Positions 1-64,000 of a DNA stretch of 64,000 bases are shown piece after piece (the stretch's first letter is position 1; each line of letters starts with the position of its first letter). This stretch comes from Rhizophagus irregularis (taxonomy: Eukaryota; Glomeromycota; Glomeromycetes; Glomerales; Glomeraceae). The position numbers and the translations under genes are program-made. The DNA is taken from assembly GCF_026210795.1 (NCBI RefSeq), contig NC_089433.1, positions 3,125,001 to 3,189,000 of the forward strand. Reading direction: 5' to 3'. The notes below the pieces were generated by a model. The model searched no databases. It was not told the DNA's origin and saw only the letters and a program-made list of their open reading frames with translations.

Positions 1-25
1 CATTCACTTAAAGAAAAGAATTTCT

Positions 26-545
26 TTGAAAAATATCAAAGAATTCGTCAAGTTTTTTCCATCAAATAGTCATTTTAAAACTGAATTATCTATATCATAT
101 AATGAAATTGGTCTCCACGCGGCATTAATCAATTCATCAATAACTTGGTATGAAATGGCGTCCTATGTTACAGAAAATGCTTTTGGAAATAAAGAAAAGG
201 TTTGCCTAAAACTTGGTGATGTGGTAACGATCCAAGATGAAGAATATAGTGAATCATTTGCTATGACGGATCCAATCAATTTTTCGACATAAAGCAAATG
301 ATAATAAGTATTATGCTTTTATCATTGTAACTTAGTTTGAAGAAATTAATCAAAATCACGTTATTTTAAAATGTCCACTTTTTAGGCTTCTTTCTGCAAA
401 CGATCAACAGTGGAGAAGAATTTTTTTGATAACTGTTATTGATCAAGCAAATAAGATTCACTTTGTACGCAATGAGATAGATGAACAAGAGGAAAATGAA
501 GAAAGTTGTTGGATTAAAAATGAGTTTTATTTTACTGCTGTATAA
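26..545 (+). pseudogene. Broken gene fragment of unrecognised family
   Basis: An 88-codon frame (26-292) ends at a TAA and the same protein style continues at once in the next frame from 291 to a TAA at 543-545. The second part has an in-frame TAG soon after its start, in a FIIVT-stop-FEE context where Trp would be one base away. One frameshift plus one nonsense codon therefore separate two halves of what was probably one exon. The first part contains WYEMASYV and GDVVTIQDEE, the second ILKCPLFRLL and WRRIFLITV. I do not recognise the family and cannot assign a function. The upstream part lies outside the window. Confidence 0.55.
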
Positions 546-587
546 AGTACTTTAATATAATGCATTTAATACAATATTATAATTTTA

Positions 588-950
588 CTTTACTAAAAAT
601 GGCCAATTTTTTGAAATGATTTTGTAATAATTTTAAAATACCACAAAAATACATTTAATACATCAAAATGTTTTTATTATATTTTTGTTATTATTTTGTA
701 ATTATATTGTATCTAGGTCTATAAAAATAACTCAAAATAATATCACAATAATTTTTTAATATTTTTGTTATTATTTTATTATTATAATATAATTAATTTT
801 GATATTATTTTAATATTTTAATCTCAAAAATACCTCAAATATATCTTGATATATTTTAAAAATTTTACAAAATAATTGCATAATTGTTTTGAAAGCCATT
901 GTATTTAGGTCTATAAAAATATTTCAAAAAATTGGCCATTTTTAGTAAAG
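588..950 (+). mobile_element. 363-bp MITE, copy 1
   Basis: Ends are CTTTACTAAAAATGGCCAAT and its inverse, flanked by TA on both sides (586-587 and 951-952). The whole body is A+T-rich and noncoding. Two other copies of exactly 363 bp follow. A TA target duplication suggests mobilisation by a Tc1/mariner-type transposase, which is inference. Confidence 0.9.
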
Positions 951-1020
951 TATTATCATATTGTGATGATTACGTATATGAATTGTTACTATATCGTAGC
1001 GTAATTTTGAAAAAACGCTA

Positions 1021-1383
1021 CTTTACTAAAAATGGCCAATTTTTTGAAATATTTTTATAAACCTAAATACAATGGCTTTCAAAACAATTATACAATTATT
1101 TTGTAAAATTTTTAAAATATATCAAGATATATTTGAGGTATTTTTGAGATTAAAATATTAAAATAATATCAAAATTAATTATATTATAATAATAAAATAA
1201 TAACAAAAATATTAAAAAATTATTGTGATATTATTTTGAGTTATTTTTATAGACCTAGATACAATATAATTACAAAATAATAACAAAAATATAATAAAAA
1301 CATTTTGATGTATTAAATGTATTTTTGTGGTATTTTAAAATTATTATAAAATTATTTCAAAAAATTGGCCATTTTTAGTAAAG
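1021..1383 (-). mobile_element. 363-bp MITE, copy 2 (inverted)
   Basis: Reverse complement of the 588-950 copy with few differences, flanked by TA at 1019-1020 and 1384-1385. Copies 1 and 2 are about 70 bp apart in opposite orientation and could fold into one long hairpin. Confidence 0.9.
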
Positions 1384-1676
1384 TATTGCGTAGTCTTTAC
1401 CTAAAATTTTGCAGTTATGTCACGTAAACCTATCTATTCGTTATCTATTCTTCTAATAAGAATAACTGCAACTTCGCAGCATAATCGTAACTTTGATTTA
1501 CTGTGATTACTTTACGTATACTCTACCTAATTATTCAATACGAACTGTTGCGATTACGTTAAGTAAGAAGTAACGTAATTATTGTGATTTTGATCACCAC
1601 GTCTAGGTGATAAAATCGTGGCAAATTCGTGGCTTAGTCACTTGAAATTTATTGATTTCTGTAAAGTTTAGCTCGC

Positions 1677-2176
1677 TATGTTGATAACACAAATGTTAAT
1701 GGGCCTGTCATTCTTTACTAAAAATGGCCAATTTTTTGAAATGATTTTGTAATAATTTTGAAATACTACAAAAATACATTTAATACATCAAAATGGTTTT
1801 ATTATATTTTTGTTATTATTTTGTAATTATATTGTATCTAGGTCTATAAAAATAACTCATAATAATATCACAATAATTTTTTAATGTTTTTGTTATTATT
1901 TTATTATTATAATATAATTAACTTTGATATTATTTTAATATTTTAATCTCAAAAATACCTCAAATATATCTTGATATATTTTAAAAATTTTACAAAATAA
2001 TTGCACAATTGTTTTGAAAGCCATTGTATCTAGGTCTATAAAAATATTTCAAAAAATTGGCCATTTTTAGTAAAGTTATAATAAACGAAGAAAGAGATTT
2101 GAAAGATACAGAGCATAAAACGTTGGGAAAAACTGCATTAAAAAATGTGGATTGGATTGGCTTTACATTAGATTAA
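1677..2176 (+). pseudogene. Exon-like fragment split by MITE copy 3
   Basis: The frame reads YVDNTNVNGPVI up to the MITE and continues after it as INEERDLKDTEHKTLGK, ending in WIGFTLD and TAA (2174-2176). It is homologous to the small frames at 2672-2812 and 3305-3445 but much more diverged (for example DLKDTEHKTLG against DLKITDHKTLG), so it is an older copy. Protein family not recognised. Confidence 0.55.
1713..2075 (+). mobile_element. 363-bp MITE, copy 3, inserted in a gene fragment
   Basis: Same orientation and length as copy 1, but flanked by TT on both sides rather than TA. It interrupts a coding-like segment that survives uninterrupted at 2672-2812 and 3305-3445, so the empty site can be compared directly. 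Confidence 0.88.
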
Positions 2177-3423
2177 TTACAAAAAGTTAAATACTTTTAA
2201 TGTATAATCATTTTTATTATTATATTAAGAAAGCGGTTAATAGGTTAAATCATGTATCAAAATTTTTTTGCTCATTAAAATATTGAGATTGTTTTATATT
2301 CGATTGAAAATTTAGAATATTTTAGTAGTTATTTCATTTTGTGATTGGGTTTTCATGCAATATATTGGTTTTTAATAATACATAGAAATAATAATTAATA
2401 CAATAAATTAATATGCATATATATAATAAACTGAATTTGTGATATTTTAAAGATGCTATCAACGTTGATTCATCATTAAAACTTGGCTTGTTTAATATTT
2501 GATATTAATTCAAGCGGTTTATCGCATAGTTCTGTATTCGTATCGAACATAGGTGACTACTCAACAAACCGTCATCATTATTATACGATACTTTATACCT
2601 TTTAAAAAAAATTCTGAAAAGATTCCGATAAATAATCATTTTTCTAGTTTTCATTCTGAAGAAACTCAGACATGAAATATGTTGATAACACGCTCATTGA
2701 TGGGTCCATAATTATTATAAATGATAAAAAAGATTTGAAAATTACTGATCACAAAACGTTGGGCAAAAAAGCATTCAAGAATGTGAAGTGGATTGGCTTT
2801 ACATTAGATTAATTACAAAAAGTTAAATACTTTTAATGTATAATCATTTTCATTATTATATTAAGAAAGCGGTTAATAGGTCAAATCGTGTATCAAAATT
2901 TTTTTGCTCATTAAAATATTGAGATTGTTTTATATTTGATTGAAAATTTAGAATATTTTAGTAGATATTTCATTTTGTGATTGGGTTTTCATGCAATATA
3001 TTGGTTTTTAATAATACATAGAAATAATTAATACAATAAATTAATATGCATATATATAATAAACTGAATTTGTGATATTTTAAAGATGCTATCAACGTTG
3101 ATTCATCATTAAAACTTGGCTTGTTTAATATTTGATATTAATTCAAGCAGTTTATCGCATAGTTCTGTATTTGTATCGAACATAGGTGACTACTCAACAA
3201 ACCGTCATCATTATTATACGATACTTTATACCTTTTAAAAAAAATTCTGAAAAGATTCTGATAAATAATCATTTTTCTAGTTTTCATTCTGAAGAAACTC
3301 AGACATGAAATATATTGATAACACGCTCATTGATGGGTCCATAATTATTATAAATGATAAAAAAGATTTGAAAATTACTGATCACAAAACGTTAGGCAAA
3401 AAAGCATTCAAGAATGTGAAGTT
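2155..3423 (+). repeat. Tandem duplication, unit about 635 bp
   Basis: The anchor GATTGGCTTT occurs at 2155, 2791 and 3424, giving units of 636 and 633 bp that are almost identical along their length. The unit is a short coding-like exon plus A+T-rich sequence. From about 3450 to 4250 I see no gene or repeat. Confidence 0.85.
2672..2812 (+). pseudogene. 46-codon exon-like frame, copy 2
   Basis: ATG at 2672 to TAA at 2810-2812, 46 aa, starting MKYVDNTLIDG and ending WIGFTLD. Near-identical to the frame at 3305-3445 because both lie in a tandem duplication of about 635 bp. Probably the last exon of a duplicated gene rather than a stand-alone gene; no family recognised. Confidence 0.4.
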
Positions 3424-3445
3424 GATTGGCTTTACAAAAGATTAA
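3305..3445 (+). pseudogene. 46-codon exon-like frame, copy 3
   Basis: ATG at 3305 to TAA at 3443-3445. It differs from copy 2 by a handful of residues, including Val to Ile near the start and WIGFTLD to LIGFTKD at the end. Same reservations as copy 2. Confidence 0.4.
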
Positions 3446-4261
3446 TAGGCTATCCCAGATTTCCAGTAACATTAAACGAATTGTGTAACTATGTAGATAT
3501 CACCATAGTTATAAAGAAAATTTTAAATTGACAGTAAAAACAATTTTTTTCCTTTAAACTAACCTTTGTTTTAAATATGGAATTAATAATTATCAAATGT
3601 AATTTGTATAATTTTTATAAGAATAAAATTGAAATTGTTATGTGTTGAACACGTCATGATGAATGTTGTAGCATAGCCTCATTAAACATATCCAACTGAA
3701 TCGTTCGTAAATTTAGAAAAATTGTCAGTTAATTTATTTGTCCTACTTTTCAAAAATTATTGAAAGAAAAATATATTGTATGAATCACTAGTGCAATTAT
3801 TTTCAATTTATTATCTAATAAACAATTTGTCACGCTTTATAAGGATGGATGTTCAGGACTGTCGGCGCAAAACTCATGAAATTATGAAGAATTTAATTGG
3901 TTTCTTCATTATAACAAGAGTTGTGAATGGTTAAATATTATGTGAGAGTAAAAATTCGTTATTTTGCGAGTTCGTTATATCGAGAGCTGACTGTATGGTT
4001 TATTTTCAGATTATATATATAATTTTTTACATCAAAAACAGACCATAACTTATTAATCACAATCATTGCATAATCGATAATTTATTATTATTATTTTTTT
4101 TTGATGCATCGCATAATATATTAGCAAAATATAAAAGCTCGAGATAAAGATATAACATTTTCTCTTTATATTGATATAAAGCTAAAACAATTCCCATCTC
4201 ATAAGAGTAATAGAATTATATCAATAGTGATACTGGATATGTTAACTTTCTATATATATAG

Positions 4262-4600
4262 CAGTGTTGGCCAGTGACCCAAATGACCTCAAATGACTCA
4301 AATGACTGGTCACGTGTCATTTGGATCATTTCAACATTAAATGACAAATGACCTAGTCATTTAAAAATTACATCATAATTCTGGCCAGAACTATTCATAC
4401 AATTTCACTATTTCATGAATAAAATTTTCACATGATATTAGAAGTTCATAATTCTGGCCGGCATCATTAATTTGGCCTGAATTATAAAGCATTAATTTTA
4501 AATGACTCAAATGACAAATGATCTAAATGACTAGGTCATTCGAAGGTCATTCAGAGGTCATCTCAAAATGGGCAAATGAACTAGTCATTTGCTATCACTG
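4262..4600. mobile_element. 339-bp hAT-like MITE with 8-bp target duplication
   Basis: Ends CAGTGTTGGCCAGTGA and, inverted, CAGTGATAGCAAATGA are flanked by ATATATAG at 4254-4261 and 4601-4608. An 8-bp duplication and CAGTG ends are hAT hallmarks. The body is made of many copies of the AAATGACT / AGTCATTT motif in both orientations and contains ATAATTCTGGCC twice. Confidence 0.8.
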
Positions 4601-4662
4601 ATATATAGTATATCTATCATAAATCCTTTAAATTTGAAAATTATATTTCAAGAAATTCTGAA

Positions 4663-6254
4663 TCAATCAGTGTTTTCGCTTTTAATTTCAGAATATTCAT
4701 CTTGATTATTATCCGCTTCTGCTTCACTAGATTTATCTGAAGTCAGAGCTAAAATTGATAAAAGTAAATTATTAAATACGTTATTCAAACAAAAAGCAAT
4801 ATTATTATAAGGAAATAAAATTTGTGCGCACCCGCACATGTGCGCACCCCTCCATTTTTGGTAATTTTTATATAGTAAATTTGTCGATCATTATTTATCA
4901 CGTGACTTTAGTAAAATCCCGATTTTTTTAAATATTCATGCCACAACTCTTACGTACATATTATAGAGCCTTAATAATTTATTTACTATGCGTATTTTTG
5001 CCTATTCTACAACTTTACTTAATGAGCCATGAAGGGTTTAGAATGTCATTTTTGACTTTTATATATAATATATCCATGGGGATGTGCATATGCGCAGGTG
5101 CGCACAAATTTTAAACCCTTATTATAATTGTGATTACTAAGGTATAATCTTTTGTTGCTTTTTGACATATTTTCTCTAAAATTCTTTAAAGATTTTTCCT
5201 AAATCACAACATCAAATTACGAATTATAAAAATATTTAAATATATTTTAAGCTAGTAAAAATTTATATAATTACCTGACAGGTAGCAATTTTTAATTTAC
5301 TTGCAGAACCAGCATTTAATAAAATCCAATTATCTTCATTAACGGAAGGAAAAGAACGGGTAATTAAATCATTAATAGCTTCAGAAGTATTTTCATTAAA
5401 TAATACATTTTCTATAATGAATCCATTATCCCTCATTTCAACCCAAACTGAAGTATTTTCTCTTGGAGCTGAATTATTTTCCCAACTTCTTTGTGTAAAC
5501 AATAATATGTGATTAAGATAAAGTGAAACGTTAGCAGGTCGACTTCTAGAAGCAACTATACTATACTTGTAACCGAAACCTTTTCACGTGATTTTTGGCC
5601 ACGTCTTTAAATCAAAATTAAGTTAAAAAATGATAAAAATTAATCTCTACATCCAGCCGAAACTATAATATAAAGTCTTTGGAGTTTCGGATGGATTTTT
5701 GGATAGTTTTTAATAATTTATTATAATTAAATTACTGAAAGTCCGAAACCCTGTCCAGCTTCATAGAGGTTTCAGCTACATGTATAAACTATACTAGGTG
5801 AATTGTGATTCTGAAATTTTGACTGATTTCTTTTCCTCTTTTTAGTAATCGGCATATGTCTATTTTTAATGGCTTCTTCTCTTAACCTAGAATCTTCGGA
5901 ATTATTAATACTTGATGTTAATATGTATGATGGCAAATTACTTTCAATATTAATCGAGCCAGGAACGATACTTGGTGAGGTATTCTTGTGAAATGCAGTA
6001 AAATGATCACAATATTTGCATTTCAATTCGTTATTAGGATTAGCCAAAAAAGCTTGACATTCACAGGAAACTCCATCTTTTTGACAAGCTTCTAATAATG
6101 GCGTTGAAGTATTGTGAGGTGCAGGAGAAAACCCGGTATGAAACGCATTATAATGATGGCAATAATAACATTTCTCTGGATTATTCTCATCTTCTTTATA
6201 AGTTTGACAACCACAATATTTATTGTTAAAATTACAAACACCAAGTGGGAACAT
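4663..6254 (-). CDS. Cysteine-rich two-module protein gene, four exons, MITE in exon 1
   Basis: Proposed exons on the minus strand are 6254-5795, 5555-5275, 5198-5138 and 4748-4663; all junctions are GT-AG and the phases agree to a TGA at 4663-4665. The start is the ATG at 6252-6254. The N-terminus carries two copies of a C-x6-C-x-C-x12-C-x2-C module ending in AFH, at about residues 7-38 and 57-89, which look like metal-binding knuckles. The middle part contains WVEMRDNGFIIENVLF and WILLNAGSASKLKIAT; the tail is acidic. A MITE (about 5558-5792) sits in the first coding exon, and the 239-nt segment 5794-5556 could be removed as an intron in frame. Without splicing a TGA at 5772-5774 ends the protein at 160 aa. 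The last intron holds another inverted-repeat element. Family and function are not recognised. Confidence 0.6.
4817..5112. mobile_element. 296-bp inverted-repeat element in an intron
   Basis: Ends AAAATTTGTGCGCACCCGCA and, inverted, AAAATTTGTGCGCACCTGCG; no clear target duplication. It lies in the last intron (5137-4749) of the cysteine-rich gene. The same terminal sequence recurs at 27791-27810. Confidence 0.7.
5558..5792. mobile_element. MITE inserted in a coding exon
   Basis: Imperfect inverted ends (minus strand: TATAGTTTATACATGTAGCT and, from the other end, TATACTATACTTGTAACCGA), meeting in CGAAACCT/TGAAACCT. Protein-coding frames on both sides join as SPSIV / VASRSRP, so the empty site is legible. 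Flanks are TA-rich, consistent with a TA duplication; exact ends are uncertain by a few bases. Confidence 0.7.
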
Positions 6255-6534
6255 TTTTCCTTAAACAAAAGAAAAAAAGAAAGAAATTCTTTGTACAATC
6301 ATTTGTTAAAGATATATTTATACTTTTAAGTAATAAATACGCATTCAGCAGATTGCAAAACTGTAAATAATGGTGGCATGGTCTGAAATATGGATTGGCG
6401 CAGTGGAAATCTGAATTGCAAATGCATACTGAGTTGCCTTAATTGCAAACATTCCTTGTGAAAACAGAAAAACTTGTTTATTTAAAACCATATAAATTAG
6501 CTTTCATATGTCTTAGAAAAAGATGGTACATTTA

Positions 6535-7352
6535 AGGGTCCAGTATATTACGTTATCCCCTATATGGCAAAAAATTGGAGATCATCTTTTTCTTACTTTC
6601 GTTACAAGAAAAAATTTTTTAATATTTTTCAAACTCCTGCTTAAAAATATCTGTTAGAGAGTCTGGTTTTTCAAATAAACTTTAAAAAAGTATAGTATAA
6701 ATATAGTTTACAACGAAAAACTACTATATGAAGTTAACAGTAGTTGCGAATTCTCTAAGGTAAGTTGCGAATTCTCTAATTAGACTAACTTTAAATTAAC
6801 TTAAAACTTGCGAAACTTTGAGACTTAATAATATAGTAATTAGTTAAATAATTTATATCAAAAAATTAGTAAGCATCATATTCAAATAAAAATTTTTACT
6901 AATAACATTTTATTTTTTTATTATCTTAATAAGCGTATTTGTTCCTTTAAACTAAATACAAAATATTTCATGTGTTGTGAAGTAATAATTAGATTATTAT
7001 AATTTTATAATGAAATGGAAAGGCAAATAAATTAATTTAATAACCTTGAATTATATATTTGGCGTTTGTGGAGTTATTATTTATTTATTTTTAATGTACA
7101 ATATCAATCAAGCAAATGGTATTTTCATTAAGTTTTGTCCATAAAAATATATAGAAATATTAATAAATGGTTAAAATGTAGATAGGATGCATTATATTTA
7201 TTATTTGAACGTATATTTAATAAAATTCATATGGTAGGTTGGGAAATATTTTATTTTTCCAAGAGTTTTCTCGTCAATTTCATGGTCACGTGATCATATA
7301 AAATGATCGTCATATGGTCATATACAAATGATGATGTAATATACTGGACCCT
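6535..7352. mobile_element. 818-bp TIR element, TA target duplication
   Basis: Ends AGGGTCCAGTATATTAC and its inverse, flanked by TA at 6533-6534 and 7353-7354. Interior A+T-rich without a credible reading frame. From 7355 to about 7640 the sequence looks like decayed coding DNA with many stops, not assigned. Confidence 0.82.
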
Positions 7353-7644
7353 TAAGACAATAATGATGAGGACAAAAGACTTAGAAAATGTCTAATTAGT
7401 ACTTCACTTACTGAATTGACGCGTCTCTTAATCAACTACTAAGAAGCAATTATGAAGCTAATCTTCTATTGACTTCAAATTAGAAACATTTGGTGATCGT
7501 GTAAAAGTGATGACCATAGTAAATTTCGCTAACTTTGTAAAGTTAGAATATTTTGTGTAACATTACATGGTATAAATATAGTTGGCGATGCTTGCAATTC
7601 TTTATGATTCATTGTCAGTTGAATTCTATTAAAATTCATTTAAA

Positions 7645-8723
7645 ATGCAGTGGATTGAAGATTCAATTAATAAAAAATTTCTCAAATTATACGAATTTGA
7701 AGAATTTAAAAATGTTAATAAAATTTATGATGGTCAATGCTTAGAAGTACAAAGTTATCGTGTAGCGATAAAATCACTACTTTACAATAATAATGAATGC
7801 ATGAATGAGATTGTTCGTCACTGGTAAAAAAATGATTTATCCTACACATATCTTACACATATTGGGTACTTAAAATGTAGAAAATCATACACAAATAATA
7901 CACATATCATACACATATCAGGTACTAATATATATATCATACATATATCAGGTACCTGATAGGTATACTATATATATAAGTACCCGATATGTGTATGATA
8001 TGTGTATTATTTGTGTATGATTTTCTACATTTTGAGTACCCGATATATGTAAGATATGTGTAGAATATGTGTAGGATAGACCATTTTTTTACCAGTGCGT
8101 GAGGTTGGTATTATATGTTTTACTGTATATGAAAATTAATTTAAAATATTTTTCAGCATTAATTTAGATTCAACTTTATCACCAGTTGAATTACTGCTCT
8201 ATCTCCAAAATTTATGGAATTACTAGAAAAGGTTTGTTAAATTAAAATTAAAAAAATGAAAAGTTTATTATATTAACATTTAAATTTTAAGGGAAAGATA
8301 AATCGTTTTCCTTAGTATTGGAATTTGCAGATAATGGAGAAATGATTGATTATTTTCGAAATAGATGTCAAACTATTTATATGGATGATTTTGTTAATAT
8401 AATTGTTCAAATTGCGAGATTATTATTAATTTTGCACAAAGAAGATATTTTTGGCATTAATATCATATGGCAATTTCTCATAATAATTTGCAAATCACTT
8501 TTATTCTATTATTAAATTATTCTGATTTTAGAGTTCCAATATTTTACTTGATAAAAAGAGAAGAGTTAAACTGTCAAGTTTGGGGCTATCAAAAAGAATT
8601 ATAAAAGGTTTTCAAAGCAAAAATCAAGATATTATCGATTTTAGATCTATTTTTGAATATATAAAGTTTAAGCATGGAAGATACAACAAATTATTTAAAG
8701 GTAATGAATTTACTTTATTTTAA
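7645..8723 (+). pseudogene. Degenerate protein kinase
   Basis: Segments in order resemble a protein kinase: WIEDSINKKFLKLYEFEEFK, then VAIKSLL with the ATP-binding Lys, then NEIV interrupted by a MITE and continuing REV; KIYGITRK; SLVLEFADNGEMIDYF (hinge); LLILHKEDIFG; then SNILLDKKRRVKLSSLGLSK. Key residues are gone: the glycine loop reads IYDGQCLEV, the HRD site appears as HMA in a shifted frame, and DFG is SLG. Short introns can be placed before the hinge segment and before SNILL. With a MITE in an exon, frameshifts and no catalytic Asp it cannot encode an active kinase. The WIE...EFKNI lead-in is typical of the expanded kinase family of arbuscular mycorrhizal fungi (recollection). Downstream, 8730-8890 holds a possible further remnant; 8900-9900 shows no gene. 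Confidence 0.75.
7819..8097. mobile_element. 279-bp CACTA-like MITE in kinase exon
   Basis: Ends CACTGGTAAAAAAATG and its inverse, flanked by CGT at 7816-7818 and 8098-8100. CACTG ends with a 3-bp duplication are the CACTA signature. The body is a near-palindrome of ACACATATC/GATATGTGT motifs. Removing the element and one CGT restores the kinase reading NEIVREV. Confidence 0.88.
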
Positions 8724-9925
8724 TATTTATAATAATTGTATTAATTATGGCAACATTATTGTGACAGATTGTATAAACTCTAGAAGTTTAGAAGAATGTA
8801 TTAATAAATTGGAATCTATAGTTCGCTCTAATAAATGTAAATGTAATTTATGTTTATTCATTATTGTAAGTACAAAAGCTAATTAATTTTTTTGATAGGA
8901 CGGGAAGTCAAAATTGTCGTATTTAAAAATGAAAAAAAAAAACATTTAGTAAACTTTTGAAGTATAACAATAAGAATAGTATCGCATCAAGAGTTAAATT
9001 GAAACATGGGGGAAGCATTGGTCAAAGAGTAAAAAACTACATATTGAAATGAAACGTAAAAAATAATACAGAAGTGATCATCTGGAGTATAATTACAAAT
9101 ACTTCTTTTTCATTTTCACGGTATCTGTGTATCAATAGAATGTAAGTTTATTACTACGGGAATTAAATTAGTTTTTGGTCGTAGAGTTTCTTCGCCATTA
9201 TCACGGTGAATTAAATTGTTTGCTAATTCTACATACCGGAATTAATATATCTAGTTTATATACAATCATTTACTTCGACAATGTAATTCAACAACGTATT
9301 AAACAATAAATATTCCAAGTTAAAATAATACATTTTAGGTTGAATTGATTTGAGATTTTGAGTAAACTATAATAAGTATTGTGTATTTTAAGTAACTTAT
9401 AAATTAAGGCAATTCTGTGACAACTAAATTTTGAGCTTTAAATGTAATTAGATACTCAATTAAATGACAAGACAAAAATTTAATTCGAGTCAGAAAATGT
9501 TAATTGAATTGTCATTCATTAATAATCTGACTAACTGCATCAAAAATAAATAAATCCCTTTCATAAAACTGCAATTTGATTAATAGCTTTGATAATTTGA
9601 AACAGTTATAACGAACTTTACAGAATTCAAAAAAATTTAATCAGAAGTTATTCAGTGAATAAATATAAACCACCTGAATCTCAAATGAATTATGCAAATA
9701 ATCGCTCAATAATTAGCGTTAACTGAAATATAAATAATAAGTATCAAAATGAGGATTAGGGTGTTGAATTAAACGAATCAATTAAATAAACTAATTAACT
9801 AAATTAAACATTTTACAAATATAGAAACCAGACAATTCAATAAGACATTGAAATATAGATGATAATTTTAAATATATCTTTTCAGATGCTTGTAAAAATT
9901 CATGATAGTTTTTTATTTTATTAGA

Positions 9926-10127
9926 CGTATAAATCTACATATTTGGTAGAAATCATCATTTTTTAGCTAACACTTTTATGGAAACATTAGAATTTACTTT
10001 TTTATAAATATGATATTTTATTACAGTCGCCACTGACGTATAAATCTACAAATTTGGTAGAAATCATCATCTTTTAAAAGCTAACACTTTTATGGAAACA
10101 TTAGATTTACTTTTTTATAAACATGAT
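9926..10127 (+). repeat. Direct duplication, two units about 110 bp apart
   Basis: GACGTATAAATCTACA...GGTAGAAATCATCAT...TATGGAAACATTAGA occurs twice, with the second copy slightly longer. No coding potential. Confidence 0.75.
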
Positions 10128-10734
10128 TATTTTGTTCACGACCATTTGGACACTAGTACTTGTGACAATTTATCAATACTAAAAAAATATAAATACTGAT
10201 TTAAAAAGTTTTACTTAGGTAGAGCCTAATCTTCTGAAATGCTGGTATATATATAATTTATGTTTATTTAGTTGAAATTTTTCAATTTACATAGATTGAA
10301 AATCCTTTTACGAATACGCATTAAGAGGATATATTTATTTTTCTTTAATTTTATGTATTGGGGACAAAGAACGAGGGATAGATAAGAGGGAATGGTATAA
10401 TAAATATGAAAGTAAATATTTTTGGTTTATTTATAATGAAAGAAAATGATATTGAAATTTTTTTTAGAAATTAACGAAGAAAATAAAGAAACGGAAAAGA
10501 ATCAGAGAATAATAAGAACAATAAACCATGTGTATGGTGTGTATTAAGGGGAAGGTTTGTTGCATTATGTAGAAAGAAAAAATCGGAGGATAATTTAAAT
10601 CGTGGATATGAAACAAGATTCTATTAAGATAGCTTTTAAAAAGTTTTCCACAATTAAAAATTTTTAATGATTCAATAACAAACATTAAAAATATTTCTCT
10701 TTTCGCAATGATTTTAGTATTTATTGCACATTTA

Positions 10735-11673
10735 CAGTGGTCGAAAAAAGTCCTCGGAATTACAAAAAAATGCAAAAAATGAGCAACCAGTGATCAGAAT
10801 TGCTTCAAATTTTGCAGATTTATTACCAAATATGTGAATATTATGCATACAAAATTTCAGCTGTTTATCTTGCTTTTTTGTCTCGCAATCGTTTTTTTAA
10901 GTTCAAAAAAATAAGTCATCAAAAATTTAACCTACAAAAAATCTGAAATTCTGATATAATATTCAAATTGAAGTTTATTAAAAATTGAACAGTTATAAAT
11001 CATAGTTTATGGTATGATAATTTTAACAAAAAAAATTTGGCCCTTTATTATTTGTTAGTTGTTGAGAAAATTGGAATCAAATTTTATCCACCACAATTGA
11101 TCGCAACTGTTTTCTACCCTTAAAATCAATTGAAAGAACTAAAATTCATAATCAAAGTTAAACTATAATAATTATAAAAAAATTATTGTAAAAACTATTT
11201 AATAATAGATTAATATTATTCAAATATACAAAAAAATTATCAATACAAATAATTTTAATGTACTATGATTTTACTATTTTAATTTTAATGACTTTAATGC
11301 TTTTGAGCCAATTTTTAATCTCACTTTACAGAAAACTGACTGATTAAACTATAATCAAATTTTTTTAATAAACTAATTAGAAATATATTTTTTTATATTT
11401 ATAATTTTTTATTATAAGTATATAAGCTGATTTTTAGTAACTGAACGCAAAATGTTAATCATTTCAAGTTATCGTATTGCTTAAATTTTTAATGATTTTT
11501 TTTTGAACTTAAAAAACCGATTGTGAGACAAGGCAACAAGATAAATGGCTGAAATTTTGTATGCATAATATTCACACATTTGGTAATAAATCTGCAAAAT
11601 TTGAAGCAATTCTGATCACTGGTTGCTTAATTTTTGCGTTTTTTGTAATTCCGAGGATTTTTTTCGACCACTG
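10735..11673. mobile_element. 939-bp Tc1/mariner-like non-autonomous element
   Basis: Ends CAGTGGTCGAAAAAAGTCCT and its inverse, flanked by TA at 10733-10734 and 11674-11675. The inverted repeats extend roughly 180 bp inward with scattered mismatches. No transposase frame inside. CAGTGG ends and TA duplication match Tc1/mariner. From 11690 to 12600 I see no gene. Confidence 0.88.
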
Positions 11674-12614
11674 TAGGTCCATTTATTGATATGTCGTATT
11701 GCCAAACGCAGATGAATGTACACGTTAGTAAAGTTTACGCTTCGTAAGATAAATGGAATTTAAATGTTATATAAATCTTCATTGATTTATTATTTAAATA
11801 AAAAAGAAACTAACAGTTAAAAAGGTTTGTGGACTAAACTTTAATCTGTATCATGTGACTCATACTTTCCATCACGTCATACAATTACTAAATAAGTCTA
11901 TGATCGACTAATAATTAACCAATTGGCTAGTACTTCGTGCAGGGTTTGTCTTATTCATTTCAAACTTCAGTCATAGCAGAAGTAGTGAGGCAAATGTTCA
12001 TGGCTAAAATCCAGCTATATTATATTATAAATAGGTTAAAAATTTACAGTTTGATAAATTAAAAAGTAATATTTATTATGTACGATTTTTTTGAAATTTA
12101 ATTTTTGTTATTTCTAGCACATTTATCAAATGTCACTCTAATTTATGATTTATAAAAGTTTGAAGACACCATATTTTTGTCGTTTATAGATGATAGCCAC
12201 CATATAATGATAGATTTTCAAATGCTTTAGTCATTTCTTCAACCAAATTTTGATTTCTTACAACAAATTTTAATTTTCACGTTTAAAATTAAACGATTTG
12301 ACGTGTGATGTGAAAATTATACCATGTGACTTAGGATTGTGTAACTTTATAATTTATAAAAAACGTTTTTTTAATATTATGAAAGTAATTGAATTTCTGC
12401 GAATACTTATATAATTACACCTTCAACAATTGTTTTCCGCATCATTCAGTCCCTTCAAGGAGAATTTCCAAGTTTTGATTTTATAATTTATGAAGCAAAG
12501 AAAGCAGTAGACTGGCCTTATTAAAGATAAAAGACCATGATCGCGAGTGTAAAGTGTATAAAGCGTTTATACTTCATGAAAATATATTGTAACCATGATT
12601 AGTTTGTATTCAAT

Positions 12615-12815
12615 GATGATTTGAATGATGGCTTTTGACGACCAAATAGTATATTAATTTTGTATTTGAGGTCTGAATAGAGTATCATTGATAAAATGTA
12701 TTTTGAATAAAACTTGATAATTGATATTTTGATGATAGCTTTGACGAGCATTGAATATTTTTTGTGTATTTGAGGTCTGAATAGAGTTTCATTGAAAAAG
12801 TTTATTTTGAATTTT
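12615..12815 (+). repeat. Imperfect tandem duplication of about 110-120 bp
   Basis: Two units share GACGA...TGTATTTGAGGTCTGAATAG and a following TTCATTGA/ATCATTGA stretch. Noncoding. Confidence 0.6.
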
Positions 12816-12939
12816 AATAATTATTAAAAGAATGTTATAAATATTTACAATTGAGAATAATTAATTAGTTGATATAGATCTTTAAATTAAATTTCATAAA
12901 ATTTTAAAGAAATTAATAGTATTGTTATTTTAAGTTAAA

Positions 12940-14130
12940 ACAAGTATATGATTCTGTACAAAGCTTAAATGAAATCGGTGCTTTTGAACATTATAAGGTA
13001 TTTATCTATTTATTGCAGTTGTTTAACTTTGTAAATTTATATAATAATGAGATTTCAAATGTTTTTAGAGTTCCAGTAGTGATGACGAAAGTCCAATTGC
13101 TATCTATAAAAACATTGTTAATTTATTTAATTTAACGTAAGTAATTGATTGTTGATTGAAATCACCTGAATCAGACGAAGATGTAGAATTATGCAACGCT
13201 ATTTTAGATAAATTATCTCTTATTAATATTGAGGAACTTAGTTGGAAGGACCCTGTAGCCAGCCTTGTGCTTGATGAGAATTCGAATCTAATAAAACCCT
13301 TAGATGAGATATCACTGCAGCAATTATCTGTATATTTTTTTTAGTATTGTCTTATCATTTGCGATCTTTCACTGTACATAATGAATGAATTAATTTTATT
13401 ATTGCACTACAATTAGGAGCCAAAAGGCTTTATCTTCCCGAAATTAGAGATGAAATAAATACAAAATGTATTATGCTTCAAATGAGTTCTTTCATAGTAT
13501 TAATTTTTCACCAGTTCCTGTGAAATTTTTGCATGATTCAAAATGGAAGGAGGTTCCTTCTAAACAGAAACAAGTTGTTGATAATATTTTGCTAGTGCTG
13601 TAAGTGAATTTTTTTATTAATTTACTATAATTTGATTAATTTAATTTAACGCTAATTATTTTTAGTAAAGAAGTATGGAACAACCATACTTATTCAGATC
13701 ATAAATTTACCAAAAAATTGAACGAAAATTCATATTTCTCAGATGTAATAAATCCCTTGCTTTGTGCTTCTTTAAGTGGAATTGATCGTGACAACACATA
13801 TTTACCGTGTAAGTATTATTAACAATTAACATTTATTGGCAATTATAACCATTTTTTTAATTGTATTAATAGAAACTTATGTACTTAGAAACTACTCGTA
13901 TTTGTTGTGTATCACAAAAAAAGAAAGATGATTACATGAAACTTTGGCGTCAGTGCAATGATGGAATTACATGAGTTTATAATTCTTGTTCACCTGCAAG
14001 GAATCAATTTTGCTTGTTGGGATTACAAACTTTTGGTACAAATTTAATTAATTTAATTTATCAATTTTATAATTACTTGTGTAAGGTATTTAAATACATT
14101 TTGGCTATTGTACGTGATTTATATTTGAAT
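12940..14130 (+). pseudogene. Multi-exon pseudogene, uncharacterised family
   Basis: Coding-like blocks in order: QVYDSVQSLNEIGAFEHYK to a GTATTT donor; SSSDDESPIAIYKNIV to a GTAAGT donor whose acceptor is missing; SPESDEDVELCNAILDKL to IKPLDEISLQQLS with donor at 13330; EPKGFIFPKLEMK followed by TAA and a frameshift into KYKMYYASNEFFHSINFSPV; QKQVVDNILLVL with a GTAAGT donor; KEVWNNHTYSDHKFTKKLNE to LSGIDRDNTYLP; and a last block TKKKDDYMKLWRQCNDGIT ending in TGA. I remember this layout as a large uncharacterised family in Rhizophagus, but cannot check. The lost acceptor, frameshift and stops make it a pseudogene. A further remnant, HNLDWKKVHTNVKRLVKY, lies near 14600-14690. Confidence 0.6.
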
Positions 14131-14139
14131 GCAATCCAT

Positions 14140-14460
14140 AGCGAATCAATTTTTTTAAAAAAATATTCTATACATATTCCGGACATTTTCCGTATTAGAA
14201 GAAAATTATTAATTTTTTTTTTTAAAAAAATTCCATACATATTCCGGACATTTTCCACATTAGAAAATTATTAATTTTTTTTTAAAAAAAAATTCCATAC
14301 ATATTCCGGACATTTTCCGCATTAGAAAATTATTAATTTTTTTTTAAAAAAAATTCCATACATATTTTGGTTATTAATTTTTTTTAAAAAAAATAATTCT
14401 ATACATATTCTGGACAATTAGTAATTTTCTGTACGTATTCTGGACATTTAAAAAATTATG
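14140..14460 (+). repeat. Tandem repeat, about 65-70-bp unit
   Basis: Four decaying units of T8-A7 followed by CCATACATATTCCGGACATT and AGAAAATTATTAATT. It lies in the decayed 3' part of the pseudogene. The motif CCGGACATTTT or relatives continues to about 14570. Confidence 0.75.
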
Positions 14461-15074
14461 AACAGATGATGTGATTATTTTTTAGGACGAAAAATGGTTA
14501 TTTCCTGGATACGCTCAAATATACCAGGACATTTTCTGGACATTTTGTAGATATTTTCCGGACAATTCTTTTTTATAGGGGTGTTTATTTTCAAAAAATT
14601 CATAATTTAGATTGGAAGAAAGTTCATACCAATGTAAAAAGATTAGTAAAATACCATCATGTACAATTTATAGAGCAGTTGTAATTAAAGATTGAACAAT
14701 TGGAGTGGTTAATTTAGAGGAAATAAAAGATTATGAGAGCATTTTAATAAAATATAAAAAATTTTTGATTATTAATATTATAATATTTACAGGAATAAAT
14801 TCTTAAGTATGATTTAAGATACGTGGAAAAGTTCTTCTGAGTCAGCAATTTCAAAAAATGAGTATGATTAGTTAAAGGGTGCTCTCTCAATGTTATTTAC
14901 TAGTGCAAAAACTAATACTGTAATGTTCATAATATTAACTCATAGTGGAATTATTTGTCTCACTGGTAAAAAAACACAAAAGCAATAATTTTTTAATAAT
15001 TTAATCTCTTTAATTTTTACAAATTTAAGAATTACATGACACATGTATTGTTTAAGAAAACCTACAAAATCTAC

Positions 15075-16483
15075 TTAAGAAATTTGAAAGAACTCTTTAA
15101 ATTCAGGATCTTGCTCTAATTTTTGCATGTGTTCAATAATTAAGCTTGTACAAGCTTGTATTCCATCATCATATTTAGTTCCAAGTAGGACAACTATTCC
15201 ATCCAAATTTCTTCCTCTTCTCAAGCTAAATCTTAATGGAGTTCCATAACCAAAATCTAAATCATATAATGAAAATTTAGACCAATTGGTCAAGACAAGA
15301 TCTTTGCCACAATAGTAATTACAATTTAATTTAATTTCACTTTTATTTGGTTGTTGCTCAATCCAATCAATTGAAGATCTTATTTTTGAGTCATTTACTT
15401 TATCAATTGCTTTTCGTATTTGAAGTGCAAGATTTGGTTGAGATCCATTTATCAACTCAGAAACAAGCATTTTTGGAACCGCACCTCTAGGAAATATCAG
15501 AAATATAAATATCAAAATTTATCAGTGATTTAAGATAAGACATATCAGTTAACTTACAAGATACAATTACCAAAATAATTTGGTGGAAAGAATGGTTTGA
15601 GTCTTCTTCTTCCATCACAAGGAAATGCACAAATAACTTCTGCATCTAAAGGAATTCCACGTGCTCTAGTTACCAATCTCCAAAGGTGAGCTACAAGTGC
15701 ATCATTAGCTGAAACCAAATTATGTTCACCAGAATAAACATTGCATAATTTTTTTAAATTATCTCTATTAATATGAAATAATTTTGTTATCATCGGTGGC
15801 ATCGGTGGCATCGGTGGCATCGCTTGAGAAGCCTCAGTCGGAAGTTTAAACAGCTTGAATTCAGGATGCTCATGAGTTGGTGGGTTACCACTAGCCTTTA
15901 GTAAAGAACGGTCATGTACAGGTGGAATGATTGGTTCTTGACGAGCCTTACGTCCCCAATTATCTAAAAAACAAAATAATGAGATACCATCTGCAATTGT
16001 ATGATGCATAACCGTTCCTAAAACAACAGATCCATCAGCTAATGTGGTATGTTGTACCATAAGTAATGGCACATCCAAAGGAAGTGATATTAATCCATGA
16101 GTTACAGGTAAATCAGGTACAAGATGATCTGGAATTGAAGAAGGCTGCCAATTTTTTTCTTCAAGTTGTTGAATTGTAATATCTGGGCTTTTGGCTATGA
16201 TAAATGGTATACCTTGATCACAACATGCAATGCTTAATTTACCATCAATTTCTTTTTTTAAACGACCAGCCAATGGATAATAATCAGATAAAATATCTCC
16301 CAATGAATCACGTAGTTTACTAGGATCCATAAAATCATTTTTGTTATCAACATTCTTGTAAAAATGATGAGCAAACATGTAAATCATTGGAAGTATTAAA
16401 TCATGATTAGATAGAATTATTGGTGAATGTTGTGTTGGTTGAGTTGGCCTGACATTATAAGTTTCTTTAATATTAACAGTCAT
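15075..16483 (-). CDS. BAHD-type acyltransferase
   Basis: Two exons, 16483-15558 and 15486-15075, joined across a 71-nt intron with GTAAGT donor and CTAG acceptor; together they give 445 codons plus TAA, with the split codon Leu309. The start is the ATG at 16481-16483. The BAHD catalytic HxxxD is HTIAD at residues 161-165, and the structural DFGWG motif is present as DFGYG at 386-390. The N-terminal YYPLAGRL (about 68-75) is also typical. BAHD enzymes transfer acyl groups from CoA thioesters to alcohols or amines in the cytosol; the substrate here cannot be told. A GGTGGCATC microsatellite encodes three PPM repeats near residue 226, probably in a surface loop. No damage seen. The intergenic stretch 14470-15070 holds no other gene. 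Confidence 0.9.
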
Positions 16484-16989
16484 TTTGAACAAAAATTTGC
16501 GGTAAAAATAAGCTATAATTTAGAATAATTTTGTGAATTTATAAAGTTTACGCAGATTTTTCCCAAGCCAAATTAGGTATCGCTATCCACTGATTTTACC
16601 CAACTTGGATTTTCCCGAAATTATTATTATGATCGGACATTTATCAATCTATAGTATAGTGGTGATCCGCTTTTCTTTTCGCAACCAACTCTTATCCTTT
16701 TTTATTTCTTTTCCCCTTACTTTTCATACCGAATTAGTTAAATTTTACTTGTGTGATATATCCCGATTTCAATCTCTATTTGCGAATAAGAGGAAGAAAA
16801 GGAGTTGCGTAAAAACGTGAAGCGGGTAATGGACGTTATTGTTGAATTATTAAAGGATAGGATAGATGTTGAGAAGGAACCAGCGATGAAAAGGCAATGG
16901 GTTCAGGGGTACAGTATTTCGAAAAACAGGAGGATTAATCGTGTATACAGTCCCCGATTGATACTGATGTGATCATTTCCATTTTAATG

Positions 16990-18200
16990 TTAAAAATAAG
17001 CTATCCGAATTTAAGCTTTTTTTAACTTTCACTAAAAAAAACTTTTTTTTATCTTTTTTATTCCGAAAGTTTCTGAAGTTTCCTTTACTTCGGAAACATT
17101 TTTTTTTATCTTTTTTATTAGGGAATCGGCTCCAAAGTGGATAGCCGAATTCCAAGGTAAGTTTCGAAAATAATCTTCGAAACCTTTAAAAAAAACGTTT
17201 CTAACTTTTTTTTATTTCTTTTTTGTAGGAATCGGCTCCAAAGTGGATGGCCAAATTCCAAGGTAAGTTTCGAAAATAATCTTCAAAACCTTTAAAAAAA
17301 AACGTTTCTAATGTTTTTTTTTATTTTTTTTGTAGGAATCGCTCCGATGTGGATAGCCGAATTCCAAGGTAAGTTTCGAAACTAATTTTTGAAGCTTAAA
17401 GAAAAAACGGTTTTAACGTTTTTTTATTATGATTTTGTAGAAATCGGCCCAATAAGGAAGGAATCCGGTGAGTTTTCGAAGTTGGACTTCGAAAACTTTT
17501 AATAAAAACGTATACTAACATTTTTTATAATTGTTTTTGTCGGAAACCGGCTATAACGTAGATACCGGAAGTCTACTGAAGATAAGGAAACTGGCCCATC
17601 TTGGATACCAGAATTCCAGGTAAGTTTCCGAAGTTATTTTTTCGAAAACTTTAAAAAACGTATCTTAACATTTTTTATGACTTTTGTAGGAAATCGGCTC
17701 CTAATATACCGAATTCCGTGGTAAGTTTCGAGATTTAATTCAGAAAACTTTAAACTAACGTTTCTAACGTTTTTTTTTTATTTCACTTTTGTAGGAAATC
17801 GGCTCCGGCGTGGAATCCAGAATCCAAAGTGAGTTTCAAAAATAATTTCGAAACTTTTTTTTTTAAAAAAAAACGGTTTTAACGTTTCTTTCATTTCTTT
17901 TTTATAGGAAACTGCTTCGGCATGGATAATCAGCAGGTAAGTGTTAGGGGGTTTTTAAATTATTTTTAAGAAACGTTCTAACCATGATCACGTTATGTTG
18001 TAGTACAAATTAAGAAAAGTTCGAGCGAACTTTTCTTAACCATGATCACGTTAAGTTTCTTTCTTTAATTTTATAGGTTTCGGCTTCTTTAGGCGTGAGT
18101 AATCAGTAGATGAATGTTTATAGGGAAGTTTCGAAATTATCTATAAGAGACATTCTAACATTTCTTTCTTTAATTTTGTAGGTTTCGGCTTTTATGGGTG
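16990..18200 (+). other. Array A: tandem mini-exons and short introns
   Basis: Repeated units of a 27-35-nt mini-exon (consensus GAATCGGCTCCAAAGTGGAT then GCCGAATTCCAAG) and a 65-75-nt intron. Donors (GTAAG or GTGAG) lie at 17157, 17263, 17369, 17468, 17620, 17721, 17829 and 17937; acceptors end at 17228, 17335, 17440, 17542 (degenerate, CG), 17689, 17794, 17907, 18076 and 18181. Most introns begin GTAAGTTTCGAA with a nearby complementary TTCGAAAC, and carry AACGTTTCTAACGTTT about 30 nt before a T-rich tract and TTTTGTAG. Exon lengths are not multiples of three and joined exons do not keep a long frame, so a noncoding transcript is likelier than a protein. Function unknown. Confidence 0.7.
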
Positions 18201-18399
18201 GATATGAGGTGGATCGGTGCAAAAAAAACTGCATAGGGATTTTTGGTGGATTTTGGCAGGGTTTTTTGTAGATTTTTAATAGGGTTTTTTGGAGGGTTTT
18301 GGATGAGTTTTTTGGTAGGTTTTTGGGTTTTGGTGGGTTTAATTTGCTAATTTGTATCATTTTTTACAAAATATGATTTTAATAAAAATATTAAAAATA

Positions 18400-18620
18400 T
18401 TTCAAAATCTGTAATATCAATTTGCTAAATCGTAATGTTGATTTTGTTAAATCGGAATTAATTCAGAATGTTGATTTGTAATGATTTAGTTCCGAATTTG
18501 TATTCCGATTTGCTGCCAATCGGAACTTTTTAAATTCGGAACTTTTAACCCAAAATCGACCCAAAATCGACCTAAAATCGGACATCCGATTTCCAGCCGA
18601 TTGCACCATTTTGACCGGTG
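18400..18620 (+). mobile_element. Isolated CACTA-like terminus
   Basis: Read inward from 18620, the minus strand starts CACCGGTCAAAATGGTGCAA, close to the CACTGGTCAAAAT end at 36602 and the CACAGGTCGAA end at 52505. Subterminal repeats (AAAATCGACC, ATCCGATTT, AATCGGAA) fit a transposon end. I find no left partner, so the element that may have carried array A is incomplete or its other end is too diverged to see. 18630-20030 contains no recognisable gene. Confidence 0.45.
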
Positions 18621-20104
18621 AAAACTATTTTTTTATTTTATTTAATTTTTGCTATCAAAGAAATGTTTTCACAACATTCTTATTAATATGGTTTCTAAAA
18701 AAAGCAAAGTTTTTGTTAACATAACGTCATGAAATGCATTTATTATCAGCTAATTAGAATCTAACTGCAAGTTATCGATGTGAATTCGAAATCACATGCT
18801 GTGCTCTCAGATACCAGTTCCAAAACTTTCGCAAAATCTGATTCAACAAAGTGTTACGTTATAAATACATACCAGTCAGCGGAAATGTCAGGTTTTTTTG
18901 GCTGACTTGTTTTTTGCTAATTAAAACATATTATAATCAATAAATAGTTCTAATATAACATGATTTTTTTTCTAGATAATATACTATGAACCTTAATAAA
19001 CTTTTATTTTTTGAACTTTTCTCTATCTATTTTAATAATTTTTTTAATAATATAATAATTGTATAAAAAATTTCCATTACGCCAACTTTTTTCATTTTTT
19101 TTAGTTTCAACCTCCAGATGCAACTTATTAATGGAGAATAAATATTATTTTAATTGCTCGAATATATGTAAAATTTTATGGAGAATCGAATTACTTAATA
19201 CGACAAAGGCGGTTTCATTAATAAAATCTGGTGTTTTTAAAATTTCAGTTTTTCAAAAAGTTAACTAATAATAACTTTGTAAAAATTACATAATAAAGTA
19301 TTAATTTATGGACATAAAAAGAATCTTAGATATAAATTATATATTATAGCAAAATAATATTAATTTGTCTAAATATATATATGTATTGATATTTACAAGC
19401 TTAGCAATTTTCATATATTAAATTAATTGTAAAGAGTTGCTATTAGTAAAAGTACTTCATTAATTATTTAATTTTAATAAAGGTTGAGTAAATAATATGA
19501 AAAATGGAAAATAGCGGTAGTTTAATTCATAAATTCATCGATTATCCGTTAAACGCGAAAAATAATAGTACTGTAGTACAGTACATAGCGCAATTAGCGC
19601 ATGCACTGCGCATGCCATGTGACACTACCGAATAATCAAAAATGATACATTTTTTTCAATAATCAAAAACGATACATTTTTTTTTCAACAATAGTTTGTA
19701 CAACCCACTTCTTTAATCAAAAAGCATCACCTCCTTAATAAAAAACGATATATTTGCGAAATTAACAGCCATCGGAAATGTCGCATCACTTGTCGATCAT
19801 TAATTAAAATAATTTTCACCCCTTAGCTAAAAAGAGAAATTTCTAATACAATGCTTATACAAATTAAGGGAACTAATATAGTTCGTCATGTGTATTTTAA
19901 ATTTTCTATGGGGTGCCGTAGGCATAATCAAGTGCATGATAATTTTGCATTCAGGTTAGATAAAACCTTCCGAATTTTATAATTCGTAAATCTCGAAAGA
20001 CCAAAATACCTTACTAAATTGGGCCTATAATGTTTCATGTAACAAGTAATTATATAAATATACTGTCTGTACAGTACCTACAGCATGTACTTTTAAACAA
20101 AAAA

Positions 20105-22352
20105 ATGTTTATATCAATATTTTTCGTTATTATCTTGATTGTTGTTATTAATTTCATTCGTAAAATTAATAAAAAACCTGAAGGACTTGAGAGTATTCCA
20201 AATGTTTCTACATTAGAAATATTGTGGGCCAATTTACAACAAAAAAACTATGATGAAATTGAGGATTTAATTCAAAGACGTTCAGGAGACCATGGAATTT
20301 ATTTTGTAAATATCAATGTCACCCATTTTTATCTTAATTTCTCTTATTTATTAAAAAATATATATTTATTTACTTTTATAGAGTTACTTCGGCTCAGTAA
20401 GTATCGCAAGCCCTGAATATGCTAAAATTTTATTGACTGAATCAGGTAATTTGTTTTTTTAATGTGCGGTACAGTTAAAACATAACAAAACGTTCCCTTA
20501 AATAATTAAAATTATTTATTAGAGGATGATGCTACCAAATTCGAACCAGATCCTGGTAGTTTTTTAGATAAATTTTTCGGGTCTGGATTACCATTTGCTA
20601 ATGGAGATGTATGTAATCTCGACTTCGATTTTTATAAGCATTATTCGCGTTAATGCCGTTATTCCCTAAGTAGAATCGTTAATACTTAAAGTAATATTGA
20701 CTATTTTATAGAAATGGAGAACTCATAGGAATTTAGCGAATTCTGCATTCAATATTGCCTTATCTCCAGAAATTGTTGGTGAAACTACGATGGACCTTTT
20801 TGCTTTCATGAAACCAAAATTAAATCGACCAATTGATGTATACGAAACTATGCAACGTGTTACAATTGAAGCATTGGGAAAATTGGGCTTTGGACATAAG
20901 TTTGGAGTAAGAGTTGGAAGATATATATATTTCTTTAGTACTAATTATTACAATCTAAAAAAGATTATATTTTAGTGTTTAGAATCCGAAGGAGTTTCTC
21001 ATCTTATAAGTTCTTATAAATATGTTGTTTCAATTGTTGGATCTCCTCTCTATCGTATGGTTCCATGGGTAGATAAATTGCCTTTAAAATCTAACAAAAA
21101 ATACTTGGATGCACTCAAAGAATTTGATGGATTCATTTATGATGTTATAGAAGCAAGGAGAAATGAGATTAAGAAAAATTCTTATAATGGTCGTGATTTA
21201 TTAACGAGCATGTTAAAACTTACTGAACGAGAAGAAATTAATACCGATATAAAACAATTAAGGGATGAGTTGGCGAGCATTTTTGCTGCAGGACATGATA
21301 GTAAGTTTAAAATTGTGCGTTGTAGTACGTACATATTAGATTAAATTAGGACATAAATTTCTGGGGACAGAAAATTTATTTATGAATTACAAAGATCTTT
21401 ATTTAAAATTTCAAAAAAATTTTTTTTTTAGGCACTTCAATAGCATTGAGTGTTTCGCTTTATTTTCTTGCAAAATATCCAGTAAGTGGTAAATTTTTGT
21501 GGTTGATTTTTCAAAATTTACATCTTTTCATTAATTTGTTTGTAATTCAAAATAAATAGGAAATGCAAGAAAAAGCACGAGCAGAAGTAATTAATATTCT
21601 TGGTAACGAACCAATTATACCAAATTCAGATCAATTAAAGGTACTATTAAGCCATTACTATAATTTATTAATTTTCACATTTTACAATTTTACTGTATTT
21701 TACTCATATATATTATGTGTACTGTATATAACTATATATATTAGGAATTGAAATATGTCAATGCAATTATTAAAGAATCTTTACGAGCTTATCCACCGGC
21801 ACCAATAATAACTGCTAGAAGATTAAATAAGCCAGTTAAGCTTGGCCCCTATACTCTACCAACAAATACTATATGTATGGTAAATGCTTGGCAAATTCAT
21901 CATAATCCAAAATATTGGAAAAATCCTAATCAATACGACCCTGAAAGATTTTTAAGTAGCGAGAAAAGACACGCATATTCTTGGGTTACTTTTTCTTCTG
22001 GTCCAAGAAATTGGTATATACAGCATGTACTTCTTTTTACAAATATAAAATAATTTTACCACATTTTAAAATTAAATTTTTTCTTAAAAACATATAGTGT
22101 CGGACAAAATTTATCTTTAATGGAACAAAGAATTATTCTTTCAATGATCCGTGAGTAAAATATATTTAAATTGCTTAATTTATTTATAGTTGAACCAAAT
22201 AAGTAATTTATATCATTCCTTTTAAAGTGCTCAAATATAAATGGACTCTCCCTGAAAATAGCATTAATAAGGACAAATTATTATTAAACGCTCAGTTCTT
22301 ACTAACCCCCCGCGATCTAAAACTTGTATTTACCGAAAGAATTAACAAATAA
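20105..22352 (+). CDS. Cytochrome P450 monooxygenase
   Basis: Ten exons: 20105-20305, 20382-20445, 20523-20608, 20712-20906, 20976-21300, 21432-21481, 21560-21640, 21745-22013, 22098-22150 and 22228-22352. All introns are GT-AG, phases agree, and the sum is 482 codons plus TAA. The N-terminus is a hydrophobic anchor (MFISIFFVIILIVVINFI), so an ER-bound protein facing the cytosol. Hallmarks in order: WRTHR in exon 4 (helix C), AAGHDSTS (helix I, oxygen activation), KESLR (ExxR, helix K), YDPERF (PERF), and FSSGPRNCVG, whose Cys is the haem ligand; that Cys codon is split by the intron at 22014. The 482-aa length is normal. An upstream in-frame ATG at 20030 exists, but the hydrophobic start argues for 20105. 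Likely oxidises a lipid, sterol or secondary metabolite; substrate unknown. Intact. 22360-22970 is empty. Confidence 0.93.
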
Positions 22353-23014
22353 GATATTGGAATTATTTTGAAAATTAAAAATATTAGGAATGATTTATAA
22401 ATACATTATACAGTATATATGATGATAATTAATGCCCTATGAAAAAATTCTGTGTGATTTCTGTTGAAAAATCATCCAATTAAATTTACTACGATTTTAA
22501 TACGATTTTCACTATAATTTCACTATGATCTCTGCACATTTGATCATAAAATAAAATGTGCTAAAAATTGCAATAAAATCACATCATTGTATGGTAATTC
22601 ATAAATTTTTAAAGTGAAATTATAAAATTTTTATTAGTTTAAAATATAAAAATATACAAAATACTTCATAAGTTACATATTTATTAGTAATGAAAGAAAG
22701 TAAATTAGTAATGATACCCAGTAAAAATGTATTTGCATAAATTTGTACCAAATTTGTGCATCATATAAAGGATGAGCCCGTTTGGAACAAAATTTGATTG
22801 GATTGCTTAATAATTTTTTGAGATCGATTTTTCTTAAATATGAAAATTTCCCCTTTTAATCAAAATATATTCATTTCTAGGTGCAATTTAGCAAAATAAT
22901 CAACTTTATTAGGTTATGAAGATATATAAAGCTCATGTTAGACCATATAATATGAAAATTTTCGATTTTAACTAAATTTGGCCAACATTATAAATTCGGC
23001 CAGAATCAAGATAA

Positions 23015-23150
23015 TTTTGGCCCACCCATTCAAAATCCCATATCCGATCCCATCCCATCCCATTCCAAATCCCAAATCCCATACCCATTCCAATCCCAAA
23101 CCAGTCCCAATCCCATCCCATCCCAAATCCCAAATCCCATTCCAAATCTC
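23015..23150. repeat. C-rich/G-rich minisatellite
   Basis: Variants of CCCATCCCATCCCAAATCCC repeated over about 130 bp. The minus strand has many GGG runs spaced by 2-4 nt (GGGATTTGGGATTTGGGATG) and could form G-quadruplexes. Flanking AATTTGGCC (22973) and GGCCAAAATT (23286) are inverted and may be ends of a small element. Confidence 0.7.
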
Positions 23151-23588
23151 ATTTAAAATATTTATAGATTGTGTAATTTTTTTAATATAAAACTTTATTT
23201 AAATAATGTAATTCTAATGTTTTAGCTATTTTCTTTTGAATTGTTAAAAAATTTTTGCTAAATAATGGTTTAATTTTCTCCTACCGGCCAAAATTAAATA
23301 ATTGGCATAACAATTTCCTTTTTGGAATCATGTGTAATAAAAAAATAAATTTTCCTTTTTGGAAATTTGTGTAACGTCACGTTAGTGTTACAATCCGGAT
23401 GAATCCTACTTGCCACCCATATTAATATGGGATATGGATGTTGAAAAAAACTCTCTCCCCTTTCCATTTTTTTTACTATAAATCTGCAGTAGACACTTAT
23501 TTTCACACACTGTTTTAAAGAGGAACTAAGGACCACGGGGTGGCCTTAACGGAAAGTCCTCCTCTTATAACCCTCAGTTATTTAGTCC

Positions 23589-25790
23589 TTGAGAGAAATG
23601 CAGGTCGAAATACAACCTGCTTTCCTTAAGGCTGAACCACGCAGTTCAGCTAACGTTTTTTCTCTTTCAACACCTCAAAAAAAATTAAAAAATTCTTTTC
23701 TTATTTCTTTTAAAAAATTTCACGTGACCCGTTCTAATCAAGCAGGCAGTAACAAGATTTATGAGATTAACCGGTTAAAAAGTTTCTTTCTTGAGCTTGC
23801 AGATCAACCGCAAAGCACCAATGATATTCACCTCAAGATTTACACAAATGATTACCACATAAAATCAACCCTGATTAGCTATAACTCCACAAGCCTCTTA
23901 CCCAACATCAAATTCCAAGTGAGCACAATGCTGACTCATTTTTTTCTCATCAATATGTTATTCCCCGACGCATACAACAAAAATATTTTCAACTTATCCG
24001 GTCAAAATTACTGGATAGAATTGATATGATAAAATCACGTGGTAACAATACACAACACTGAAATACCTCTACAAAAACATTTTTTAATTTTTCATACAAA
24101 CGTTATCATTTTTACTTTGGGATTTATATCCCGTGTAATCATATCACCTGACAAAATCTTTCTAATCAAATTCACTCTACGTGTGCCATTCCTACACCAT
24201 TTATCATGTCCAATTTAAGACGTGCTTGTATTAATCATCAGATACACTTGGAACGATACAGCTTTACTAAAACACTTAAACCTTTATTAACCATTTAGTC
24301 TTCAGAATTAGATACTCCAACCACTGACAACTTACAATCTTGGAATAATCACAAGATTAAGAAACCTCATAAATTACATCACGCGGCACTTCTCTTCAAA
24401 TGATGGAACGATAAAACAATTAAAGAAGTTCGTTCCAACAGACAAGGTACCTCATACTGTGTACGTTATATGGCATATAATGCTAGACATCCAAACCGTC
24501 TCAAGGGTACTTCCATGTATCGTAAAGAACTCTTTAACTTCAACACAAACTTCAGTCACCACGCTTCAGTCAGACATTAACAAAATGAAAGACTTCACAG
24601 ACATCAACGTCGAGTCGCAAAGTTGTTTGAAAACTCACTTGCGACTATAATAGAATCACAACTCGAACAAGGCAAATCATCAGGAAAAGGATTCAACATC
24701 TATTTAATATAAATCACAATGAGTTTCAATTTTAGGATGATTATTCTTTTTCCATCTCGTTACCACCATCTTACACCCGTACGATGTGCAACGATCTGTT
24801 TAATGACACTTTATTTACAGCCTGGTCATCTACCTTTTAAACAATGACTCACTCACAGCTTCAACCTCCCAACCTGTTGCATCGTCCTCACAATCCTTTA
24901 CTCCACAGCACCAGATTTTGAGGGAGACTCCTCATGTTGTTAACGTTAAAACAAGACCTCTAATTAAGGAATTACCTACTGCATCTAGACATGAACGCTC
25001 TAATACTTTGGAAACTCTTGTTTCCATTCCCACTTCTGCAAAGATTGCTTCTCCACCTCTAATTCCCTACACCCCTAAATGGTTCTTAGCTACTGGTTTA
25101 ATCTCCCAGTCTACATATGACAATTATATCGACAAATCTACAAATATACAGAATAGCAGTGCTTAGTATGGCACCGCTATCCCTTATTTTATTAACTTCT
25201 TTCAACCAACTGATCACCCAGTCGACTCAAGACTGAAAAAACGCAAGGCTTACCTTTCTGATGTCCGGGATCTACTCAATCTCCATAACTCAGTTCTTCG
25301 AACTAAAAGATTAAAGTTATCACTGGATTTTTTACCTGTTCTCGCTAATGCCCTTGGGCCTTAGTTTTAATACCTTTTTTTATATATATTAGTCCGCCGA
25401 CTGTTTTTTTATATAGACTCCCAGTTGGCTATACTATAGTTTTTTCTTTTTTCTTTTTCTCTTTTCATTTATTTGTATTTTTTGGAGTCATTACACACCC
25501 GTTTCAATATATATTACCCCATTTAAAACAACTTAAAATAGTGTGAACCATTTCACCTCTAACAGTATTTACAGGTGGCGGCCTTTATGGTCGAAAGAAA
25601 AATATGGGTCTTCTCTCATGTACAGATACCCTCTAATTGTTATTGATAATTAGACTGTGAAAGATAGGCATCGACGATGAGATCCCCCAATTACCTCTGT
25701 CATCAATTTACAGAGTTGCCACATCGAACGGGCATTCTCATGGTCAAACGAACGAATAAACGAACGAACGAACAATTAAACGAATAAACA
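23589..25790 (+). pseudogene. Decayed retroelement-like region
   Basis: Base composition is clearly richer in C than its neighbours. Several frames with the same Ser/Thr/Pro/Lys-rich style follow one another, broken by stops and shifts: one at 23589-24029 (146 aa), blocks with SWNNHKIKKPHKLHHAALLF and RYMAYNARHPNRLKGTSMYR near 24330-24520, and a last at 24918-25166 with PPLIPYTPKWFLATGLIS continuing past a TAG as YGTAIPYFINFF and AYLSDVRDLLNLHN to about 25360. It closes with T-rich sequence, hairpins and an AACGAACGAATA microsatellite tail near 25750, as non-LTR elements often do. No RT domain is visible. Could be a gag-like ORF1 remnant; I do not recognise it surely. Confidence 0.4.
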
Positions 25791-26174
25791 AGTTAATAAA
25801 CAACAACATAAAACAACATTCTTGGTTCACAAAATAAATAGCGTTAGTAATATAAAACGTTGAACAATATAAAATAAATTTAACTTCTCTGAATTTTCCC
25901 CAAATTATATCCACTTTTACCTTTAATTTCAAACTTCGATAGCTCTCGCTACGAATTATTACTTTTCAAAAATGTATATTTAATTCATCTTAAAATTTTC
26001 ATTTTATTCAATTAAAATTAATTAAGCAAACATTAATCAAAGTTTAGGGTGAACCTATTACCTTTAATTAATATTAAACTTTACTAACAAATAATTAAAT
26101 GAAACTTATATTTTTATTGAGTTCCGTGGATGAGAACTATGGAATTACTTTGAATTCCGCTCTCTATTTATACA

Positions 26175-26455
26175 AATTTTATGCTACTTTCTATTCTATC
26201 TATATATTATCTTTGAACTATCTTTCTAATATGCTATCTATATTTTAAATACGCTATCTTTTAATATGCTATCTTTTATATATGTTCTTTTTAATATGTT
26301 ATCTTTTACGTTCCATCTTTATACTATCTTTTTATATTATCTTTTATATTATTTTATGTTCTTTAATCTTTTTGACATTATTTTATATGTTCTTTTAATT
26401 CGCTTTATGTGTTTTGCTTATAATCTATCTTTTGTGGCTTATAATTATTCTTTCT
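26175..26455 (+). repeat. Degenerate CTATCTTTTAATATG repeat
   Basis: Irregular repetition of CTATCTTT(T)ATAT-like words. No coding potential. The surrounding 25800-27090 is A+T-rich with no gene seen. Confidence 0.5.
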
Positions 26456-27101
26456 AATCGTTCTTATTGTTAAAGATTGCTAAGCCGCAATTGATCGACT
26501 CTAATTATTCTATTGGTTCTTTGTCAATCATTCGATAAATATTACATCATGTAGATCATTACTCTTCCTAAATGTTTATCCTTTTCAGCTAATTATTTAT
26601 CCATCTACGTCAATTCATAATTAATTTGTTCGTTCACAATATTTGGCAATTACATTTGGTGATTGAATTTTATCATCTTTTCATGCTTGATATTTGACCG
26701 TTTACAATGACTTTTGCGAAAGTTAGTTTCAGAATACGCACATGGAATATAGTTAGCCTATAGTTTTAGTGCTCTTTCCTACGGCCTTTTCTGGCCCAAT
26801 CGATGTCAATTTATTGATAAAATAAAAAAAAATAATATGGGATATGGGACAAAAAAAGTTTTATGCCATTTATAAAAAATTGAACTAGTAAATTATGTCT
26901 GGTAAACATACTCTGGTATTTATGATATTATATAAATTTTATTTAAGAAAAAATTATTAGTAAAATTGTTGGATATTTGAATATGAGATATGGGATTTTG
27001 TATTTCATATATAGTTTACCCATTCTATTCATCTATCATCTTTCTTTCTATTTTATCCATCACTTCCTTTTCCAATTCTTTCTTTTCATCACATCCCCTG
27101 C

Positions 27102-27398
27102 AGGACCCCGGATATCTAATATAAAGGTCATAATGGACTTTTGGCCAAAAACACCCCTTTTTGCTGAAACTCAAAAAATCGTTTTTTGTAAATATCTCAG
27201 CATCCAGTAATTCAATTTTAATGAACATTTTTTTATTTTGTAGCCCTCATTTAGCTCTACAATTTAAAAAAAAGTTCATCAAAATTGGACTACTGGATGC
27301 CGAGATATTTACAAAAAACGATTTTTTGAGCCCCTGAAAAATGGGCCAATCTGCCGAAAGTGTGACTTATGACCTGTTTTGGAGATATCCGGGGTCCT
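27102..27398. mobile_element. 297-bp hAT-like MITE, 8-bp target duplication
   Basis: Ends AGGACCCCGGATATCT and its inverse, flanked by TCCCCTGC at 27094-27101 and 27399-27406. The interior is also a long imperfect inverted repeat around TTTTTTGTAAATATCTCRGC. Related by its AGGACCCC end to the element at 32568-33766. Confidence 0.88.
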
Positions 27399-28118
27399 TC
27401 CCCTGCCATTTATCCATCACTTCCCTTTTAATTCTTTCTCTTCATTACCTTTCCTTCTATTTTGTTTATTAGTTTACTGTACATTATAGAAAAAAAAATA
27501 GACAAAAAAACCAAAATTTCCTCTAAACTTATTTAAGCTAACAAAATAAATTTTAGTAATCAAAATCTGCTGATCAAATTGTCCGATTTATGGCAACACA
27601 GGATCAGCTACCCGACCAAATCGTTCAAGCTAACAAAAACAGAATAGATCAAGCGCAGGTTGCACAATTCAAAAATTATTTATACAAAGTAAACTAAACG
27701 TTACAGATCGATATGAATTTTTTTAATTGTTTAGAAGATGATTAATGATAGATAGAAGATGATGATAATAATAATAATAATAATAATAATAAAATTTGTG
27801 TGCACCTGTGCAGGGACCCATTCACATTACCGATAATTATTTTACCAACAATCATTTTACCGATACTCACTTTACTGACAGGTACATTTTACCAACAATC
27901 ATATTACCGACAATCACTTACCGACAGTGTAACCATAATATCAGAGTAAATGCACAATTAAGAGAATAATAGATTGAAAAAATAAGTAATTAGGAAAATA
28001 AATAGTTTATGCGATGTGATATTAGTTTAGTTTATTATAGTTATATTTTAGTTATAGTTAAGATACTTTATTAATTTAGGAAATTGATTAGTGGCACAGT
28101 AAGTCACATGATTTGCTT

Positions 28119-28262
28119 GGTCACGTGATTTTGCATAACCTGAGGTTACACAGGATAATTAGAAGTTTGGTCACGTGATTTTGCATAACCTGAGGTTACA
28201 TAGGATAATTAGAAGTTTGGTCACGTGATTTTGTATAACCTAAGGGTAGTACAGATAGACGG
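28119..28262 (+). repeat. Three tandem 50-bp units
   Basis: GGTCACGTGATTTTGCATAA starts at 28119, 28169 and 28219; each unit includes CCTGAGGTTACAYAGGATAA. The third is partial. Confidence 0.9.
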
Positions 28263-28280
28263 TACCACAATGATGTAATT

Positions 28281-28530
28281 GTGCTACAAGGAAGAAAATT
28301 AAAAGAAAGGAACGAAAAGAAAAGAACGAAAAGAAAAGAATGGAAAAAAAAGAACAAAAAGAAAAGAACAAAAAGAAAAGAACGGAAAGAAAAGAACAAA
28401 AAGAAAAGAACGGAAAGAAAAGAACAAAAAGAAAAGAACGGAAAGAAAAGAACAAAAAGAAAAGAACGGAAAGAAAAGAACAAAAAGAAAGAAATGGAAA
28501 GAAAGGAACGGAAAGAAAGGAAAGAATAGG
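28281..28530 (+). repeat. Purine minisatellite, 28-bp unit
   Basis: GAACGGAAAGAAAAGAACAA plus AAAGAAAA repeated, all purine except one C per half unit. The open frames on both strands here are by-products of the repeat. Confidence 0.85.
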
Positions 28531-28608
28531 ATTACAGAAAAGAAGAAGGATAGAAATAGGATTAGTAAATAATTTAGAATACGATGAAAAAGTATAAAAA
28601 GGGTAGAT

Positions 28609-30089
28609 CATATGTGCCGATTTTTGGAATTAGTCTAAATTAAGATTTTTATAAAAATTTAATATTTTAGTAAGATTAACATTACACAAATCTAAATTAA
28701 ATATGTGTTACATATTTACGTAACTCAGATTTAATAAAAAATAAAAAAAATTTTTTTAATCAATATTCAAAAATAACGGTAATAACCACTTCTTTTTCCC
28801 CATCACTCCCATCACTTTTCCATCATTTTTCTATTCACTTTTATTAAATATGACAAAAAAGTTTATAAGCAAATATAGCAGTTATTTTTAAGTGGTAAGT
28901 AAAAGAAAAAACTTAATATTTTATATACATAGATAAGACATATTTTTTCATAATTTTTAGCTTTAATTTATTGTTTTTTCTTTGTAAAAAATACATGCAA
29001 ATAAAAAATAATTATGATGTAAAATAGTTGTAAAATGAATAATAAGATATTCTTTTTTTTTCAAAATAACTAATTATATATTTGTTTTTTATCTTTTAAA
29101 ATTATTTTATTAGATTTATTCTACTAAAATCCTTAAATGGCAAATAAAATCTTTTAAATAAAGTAAAAGAATTTGGGATTCTCTTATAAAAGCATTTTTT
29201 GGTAAAAAATAAAATTTTCAGATCGGACTTTATGCAGGTGACAAAATCGTGCATTATTATTCCTAGAGATATGCTAACGTCATCATTTTACATTCATTTG
29301 AAAGCTGAGAATTTGCTCTATCATACTAAGAATCAAAGATCAGGAAAATTGGATCACTGGATGAGGCGTAATTAACGATCAAAGTCAAATCAAATTTAAA
29401 AATTAAAAATAAATATATTAGACGTAATTATTCACAATCCAGTGATTTAATTCATTCGATTTTAGGCTTATTAGATAGACCTCAATTTTCTCTTTCAAAT
29501 GAATATAATTTCATTCGTGTAGCTTGCATCTACAGGTATTTAATAAATTTTTTTATATCAGATTTTATCAAACTTATAAAATTTTATATTAATAATATAA
29601 TTGATGATTCCTAAACATCTACATATATTAAACGAATTATTTTAAATTTATTTTAAAGATAAAAGTTGGCATCACCTTAGGGAGCAAAGATCATTCAAAT
29701 TGAATCACTATATGTGAAGTAATTAATGATCAAATTTAGATAAAATTCAATAATATACTGAACGTGATTACTGAACAACTAGTGATTCAATTCACTTGAT
29801 TTTAGATTCATTAGATAGATCTCGATTTTCTCTTTCAAATGAATGTAAATTTATTTGTATAGCTTATTTCCACGAAGAATTATCAATGATTTTGTCATGA
29901 GAGTTATATTTGATCTTTTAAATTTTAATATATCTTATATTAAAAAAAAATTAAAAATTATATAATTAATTAGTTTTTTTTGCATTATCTGGTATAAATA
30001 TATTATTCTTATATAAATGATAATTTATATTTGCTTTAATAAAATTATTTTTGTGTAAAAAAATTAGATTCCAAGGATCGGCCCATATG
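28609..30089. mobile_element. 1.48-kb inverted-repeat element
   Basis: Ends CATATGTGCCGATTTTTGGA and, inverted, CATATGGGCCGATCCTTGGA; no convincing target duplication. The interior holds two diverged copies of a segment containing CAGTGATT...ATTAGATAGA...CTCTTTCAAATGAAT about 360 bp apart (29340-29540 and 29690-29880). A related element lies at 62256-63335. From 30090 to 30650 I see no gene. Confidence 0.6.
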
Positions 30090-30989
30090 TTTTGGTTTTA
30101 GTAAAAAATAGTTCTTTTAGGAACTCAAAAATAAAATATGTTATAAGAAAATATAATAGGTTCGCCCTAATGTTAGTATTATAATATTGTTTTATTAATT
30201 ATTAAAAGTTATTTTCAAATATGCTTATTGTTCGCTTAAGCTATTAGTTAATATTTACATTTTGTAAAAATAAAATAATAAAGAAAATGGGAAATAAAGA
30301 TAATATTTTGTAAAAGGAAATTATTGAAGTTTGAAAAGAAAAATAATAATAAATTGCGTGGCGGAAGCTATCACAGTTTGAAAATTAAGTTAATAAAAGA
30401 TGTTAAATTAAAATATAAACCAAGCATAAGAATATTAATGTTTCATTAAGAAACAAAGATAAATTTAGGTGAATTGTTATTAGCAGGTAGCAGATGCCGG
30501 TGACAACAAGTACATTTTACTGACAATCATTTTACTGACAAAATAATAATAATGCAATTTATATGTAATAAAATAAAGTAATATAGAATTATTTATCTAT
30601 TTATCTTGGTTTTATTTATTATTATTAAAATAAAACTTTATTAGTTTATTATTATGGGCGTTACTACCTGGCGACCCGTCACCATGGCAACCCCATGTTT
30701 TTTTACTTGTAATTTGGTGATTTTTAATATTCTAATTTTCGTTGATTTTGTAAATTGTGATATTTGAATTTTATTGATTTCGTGACCTTTTATATTCAGT
30801 TTTATTGGCAGCACAATGATAACAATGAAAAAAATTCTTTATTAAGTATAAAATTTTTGCAAAACGTAAAATTTGTAAAATTTCATGATTTACTAAAGTG
30901 TTACACCAAGTAATCATGCAATGCACAGCAATTTAACAATTTGAAAAAAAAATAAATGATCCTGGACTTTTTTAACGAAAAAAGTTACT

Positions 30990-31890
30990 CTACGAAGAAC
31001 TTGAACTTGAAGAACTTGAACTTGAAGAACTTAATAAACTTGAAGAACCTGAACTTGAAGAACTTGAACTTAAAAAACTTAAACTTATTTCTTCTCCTTC
31101 ATTATCGACTTCTTCATTATCAACAAAACATCTTTCTTCATCCTCCTTCCCTTGATCCTCTTGATTACTTAAACTTATTTCTTCTCCTTCATTATCAACT
31201 TCTTCATTATCAACAAAACATCCTTCTTCATTCTCCTTCCCTTGATCTCCTTGATTACTATCAATTAATGCTAGATCATAATTTGCAAAACTTGCCGCTG
31301 AACTCAAACTGAATTTTGCCTGAGCCGCTTGATTTGCTCTATGCATCCTATCGTATTCAGTTTCTAAATATTATTTGAAAACTTAAAATTACACTCTGTA
31401 AAATTCAAATAAATAAAAGGTCATAGATAATATTTACCTGGCTTCTGCCAGAATTCTGTTTTAAACTCTTCATAGTACATTTCGCCATTTCTGCTATTTT
31501 TGCCACCTGGTATTGAGTGAATATAATTATACATCGCCTAATAAAAAAAATGTTTAATTGATACTTAAGAGAAAATAAGAAACAATCAATATAATAACAG
31601 TTATAATATAGTATATTTACTCGGTAATCTTTTAATACGTCATTAAATTTTTGGTTACATTGCTGCACTGAATAATTTGACCTGAATCGCTAATTTATCT
31701 TGCCGGCAACCTCCTTCCAAAATGGTCGTTTGACATGACCAATATGATGAAAACGTTCATTGTCTGTTTTTCGTAGGTTAATAAGCATACGGACCTCATC
31801 GTTGTTCCACTACAGTAAAAAAATATAAAATTATTTTGAAATTTGATTGTAAGTATTGTGTTATCTACTATTACTTACATTCGTTACCAT
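30990..31890 (-). pseudogene. Myb/SANT-like accessory gene of the MULE, one nonsense codon
   Basis: Four exons on the minus strand: 31890-31879, 31809-31621, 31537-31438 and 31363-30990, all GT-AG with agreeing phases, 225 codons to the TAG at 30990-30992. The N-terminal half has the spacing of a Myb/SANT-like DNA-binding domain: WNNDEVRMLINLR, then FWKEVAGKI, then YSVQQCNQKFNDVLKDYR, followed by YIHSIPGGKNSRNG and FKTEFWQKPG. The C-terminal half is acidic (two copies of CFVDNEEVDNEGEEISLS) and ends in poly-Ser. A single in-frame TAG at 31690-31692 interrupts the Myb-like domain after AGKIN; everything else is intact, so it is either a very young pseudogene or the site of a sequence error. 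Its position inside the MULE, in the same direction as the transposase, suggests an accessory DNA-binding protein. Confidence 0.6.
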
Positions 31891-32316
31891 TATTGAGATT
31901 TTTGAAAAATAAGCGAAAATGTTTAAGAAGTTTTTTTAGGAAAGGAAATTTTTCAAAGAAAAAAAATTTGAATATTTTCAGGGAAATTTTTTTTTGAAAA
32001 TTTTTTGAGGAAAAAAATTAAAAAATTTGAATAAAACTACAAACTCATTTAAGGAAATTGACTCTTTAAATAAAAAAAATCTCATAGATAATTAATATCA
32101 TAGATGATCGATAATATCAAATTTTTTTATAAGAAATGTCTAATAATGATGTAATGTCGTGAAATAAAATTTTCTCAAAAAAAATGACTAATAATTTACT
32201 ACCAGAATTAAAAAATTTTATTCGACGCTTAATTACGTTCTCTCCTTGTTTCACCCACGATACATACTAGCAATTTAATATAATTTTACTATTAATTTAG
32301 TAGATTTTCCTCACGA

Positions 32317-32392
32317 TTCTCCCACAATTCTCCCATAATTCTCCCATGATTCTCCCATGATTCTTCCTCGATTTTCTCATGATTCTCCAACA
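32317..32392 (+). repeat. Short CCCATGATTCT tandem repeat
   Basis: About six units of 11-12 bp (CTCCCAYRATT) between the Myb-like gene and the transposase end. Confidence 0.75.
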
Positions 32393-32567
32393 ATTGACTG
32401 TATTCGTCTCGCGTTCTACTCACGTTCACATGATGTAAGATATTGTAATGGCATAAGATTAAATTAATCAATCCTTATCAGATGACAAATAATCAGAATT
32501 CAACTCATTTCTTCGCTATTATCCTGATTTTCTTTTTCCTTTCCCTTACAAGTTTTACTATTATGGC

Positions 32568-33766
32568 AGGACCCCGAATAATACTGATATAACTCACAAA
32601 TGGGTTTGTGTAGAGTTTATATGAAATTACTTTTTAAACCCATAAATTGAGTTTGCGTAGATCGGTCAATTTTGGGATAACTCACATATCACGTTTGCGT
32701 AGAGTTTATAAATATATTGCATTATATGTTGATCAATTGTATAATATTGATAAAAATTAAGTTGCGCAAAACCATTAAGGATGGGTCTGTAATATATTTA
32801 TGAAGTTTGCAATATTACGGATTTTGGTAATTAATTATATATAGTAACAAAAAGTAATGCATTTCGCATTATTTTAATATTTTTTAATAAAAAAAAAGTG
32901 CGAAATGCACTACTTTAACAAAAAATGGTGAATTTCGCACCATTTTATTAACATTTTAATAGAAAAAAGTGCGAAACACACAATTTTAATAAATAATTGG
33001 TGAGTTTCGCACCATTTAATTAATATTTTAATATAAAAAAGTGCGAAACGTACCATTTTATTAATATTTTAATAGAAAAAGTGCGAAACGCACCATTTTA
33101 TTAATAATTTAATAGAAAAGTGCGAAACACACCATTTTAACAAAAAAATCGGGAGTTTCGCACATTTTATTAATATTTTAATATAAAAAAGTGCGAAACG
33201 CACCATTTTAACAAAAAAATGGAGAGTTTCGCACCATTTTATTAATATTTTAATATAAAAAAGTGCAAAACGCACCATTTTGACAAATAAATGGAGAGTT
33301 TCGCACCATTTTATTAATATTTTAATATAAAAAAGTGCGAAACGCACCATTTTGACAAATAAATGGAGAGTTTCGCACCATTTTATTAATATTTTAATAT
33401 AAAAAAGTGCGAAACGCACTATTTTAACAAATAAATGGTGAGTTTCGCATGATATTATTAATATTTTAATAGAAAAAGTGCGAAACGCACCATTTTAACA
33501 AATAAATGGTGATTTTCGCACCATTTTATTAATATTTTAATAGAAAAAAGTGCGAAACACACTATTTTAATATAAAATGGTGAGGTTTGCATGATTTTAT
33601 TAATATTTTAATAGAAAAAATGTGAAATGAATTATATTAGTAACAAAAATTTTTTTGAACTAAGATTTGGATTTGCGTAGCGTTACTATGAAAAAAAAGT
33701 TGCGTAAAGTTAATTGTAAATGCATGCCGATCATTTGTGAGCTATATTAGTATTATTCGGGGTCCT
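32568..33766. mobile_element. 1.2-kb hAT-like non-autonomous element
   Basis: Ends AGGACCCCGAATAATACTGA and its inverse, flanked by ATTATGGC at 32560-32567 and 33767-33774. It is inserted in the transposase zinc-knuckle codons: the duplicated 8 bp encode most of Gly-His-Asn. Two-thirds of it is a tandem repeat. Confidence 0.92.
32850..33620 (+). repeat. 72-bp tandem repeat with internal inversion
   Basis: About ten units, each with GTGCGAAACGCACCATTTT and the inverse ATGGTGAGTTTCGCAC, then TTATTAATATTTTAATA. Each unit can fold into a hairpin. The repeated 116-residue frame on the minus strand is an artefact of this repeat. Confidence 0.9.
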
Positions 33767-36601
33767 ATTATGGCCCAATTGTTTACATATTTTACAACTA
33801 TATTGACTCTTATTACTGGATTCTTCTAAAGCACCCTTTGTACTTTTTAATTTGGGACGACCTTTTGGAATTCAAGCAACAGGATTTTGAATTCCCACAA
33901 TATTAACATTAACATTGTTATTATTATGAAAAATTCTCTGCCTTCTTTGCTGAATTGATTAAAGAAAATTAAGAACTTCATTATAAGTTTCTTCGTCACC
34001 ATCCTTGATTACATCTGATATTATTTTCCTTCCTAAGCCAAAAAGTTCACCAAATTTACGTTTTTTTGAGATAACTTTTGAAACTTCGATATCTCCTATT
34101 TGAGATGATTCCATTTGGATAGCATCTATAGAATCAGGGCTCAGAAATTGTGATGGAAGTATATGGTTCTCTCTTGGTAGTAAATTTGAAATGATGACAA
34201 ATTCATAACTTGATATATTTTTTCCTTGTAATGACTCTTTGTACCAACGGTTATTAATAAGACTGATATGAAATCTTGCAATAAGTGTTAAAGTCATCAC
34301 ACGATAAAAATGATGGCAGGGGTATCCAAGTGTCTTAAAAGCCATACACGTACAAAGAAATGTACTATTATCTAAAAGGCATATGAAATGAGATGTATTT
34401 GGGTTAACCAAATGGTTAACCTCCCAAATTTCAAAAACTTGGGAAATATTTACAAGAAATAAACTCAATTGTGCTTATGAACAGTCAAACAAATTATCAA
34501 TGCAATGCTCTGACTCAACAAACTCCTACGAAAAGAAATTTGGTAACTAAAGATTTTTTTGATATTAACCTTTAGTGATATTTATGACTTTGAGTATTAT
34601 TTACCTTTTCTCTAGGATGTGCATTTTTCAATACAATTTGTACAGCATGATAACAAAGACTTAAGTCCATTTATTCTTCCTGTTTTTTTATAATATTTGG
34701 GGAGACGAATTCGGTTAGTTGTTTTACAACAAGTCCGAAAATGGATTTAAACACATTTTTTGGACTGATTTGTGGTACAGACTTCTTCCAACTAACAAAA
34801 TTACAATAATCATTCTCCTCTTGATACCTCTCTTCTAATGCATCAAACAATTCACATAACGAAAGACTTGAATTTCTAAAAAGTCGTTTTAATGTTGAAT
34901 TTTCACCTTCACTACGAAAAGTAGATTGCACACCAGCAGTAAAATATTTATTAGTGAATGCACGAGCCCATGATTGTGGATTCTGTCCTAAAGATCTGTT
35001 TAAGTAATCTTTAGATTCTGGATAATTTTGTGATAACGTATCCCACCTTTATCGAATAAATGTATAATTACAATATATAACAAAAAGACAAAACAAAGTG
35101 ATCAATACCTTTCATAAATCAATACCTTTCATAAAACTGTCCTTCCGTTAGACTATTCCTTGCTTTATAAAAATCTTTTATGAAATCATTATAAGTTGAA
35201 CCCAACTTTCCCTTTAATTGCTTTGGCAAATTTTGGCTAATATGCCAAATACAATGCATATGAAAAGCATTGGGATATTGTATTATTACAGCAGCATTTA
35301 CAGCTGGATCGCCATTTGTTACAAAAACTTTTGGTGCAACACCTGTTGCTTCTTTTACATATTGAAAAACCCATTCGTACAAAAATTGTGATTCATCATC
35401 CACAATCGCTTGCGCTACAATTCGTGTCTTTAGATTATTATCTGGAGTAACAAAAAGAGACAATGGACGGTTATAATGATTGGTTTTGCACGTATTATCA
35501 TACATTATTACGTAATGATAATGCAGCCATAAGCTGCTCAGGAGTTATCCAAAAAAGATGAGTTAATGAACTGGTAGCTGAATCAAGTTTCATTGTAATT
35601 GCCCATCGTGGGTCTTCATCCTTTTTATCATAAAGTCTTTTTAGCAATGTTCCTGCGTCTTCTTCACCTGGTATTGCTTCACGACGAAACTTATCAATAG
35701 CATTATAAAGGTCTGTTTGAAATATTCTTGTTTTAAACTTTTTCCTGATTATTCTATATTGTACAGTTGCATTAACTTTAGCTACTACTGTTAAAAAACG
35801 TATTTCTTGAAGAATTTCCTCTGATAATTTTTGTAATGTTAGAACAAACCAACTTGCTAATGGACTAAGCTTATGTCCAACATGCTGATCTTTGAAAGTC
35901 GTTACCTCAAGATAATTTTTATCTTTTTTAGCCCATATATTGAGCTTCCATGGACAACCTACCCTACAAGAAGTTGATGCTTTTGACTCACCAGCATGCC
36001 AGCAAAGATAAGTTCTTTTTAATATTTGACAGGTTTCTTTGTCCACTCTTCCACCGCCACCAATTCTAACTCCATGTCCTTTAATAGAAGCGTATTATTG
36101 CATGAATTTTTCAACATATTCCCAACTTTGAAAAGTTTTACTGACATATATAGTAATTTCTGAAGAATTGGTTCCTGAACCTAAAGTTTCTGAAGTTTCT
36201 GATTCAGAAACTTCACAACTTTTGTTAGATTTATTACTAGTGCCTTCACTAATAGCATATAATAATAGCAGTATTATAGTATTATTAGTTTACTGATAGT
36301 AAAGATAAGTTATTTTTGACTAATTAAAGTCTATAAGTATATACCTATCACTGTCAAAAAATTCTTCTGCACTATTGTATTCCATTAACGCTTTCAATTC
36401 AAAATTTTGTTCTTCCATATTATAACTTTTTTTTCTTGTTAGAGTTTTTTCTCTGAGTTTTTTTTTTTCAAGGTAAAACATATATATGTGATGCATAATA
36501 CACAGATAAACTAATATGCGTAATAGCGTAATATACATGTACACATTAACATGTGACCAATGTGACTAAATAAACTAATTCTGATTGGTTGATCTTAAAG
36601 G

Positions 36602-39600
36602 CACTGGTCAAAATCAATTCTATCGGGTACATATCGGGTACCTATATATCGGTGGCTAATCGGATAAATATCGGGTATTTTTACATATAGGGTACCCGAT
36701 AGCTAAGCTATTAGTCACTGATATTGTATATCGGGCATTGATCTATCTTACACATATCAGGTACCCGATATGTAAATTTTAATACGTAAGATTTTTATTT
36801 TGTACAACGTACTGTATTATATATAATCCGTTTCAACTAAAATTTTTTATTTAAATTCATTTTTTAGATAATTTTTATAAATAATTTTCTAAGAAATTTT
36901 AAAAGTCCATTTGAATAATATTTAATAGGGATTTTATTTAAGAAACTTTTAGATAGATTTTTTTGAGAAATTTTTTAAGAGTCCGTTTGGAAAAATTATT
37001 TTTTTAACTAAGAGGATCATTTAGAGCATTTTTGATAGAGAATTTTCTAAAGATTTGTTTGGAGAGATTATTTTTGAGAATTTTTTAACTAAAGGGACCG
37101 TTTGGAACATTTTTTGATAGAGAATTTTCTAAGAATTCGTTTGGGAAATGGTTTTTTGAGAATTTTTTAACTAAAAGGATCATTTAGGCATTTTTTGATT
37201 GAGAATTTTCTAAGAGTTCGTTTAGGGAAATTATTTTTTGTATTTTTTAATTAAGGGAATCGCTTAGGGCATTTTTGATAGAGAATTTTCTAATGATTCG
37301 TTTGGAGAGATTGTTTTTGAGAATTTTTTAACTAAAGGGAACGTTTGGAACATTTTTGATAGAGAATTTTCTAAGAATTCGTTTAGAAAATGGTTTTTCG
37401 AGAATTTTTTAACTAAAAGGATTATTTAGGGCATTTTTTGATTGAGAATTTTCTAAGAGTTCATTTAGGGAAATTATTTTTTGAATTTTTTAATTAAGGA
37501 GATGGTTTAGGGCATTTTTTGATTGAGAATTTTCTAAGAGTTCGTTTAGGGAAATTATTTTTTGTATTTTTTAATTAAGGGGATTGTTTAGGGCATTTTT
37601 TGATAGAGAATTTTCTAAGGATTCATTTGGAGAGATTATTTTTGAGAATTTTTTAACCAAGAGATCGTTTGGAACATTTTTTGATAGAGAATTTTCTAAG
37701 AGTTTGTTTGGGAAATGGTTTTTTGAGAATTTTTTAACTTAAAGGATCATTTAGAGCATTTTTGATTGAGAATTTTCTAAGAGTTCGTTTGGGGAAATTA
37801 TTTTTTGTATTTTTTAATTAAGGGGATCGCTTAAGGCATTTTTGATAGAGAATTTTCTAATGATTCGTTTGGAGAGATTGTTTTTGAGAATTTTTTAACT
37901 AAAGGGAACACTTGGAACATTTTTGATAGAGAATTTTCTAAGAATTTGTTTGGGAAATGGTTTTTTGAGAATTTTTTAACTAAAAGGATCATTTAGGGCA
38001 TTTTTGATAGAGAATTTTCTAAGAGTTTGTTTGGGGAAATTATTTTTTGTATTTTTTAATTAAGGGGATCACTTAGAGCATTTTTGATAGAAAATTTTCT
38101 AATGATTCGTTTGAAGAGATTGTTTTTGAGATTTTTTAACTAAAGGGAACGTTTGGAACATTTTTGATAGAGAATTTTCTAAGAGTTCGTTTGGGAAATG
38201 GTTTTTCGAGAATTTTTTAATTAAAAGAATCATTTAGGGCATTTTTTGATAGAGAATTTTCTAAGAGTGTTTAGGGAAATTATTTTTTGAATTTTTTAAT
38301 TAAGGGGATCGTTTAGGGCATTTTTTGATAGAGAATTTTCTAATGATTCGTTTGGAGATATTATTTTTGAGAATTTTTTAACCAAAGGGACTGTTGGAAC
38401 ATTTTTTGATAGAGAATTTTTTTGATAGAGAATTTTCTAAAAGTTTGTTTGGAAAAATTATTTTTTGAGAATTTTTTAACTGAAGGTATCATTTGATAGA
38501 GAAATTTCTAAGAGTTCGTTTAGGAAAATTATTTTTTGTATTTTTTAATTAAGGGAATCGCTTAGGGCATTTTTGATAGAGAATTTTCTAATGATTCGTT
38601 TGGAGAGATTGTTTTTGAGAATTTTTTAATTAAAGGGAACGTTTGGAACATTTTTGATAGAGAATTTTCTAAGAATTTGTTTGGGAAATGGTTTTTCGAG
38701 AATTTTTTAACTAAAAGGATCATTTAGGGCATTTTTTGATTGAGAATTTTCTAAGAGTTCGTTTAGGGAAATTATTTTTTGAATTTTTTAATTAAGGAGA
38801 TCGTTTAGGGCATTTGATAGAGAATTTTCTAAGGATTCGTTTGGAGAGATTATTTTTGAGAATTTTTTAACTAAAGGGAATGTTTGGAACATTTTTGATA
38901 GAGAATTTTCTAAGAGTTCGTTTGGGAAATAGTTTTTCAAGAATTTTTTAATTAAAAGGATCATTTAGGGCATTTTTTGATAGAGAATTTTCTAAGGATT
39001 CATTTGGGGAGATTATTTTGAGAATTTTTTAACCAAGGGATCATTTGAAACATTTTTGATAGAGAATTTTCTAAGAGTTCGTTTGGGGAGATTATTTTTA
39101 AGAATTTTTTAACCAAAGGGATCGTTTGGGGCATTTTTTGACAGAAAATTTCCAGGAGTTCATTTGGGGAAATTATTTTTTGGGATTTTTTAAACTAAAG
39201 GGATCATTTAGGACATTTTATTTTTAATAAAGAAATTCTAAGAATTCATTTGGAAGATTTTTTGAGATTTTTTTAATAAATCTTCTAAGGGTTCATTTGA
39301 AGAAATTTTTTAAAAAAAGTTTTTTAACTAGAGGGGTCATTTCAAATATTTTTTTGATGAGAAATTTTCTAAGGGTTCATTTGGAAAGATTTTTTTTTGA
39401 TAATTTTTTAATCGAAGGGGTCATTTGGATTGAGAAATTTTTGTTTTACGACGTAATTTTACCAAATTTAATTATAAATGTATTCAGGCTATAAAATAAC
39501 ATGTGGTAAGTTACGTTACGTAATATTGTTATCATGTGATCACATGATTTAAATATTTACATTTCGCATTTTTGTTTATCTTATTAAAACCTTTTCTTCG

Positions 39601-40596
39601 TTCTCAATTTTTTTTTACTTAAAAACACAATTTTTTATCTATTTAATATATCCAGAAATACATATTTTTATATTTTTTTTTTATTTGTTATATCTAAAAA
39701 TGCATAAAAAGGTATATATTACTAATATTTCTTTTCTTTATTAATGTTTTTCTACCATTTTTTTTTCGTTTCTTTCTTTTCTTTTACTAATACTCCTACT
39801 AATATATTTTTTATTATTTTTTTCTACTATATTAATATTTTTACTATTTAAAATTTTCTATTAATATTATATTACTACTGATATACGTTCTCTTTCTACT
39901 AACATTTTTTATTCTACTAACTTTTTCTTTCTGCTAATGTTTCTACTAATATTTTCTATATTTATATATCTATACTAATATTTTTTAATAACATTCTCTT
40001 TTCTCTTACTAATATATTTATCATTAATGCTTCTTTTAAATAATCAAACAGGTATAAGCAAACAAGTGATTTTATTTTTATGCTACTTTTAGTAGAAGTT
40101 ATATATTATATATATTTATTCAAGTATTCAAGTATAATTAGTATAATTGTTTTTTTTTAATTAAAAAGTGTAAATAAATTTAAATTGTAATAAAGTTTTG
40201 AATTAAAATTAAAAAAATATATAAATTATTATTGCATTTTATAATTTTTTTGCCTGAATTAAATTATAATAAATTTACTAGTATTAATATGAAATCATTA
40301 TCCTATATCTATCCGTCTGATATCTGTATGATATCTGTATGATATCTATATGATATATATCATAATATATCGGGTACCCAATAAGTCTATGATATGTGAC
40401 CGATATTTAACTACCCGATATGTGTAAGATGTATATGTGATATGTACATGATGTGTCACCGTTTTTCTACATTTCTACTACACATATCGGGTACCTGATA
40501 TGTGTAGCATTGTTAAATATCATACACATATATCACATATATTGTACACATATCAGGTACCCGATAGGTACCCGATAGTATTAATTTTGACCAGTG
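36602..40596. mobile_element. 4.0-kb CACTA-like non-autonomous element
   Basis: Ends CACTGGTCAAAATCAATTCT and, inverted, CACTGGTCAAAATTAATACT, flanked by AGG at 36599-36601 and 40597-40599. Subterminal regions on both sides hold many ATCGGGTACC / GGTACCCGAT copies, as expected of CACTA transposase-binding arrays. No transposase frame: the centre is a satellite array, and 39450-40300 is plain A+T-rich DNA. It sits just inside the right end of the MULE. Confidence 0.9.
36880..39440 (+). repeat. About 80-bp satellite array inside the CACTA-like element
   Basis: Around thirty units of the kind GAGAATTTTCTAAGAGTTCG, TTTGGGAAAT..., GAGAATTTTTTAACTAAAGG, ATCATTTAGGGCATTTTTGA. Two unit types (with GAGATTG and GAAATTATTTTTTG) partly alternate, giving a higher-order pattern. 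No coding potential. Confidence 0.9.
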
Positions 40597-40980
40597 AGGG
40601 TCGCCATGGTGACAGGGTCGTCAAATACATTTTGCCTATTATTATTATTTGAAATGATTGAGTACATTATTGTTATTATATTCGATTAGCATTTTGAAAT
40701 ACTCTAGCTAGAATACTTACTAATAACAAAAAAAGGTCTAAACTAATAAATAAAAAGCAAATTATAAGAACAATTTTAAATATATAAAACCTGTAATTTT
40801 AAACATGTCTGCTTATCAAATATGTATAAATAAGAGTAAATAGTTTTTGATTTACATGTAATTTTTTGTAATTTGTTTATTAAAAATTTTTCAAGTACAA
40901 ATGAACTTTACTTTATATATTATGGTAAAAAAAAGATTCTTTTGTATTTTAATTTTCATAACTAAAGTGGGTAGTGAAAT

Positions 40981-41268
40981 CACTGGTAAAAAAATGATTT
41001 ATCCTACACATATCTTACACATATTGGGTACTTAAAATGTAGAAAATCATACACAAATAATACACATATCATACACATATCGGGTACTAATATATATATC
41101 ATACATATATCAGGTACCTGATAGGTATACTATATATATAAGCACCCAATATGTGTATGATATGTGTATTATTTGTGTATGATTTTCTACATTTTGAGTA
41201 CCCGATATATGTAAGATATGTGTAGCCAGTGTAGGATATGTGTAGGATAGACCATTTTTTTACTAGTG
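40981..41268. mobile_element. 288-bp CACTA-like MITE, second copy
   Basis: Nearly identical to the element at 7819-8097; ends CACTGGTAAAAAAATG and, inverted, CACTAGTAAAAAAATG, flanked by AAT at 40978-40980 and 41269-41271. It carries a small GCCAGTGTAGG duplication near its right end. Confidence 0.9.
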
Positions 41269-41481
41269 AATAGTAATAAATACTGCAAGTGTTGGTAAAA
41301 TGAGTATGAGTGTCGGTAAAATGAGTGTTGATAAAATGTATCTGTCAGTAAAATGTGTGTCGGTAATGTTAACTAGATCCCCTGCGCATGTGCGCACTCC
41401 ACGTGACTTATTAAAATTAATTAAATTCGATTGGCTATGTGTCGATTTTTTTAATTTTATTTTTTTATTTTTTTTTCTTTA

Positions 41482-42060
41482 GAAACGTTTTAACGAAATG
41501 GACGAAAGTAAGTGTTTCTTCGTTATTTTTCATTTGCTTTGTTTAAAAACATTTCTTATTAATTTTTTTTTTTGTAAAAAAACCTTTTAGAAGCGAAATA
41601 GGTGAAAGGCAACTAGGTAAGTCAATTTTTGTTTGCTTTGTTTAAGAACATTTTCTAACGTCTATTAAATTTTTTTTGTAGGAACATCTCCTGGAGGCGG
41701 AATGGACCTCTGGAAATGAAAGGTAAGGGAGGAAGTCTTTTTTTTCCTTTTTTTTGCTTGTTTTGGTTTAAGAACGTTTTTAACATTCTTTTGTTAATTT
41801 TTTTCTTAGAAAAACTCTTGAAGGTGTCCCCTGAAGGTGAAATGGATTCCTGAACATGAAAGGTAAGGGAAGAGGGTCTTGTTTTTCACTCTTTTCATTA
41901 GTTTCATTTTAGAAACGTTTTTTAACATTCTTCTAATAATTTGTTTTTGTAGGAACACTTCTGGGACTAAATAGAAGAAGGGTGAGTGCTTTTTCCGTTT
42001 TTTTCATTTTTTTTTGTTTAGAAACGTTCTTCCATTAATTTTTTTTTAGGGGTACTTCTT
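41482..42060 (+). other. Array B: tandem mini-exons and short introns
   Basis: Five introns can be placed: 41518-41590, 41617-41681, 41723-41809, 41863-41952 and 41982-42049, all GT-AG with GTAAG or GTGAG donors and T-rich acceptors. Mini-exons are 26-53 nt; three share GAAC..TC(C)TGG(A)G and a ...GAAATGAAAG end just before the donor. Each intron carries an AGAACGTTTTTAACATTCTT-like element 30-40 nt before the acceptor, matching the branch-point element of arrays A and C; the donor-side hairpin is not clear here. Exon lengths are not multiples of three. From 42070 to 42800 no gene is seen. Confidence 0.6.
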
Positions 42061-42293
42061 TGAGACGAAACAGACTCCTAGAGAAATGCAATGTAACAAA
42101 AAAAAGATCAAAAACTAGCTTAAAACATTCCAAGGAAAGTCATTTTCAAATTGTTAAATAAAGAAACTTAATTTTTATTTTATTATATTTTTATTTAATA
42201 TGAAATAAAGTTATACGCGTTATAAAACAAATAAATGATTGCTCTGATTAGCCAATCAAACTTTACTGAAACCCCCGATTTAGCAGCTTTAGT

Positions 42294-42342
42294 GCCACTT
42301 GCATGTGACTATCACATGACTCTATGGTCACATGCAAGTGGC
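42294..42342. other. Perfect 16-bp-arm palindrome
   Basis: GCCACTTGCATGTGAC and its exact inverse are separated by 17 bp. It could be the ends of a very small element or an RNA hairpin. Nearby, CGCTAACTGTATAGATGCGATAA-like sequence occurs twice, near 42375 and 42487. Confidence 0.7.
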
Positions 42343-43561
42343 AATTTTTTAAATAGTTTCTACCTTATTTCTTCACGTCGACTATATAGAGGCGATAAGA
42401 AGTGCAATATATTAAATTTTTTTTTAAACAAAATATTTAATTAGACTTGTTTTCAAAAATTTTGTTTAGTTTATATCTTACTACTTCACGCTAACTGTAT
42501 AGATGCGATAAAGGATCCATTTTTTAAAGTAAATTATGCATTTTTTTTCTTATTAATTAATAGATGGTGAAATTGATAATCTTGATTACCTAATACGATG
42601 TTATGATATTTGAAAATTGCTTTAAGATATTTTTTTTAAAAAAAAAAATCGGAAGAAATGACAATTATAATTAAAAAAAATGTATAAAATGTAATTTTTG
42701 AAGAATATAATATAATGTAATATTGAAAAGCTTGTAAAGAATATATAAATAATAAAATTTAAAATATTTTTTGTCTTTCTGATTTCTTCAATATTTTTCT
42801 TTATTCTAACGAAAGTCTCGAAGCAATATTTTTACCAGATCTACTTGGCACTTTGCATTCCATCGTAATCCTATCAAGATCCTTGATAGTTTTAACATCA
42901 TATTTAACATAATGTACCTTAAACGCTTCCACAACAAATAATACGAGTCGTTCCATAATACCACATTTTTTAAGTTTAGCTTTGTCAGTAGTCGCTAAAT
43001 ATCTGAATAACAACTGCTTAACAACCTCTTGAGACATAAATTCTTCAATTTCTGTAGTTGTTGGCGTGGTTCTTTGTCCTGCTCTTAGTCAGCTTTCTTT
43101 AAATTCATGGACTTTTGTATCAATTTTTTTATTTACTTTGCTACGGAAGTCCGTTAGAACGCGTTTAGAGTGGCCAATGACTTCTTCTGCATTGTTACTA
43201 TACAAGTCATAATTAAAGATATTCTTGACAAGTCTCTAAATAGCTACATCCGGTGGTGCTCTGCACCTGAGAAAAAGACACTTTATTTCTTCATGCCAAA
43301 GCCGAGCAAGCGACTTTTCATCTTCATGTACACTGTCGCGGATTTCGGCATTAGGATAGTAGACATATTTACATGAGATGAATCTAGTGATGTATTCATA
43401 GCATTGTACATCTGATTTGCTATCATTAATATATCCATCCTTTCTGTTATTAGCCATTGGCAAACTTCAAAGACACTTTTCATTCCATTTAACGCCTCAG
43501 GCTTGTCTATAGATATATGATATAGTTATTAAATAATGGTATTAGTAATAAACAACGCTTA

Positions 43562-46500
43562 GGCCGGACCAAGCCAATTATCTGTTTCTCATAACATATG
43601 TTAACCAAGAGAGGGGGGGAGGGCTAAAAAAAATTTACACTAGAGAACACATGACCATAGTATCGGCCAACATTATGATAATTTTTGCTTACACGAATGA
43701 GAAATCATTTTTTTATTAAATTGACTATTAAAGTTTTGTATTACAAACAATAAAAGAGTACAAAAAATAAAATGAAATTTTATGTTTTATGCCGTTTTGA
43801 AGCACGGCCGTTAGTTTTAATCTCTCCTTTAGTATAAAATTCTTTTTTATTTCCCTGGCACCCTTCACACAATGGATAAATTTGTTTGAAACGTTCTTTC
43901 AAAGATTGAGAAGAATCCACTAAACCTTCACTTTCTCCATAATAATAACAAATCGGATAGTTTCCTGGTTTTCGACTTGAATAATACAGTATCTCAATTG
44001 GTGAGTCACAACTGATTCGTGTACGCACAAACATTACTTCACTCAAATAATGATTATCAGGAAAATTGGTGCACCACAGGAGTATGAATATGAGTCTAAT
44101 GCTTGTTGATAATCTTCTTGTTCCTCTCGACTCATAGATCTATCACTATAAACACAGCGGCGTTTTCTACAATCCTCACAATCAATGTAACCACGGATTT
44201 TCCCTCCTATCAAAATAGACTTTGGAATAGGTTCTGCATTCGCCTGTGATTGCATATATGTTGGCCTATACTCTTCAGTAGTTTCAGTTCCATAAACGTT
44301 TTGAAAAGGCATGTAATGATCTGTATTGTCTAATGTTAAAATAAAGTGTTAAAATAAAGTTACTAAAGTTCAATTGATTTAGAATAAAAAATACAAATAG
44401 TAGATTTTAATACCTCGTGAAGGAATTGGATCTGGAAGAAAATTCAAGTTATTAAATACAGATGACGGAAGGTGAATTGGTTTACAATATGAACAGGTAA
44501 TATTGTTGCACTTTTTTATCTTTAAAATAGATTATTAATGTAAAAAAATTAATCATAATTTATTTTACATAATTTTATAAATGCTGTGATATTACCTGAA
44601 AGCTATATGCACGAGTACGGCAATGGGCATCCATAAATTTGATCAATGCAGAATGATGGCGTATTTGTGCTTGTGTAGTCTCTTTAATTGTTAAAGTCGG
44701 ATCTATATCACAAATTGACTACCCAAAATTAATTATTAGTATTAAAATCAATATAAAATAAAAAATATATATAAAATAAGTAATTACTCCAAATAATTCA
44801 GTGATAGCTTCCTCATTTGCCGAATCATTGCATTTAAATTTCTTTTCTTTTAATAAAAGCCGTTCTGTTCGATTATTTAATATATTCTGAACATTTGCTA
44901 TACTCTCTTTTAATTCAGATTCTAATTTATTGGATTCTTGAGCTTTATTTCATATATCATCTAATGTATTTGCTGTATCAAACAAAGCTTTAGATTCAGG
45001 ACTCATTTGATCACGTTTAAGTGCTACGCCTTGAAGACCTAGATTCAAAATGCTCATAATCCGTTCTGCTGGATTTGTCCAGCTATGATTAGGAGCAGTA
45101 CGAAGTGCAATAAGTATATCAAAATCTCCACAAAGAAAAAGACAGATTAATGCAATCTGTACTGATCTATAACTACATCGATGGTCTGGACCTCCATCAG
45201 TATAATGGCATAAGATTGGAGGCATCATTTGGTTTGCATATTGAATATTAAGTGCATTTAAAAACTCAGCTGAATGCCTGATGGCATTACTTGGTTCAAA
45301 GGTCGTGTCCTTGTAGGATACAAATACTTGGCCATCATAAAATGATCCAGAAATTTCACTAGAGATTGATATAAAAAATGTAACTGATGGTGTTATAGAA
45401 AGTTTTGTAAAATCGTGATCAGCTGAAGCTAAAGTGCTGTTTTGTGCAACTATGGAATGCCGATTTCGTACACCTGTAGAAACTGCAACATCTTCTCCAA
45501 TAGGCACTTTATGTTTGTCATCAGCAGAAATTAAGCAAGTCTATTGATTGTACTGGATGCAGAATTCTCTAAGGTATCGAAAAAGTGCTGCACAATAATG
45601 TGCATCATCACTACTTTTTCGAAGCAACCGCCCTTGCACCTTAAATTTAACATTGAATTGACTAGTGTGATGCATTGATCTTGTTGTAGTGGCATTTGTA
45701 GGACAAAATTGTAGTCGAATCCATTCATCTGATGGAATATAAATAGTGGAGGGAAGAGGATCATTGTAGTTAATTTTTAGTCTTCCTGTTATAATTTCAC
45801 GAAGATCACGAACAGATAATGCTAATGGCATGTATAAAATTGTTCCATGTCGTCGTTCATCTACTGCAAGTAAATTCTATTATTAAATAAATTAAATAAA
45901 TAAATAATTTAATAAATGCATTGTAATAAAAGAATGTATAATAAAATAAATATAAAAGCATTTATAATACCTGCTCATTAAAATAAGCATCCATTTCATC
46001 CCAAAATACATTAAATTTCGTTCCTTTAAATCCATTATTTGTTCGTAGATCAAATATAATGTTGGGATCTGCCAAAGATAACATCAATCGTAATCTCTTT
46101 TCTACATCATGACTGATAGCATCTGATGTCACAGCAGCATTACCAGTAAGATCAAAATGAAGCATTCGTAATACAGCTGGTGTAACTTTCCGAATATAAG
46201 AATACTAAAACAAATTATGATGAGATAATATGCAGTATCTTTAAATTAAATATATTGCATTACTAATATTAGTTTATTACCTTGTTTAACACATTCTTTC
46301 GCATTTGTCGTGTAAAATAATGAGGTAATTCTTTATTAATCCTAGCCAACATGCGTGCTTTTAAAGTTTCATTTTGTTCTTCATTTTCCAGAATTCTCCA
46401 AACATAATTAATAGTTCCTAAATAATTGCCTTGATAATATCTAAATAATAAAATTGTTTATTAATTTTTACAAACAAATTGAGATTATATCAAGCAAATA

Positions 46501-47804
46501 CCAACCTATATATACCTATTGGAAATGTGAGCTGCAATTCTTTTATAAATCGATATCGTTTCATAACATCAGTTGGAAGATATTGTTTAATATCAATATA
46601 TTCTAAAAGTGGGTTTCAAGTAAAACATTATTTAGCTGGCTGTAATTTTCATTAAGGTTTTCAACTTCGCAGGCAGAAATTCGATACATGATGCAATCAT
46701 TTTCAGGATTGCGAGCACTTTCATCACTATGATGAAGATTGGTCATATTGGTACATTTTATGGCCAGATATTCTGCATATTTTTTAAGAGTTTGGATCAA
46801 GGATAAAGTTGCGGAAATTATTTGATCCCAGATATCATTACTTGTCCATGGTTGACTGATAGATAATTCAAGAGAACTTGAAAGATAAAGTAGTTTTTGC
46901 TGTGATAATTGGACTTTTTTATGATGACTAGTATGGTAAAATTTGTTGTATGTTTCCCCATCCTGATAGGTTTTTAATTGTGTAAAAAAGACCGGCAAAC
47001 TACATGAACGTGCATGCAATGTGGAAAGATGTGGATCGATATACCAAATAGCATCTGTAATACGATTCACAAATGTTTTTCCAATTGTGTTGTGTACATC
47101 ACTTATCCAGCCTACTTTTTGATCACGAAAAAGATCAATAATTTCGTTGTAAAGTTGATTACAACGATTGTATTCAGTACATCATTGAGGAAGTAAAAGT
47201 TGACGTGAATTGTTCATTAAAATATTAAAAGCATCTGTATTTTGAATTAAAGCTGGAGTATCTGAGTTTATTTTTTCAATAATACTAAATTTGACTTGTA
47301 AAAAACTCAAAACTTCTAACATTTCTAAGTTGCCTTTTAACCCATTATCAACTTCCTTCCAATTTTCAGACTTTTCCCGTCTAATAAAAACTTTTACTTC
47401 TCTATCACCATATTCTCCTGATGTAACTGCATCAAAAAGGTTACTGAATTGATTATCTGTAGATTCTATGCTTACCACGTGTTCAGGAACTATACACTTG
47501 ATACTTTCATTAACCTGAACCAAGAGATAAAGCATATTGAGTTTAAAGAATAATCTTATCATAGAATGCTATTCAAAAGCACCCCTAAACGCGTAACGAA
47601 TGCGATTATAAATGCGAATCATTTGCCTTATTATGGATAGATTTGCGTAATTTTCGCAAGGTGTTTTAAGTTTGATTAAGGTTCAGTTCATGTGAGTAAA
47701 ATACTGCAATTTTATTGGTCATACGTAATGCATAATATCTGGGCTAATTTTCGTAAAATAGGGGGGGAGGGTTATGATAAACAGATAATTGGCTTGGTCC
47801 AGCC
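43562..47804 (-). mobile_element. 4.2-kb DDE-type DNA transposon, TTA target duplication
   Basis: Ends GGCCGGACCAAGCCAATTAT and, inverted, GGCTGGACCAAGCCAATTAT, both followed by CTGTTT(C/A)TCATAAC and a G-run (GGGGGGAGGG) region. Flanked by TTA at 43559-43561 and 47805-47807. It contains one large transposase pseudogene on the minus strand. The 3-bp TTA duplication is shared with PIF/Harbinger, but the transposase family is different in appearance, so I leave the superfamily open. Confidence 0.85.
43780..47562 (-). pseudogene. Transposase-like pseudogene, TDGGPDHR family
   Basis: Starts at the ATG 47560-47562. Recognisable blocks in order: IWYIDPHLSTLHARS; QLTFPIGIYR then YLGTINYVWRILEN; RKVTPAVLRMLHFDLTGNA; NVFWDEMDAYFNEQ; ERRHGTILYMPLALSVRDLR; DEWIRLQFCP; SADDKHKVPIGEDVAVSTG; SADHDFTKLSITPSVTFFIS; CHYTDGGPDHRCSYRSVQIA; TAPNHSWTNPAERIMSILNL; and a C-terminal zinc region IDCEDCRKRRCVY, YYYGESEGLVD, LCEGC. 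HDF, TDGGPDH and NPAERIMS probably supply an RNase H-like catalytic core. I recall this as an uncharacterised family shared by Rhizophagus and cnidarians. Damage: TGA at 47182-47184, frameshift near 46605, TAG near 45540, TGA near 44948, frameshift near 44045. At least three introns (after GIYR, LNK and NEQ). Confidence 0.7.
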
Positions 47805-48299
47805 TTAATTACATTTACTTTTTTTTGCACTATGTGATGTAAAGACTTGCTCAGTTTTATCTTCATCATCGTCCTCATCTGAGCTTTTGAGATGTTCATA
47901 GCTATCATCTGTAATATATCATAAATAAGATAATAGTCAAAATTGTAAACAAAAAAAAAACAAAGGAAAAAGTCTACAATTACATTTTTCCTCTTCACTT
48001 TCTGATAGTTGAAGTAAATTAGTGATACTGTCTTGACATTTTTGATGTTTACTTTCAGGTAAATTGGTGGATATGATCCGTCTTTTATTATTTGTAACTC
48101 TATTCGACTGACTTTTAGATGCAGATTCTATTTTGTTATTTCCTCTGTGTATTTTGTTAGACTTGACAATAGTCGCACTACAATCCAATTTGAAAGGTAG
48201 GAATTGCGACCTTTCTGGGAGTACTGAAGTGTTAAAGCCATCAGGAGTATCTTCTGAAGCATTAAAGTCATCAGGAGCATCGTTATCCCTATAAAAAAT

Positions 48300-48680
48300 A
48301 TATATACAGTTAGTATACTGTATTTTCGTATTTTGCGAACAGTATATTTATAGTATTATTACAGTATAATTACAGTATTTTCACATACTGTATATATTCG
48401 GTATTCTGCACACCGTATCATATATACGGTTTGCATACAGTATATTTTTCCAGTTTCATCCATATGTTTTATACTTGTAAACAGTAGAAAAACCGTATGT
48501 TTTATACTAATAAACAGTATATTGTTTTATATTTTATATTGCGAACAGTATACTTTTCCAGGATAAACCGTATATTTTATACTGATAAACAGTACTTTTT
48601 TCCAGTTTAAACTGCATATTTTGTACTGATAAATAGTATATATTATTCAATTAAATCGTATATTTTATATTTGCAAACAG
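48300..48680 (+). repeat. Degenerate repeat of ACAGTATATTT / TTTTATACTG words
   Basis: Units of roughly 50-60 bp such as AAACCGTATATTTTATACTG, ATAAACAGTA, strongly diverged. No coding potential. Confidence 0.6.
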
Positions 48681-48823
48681 AATTTAAAATGCATTTATAA
48701 TCAATAAAATTTTTATTAAATAATATTAAATATACAAATATTTTTTTACAGAATTTTTTACTGAAAAAAAAAACTCTTTCTGCCGATCATCCGGTCAAAA
48801 TTTTGAATAAAAAAAATTGAAAA

Positions 48824-50750
48824 ATGGGAGTGACTGTTTCAACTGAAGACGTTAGTTTATTGCAAGACTTCGGGTCTAAGTCTAAAGAGGAACAAGAAAA
48901 AGTTATAGAAAAAGCAGGTTTTGTTGTTGAAGAGACAGATAAAAGAATAGCAGAGTATATGGCACTAGCGGACTCACAAGCAGTAGTGGTACAGAGACTA
49001 TGTGAACTAGTATATAATAAAACAAAAGACAGTATGATAGAAGAAGCTCAACAACAAATGGTTCTAGCTCGACAAGAATGGGAACAACATACAGAAATTA
49101 AAGAACGAAGTATGAAGCAAGAACTACAAAAATTATTGGATGTAGTGAATAAAAAAGACTATTTAATTAGTCACGAAACTTCAGTGGTAGAGGAAATCAC
49201 ATCTACAAATGAATCAGAACGCTCAGGAGCTTCTAATGGTAACGGTCTTTTTGAAGGACAGAATTTTTATAATTCAGATTCTCAATCTTCAGGATTCAAC
49301 GAACGACTACACAAAGAGCTGAATATTGGTTCTTGTGTAATAAAGTCAGACACCAATGAAAATGAGATGAAAGGTATTAGAACTACTAAAGGAAAAAATA
49401 TGTCAATACACAGAGCGGCTGACGTGGAAAATCAGGAGCATTACCATATTGGGATAAGATCATATACTATAAGTGGTAAATTGTCGGATCAGCAGAAAAT
49501 AGATTACGTCAAGAATTTAATTCAGAAATATAATATTTCTTACCAGAGTATAGACGCACATATATTGTAGTTGCTGTTTCTAGTAATGATGAGGTAGAAA
49601 AAATTCTTGATACTTCAGGAAAGGATAGAGAGTTTCCTTACAAGTTCATACCCATTATTAGTTTAAATGCAACATTGAATGAACAAGTTATCTGGCTTAC
49701 CAAAGTAGATAAATCTTTTTCACAACAGGAAGTATGCGAGGCGGTAATTAATACATTAGGTGAAGTTCAACATATTAAAAAGATAGAGTACAGATATAAT
49801 AATTCTTTTAGAGTAACGATAAAAGTAACGTGTTCCGATGTCACTTTCAATAACACATGGTCGATTGAAATTGGCAAAGGAAGAGCTGAAGTTTGGCCGG
49901 AGAGGTTGAGTACAGAAGAAAAAAAGAAACGCAAAACTTTTAAAGCATGGATAAATAATGTAGATAAAGATACTACAGAAAGTAGTTTTACGAGACAATT
50001 ATATAATTTTAACGCAAAGAGTTGGCTTTTAGTGGATAGTGGTAATACACTAAGATTAGAAGTCACATTTGACAACAATCAAGACATGTTAAGATGTGTG
50101 AAAAAAGAATTCGTATTTGAAGGAAGAGGTTATAGATGGGAAATGGAGAACAATGACAATAAACAAATTAGGAATTTTAACAAATCGATTAAAAAAGAAA
50201 GAGAAATCATGTGTTATAATTGCGGTAGTATGGGACATATGGCCAAATTTTGTCAGAATAATAATTTTCAACAGCAAGGTTATAGAAATCAGGAAAGAGT
50301 TAAAAGTGAAGAAATAGGACTGAGATGCTACAGTTGTGGTAATGTAGGACATTTGGCGAGATTTTGTCAAAATCATCATTTTTTTTATCAAAAAGAAAAT
50401 AGAATTCAAAGAAGCAGCGGGGTCAAGGATCAGGAATAAGATGTTTTAATTGTAAAAAAATTGGACATTTAGCAAGGGATTGCAGAAACGAATACAGTAA
50501 TAGTTTCAATGGAACTGGTAAACAAGGATATAAAAATCAAGAAAAGTTTCAATCACAAAATCATCAAAGACAAGATTATAATATAGAGTATCAGAGAGGT
50601 AATAGGTTTTTTCATGCCCAAGGTAATCCACAATTACAACATCAATACAGACAACAATTTCGTGAACAAAGGTATGGAAATAGATTTAATCAACAACGAT
50701 ATGCAGGGAATGGTTCTCAGAATGGAGGTAACAACTTCAGGAAATACTGA
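48824..50750 (+). pseudogene. Retrotransposon ORF1 (gag-like, CCHC)
   Basis: Starts MGVTVSTEDVSLLQDFGSKS. The first 248 codons are rich in Gln and Glu and probably coiled-coil (EEAQQQMVLARQEWEQ). A shift near 49555 moves the frame; it continues as YIVVAVSSNDEVEKIL and an RRM-like middle region (EQVIWLTKVDKSFSQQEVCE, KRKTFKAWINNVDKDT). Three zinc knuckles follow: CYNCGSMGHMAKFC, CYSCGNVGHLARFC and, after a second frameshift near 50430, CFNCKKIGHLARDC. It ends with an Asn/Gln-rich tail at the TGA 50748-50750, overlapping ORF2 by 137 nt in another frame. ORF1 proteins bind the element RNA and accompany it to the target. Two frameshifts make this copy inactive. Confidence 0.82.
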
Positions 50751-53700
50751 AGTTGCAAATAATTTTAAATCAATAAAGACAAAAGAAAGGAGCGGGAAAG
50801 GCATAGAGGAGTTGAAGGTGGAGGAAATAGACCATTATAATTCGAATAAGAGAGGAAGAGAACAAAATATAGAAATTTTAGATAATATCAATATAAGAAC
50901 AAAGAAAAACAAAAAAATAGATAAAAATAGATATAAAAATATACAAAAACAAATTAAAACAGACAAAAATATAAAAAAACTGGCAGTTTATAACGTACAA
51001 GGGTTAGGGAAAGAGGACAAATATGGTTTATTAGTGGATGCTTTAAAGGAAAACAAATGGGATATTTTGGGTTTATGTGAAACAAAGCTTAAATCAGAGG
51101 CGGCAAAATTCAGATTTATAGGTTTAGATAATTATATCAGTTACAGTGCATGTAACGAAAACTCGAGCAAAGAAGGAGTGACTTTGTTAATTAAAAAGTT
51201 GCTGGCATATCATGTAACAAATATAGAAAGAATAGAAGGAGTAGCAATTAAAGTGGATCTAGTTTTTAAAAATAAGGTTAAAAATTTTAGGTGTATTTTA
51301 ATATATAGACCGATTGAAAAATTAGAAAATGTAGTAAAAGTTCAAGAAATTCAAGATAAGTTAACAAAGTGGAATGATTGTGACTATGATAAATGGGATT
51401 TAGTAGTAATGGGAGATCTTAATGAACATTATAAGGTAGAAGAGTTCTTAGATAAGGGTCTTAATAGCGTTAAAGGAAAAAAATGCAAAATAATTAATTG
51501 GTTATTAAAAAATAATTTTATTGATTCTGAATATATCATCAATAGTTTTAATGTAGACAGTAATTTTACGTGGAAGTCAGGTAATAATTGTAGTAGAATT
51601 GATTATATTTGGATTAGAGATTCTATGGATTTTTTATTAGAAGATTTTAAGGCATTTGAATTTGAAGATTTTGTTGAGAGCGACCATAGACTAATAGAAA
51701 TAAAATTAAAGGATATTAATGAAGAAATAAAGGAGAGAGAAGAAGTTACATTAGATGTAAGTGAAGTTAGTACTATATTGGACAGAAATAAAGTACAAGA
51801 GAAATGGAAAGAATTTGCAGAAATCATAGAAAATAAGTTGAAGGTTAGTATAGCTAATGAATATGATATGGGTATTGAAGGCACGTGGAAAATGATTAAA
51901 GATTGTTTTATGGAAGGGGAAAAAATATTACCAAAAAAAGAAATTAAGAAAATGAGAGTTTCGGGAAATGATCTACTATTACGTGATAAAGAATTTAAAA
52001 AGATTTTGCAAATTTATCAACGAAGTAAAAAGATCAGGACAAGATTTAAAAAATTAAAAAAGGTTATAGCAATGCAGTTGGATGAAATATCACAAATTGA
52101 CAAAGTCTTATATGATAATAATAGAAAAATTATTAACCACAATAATTTGACGATGCAAGAGGAATACAAGTTTAATACATATAAACTGGAAGAAATTAAT
52201 CAAGAGAATTGGGAAAGTCTTAACAATAAGGTTAAGAATATTAAAAAAGATTTGGAAAATATTGGAGAAAGGATAAAACATAAACAGATTAGAGAAAAAA
52301 TTATTAAAAGACAACAATTAGCGATATCGAATCCAGGTAGTTTTATTAGGAAAATATTTGAAAACAAAAAACGACATGTTATTGATTTTTCTAGGTTGGT
52401 ATGTAAACATGAAGAGGAAATTGATATTATAGTGGATAAAGAAGAAATCAAAAATAAAGTGTATGTGCATTATAAAGAATGGACAAAAAAAAGAAGCATT
52501 GATACACAGGTCGAAGGGGCGCCATTGTCCAAAATTCAAAAAATGCAAATTCCCCATTTTCCTGGAAAATGGTGGAAAATTGTGGAAAATGCTGCATTAC
52601 GCTGAGCAATTTTTTGGAATAGCATTGTTACAACATTGTCCGATTTAGCAAATCTTATGAAATTTTGGGAAAATGCTACATTATATCTCAAATGTAACAT
52701 TTTTGTAACATTTCGTAACATTGTTATAACATTGTCATTAAAATCAAATTTTGCTTTTTTTTTGTTAAATGTTCCAATTTTCTTGCAAATGGTGCATTTT
52801 TATGAAAATTTCACATTTTACCTCAAATGTAATAACATTTAATAAAATTGTTATAACATTGTCAATTAAAATCAAATTTTGCTTTTTTTTTGTCAAATGT
52901 TCCAATTTTCTTGCAAATGGTGCATTTTTATGAAAATGCCACATTTTATCTTCAATGTGATATCATTGTAACAACATTTCATAAAATTGTTATAACATTG
53001 TCAATTAAATTCAAATTTTGTCAAATATTCTGATTTTCTTGCAAATGGTGTATTTTTTTATGAAAATTCTATATTTTCTGTCAAATGTTGCATATTTTCA
53101 GCAAATTTTACGTTTTTTTGGTCAAAATGTTTCATTTTCGTCAGAATGTTAAGATTTTACATTTTTTTTTGAAAATGCTCAGTAATATAGCATTACACTG
53201 GAAAATGTAGCATTTCACCAAATTACACTAAAAAGCATCACAATTATCTCATTTTTTGGAAAATTCCACATTACATTAAATTATACTAAAAAATGTAGCA
53301 CTATACTAGATTATGCGGCATTGCACTAAAAAATACCACAATTACACTAGACAATGTAGCATTACACTAAAAAGTACCACAATTATCATATTTTTTAGAA
53401 AATTTCGTGTTATGCTGGAAAATGTAACATTATGCTAGAAAATTCAGAATTGCACTAAAAAATACCACAATTGCACTAGACAATGTAGCATTACACTAAA
53501 AAGTACCACAATTATCATTTTTTTTTAAAAAAATTTCGCGTTATACTGGAAAATGTAACATTATGCTAGAAAATGCGGAATTGCACTAAAAAACGCGGAA
53601 TTGCACTAAAAAACACAAAAAAAAATACTACAATTACATTGGATAACATAGCATTACACTTAATTACATTAAAATTGATGATAATTTTTATTTATTTAAT

Positions 53701-53814
53701 TACGTACATTATTAAATTTATAATATTTATATTTTAAACGCATTATTTAACATTAAACACATTGTTAATATAACACGATGTGTTGTGATGTAATTTAATA
53801 CTAAACCTTACTAC

Positions 53815-54155
53815 TGAAGACTCCCTCTTTTTGTCACTATAAACAGGCGGAGGGAGCAGCAATGGCTCTCCCCCTATAGGTACTTTATGACCTCTACCTG
53901 TTTACAGAGGAGGGGCTTTTCGTAAAGTATTAGTTAATAGATATATATATATGTATATATAAGCATATATATACATCTATTTAAAATTATTAAAATAAAA
54001 AAAAAAATTCCGGGGCGGGGGGAAAGCCCCTATTTATATAAAATTATATATCACGTGCGTCACGTGATATTACTTAATAATTACCGCAGCTTCAGCTGCG
54101 GTATAACGAAAAAAAAAATTAAGCTTTTTTTAGCAAAAGCTTAATTTTTTTTTCT
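53815..54155 (+). other. Cluster of stem-loops upstream of array C
   Basis: Successive inverted repeats: CTCCCTC with GAGGGAG (53820-53850); GGGGAAAGCCCC (near 54019); TATCACGTG with CACGTGATA (54047-54071); ACCGCAGCTTCAGCTGCGGT (54082-54101); AAGCTTTTTTTAGCAAAAGCTT with flanking A/T runs (54112-54152). A pyrimidine tract (54158-54300) follows. This reads like the 5' part of a structured RNA ahead of the first donor at 54319. Confidence 0.5.
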
Positions 54156-54318
54156 CACGTCCTCTTTCTTTCTTCCCTTTCCCCTTTCCCTTTCGTTCCC
54201 TTTCCCTTTCCCTTTCGTTCTCTTCCTCCCTTTTCGTTTTATTTCCCTTCCCTTCGCCCTTTTCCCCTCTCTTTCTCTCCCCTTCCCCTTTCCCTTCCCG
54301 GAAAATTCCAACGAAATG

Positions 54319-55452
54319 GTAAGTTTCGAAGCGTTCGCTTCGAAACTTTTAATATATTTTTTTAATTTCTTTTAGAAAATGTTTCTAACGCTTCCTATAC
54401 TCTCTTTTTTTTTAGATCTCGATATTCGATTTCAGAAATTTAGGAAATTAAGGGTAAGTTTCGAAGCGAGTTCGCTTCGAAACAGTGTTTTTTTTTAATT
54501 TCTTTAGGAAACGTATCTAACATTTCTTATTTTTTTTTTTTGTGTAGGTCTTTCGGCATGCTTCTTTGGGATTTGAAATGGTAAGTTTCGAAGCATATGC
54601 TTCGAAACTTTTTGAAAATTTTTAATTTCTTTAGGAAACTTTTCTAACGTTTCCTTTCTTTCTTTTTTTATGTAGGTCTTTCGGTATTCGACTTCGGGAA
54701 GCAAGGAACCGAAAGGGTAAGTTTCAAGCGTTTCGCTTCAAAACTTTTTTAAAAAAAATTATTTTTTTTTAATTTTTTGTAAGGAAACGTTTCTAACGTT
54801 TCCTATTTTTTTTTTTGTAGAGATTTTTCGATATTCGACTTTGGAAGGCGAATCGGTAAGTTTCGAAGCGTGTTGTTGTACGCTTCAAAACTTTTAAGAA
54901 AAAAATTTTTTTCTTTTTTTTGTAAGGAAACGTTTCTAAGTTTCCTTTTTCTTTTTGTAGGAACGCCGGACGTTTGGATGATGAGTTCGAAATGAACCGG
55001 TGAGTTTCGCAACATTGTGTTGCGAAACTTTATTTTTATTTATTTCTTTTTAAGAAACGTTAACTAACGTTTCTTTATTTTACTTTTTGTAGGTTCCGGA
55101 CATTAGGATGATGGTAAAGTTTCGCAATGTTACATTGCGAAACTTAATTTTTATTTTTTTTATTATAAGAAACGTTTATATTAACGTTTCTTTTTTACTT
55201 TTTGTAGGTTCTGGATGTTAGAATGATGGAAACGAACCGGTAAGTTTCGCAATGTTACATTGCGATACTTAATTTTTTATTTTTTTTTTATTAAAAGAAA
55301 CGTTAACTAACGTTTCTTTCCTTCTTTTTGTAGATTCTGGACGTTTGGATGAAACGACCCGGTGAGTTTCGCAACGAATCGTTGCGAAACTTAATTTATT
55401 GTTTTTTTTTAAAGAAACGATATTAAACGTTTCTTTCCTTTACTTTTTGTAG
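54319..55452 (+). other. Array C1: nine structured introns with mini-exons
   Basis: Introns 54319-54415, 54454-54547, 54581-54675, 54717-54820, 54856-54960, 55000-55092, 55114-55207, 55240-55333 and 55362-55452 (91-105 nt); mini-exons 38, 33, 41, 35, 39, 21, 32 and 28 nt. Every intron starts GTAAGTTTC, GTGAGTTTC or close to it, and the sequence right after GT forms a 10-13-bp hairpin. The arms differ between introns yet stay complementary: TTTCGAAGC/GCTTCGAAA, TTTCGCAAC/GTTGCGAAA, TTTCGCAAT/ATTGCGAAA. A second, weaker inverted repeat (GGAAACGTT...AACGTTTCC or AGAAACGTT...AACGTTTCT) surrounds CTAAC, a good fungal branch point, in most introns. Then a T-rich tract and TTTTTGTAG. The exons share TTCTGGACGTTTGGATGA-like sequence. 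No conserved reading frame. Confidence 0.75.
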
Positions 55453-55471
55453 GACAAAGGAAACTCTGGGC

Positions 55472-55736
55472 CAGGGACGATGATTTTTTGTGATCACAGA
55501 ATTTCACAGAAAATCACAAAATTTGGTTATAAAAATGTTGATAATTTTCAAGTTTTTGGCCTGATTTAGGATTTGAAATCATTATAATTCTGGCAGACAC
55601 TAAATTTGACCAGAATTTACGAATAGTAATGTTGGCCAACCTTGCATAATTCTGGCCAAATCACAAAATTTCACAAAATTTATTTTTATCACACACAAAA
55701 TTTACTTTATACCGCCGCAAAAAATCATCGTCCCTG
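55472..55736. mobile_element. 265-bp hAT-like MITE in an array C mini-exon
   Basis: Ends CAGGGACGATGATTTTTTG and its inverse, flanked by CTCTGGGC (55464-55471) and CTCCGGGC (55737-55744), an 8-bp duplication with one mismatch. It contains ATAATTCTGGC twice, as does the MITE at 4262-4600. Confidence 0.88.
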
Positions 55737-55754
55737 CTCCGGGCATTTGGTGGG

Positions 55755-56581
55755 GTGTTCTTTTATTATATAACGAAACATTATTTAAGTTTCGTTTATT
55801 TTTTGTTTTTTTATAGGTTAAAGGAATGAAAGGGAAAGGTGAGAACGAAAGAAAAGAGAAAGATGAGAACGAAAGGGAAAGGTGAAAAATGAAAGGGGAA
55901 TGTGAAAAATGAAAGGGGAAGGTGAAAAATGTAAAGGAAAAGAGAAAACGAAAGAGAAGACGAAAGGGAAGGGTGAGAACGAAAGGGAAAGGGAAAATGA
56001 AAGGGAATATTTCGAAGGTATACTTCGAAATATTTTTTATTTTTATTTTTTTCAACGAAACGGTTATTAATGTTTCGTTTTTTTTTCTTTTTTAGGTTCA
56101 GCAGCTCATTGGACATATGGAATTCAACATTTCGAAGGTATGTAACTTCGAAATGTTTCTTTAATTTAATTTTTTCACGAAACATAAATTAATGTTTCGT
56201 TTTTTTTTCTTTTTAGGTTCAGCGGCTTATTGGACGTATGGAATTCAACATTTCGAAGGTATATAACTTCGAAATGTTTCTTTAATTTAATTTTTTTCAT
56301 GAAACATAAATTAATGTTTCGTTTTTTTTCTTTTTTAGGTTCAGCGGCTTATTGGACGTATGGAATTCAACATTTCGAAGGTATATAACTTCGAAATGTT
56401 TCTTTAATTTAATTTTTTCATGAAACATAAATTAATGTTTCGTTTTTTTTCTTTTTTAGGTTCAGCGGCTTATTGGACGTATGGAATTCAACATTTCGAA
56501 GGTATATAACTTCGAAATGTTTCTTTAATTTATTTTTTTTTACGAAACGTATATTAATGTTTCGTTTTTTTTCTTTTTTAG
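55755..56581 (+). other. Array C2: purine tract and four 121-bp exon-intron units
   Basis: After an intron 55755-55816 comes a purine tract of GAAAGGGAAAGGTGAGAACG words (55817-56010), then introns 56018-56095, 56138-56216, 56259-56338, 56381-56459 and 56502-56581 separated by identical-length 42-nt mini-exons that start GTTCAGCGGCTTATTGGACG. Here the donor lies in a loop: the exon end ACATTTCGAAG pairs with CTTCGAAATGT in the intron, leaving GTATATAA or GTATGTAA unpaired. A second hairpin CGAAACAT...ATGTTTCG lies before the T-rich tract and TTTTTTAG. Units are near-identical, so this block is a recent tandem amplification. Confidence 0.75.
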
Positions 56582-56894
56582 GTTTTCTATTTTGGCACTG
56601 GTGCGGATTATCCATAGATTATCGGATATCTGATAAATATAGATTATCGTTAAATAATAATAATTGTGCATTTATTAATAAATAAAATTATAATAGATTA
56701 TAAATCAGTGTTTTAAATTGTCATGGCGTTTACACTAAATTGTTTAAAATTATTACTAAATTTCGCTCAATTGTCTGAAAATTTCACTCAATTATCTGAA
56801 ATTATTGCAAAATTTCACTAAATTATCTTCGAAAATGTTGCATTTATATCGTTTACACTCAATTGTCCAAAATCGGTAAGACATTTTCACTCAA

Positions 56895-57430
56895 TTGTCC
56901 GAAATTATCCTAAATTTCACTAAATTATTCAAAAATCTAGCTAACATTTACCAAAAAAATGCAAAATTCACCACAATTTTCCACAATTTGTATTACGTTT
57001 GCACAACATTGCTGAAAAATTCACCTAAATTTTCAACAATTTACATAATATTACTAAAAATACACTACAATTTACCATTATTTGCATTACGTTTGCATAA
57101 CATTACTAAAAATTTAACTAAATTTACCACAATTTGCACTTCGTTTGCATAGCATTACTAAAAATTTAACTAAATTCACCACAATTTACATTACGTTTAC
57201 ATATAATTACTAAAAATTTAACTAAATTCACCACAATTTGCACTTCGTTTGCATAAAATTACTAAAAATTTGCCTAAAATTCACCACAATTTACATTACG
57301 TTTGCATAAAATTACTAAAAATTTAACTAAATTCACCACAATTTACACTTCGTTTGCATAACATTACTAAAAATTTGCCTAAAATTTCCCACAATTTAAT
57401 GATAATTTACTGAAAAATTTCTCAACATTT
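56895..57430 (+). repeat. Right subterminal repeats of the 5.1-kb element
   Basis: About eight units of 55-60 bp with ACTAAAAATTTAACTAAATT, CACCACAATTT and RCATTACGTTTGCATAA. Such arrays near an end are usual binding sites for CACTA-type transposases (inference). Confidence 0.7.
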
Positions 57431-60400
57431 GAATTAGGAATTCTGTAGGAATTCCGCCATTTTGACAAAATTTGCCAAATTGTAAGTCCTCCATTATCCC
57501 AAAATTGTAACACAATTTACCTCAATTTACCGGGATAATTCTCAATTTGCCAGAAAAATTCCAGGCAAATTTTGCGATAATGACATCTGTTCGACCTGTG
57601 ATATGAACGAATGGGATTATTGGAAACATGAATATGAACCAAGGACAGATATAGATGAATGTATTTATGAGTCGTTAATGGAACAAATCGAATTAAGTGA
57701 ATTCGAAGAAATATTAGCATCAACTAACAATTGGAGGGCACCAGGAATTTCAGGAATCACATACGATTTCATGAAGCATAACAGGAATGTAATGAAAGGA
57801 AAACTAGTTGATCTAATGAATTCATGTTTAAAGACAAGGAAATTTCCTAAAGATTGGTTGAAAGGCCAAATTTTTCCGATTCCAAAAAAAGAAGATTGGG
57901 GAGGTGATATTTCGATCACACGTCCAATTACGTTATTAGAGTGTGTAAGAAAATGTATGTTAAAAATTTTAACAAAACGATTGACAAAAATTCTGAAAGA
58001 ATACAAAGTTTTGAAGGGTTATAATTTTGCGGCATTAGAGGGAGAGAGTTGTTTTGAACCGATAAAAATTTTACAATCAATTATAGAAGACGCTAGACTT
58101 CGTAAGAAAGAATGCTGGGTATTAATGATGGACATCTCCAAAGCCTATGATTCAGTTTTAGGCTTTTTGTTAATAAAGGCTTTGGAAAGATTAAAGATTC
58201 CAGAAGGATTTGTTGATATTGTGGAAGAAATTTTTTATAATAGAGAGAATAGAGTGATGGTACAGAATGATTATACAAATTTTTATGAGGTTGAGGACGG
58301 CATAGACCAGGGTGAAGTATGGTCCCCGATCCTGTGGAGGATTTTTTTTGAGCCATTACTAGATCGTTTAAAAAAAGAAGACAGTTGGGGTTATGAAATA
58401 AAAGCACAAGAAATTATTAATATTAATACAGGATGGACGAATATTATTAATGAGAAAATTAATCATTTAGCCTTCATGGATAACGCTAATCTAATTAGTA
58501 GTAGTAAAGAGAATCTAGTAAAACTATACAATATTTGTAATAGCTTCTTTAGATTAAGTGATATCAAAGCAAACCCAAAAAAATATGAACTGTTAGTAAT
58601 AGGAAACAAGATTGAGGATAAGGAAGAAGAGAATCAAGTTTTATTAGATGGATGTAGTGTTAAAATAAATAACTCAGAAGAAGGTGCTCGGTTTTTAGGT
58701 GTTTGGTTTAGTGCTCAAGCAAATTTTAAATCGCATAACAGGATAATTGAAGATTGTGTGAAAAGATTAACGAATGTGATGCGTTGGAAAAAATTAACTG
58801 CAAAAGAATGTATTTATTTATGGAACACTGTGATAATTCCTGTAGTAGAATATCAATTGCAATGTACAGTGTTAAATAAAGTACTTATAGAGAAATTGGA
58901 TAGTAAGATCCGAAGTGTAATTAAACAAAAATGTGGTTTAGCAGCTCATACAAGTAATAGTGTAATTCATGATAAAGATTTTTTGGGTTGTAAGAGCGTT
59001 GAAGCACTACAAAAAGAATCGTTAGTTAAAAGTATTTTATATTGTATAAATCATGAAGGATTACTAGGAAAGATTATGAAAATTAAAATAGCGTCTATTA
59101 AAGAGATTATTTGGTTTAATGGATGCATTTTTAACGATATAAAACATATTTTTAATAATAGAAAGCAAATTTGGTTGTTAGAAAGGTTAAAGGTTTTGGC
59201 AGAAGATAATTTCAAGTTGTGCAATCATAATAGATTGCATGGACATGTAGTTAGTGGTGGACATATGTCAATTGATGAGATGATTGACAAAAATATTTTG
59301 AGTTGTAGTGTTAAAAGTTTGAGTTTGGTCAATATAATGTATATTACGCAATTGATTGATGAAAATAACAGATTAAAAACATGGAGACAAGTAACAGCAG
59401 AAGCAGGACGAAGTAGTAAAGGCAAAATACCAAATTGGTTCAAAGAATTAGAAAATAAACTAATGAAAAATGATCAAAGAGAAGTTTTTGCGTGTTATGA
59501 GTTAATTAGTGAAGTTTATGATTTGTATAATAATAATGTGATATTAAGGGACTCTTGGGAAAAATTTAATGAAATTTATATTGGTAGAGAGTATGATGAT
59601 TTAATTGAGTTTGATAATAGATTTAAGCTTATAGAAAAGTGTTTTGTTGGAGGACAAGGTTTTAGGTTATTAGAAAAGGAATATTTAGATTTAGTTGACG
59701 TAAATCAAAGTGATTTAAAAATTTATACTGATGGTAGTAAAAAAGAGTATGTTAATGGTATAGGTTGGGTGATTTTTAATGGGGATAAGATTTTAAGTAA
59801 AGGTCGTTTAAAAATAAAAGGAAATTATGAGGTTTGGGAATTAGAATTGGTTGCAATAGTAGCAGCGTTAATGATTGTAAATAAGGGTAATAGTGTTAAA
59901 ATTATTACAGATAGTAAAATAGTAAAAGATTTATGGGATAAGCTAGTGGAGGTTAAAAATGGTATATGGTCAACGAGAAGAATTTGGAATGTTAAATTTA
60001 GTGGTATTTGGAAGTGGGTAAGATATATGGTTAAATATCTAGATTTAAATATAAGTGTATATAAGATTAAAGGACATTCTGGTGATTTAGGCAATGAAAT
60101 GGCTGATAGTTTGAGTAAATTAGCATTAAGAGAGACGGAGGGTAGTTTAATAACATATTTGAATATTCCAGAAGACATGTCATAGGAATATAATTTATAT
60201 TGGAAAAGAGAGTTAATCAAAGAAGCACCAAGAGATTTTATGAAAGAATTTAATCAAAGATATTATAAAGCGGCTTGGCTGTCATTAGATATTAGTAGGA
60301 CTTTAAGAGTTAATATTTTGGATGCGCAGATTGATTGGAAAAATTCTTATATGATAATAATGGAAGAATATAAAGGTGACATCACGGATTCTAATAACAA

Positions 60401-61994
60401 GACGGTGGTATACAAATTAAAAAATTTTCTTGAAATTTTACCTACAATGACTCTGTTAAATAAAAGAAATCTTGAAGTTTACAGAAGTGGCAAATGTGTA
60501 AGATGTCAATTCATGATGGAGTCATGGACGCATTTATGGATTTGTAAAGAAAATGAAACATCGATTATACAAATTATTAATCAAGCTTTTGAAATTCTTA
60601 AAGAAAATTGGATAATCAGAATTTTAGATTGGATTTCAATTATTATGCAAGACTTTTACAAATTTTAAATGATCGGTCATATTCAATATTTAATGGTAGA
60701 ATTTTTCATGAAGCAATTAAAGGTATGATTAATTCACGTCTATATTTAAATATTAGTGATCCAATTTTTACAACAGCAATTAAAGGGTTTGTTCGAGACA
60801 TACATATATTAGCGAGAGATGTTATTTGGGTAGAAAGGTGTAAGGAGGTTAATAAATGGGAACGAAGTGTCGGTATCTCTAGGATAGTGAAAAAGAATTG
60901 TAAATTAGAGACATCTTCTTTACCATCTATAGGGTCAAATAGTAAACATAGAAATCAATTTATATATGATGTGTCACAAAGATGGCTGGGTAGTTACCTG
61001 GCAAATATGGAGCATAGGAAAAATTTATGGTTTAGTTTAGATATTTCTGATTTATGGTCGTATCATAATTTAGTTAAATTTAGAAGTTCTAAGTATGCAT
61101 TAAATTATAGTATTTTAGACTAGTTTGTAGATAGATACTTTATTATGAGATATATTATGTCTAAATTATAACAAATTGTGTTTCAATAATTGTTATAATA
61201 TTAATAAAGTTTGGTTAAAAAATAAAAAAAAAAAAAATATTTTTTATAAATAATATAAATAAAAAACTAGTATAAAATAATATACTATTTGTAAAAAAAA
61301 TAATATTAGCAAAATATAAACAAAAAAAAAGAAATTTAATTAGTAATATTATCATTATTTTAAATATAAAAAAGAAATAATAAAAAGTTAGTAATATTAT
61401 TAATATATTAGTTAGATATAAAAAAGTAATAAAACGATAGTAGTAATAATGTTAGTAATATATTAAAAAAATTAAATAAAATACATAAAAGTAAAAAAAA
61501 ATATAATTAATATATGTTAACATATAATATTAATATAAAAATAAAAACATAAAACGGTGTACATATAGTTGTTTAATTAATATTGTTAAAATTCACCATT
61601 ACAATTCCTGAGAGATATTAGTGAAAGTAATTGTTAATTGATATACGTGCATATCACTTTTTGTATAATTAGTAGTTTGGTACAAATATATATTATATAT
61701 TATCAAAATAAGTTTTTTATTTAATTTTTATTATTATATGTTAAAATAATTTTGGTATTCATTTTTATTGTTTTTTTTTTCTAAAAAAAAAGAAAAGAAA
61801 AGAATATTTTTGAAAAAATAAACAAAAAATAAACAATAACGTGTTATTAATGCATGTGATCAGTGATCAGCTGAATTTTAATTGGTTAAATATAGAAATG
61901 CGAAAATTAAAAAGCAGAAGTATTTTTTTTAAAATTTAAATCATACAGATTGTTTTTAAAGTTTAATTAGTAATTTAAAAGTTCTTTTTTTTAA

Positions 61995-62255
61995 TAAGAA
62001 AATTTGTAAAAATTTTTCTTAATACTGCTTAATTTTTAAATTAAAGCCTTAATACTAAATTAGCTAAATTAGAATTAAGAAAAATTTGTGAGAATTTTCT
62101 TTGATACTGCTTAATTTTTAAATTAAAGCCTTAATATTAAATTAGTTAAATTAGAATTAAGCAGTATTAAGAAAAATTCGCAAGAATTTTCCTTGATACT
62201 GCTTAATTTTTAAATTAAAGTCTTAATACTACTAAATTAGTTAAATTAGAATTAA
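61995..62255 (+). repeat. Satellite block 1, about 82-96-bp unit
   Basis: Three units with TTAAGCAGTATTAAGAAAAA, GCAAGAATTTTCCTTGATAC, TGCTTAATTTTTAAATTAAA and GCCTTAATACTAAATTAG. Each unit folds on AGCAGTATTAAG / CTTGATACTGCT. Continues at 63336 after an insertion. Confidence 0.85.
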
Positions 62256-63335
62256 CATATGGGCTGATTTATGGAATTAAGTTTTCATATTCAAAAAACT
62301 AACTTTATTAAGAAAATGCAAATACAAGTTACATGAAAATGATAGATTCACACAACTGATATAAATAAAATTGATTTGATTATATTATTTTTTGATTTTT
62401 TTTAATAATATCATTAAAATTAAAAAATTTAAATATAATTGTCATGACAAAATATTGAATAACTTAACGTGTATGTGTGCTAGACGAATGAATTTATATT
62501 CATTAGAAAGAAGTAATCAAGAGCTATATTGGATCACAAGTTGCCGAATAATTACGTTCAATATATTTATTTTAACCTTTGACTTTGATCGTTAATATCT
62601 TCACATCTAGTAATTCAATTTGAATAATCTTTTTTCGTTCAGGTAGAGTAGATTCTGGGCTTTCATATGAATATAAATATATGTGTTTAGCATACATGTA
62701 CGCCGAGATATTAACGATTTTGTTAATTGAATAAAACTCTGACACAAAAATTTTTAAAATTATAATTCTTACCAAAAGATGATCTTTACAGGTATTATTG
62801 GGCTCTTTTTACTTTACTTAACAAGTTTTTATTTGCCATTTCTGTTTTAAATTGAATAAATTAATAAAATCAATTTTAAAAAGTAAATAACAAGTAGAAT
62901 AAAATTAGTATAGTAAAAAACAAAAAAAACATCTCAAAAACTCTAAATCATAACTCACATTTTTATTTTGTATATATTTTTACTAAAAAAAAGAAGGAAC
63001 TAAGGTTAAAAATAAATGAAAAAAGATTTTTCTTATTAATAAAAATTATTAATATTTGTTTTCTTACTTACTGATTAAAAAAAACCTGCTATATATGCCT
63101 ATAAACTTTTCTAAGTCACCTAACAAAAATCTGATTGAAAAGTGATTGAAAAGTGATTGAAAAAGAAAGTAGTTGCCATTGTTATTTTTGAATAAACGTT
63201 AAAAATTTTTTTTTATTTTTTGATAGATTTAGATCATCTGATTATGTAACACATACAATTTAAGCTTGTGAAACATAATTCTTGTTAAAATGTGCAAATC
63301 TTTATGTTTGGCTAATTTCACGAATTGGAAGATAT
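62256..63335. mobile_element. 1.08-kb insertion in the satellite, relative of 28609-30089
   Basis: Starts CATATGGGCTGATTTATGGA, matching the end of the element at 28609-30089. Its interior shares, in inverted order, TTTGACTTTGATCGTTAAT and a GTTATTTTTGAATAA stretch with that element. The right end lacks a matching terminal repeat and may be worn. The satellite is otherwise continuous across it. Confidence 0.55.
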
Positions 63336-63680
63336 AAGCAGTATTAAGAAAAATTCGCAAGAATTTTCCTTGATACTGCTTAATTTTTAAATTAAAGCCT
63401 TAATACTACTAAATTAGTTAAATTAGAATTAAGCAGTATTAAGAAAAATTCTCAAGAATTTTTCTTGATAATACTTAATTTTTAAATTAAAGCCTTAATA
63501 CTAAATTAGTTAAATTAGAATTAAGCAGTATTAAGAAAAATTCGCAAGAATTTTCCTTGATACTGCTTAATTTTTAAATTAATAAAACCTTAATACTAAA
63601 TTAGTTAAATTAGAATTAAGTAGTATTAAGAAAAATTCATGAGAATTTTCCTTGATATTGCTTAATTTTTAAATTATAAT
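63336..63680 (+). repeat. Satellite block 2
   Basis: Four more units of about 95 bp, continuing the series seen at 61995-62255. The last 300 bases of the window hold no feature that I recognise. Confidence 0.85.
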
Positions 63681-64000
63681 TTATAAAAATGATTTATAAT
63701 TGAGTTTTTGAATTTAGTATTATCAATCGGACTTTGAACTTAAAAATTAAACAGTATTAACAAAAATTCTTGCGAATTTTTAAATAAGTGATTTTACATC
63801 AGTGAGTTTTTGAGTAGTACATATTAGCGGATACTAGTATTGTTTGATGATTTAAAGTGTAGAAAAACTTACCCTATCACACATCAAATAAATAAAAATT
63901 GGCAAAAAAATCAGATAGCCAATTTTTGGCTATATTTGTCTGATTTGTAGCATTTTGTAGCCGATTTTTTAGCATGAATTGACAAAAATTGGATATGCCA

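Follow-up and report, generated by a model that had tools for sequence, protein, structure and literature searches.

Why should a fungal genome carry nine short introns in tandem, each with a hairpin at its 5' splice site? The locus lies in a 64,000-nucleotide stretch of the Rhizophagus irregularis genome, here called the window (G000:C5:3125001-3189000), and our genome-wide counts cover 146.7 Mb in 32 contigs. An earlier note on this DNA had described nine consecutive introns at 54319-55452, with a hairpin directly after each GT, a second hairpin around a branch-like motif and exons of 21-41 nt, and had read them as a selected RNA structure within a noncoding product. The observation is sound, and its object is larger than first reported: the intron array (array A) is cargo of a transposon family.

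Sequence and folding confirm nine tandem GT..AG intron-like units (Table 1), whose internal exons measure 38, 33, 41, 35, 39, 21, 32 and 28 nt. The order of elements is repeated from unit to unit: GT with its hairpin, the branch-motif hairpin, a pyrimidine tract and AG. The first hairpin has 11-14 pairs and starts at +2 to +5 in eight of the nine units, with a single mismatch in units 54856 and 55240; only unit 54717, whose minimum free energy (MFE) fold lacks it, departs from the claim that a hairpin follows every GT. The second hairpin surrounds the branch-like motif, and is poor in unit 54319. MFE z-scores of the nine introns run from -2.7 to -7.1, and array A contains 13 perfect stems against a shuffle mean of 0.37 (highest 2 among 30 shuffles). 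The LINE flanks contain one each, against 0.63 on the left and 0.40 on the right in shuffles. Since window positions 1-15000 also exceed their shuffles (11 stems versus a mean of 3.12, highest 5 among 8 shuffles), the excess of hairpins is not confined to array A; the density is 11.5 perfect stems per kb in array A versus 0.7 per kb there. GT..AG, branch motif and pyrimidine tract stand in U2-type order, a label that we apply by motif only, and judged from these signals the arrays are likely to be spliced. Retrocopies, which would have offered proof of splicing, were absent among 24 candidates: their 76 matches were at most 53 nt long, about one exon each, and none was an intronless copy.

The surroundings of array A are those of a DNA transposon. 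In searches with the flanks (40 matches scored of 90 candidates per side, window copy included), 33 of the 39 other scored matches start at window 52502-52506 on the left and the remaining six lie 1-18 bases outside that range; on the right, the end falls at 57599-57607 in all 39. The CAC-initial terminal inverted repeat CACAGGTCGAA occurs at both ends in inverted orientation, and the 3-bp target-site duplication is perfect in 12 of 13 copies examined, L018 being the exception. Removal of the insert with one ATA kept restores a LINE frame that is continuous over the 50 codons translated, and the LINE pieces on either side have matches to endonuclease, reverse transcriptase and RNase H families. 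The LINE as a whole (48824-61123) comprises a zinc-knuckle-like open reading frame (ORF), recognized by eye, and endonuclease and RT/RNase H ORFs, and is split by the transposon. A free-standing noncoding gene is ruled out, as the array sits inside a transposon with shared ends, target-site duplication and empty site.

The family is identified by a relative, L009, that shares the ends of the window element (5' 673 bases at 85%, 3' 560 bases at 94%); only these end regions align (matches over 250 bases, E 1e-20). In L009 an 813-codon open frame matches the family's transposase, Transposase_21 (tnp2, PF02992; E 1.1e-9), and close relatives of this transposase occupy at least 12 places, L009 included, the others being 82-98% identical (55 scored of 1,576 candidates). 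Many of the 1,576 first-look tnp2-like candidates, 55 of which were scored, are open at 44-54% identity; on sequence, CACTA elements seem very abundant in the R. irregularis genome. No long ORF of the window element resembles tnp2, and we therefore term it non-autonomous; taken together, the shared ends, the inverted repeats, the target-site duplication and the tnp2 of L009 mark it as a non-autonomous member of the CACTA/EnSpm group that probably has partners able to mobilise it. It is like CACTA/EnSpm/CMC (Plavaka) transposons in its CAC.. inverted repeats, its 3-bp duplication, the tnp2 of a same-ended relative and its repeat-rich subterminal regions, and unlike them in having no visible tnp2 itself. 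Array A and a second array of the same element, array C, are cargo of this transposon, inserted inside a LINE ORF. That the array might lie within an autonomous transposase gene is ruled out, because the tnp2 frame of L009 is opposite in strand to the array orientation. Alignments of six sister copies (L010, L013, L014, L017, L018 and L019) pass over the nested MITE-like stretch between the two arrays, with a gap from about 55454 to about 55736; with its TIR and near-identical 8-bp flanks, the insertion looks hAT-like.

Table 1. Transposon, arrays and accompanying features in the window. The first position of each array intron is its donor; the last position of array A intron 9 is the final acceptor of that array.
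Feature	Positions	Strand	Basis
Non-autonomous CACTA/EnSpm-type DNA transposon, 5,096 bp	52505-57600	+	Shared ends of relatives, terminal inverted repeats (TIRs), target-site duplication
Target-site duplication ATA, left copy	52502-52504	.	Copy comparison
5' terminal inverted repeat CACAGGTCGAA	52505-52515	+	Repeat search
5' subterminal tandem repeats, 128-129-nt and 20-41-nt periods	52669-53614	.	Repeat detection
Leader with TATAAA at 53838-53843 and three perfect hairpins	53790-54318	+	Sequence comparison, stem counts; promoter role putative
Exon 1 pyrimidine tract, complementary to purine tract	54144-54303	+	Complementarity z -5.0 in window copy
Array A intron 1 (branch hairpin poor)	54319-54415	+	Folding, GT..AG
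Array A intron 2	54454-54547	+	Folding, GT..AG
Array A intron 3	54581-54675	+	Folding, GT..AG
Array A intron 4 (MFE fold without first hairpin)	54717-54820	+	Folding, GT..AG
Array A intron 5 (one stem mismatch)	54856-54960	+	Folding, GT..AG
Array A intron 6	55000-55092	+	Folding, GT..AG
Array A intron 7	55114-55207	+	Folding, GT..AG
Array A intron 8 (one stem mismatch)	55240-55333	+	Folding, GT..AG
Array A intron 9	55362-55452	+	Folding, GT..AG
Nested MITE-like insertion, TIR CAGGGACGATGATTTTTTG, flanks CTCTGGGC/CTCCGGGC (7/8 alike)	55472-55736	.	Six sister copies skip the stretch in alignments
Purine tract, complementary to exon 1 pyrimidine tract	55933-55998	+	Complementarity score
Array C intron 1; donor in hairpin loop	56018-56095	+	Folding
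Array C intron 2; donor in hairpin loop	56138-56216	+	Folding
Array C intron 3; donor in hairpin loop	56259-56338	+	Folding
Array C intron 4; donor in hairpin loop	56381-56459	+	Folding
Array C intron 5; donor in hairpin loop	56502-56581	+	Folding
3' subterminal tandem repeats, 52/105-nt period	56963-57398	.	Repeat detection
3' terminal inverted repeat TTCGACCTGTG	57590-57600	-	Repeat search
Target-site duplication ATA, right copy	57601-57603	.	Copy comparison

Neither the place of the array in a transposon nor the repetition of its leader across the genome had been recorded in the earlier note: the leader (53790-54150) recurs at 87-100% identity in at least 40 near-full-length places, window included (40 scored of 204 candidates). 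The five array C introns have MFE z-scores of -6.2 to -7.6, and their four separating 42-nt exons stay in a single reading frame. Array C donors number 3 to 7 per copy among seven sister copies, and under the chain rule described below the chains have 4 to 7 introns. The two arrays treat their donors differently. In array A most donor bases from +3 to +6 are paired (+3/+4 of 54454, +3/+4 of 54717 and +3 of 55114 are the exceptions), in line with the proposal that the donor is folded away, whereas in array C they are unpaired with probability 0.99-1.0, save +6 of 56018, in the hairpin loop. With donors mostly buried in one array and displayed in the other, donor masking is not common to both.

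Related introns are widespread. The exact hairpin AAGTTTCG N4-24 CGAAACTT occurs 947 times per strand genome-wide (control 9) and is preceded by GT in 652 matches (control 0), a few sites being counted on both strands. Chained GT..AG introns flank 278 mini-exons from 27 of the 32 stretches examined, under a chain rule that itself requires GT, AG and hairpins and with sister copies that are not independent. A covariance model with 31 training rows, seven of them from array A, recovers all nine array A and all five array C introns, the training rows being found by construction. The window holds further repetitive structures of its own. A second mini-exon array (17065-18181) has 5' hairpins, branch motifs and a period of about 105 nt, and no CACAGGTCGAA repeat was found near it with up to one mismatch allowed. 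A third, at about 41450-42050, consists of intron-like units with no perfect hairpins and is possibly an older relative. Long tandem arrays lie at 32862-33627 and 37000-39219, with a 72/143-nt TTTCGCACC repeat and an 81/242-nt repeat.

The central claim made for these introns was that their stems covary, and the paired changes are real: Watson-Crick partners change together, and the arm variants GAAGC/GCTTC, GCAAC/GTTGC and GCAAT/ATTGC are all present, with further types elsewhere in the genome. When 31 introns are aligned with MAFFT without regard to structure, 94.2% of helix 1 cells and 82.4% of helix 2 cells pair, percentages that lean upward because two of the 33 introns selected (L016:2538-2619 and L016:3995-4072) were dropped for want of a clear hairpin. 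Changes on both sides affect 53 cells; shuffles gave 21.0, and none of the 500 reached 53. The paired-cell and covariation measures likewise lie above all 500 shuffles. Two of the five measures do not: 9 pairs changed on both sides versus 7.4 (127 of 500 as high), and 22 further pair types versus 22.9 (400 of 500 as high). Over 70 distinct inner sequences, the free inner stem positions 1-4 are Watson-Crick in 66/70, 64/67, 51/65 and 40/60 cases, against shuffle means of 33.9, 50.2, 26.4 and 29.2 and maxima of 43, 56, 37 and 37 among 500, in statistics that ignore the relatedness of the sequences.

Once ancestry is modelled, the signal shrinks. We clustered 199 introns by average linkage (single linkage merged 155 of them) and applied a home-made test, distinct from R-scape, with a tree-based null of 40 alignments to 85 cluster representatives. 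A single column pair among 3,486 reached E<0.05 (E 0.025), and rescaling the same home-made test to 22 preset pairs brought three below 0.05; non-stem pairs take ranks 2, 3 and 6, and other stem pairs take ranks 4, 5, 7, 8, 12 and 14 (E 4.65 to 27). Departures from Watson-Crick pairing in the outer stems of 160 distinct hairpins show no excess of G.U over A.C (59 versus 63 over seven pairs), nor do those in the fetched loci show a sense-strand G.U preference (14 versus 14). Two CpG pairs hold most of the departures (49 of the 59 G.U and 51 of the 63 A.C), as decay after insertion would give; older RNA selection would then be hidden rather than disproved. Given the ancestry-modelled result and the lack of a G.U excess, the data do not favour RNA selection over DNA-level palindromes. 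To call the pairing direct evidence for a selected RNA structure was therefore too strong, although selection on RNA is plausible from the sequences.

The likeliest alternative is that the hairpins are DNA palindromes, kept by the binding of transposon or host proteins or perfected by template switching during replication, with the intron signals an older, obsolete layer. The equality of G.U and A.C departures speaks for it, as do three perfect hairpins in the non-intronic leader where 0.10 are expected, and stems that by eye are almost wholly Watson-Crick in 19 consensus introns (clusters with at least three members from three loci; 66 smaller clusters omitted). CACTA proteins bind subterminal regions, but these regions hold one hairpin each versus 0.37 and 0.33. 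Palindromes alone also leave unexplained why GT flanks the hairpin on exactly one side in 123 of 134 fetched cases (both sides in 1, neither in 10; the majority of these loci were picked for GT-hairpins), and why branch motif, pyrimidine tract and AG follow in fixed order. The outermost pair, left out of the count above as donor position +3, has G.U 16 times and A.C twice, which fits GTRAGT donors. We regard this alternative as unlikely overall, if still one to be taken seriously.

A further possibility is that the array is a source of small RNAs: poorly spliced hairpin introns and a pyrimidine/purine stem would give rise to double-stranded RNA or cause spliceosomes to stall, in either case feeding RNAi. 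The tracts of exon 1 and the purine exon are complementary beyond composition in six of seven copies scored (z -2.8 to -7.3; L015, at -1.4, is the exception, and L010, L020 and L021 went unscored with one tract missed by the rule), and the mostly paired donors of array A would suit poor splicing. In Cryptococcus, stalled spliceosomes can trigger siRNA (PMC6643885, as far as the portion consulted goes). Against this possibility, hairpins near 30 nt would be short for Dicer, and the first hairpin measures about 26-36 nt in introns of 91-105 nt, so that these introns do not qualify as mirtrons either. On balance a small-RNA source seems rather improbable to us.

Alternatively, the cargo could be what is left of a captured protein-coding gene with several exons, its exon-intron unit having been amplified and its exons having once encoded short peptide repeats. 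In 9 of 27 loci (WIN, that is the window, and L010, L013, L015, L017, L019, L029, L030 and L031) the longest spliced ORF lies above the 95% level obtained with shuffled exons, and exons of distant arrays resemble one another by eye. In L031 (G000:C30:85100-88100) exon 1 and eight predicted mini-exons give 107 amino acids versus a shuffled 95% level of 61. In 6 of 10 copies printed (WIN, L010, L013, L017, L018 and L019) the longest ORF joins the purine-rich exon in frame to the 42-nt exons of array C; this evidence is weak because a 42-nt unit is a multiple of three, and a stop-free repeat of that length keeps frame trivially. Two of the nine long ORFs, in L015 and L029, are confined to the leader exon. 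The lengths of the 278 exons spread over the remainders 0, 1 and 2 modulo three (109/78/91, 42-nt exons included), and joined mini-exons contain stops in every frame in 25 of 27 loci, the exceptions W17 and L016 covering 118 and 160 nt. In array A, exons 2-9 joined (267 bases) have 4, 4 and 3 stops in the three frames, which bears out the earlier view that its exons share no frame, although one frame is open for 59 codons over exons 2-6. A captured gene thus appears quite unlikely; array A of the window looks noncoding from its sequence, as had been proposed, whereas array C and some distant arrays may be coding.

The hundreds of similar introns within one genome recall introners, mobile introns that seed new introns in host genes. 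Introners and introner-like elements are likewise sequence-similar, numerous and linked to DNA transposons in the part of PMC9860276 consulted, which cites van der Burgt 2012 in its reference list and whose main text contains neither 'Rhizophagus' nor 'Glomero'; the window introns are unlike them in being arrayed inside a larger transposon rather than single in host genes. By eye, 17 of 18 apparently isolated GT-hairpin matches adjoin further mini-exon units, and the 3-kb stretches around 13 isolated or nearly isolated matches gave 169 model matches at E up to 0.01, some on the opposite strand, with several in 11 stretches and matches at one or two places in L022 and L023. The sole other case among the 18, L052 (G000:C3:1332500-1333900), has a hairpin intron in what by eye reads as an ordinary coding gene; this could be a coincidence or a host intron built to the same plan. 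With spread explained by whole transposons and tandem duplication, introners are a very improbable account.

Other known systems fit less closely. By the rule given for yeast zipper stems (PMC12350175, in the part consulted), the array A stems, which start at +2 to +5, are no zipper stems and would have to open; in array C the stems surround the donor. Stwintrons with near-terminal inverted repeats (PMC12403724, likewise in part) are also repeated fungal introns with complementary elements, but in stwintrons pairing of the repeats joins both ends of a nested intron, whereas here each simple intron has two local hairpins. No Rfam family matches within the window at gathering score, and ARAGORN with the bacterial code finds no tRNA or tmRNA there. 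SP7 effector repeats were dropped, the consulted text of PMC11333574 reporting a conserved intron ahead of the first repeat and no such array, as were AGL proteins, which have one or two introns in that of PMC8786786. CMC-EnSpm/Plavaka elements of R. irregularis are reported as expressed, without particular reference to the window copies, in two papers (PMC11075540, PMC8647823) whose main text, as consulted, leaves introns unmentioned. Such mini-exon arrays were not met in the literature searched, to which that statement is limited.

We suggest that the locus is probably a non-autonomous CACTA/EnSpm transposon whose cargo resembles a transcription unit and is built from tandem mini-exon and intron pairs, which would make it a spliceable minisatellite. 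Directly established are the transposon and its scattered relatives, the repeated order of hairpins and splice signals, the differences in unit number between copies, and the stops in every frame of array A. The TATA-led leader would drive a transcript, from which the spliceosome would remove the introns singly, by intron definition. Both hairpins would fold during RNA synthesis, those of array A being opened before U1 and U6 pairing and those of array C presenting the donor in a loop, and the hairpins could thereby tune the timing and efficiency with which each mini-intron is spliced. Units would multiply by tandem duplication, and copies would spread with tnp2 from relatives that have common ends. 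Counting against this explanation, G.U is not preferred among the stem mismatches, the leader has hairpins although it is not intronic, the 24 candidates included no intronless copy, and the cargo of a DNA transposon need not be transcribed.

If unspliced, the arrays are striking DNA palindromes that mimic introns. It is possible, and we advance it tentatively, that they represent a new type of cargo for a transposon: a spliceable minisatellite that expands itself and whose mostly noncoding transcript would be spliced many times in series, with hairpins that bury the donor in array A and display it in array C.
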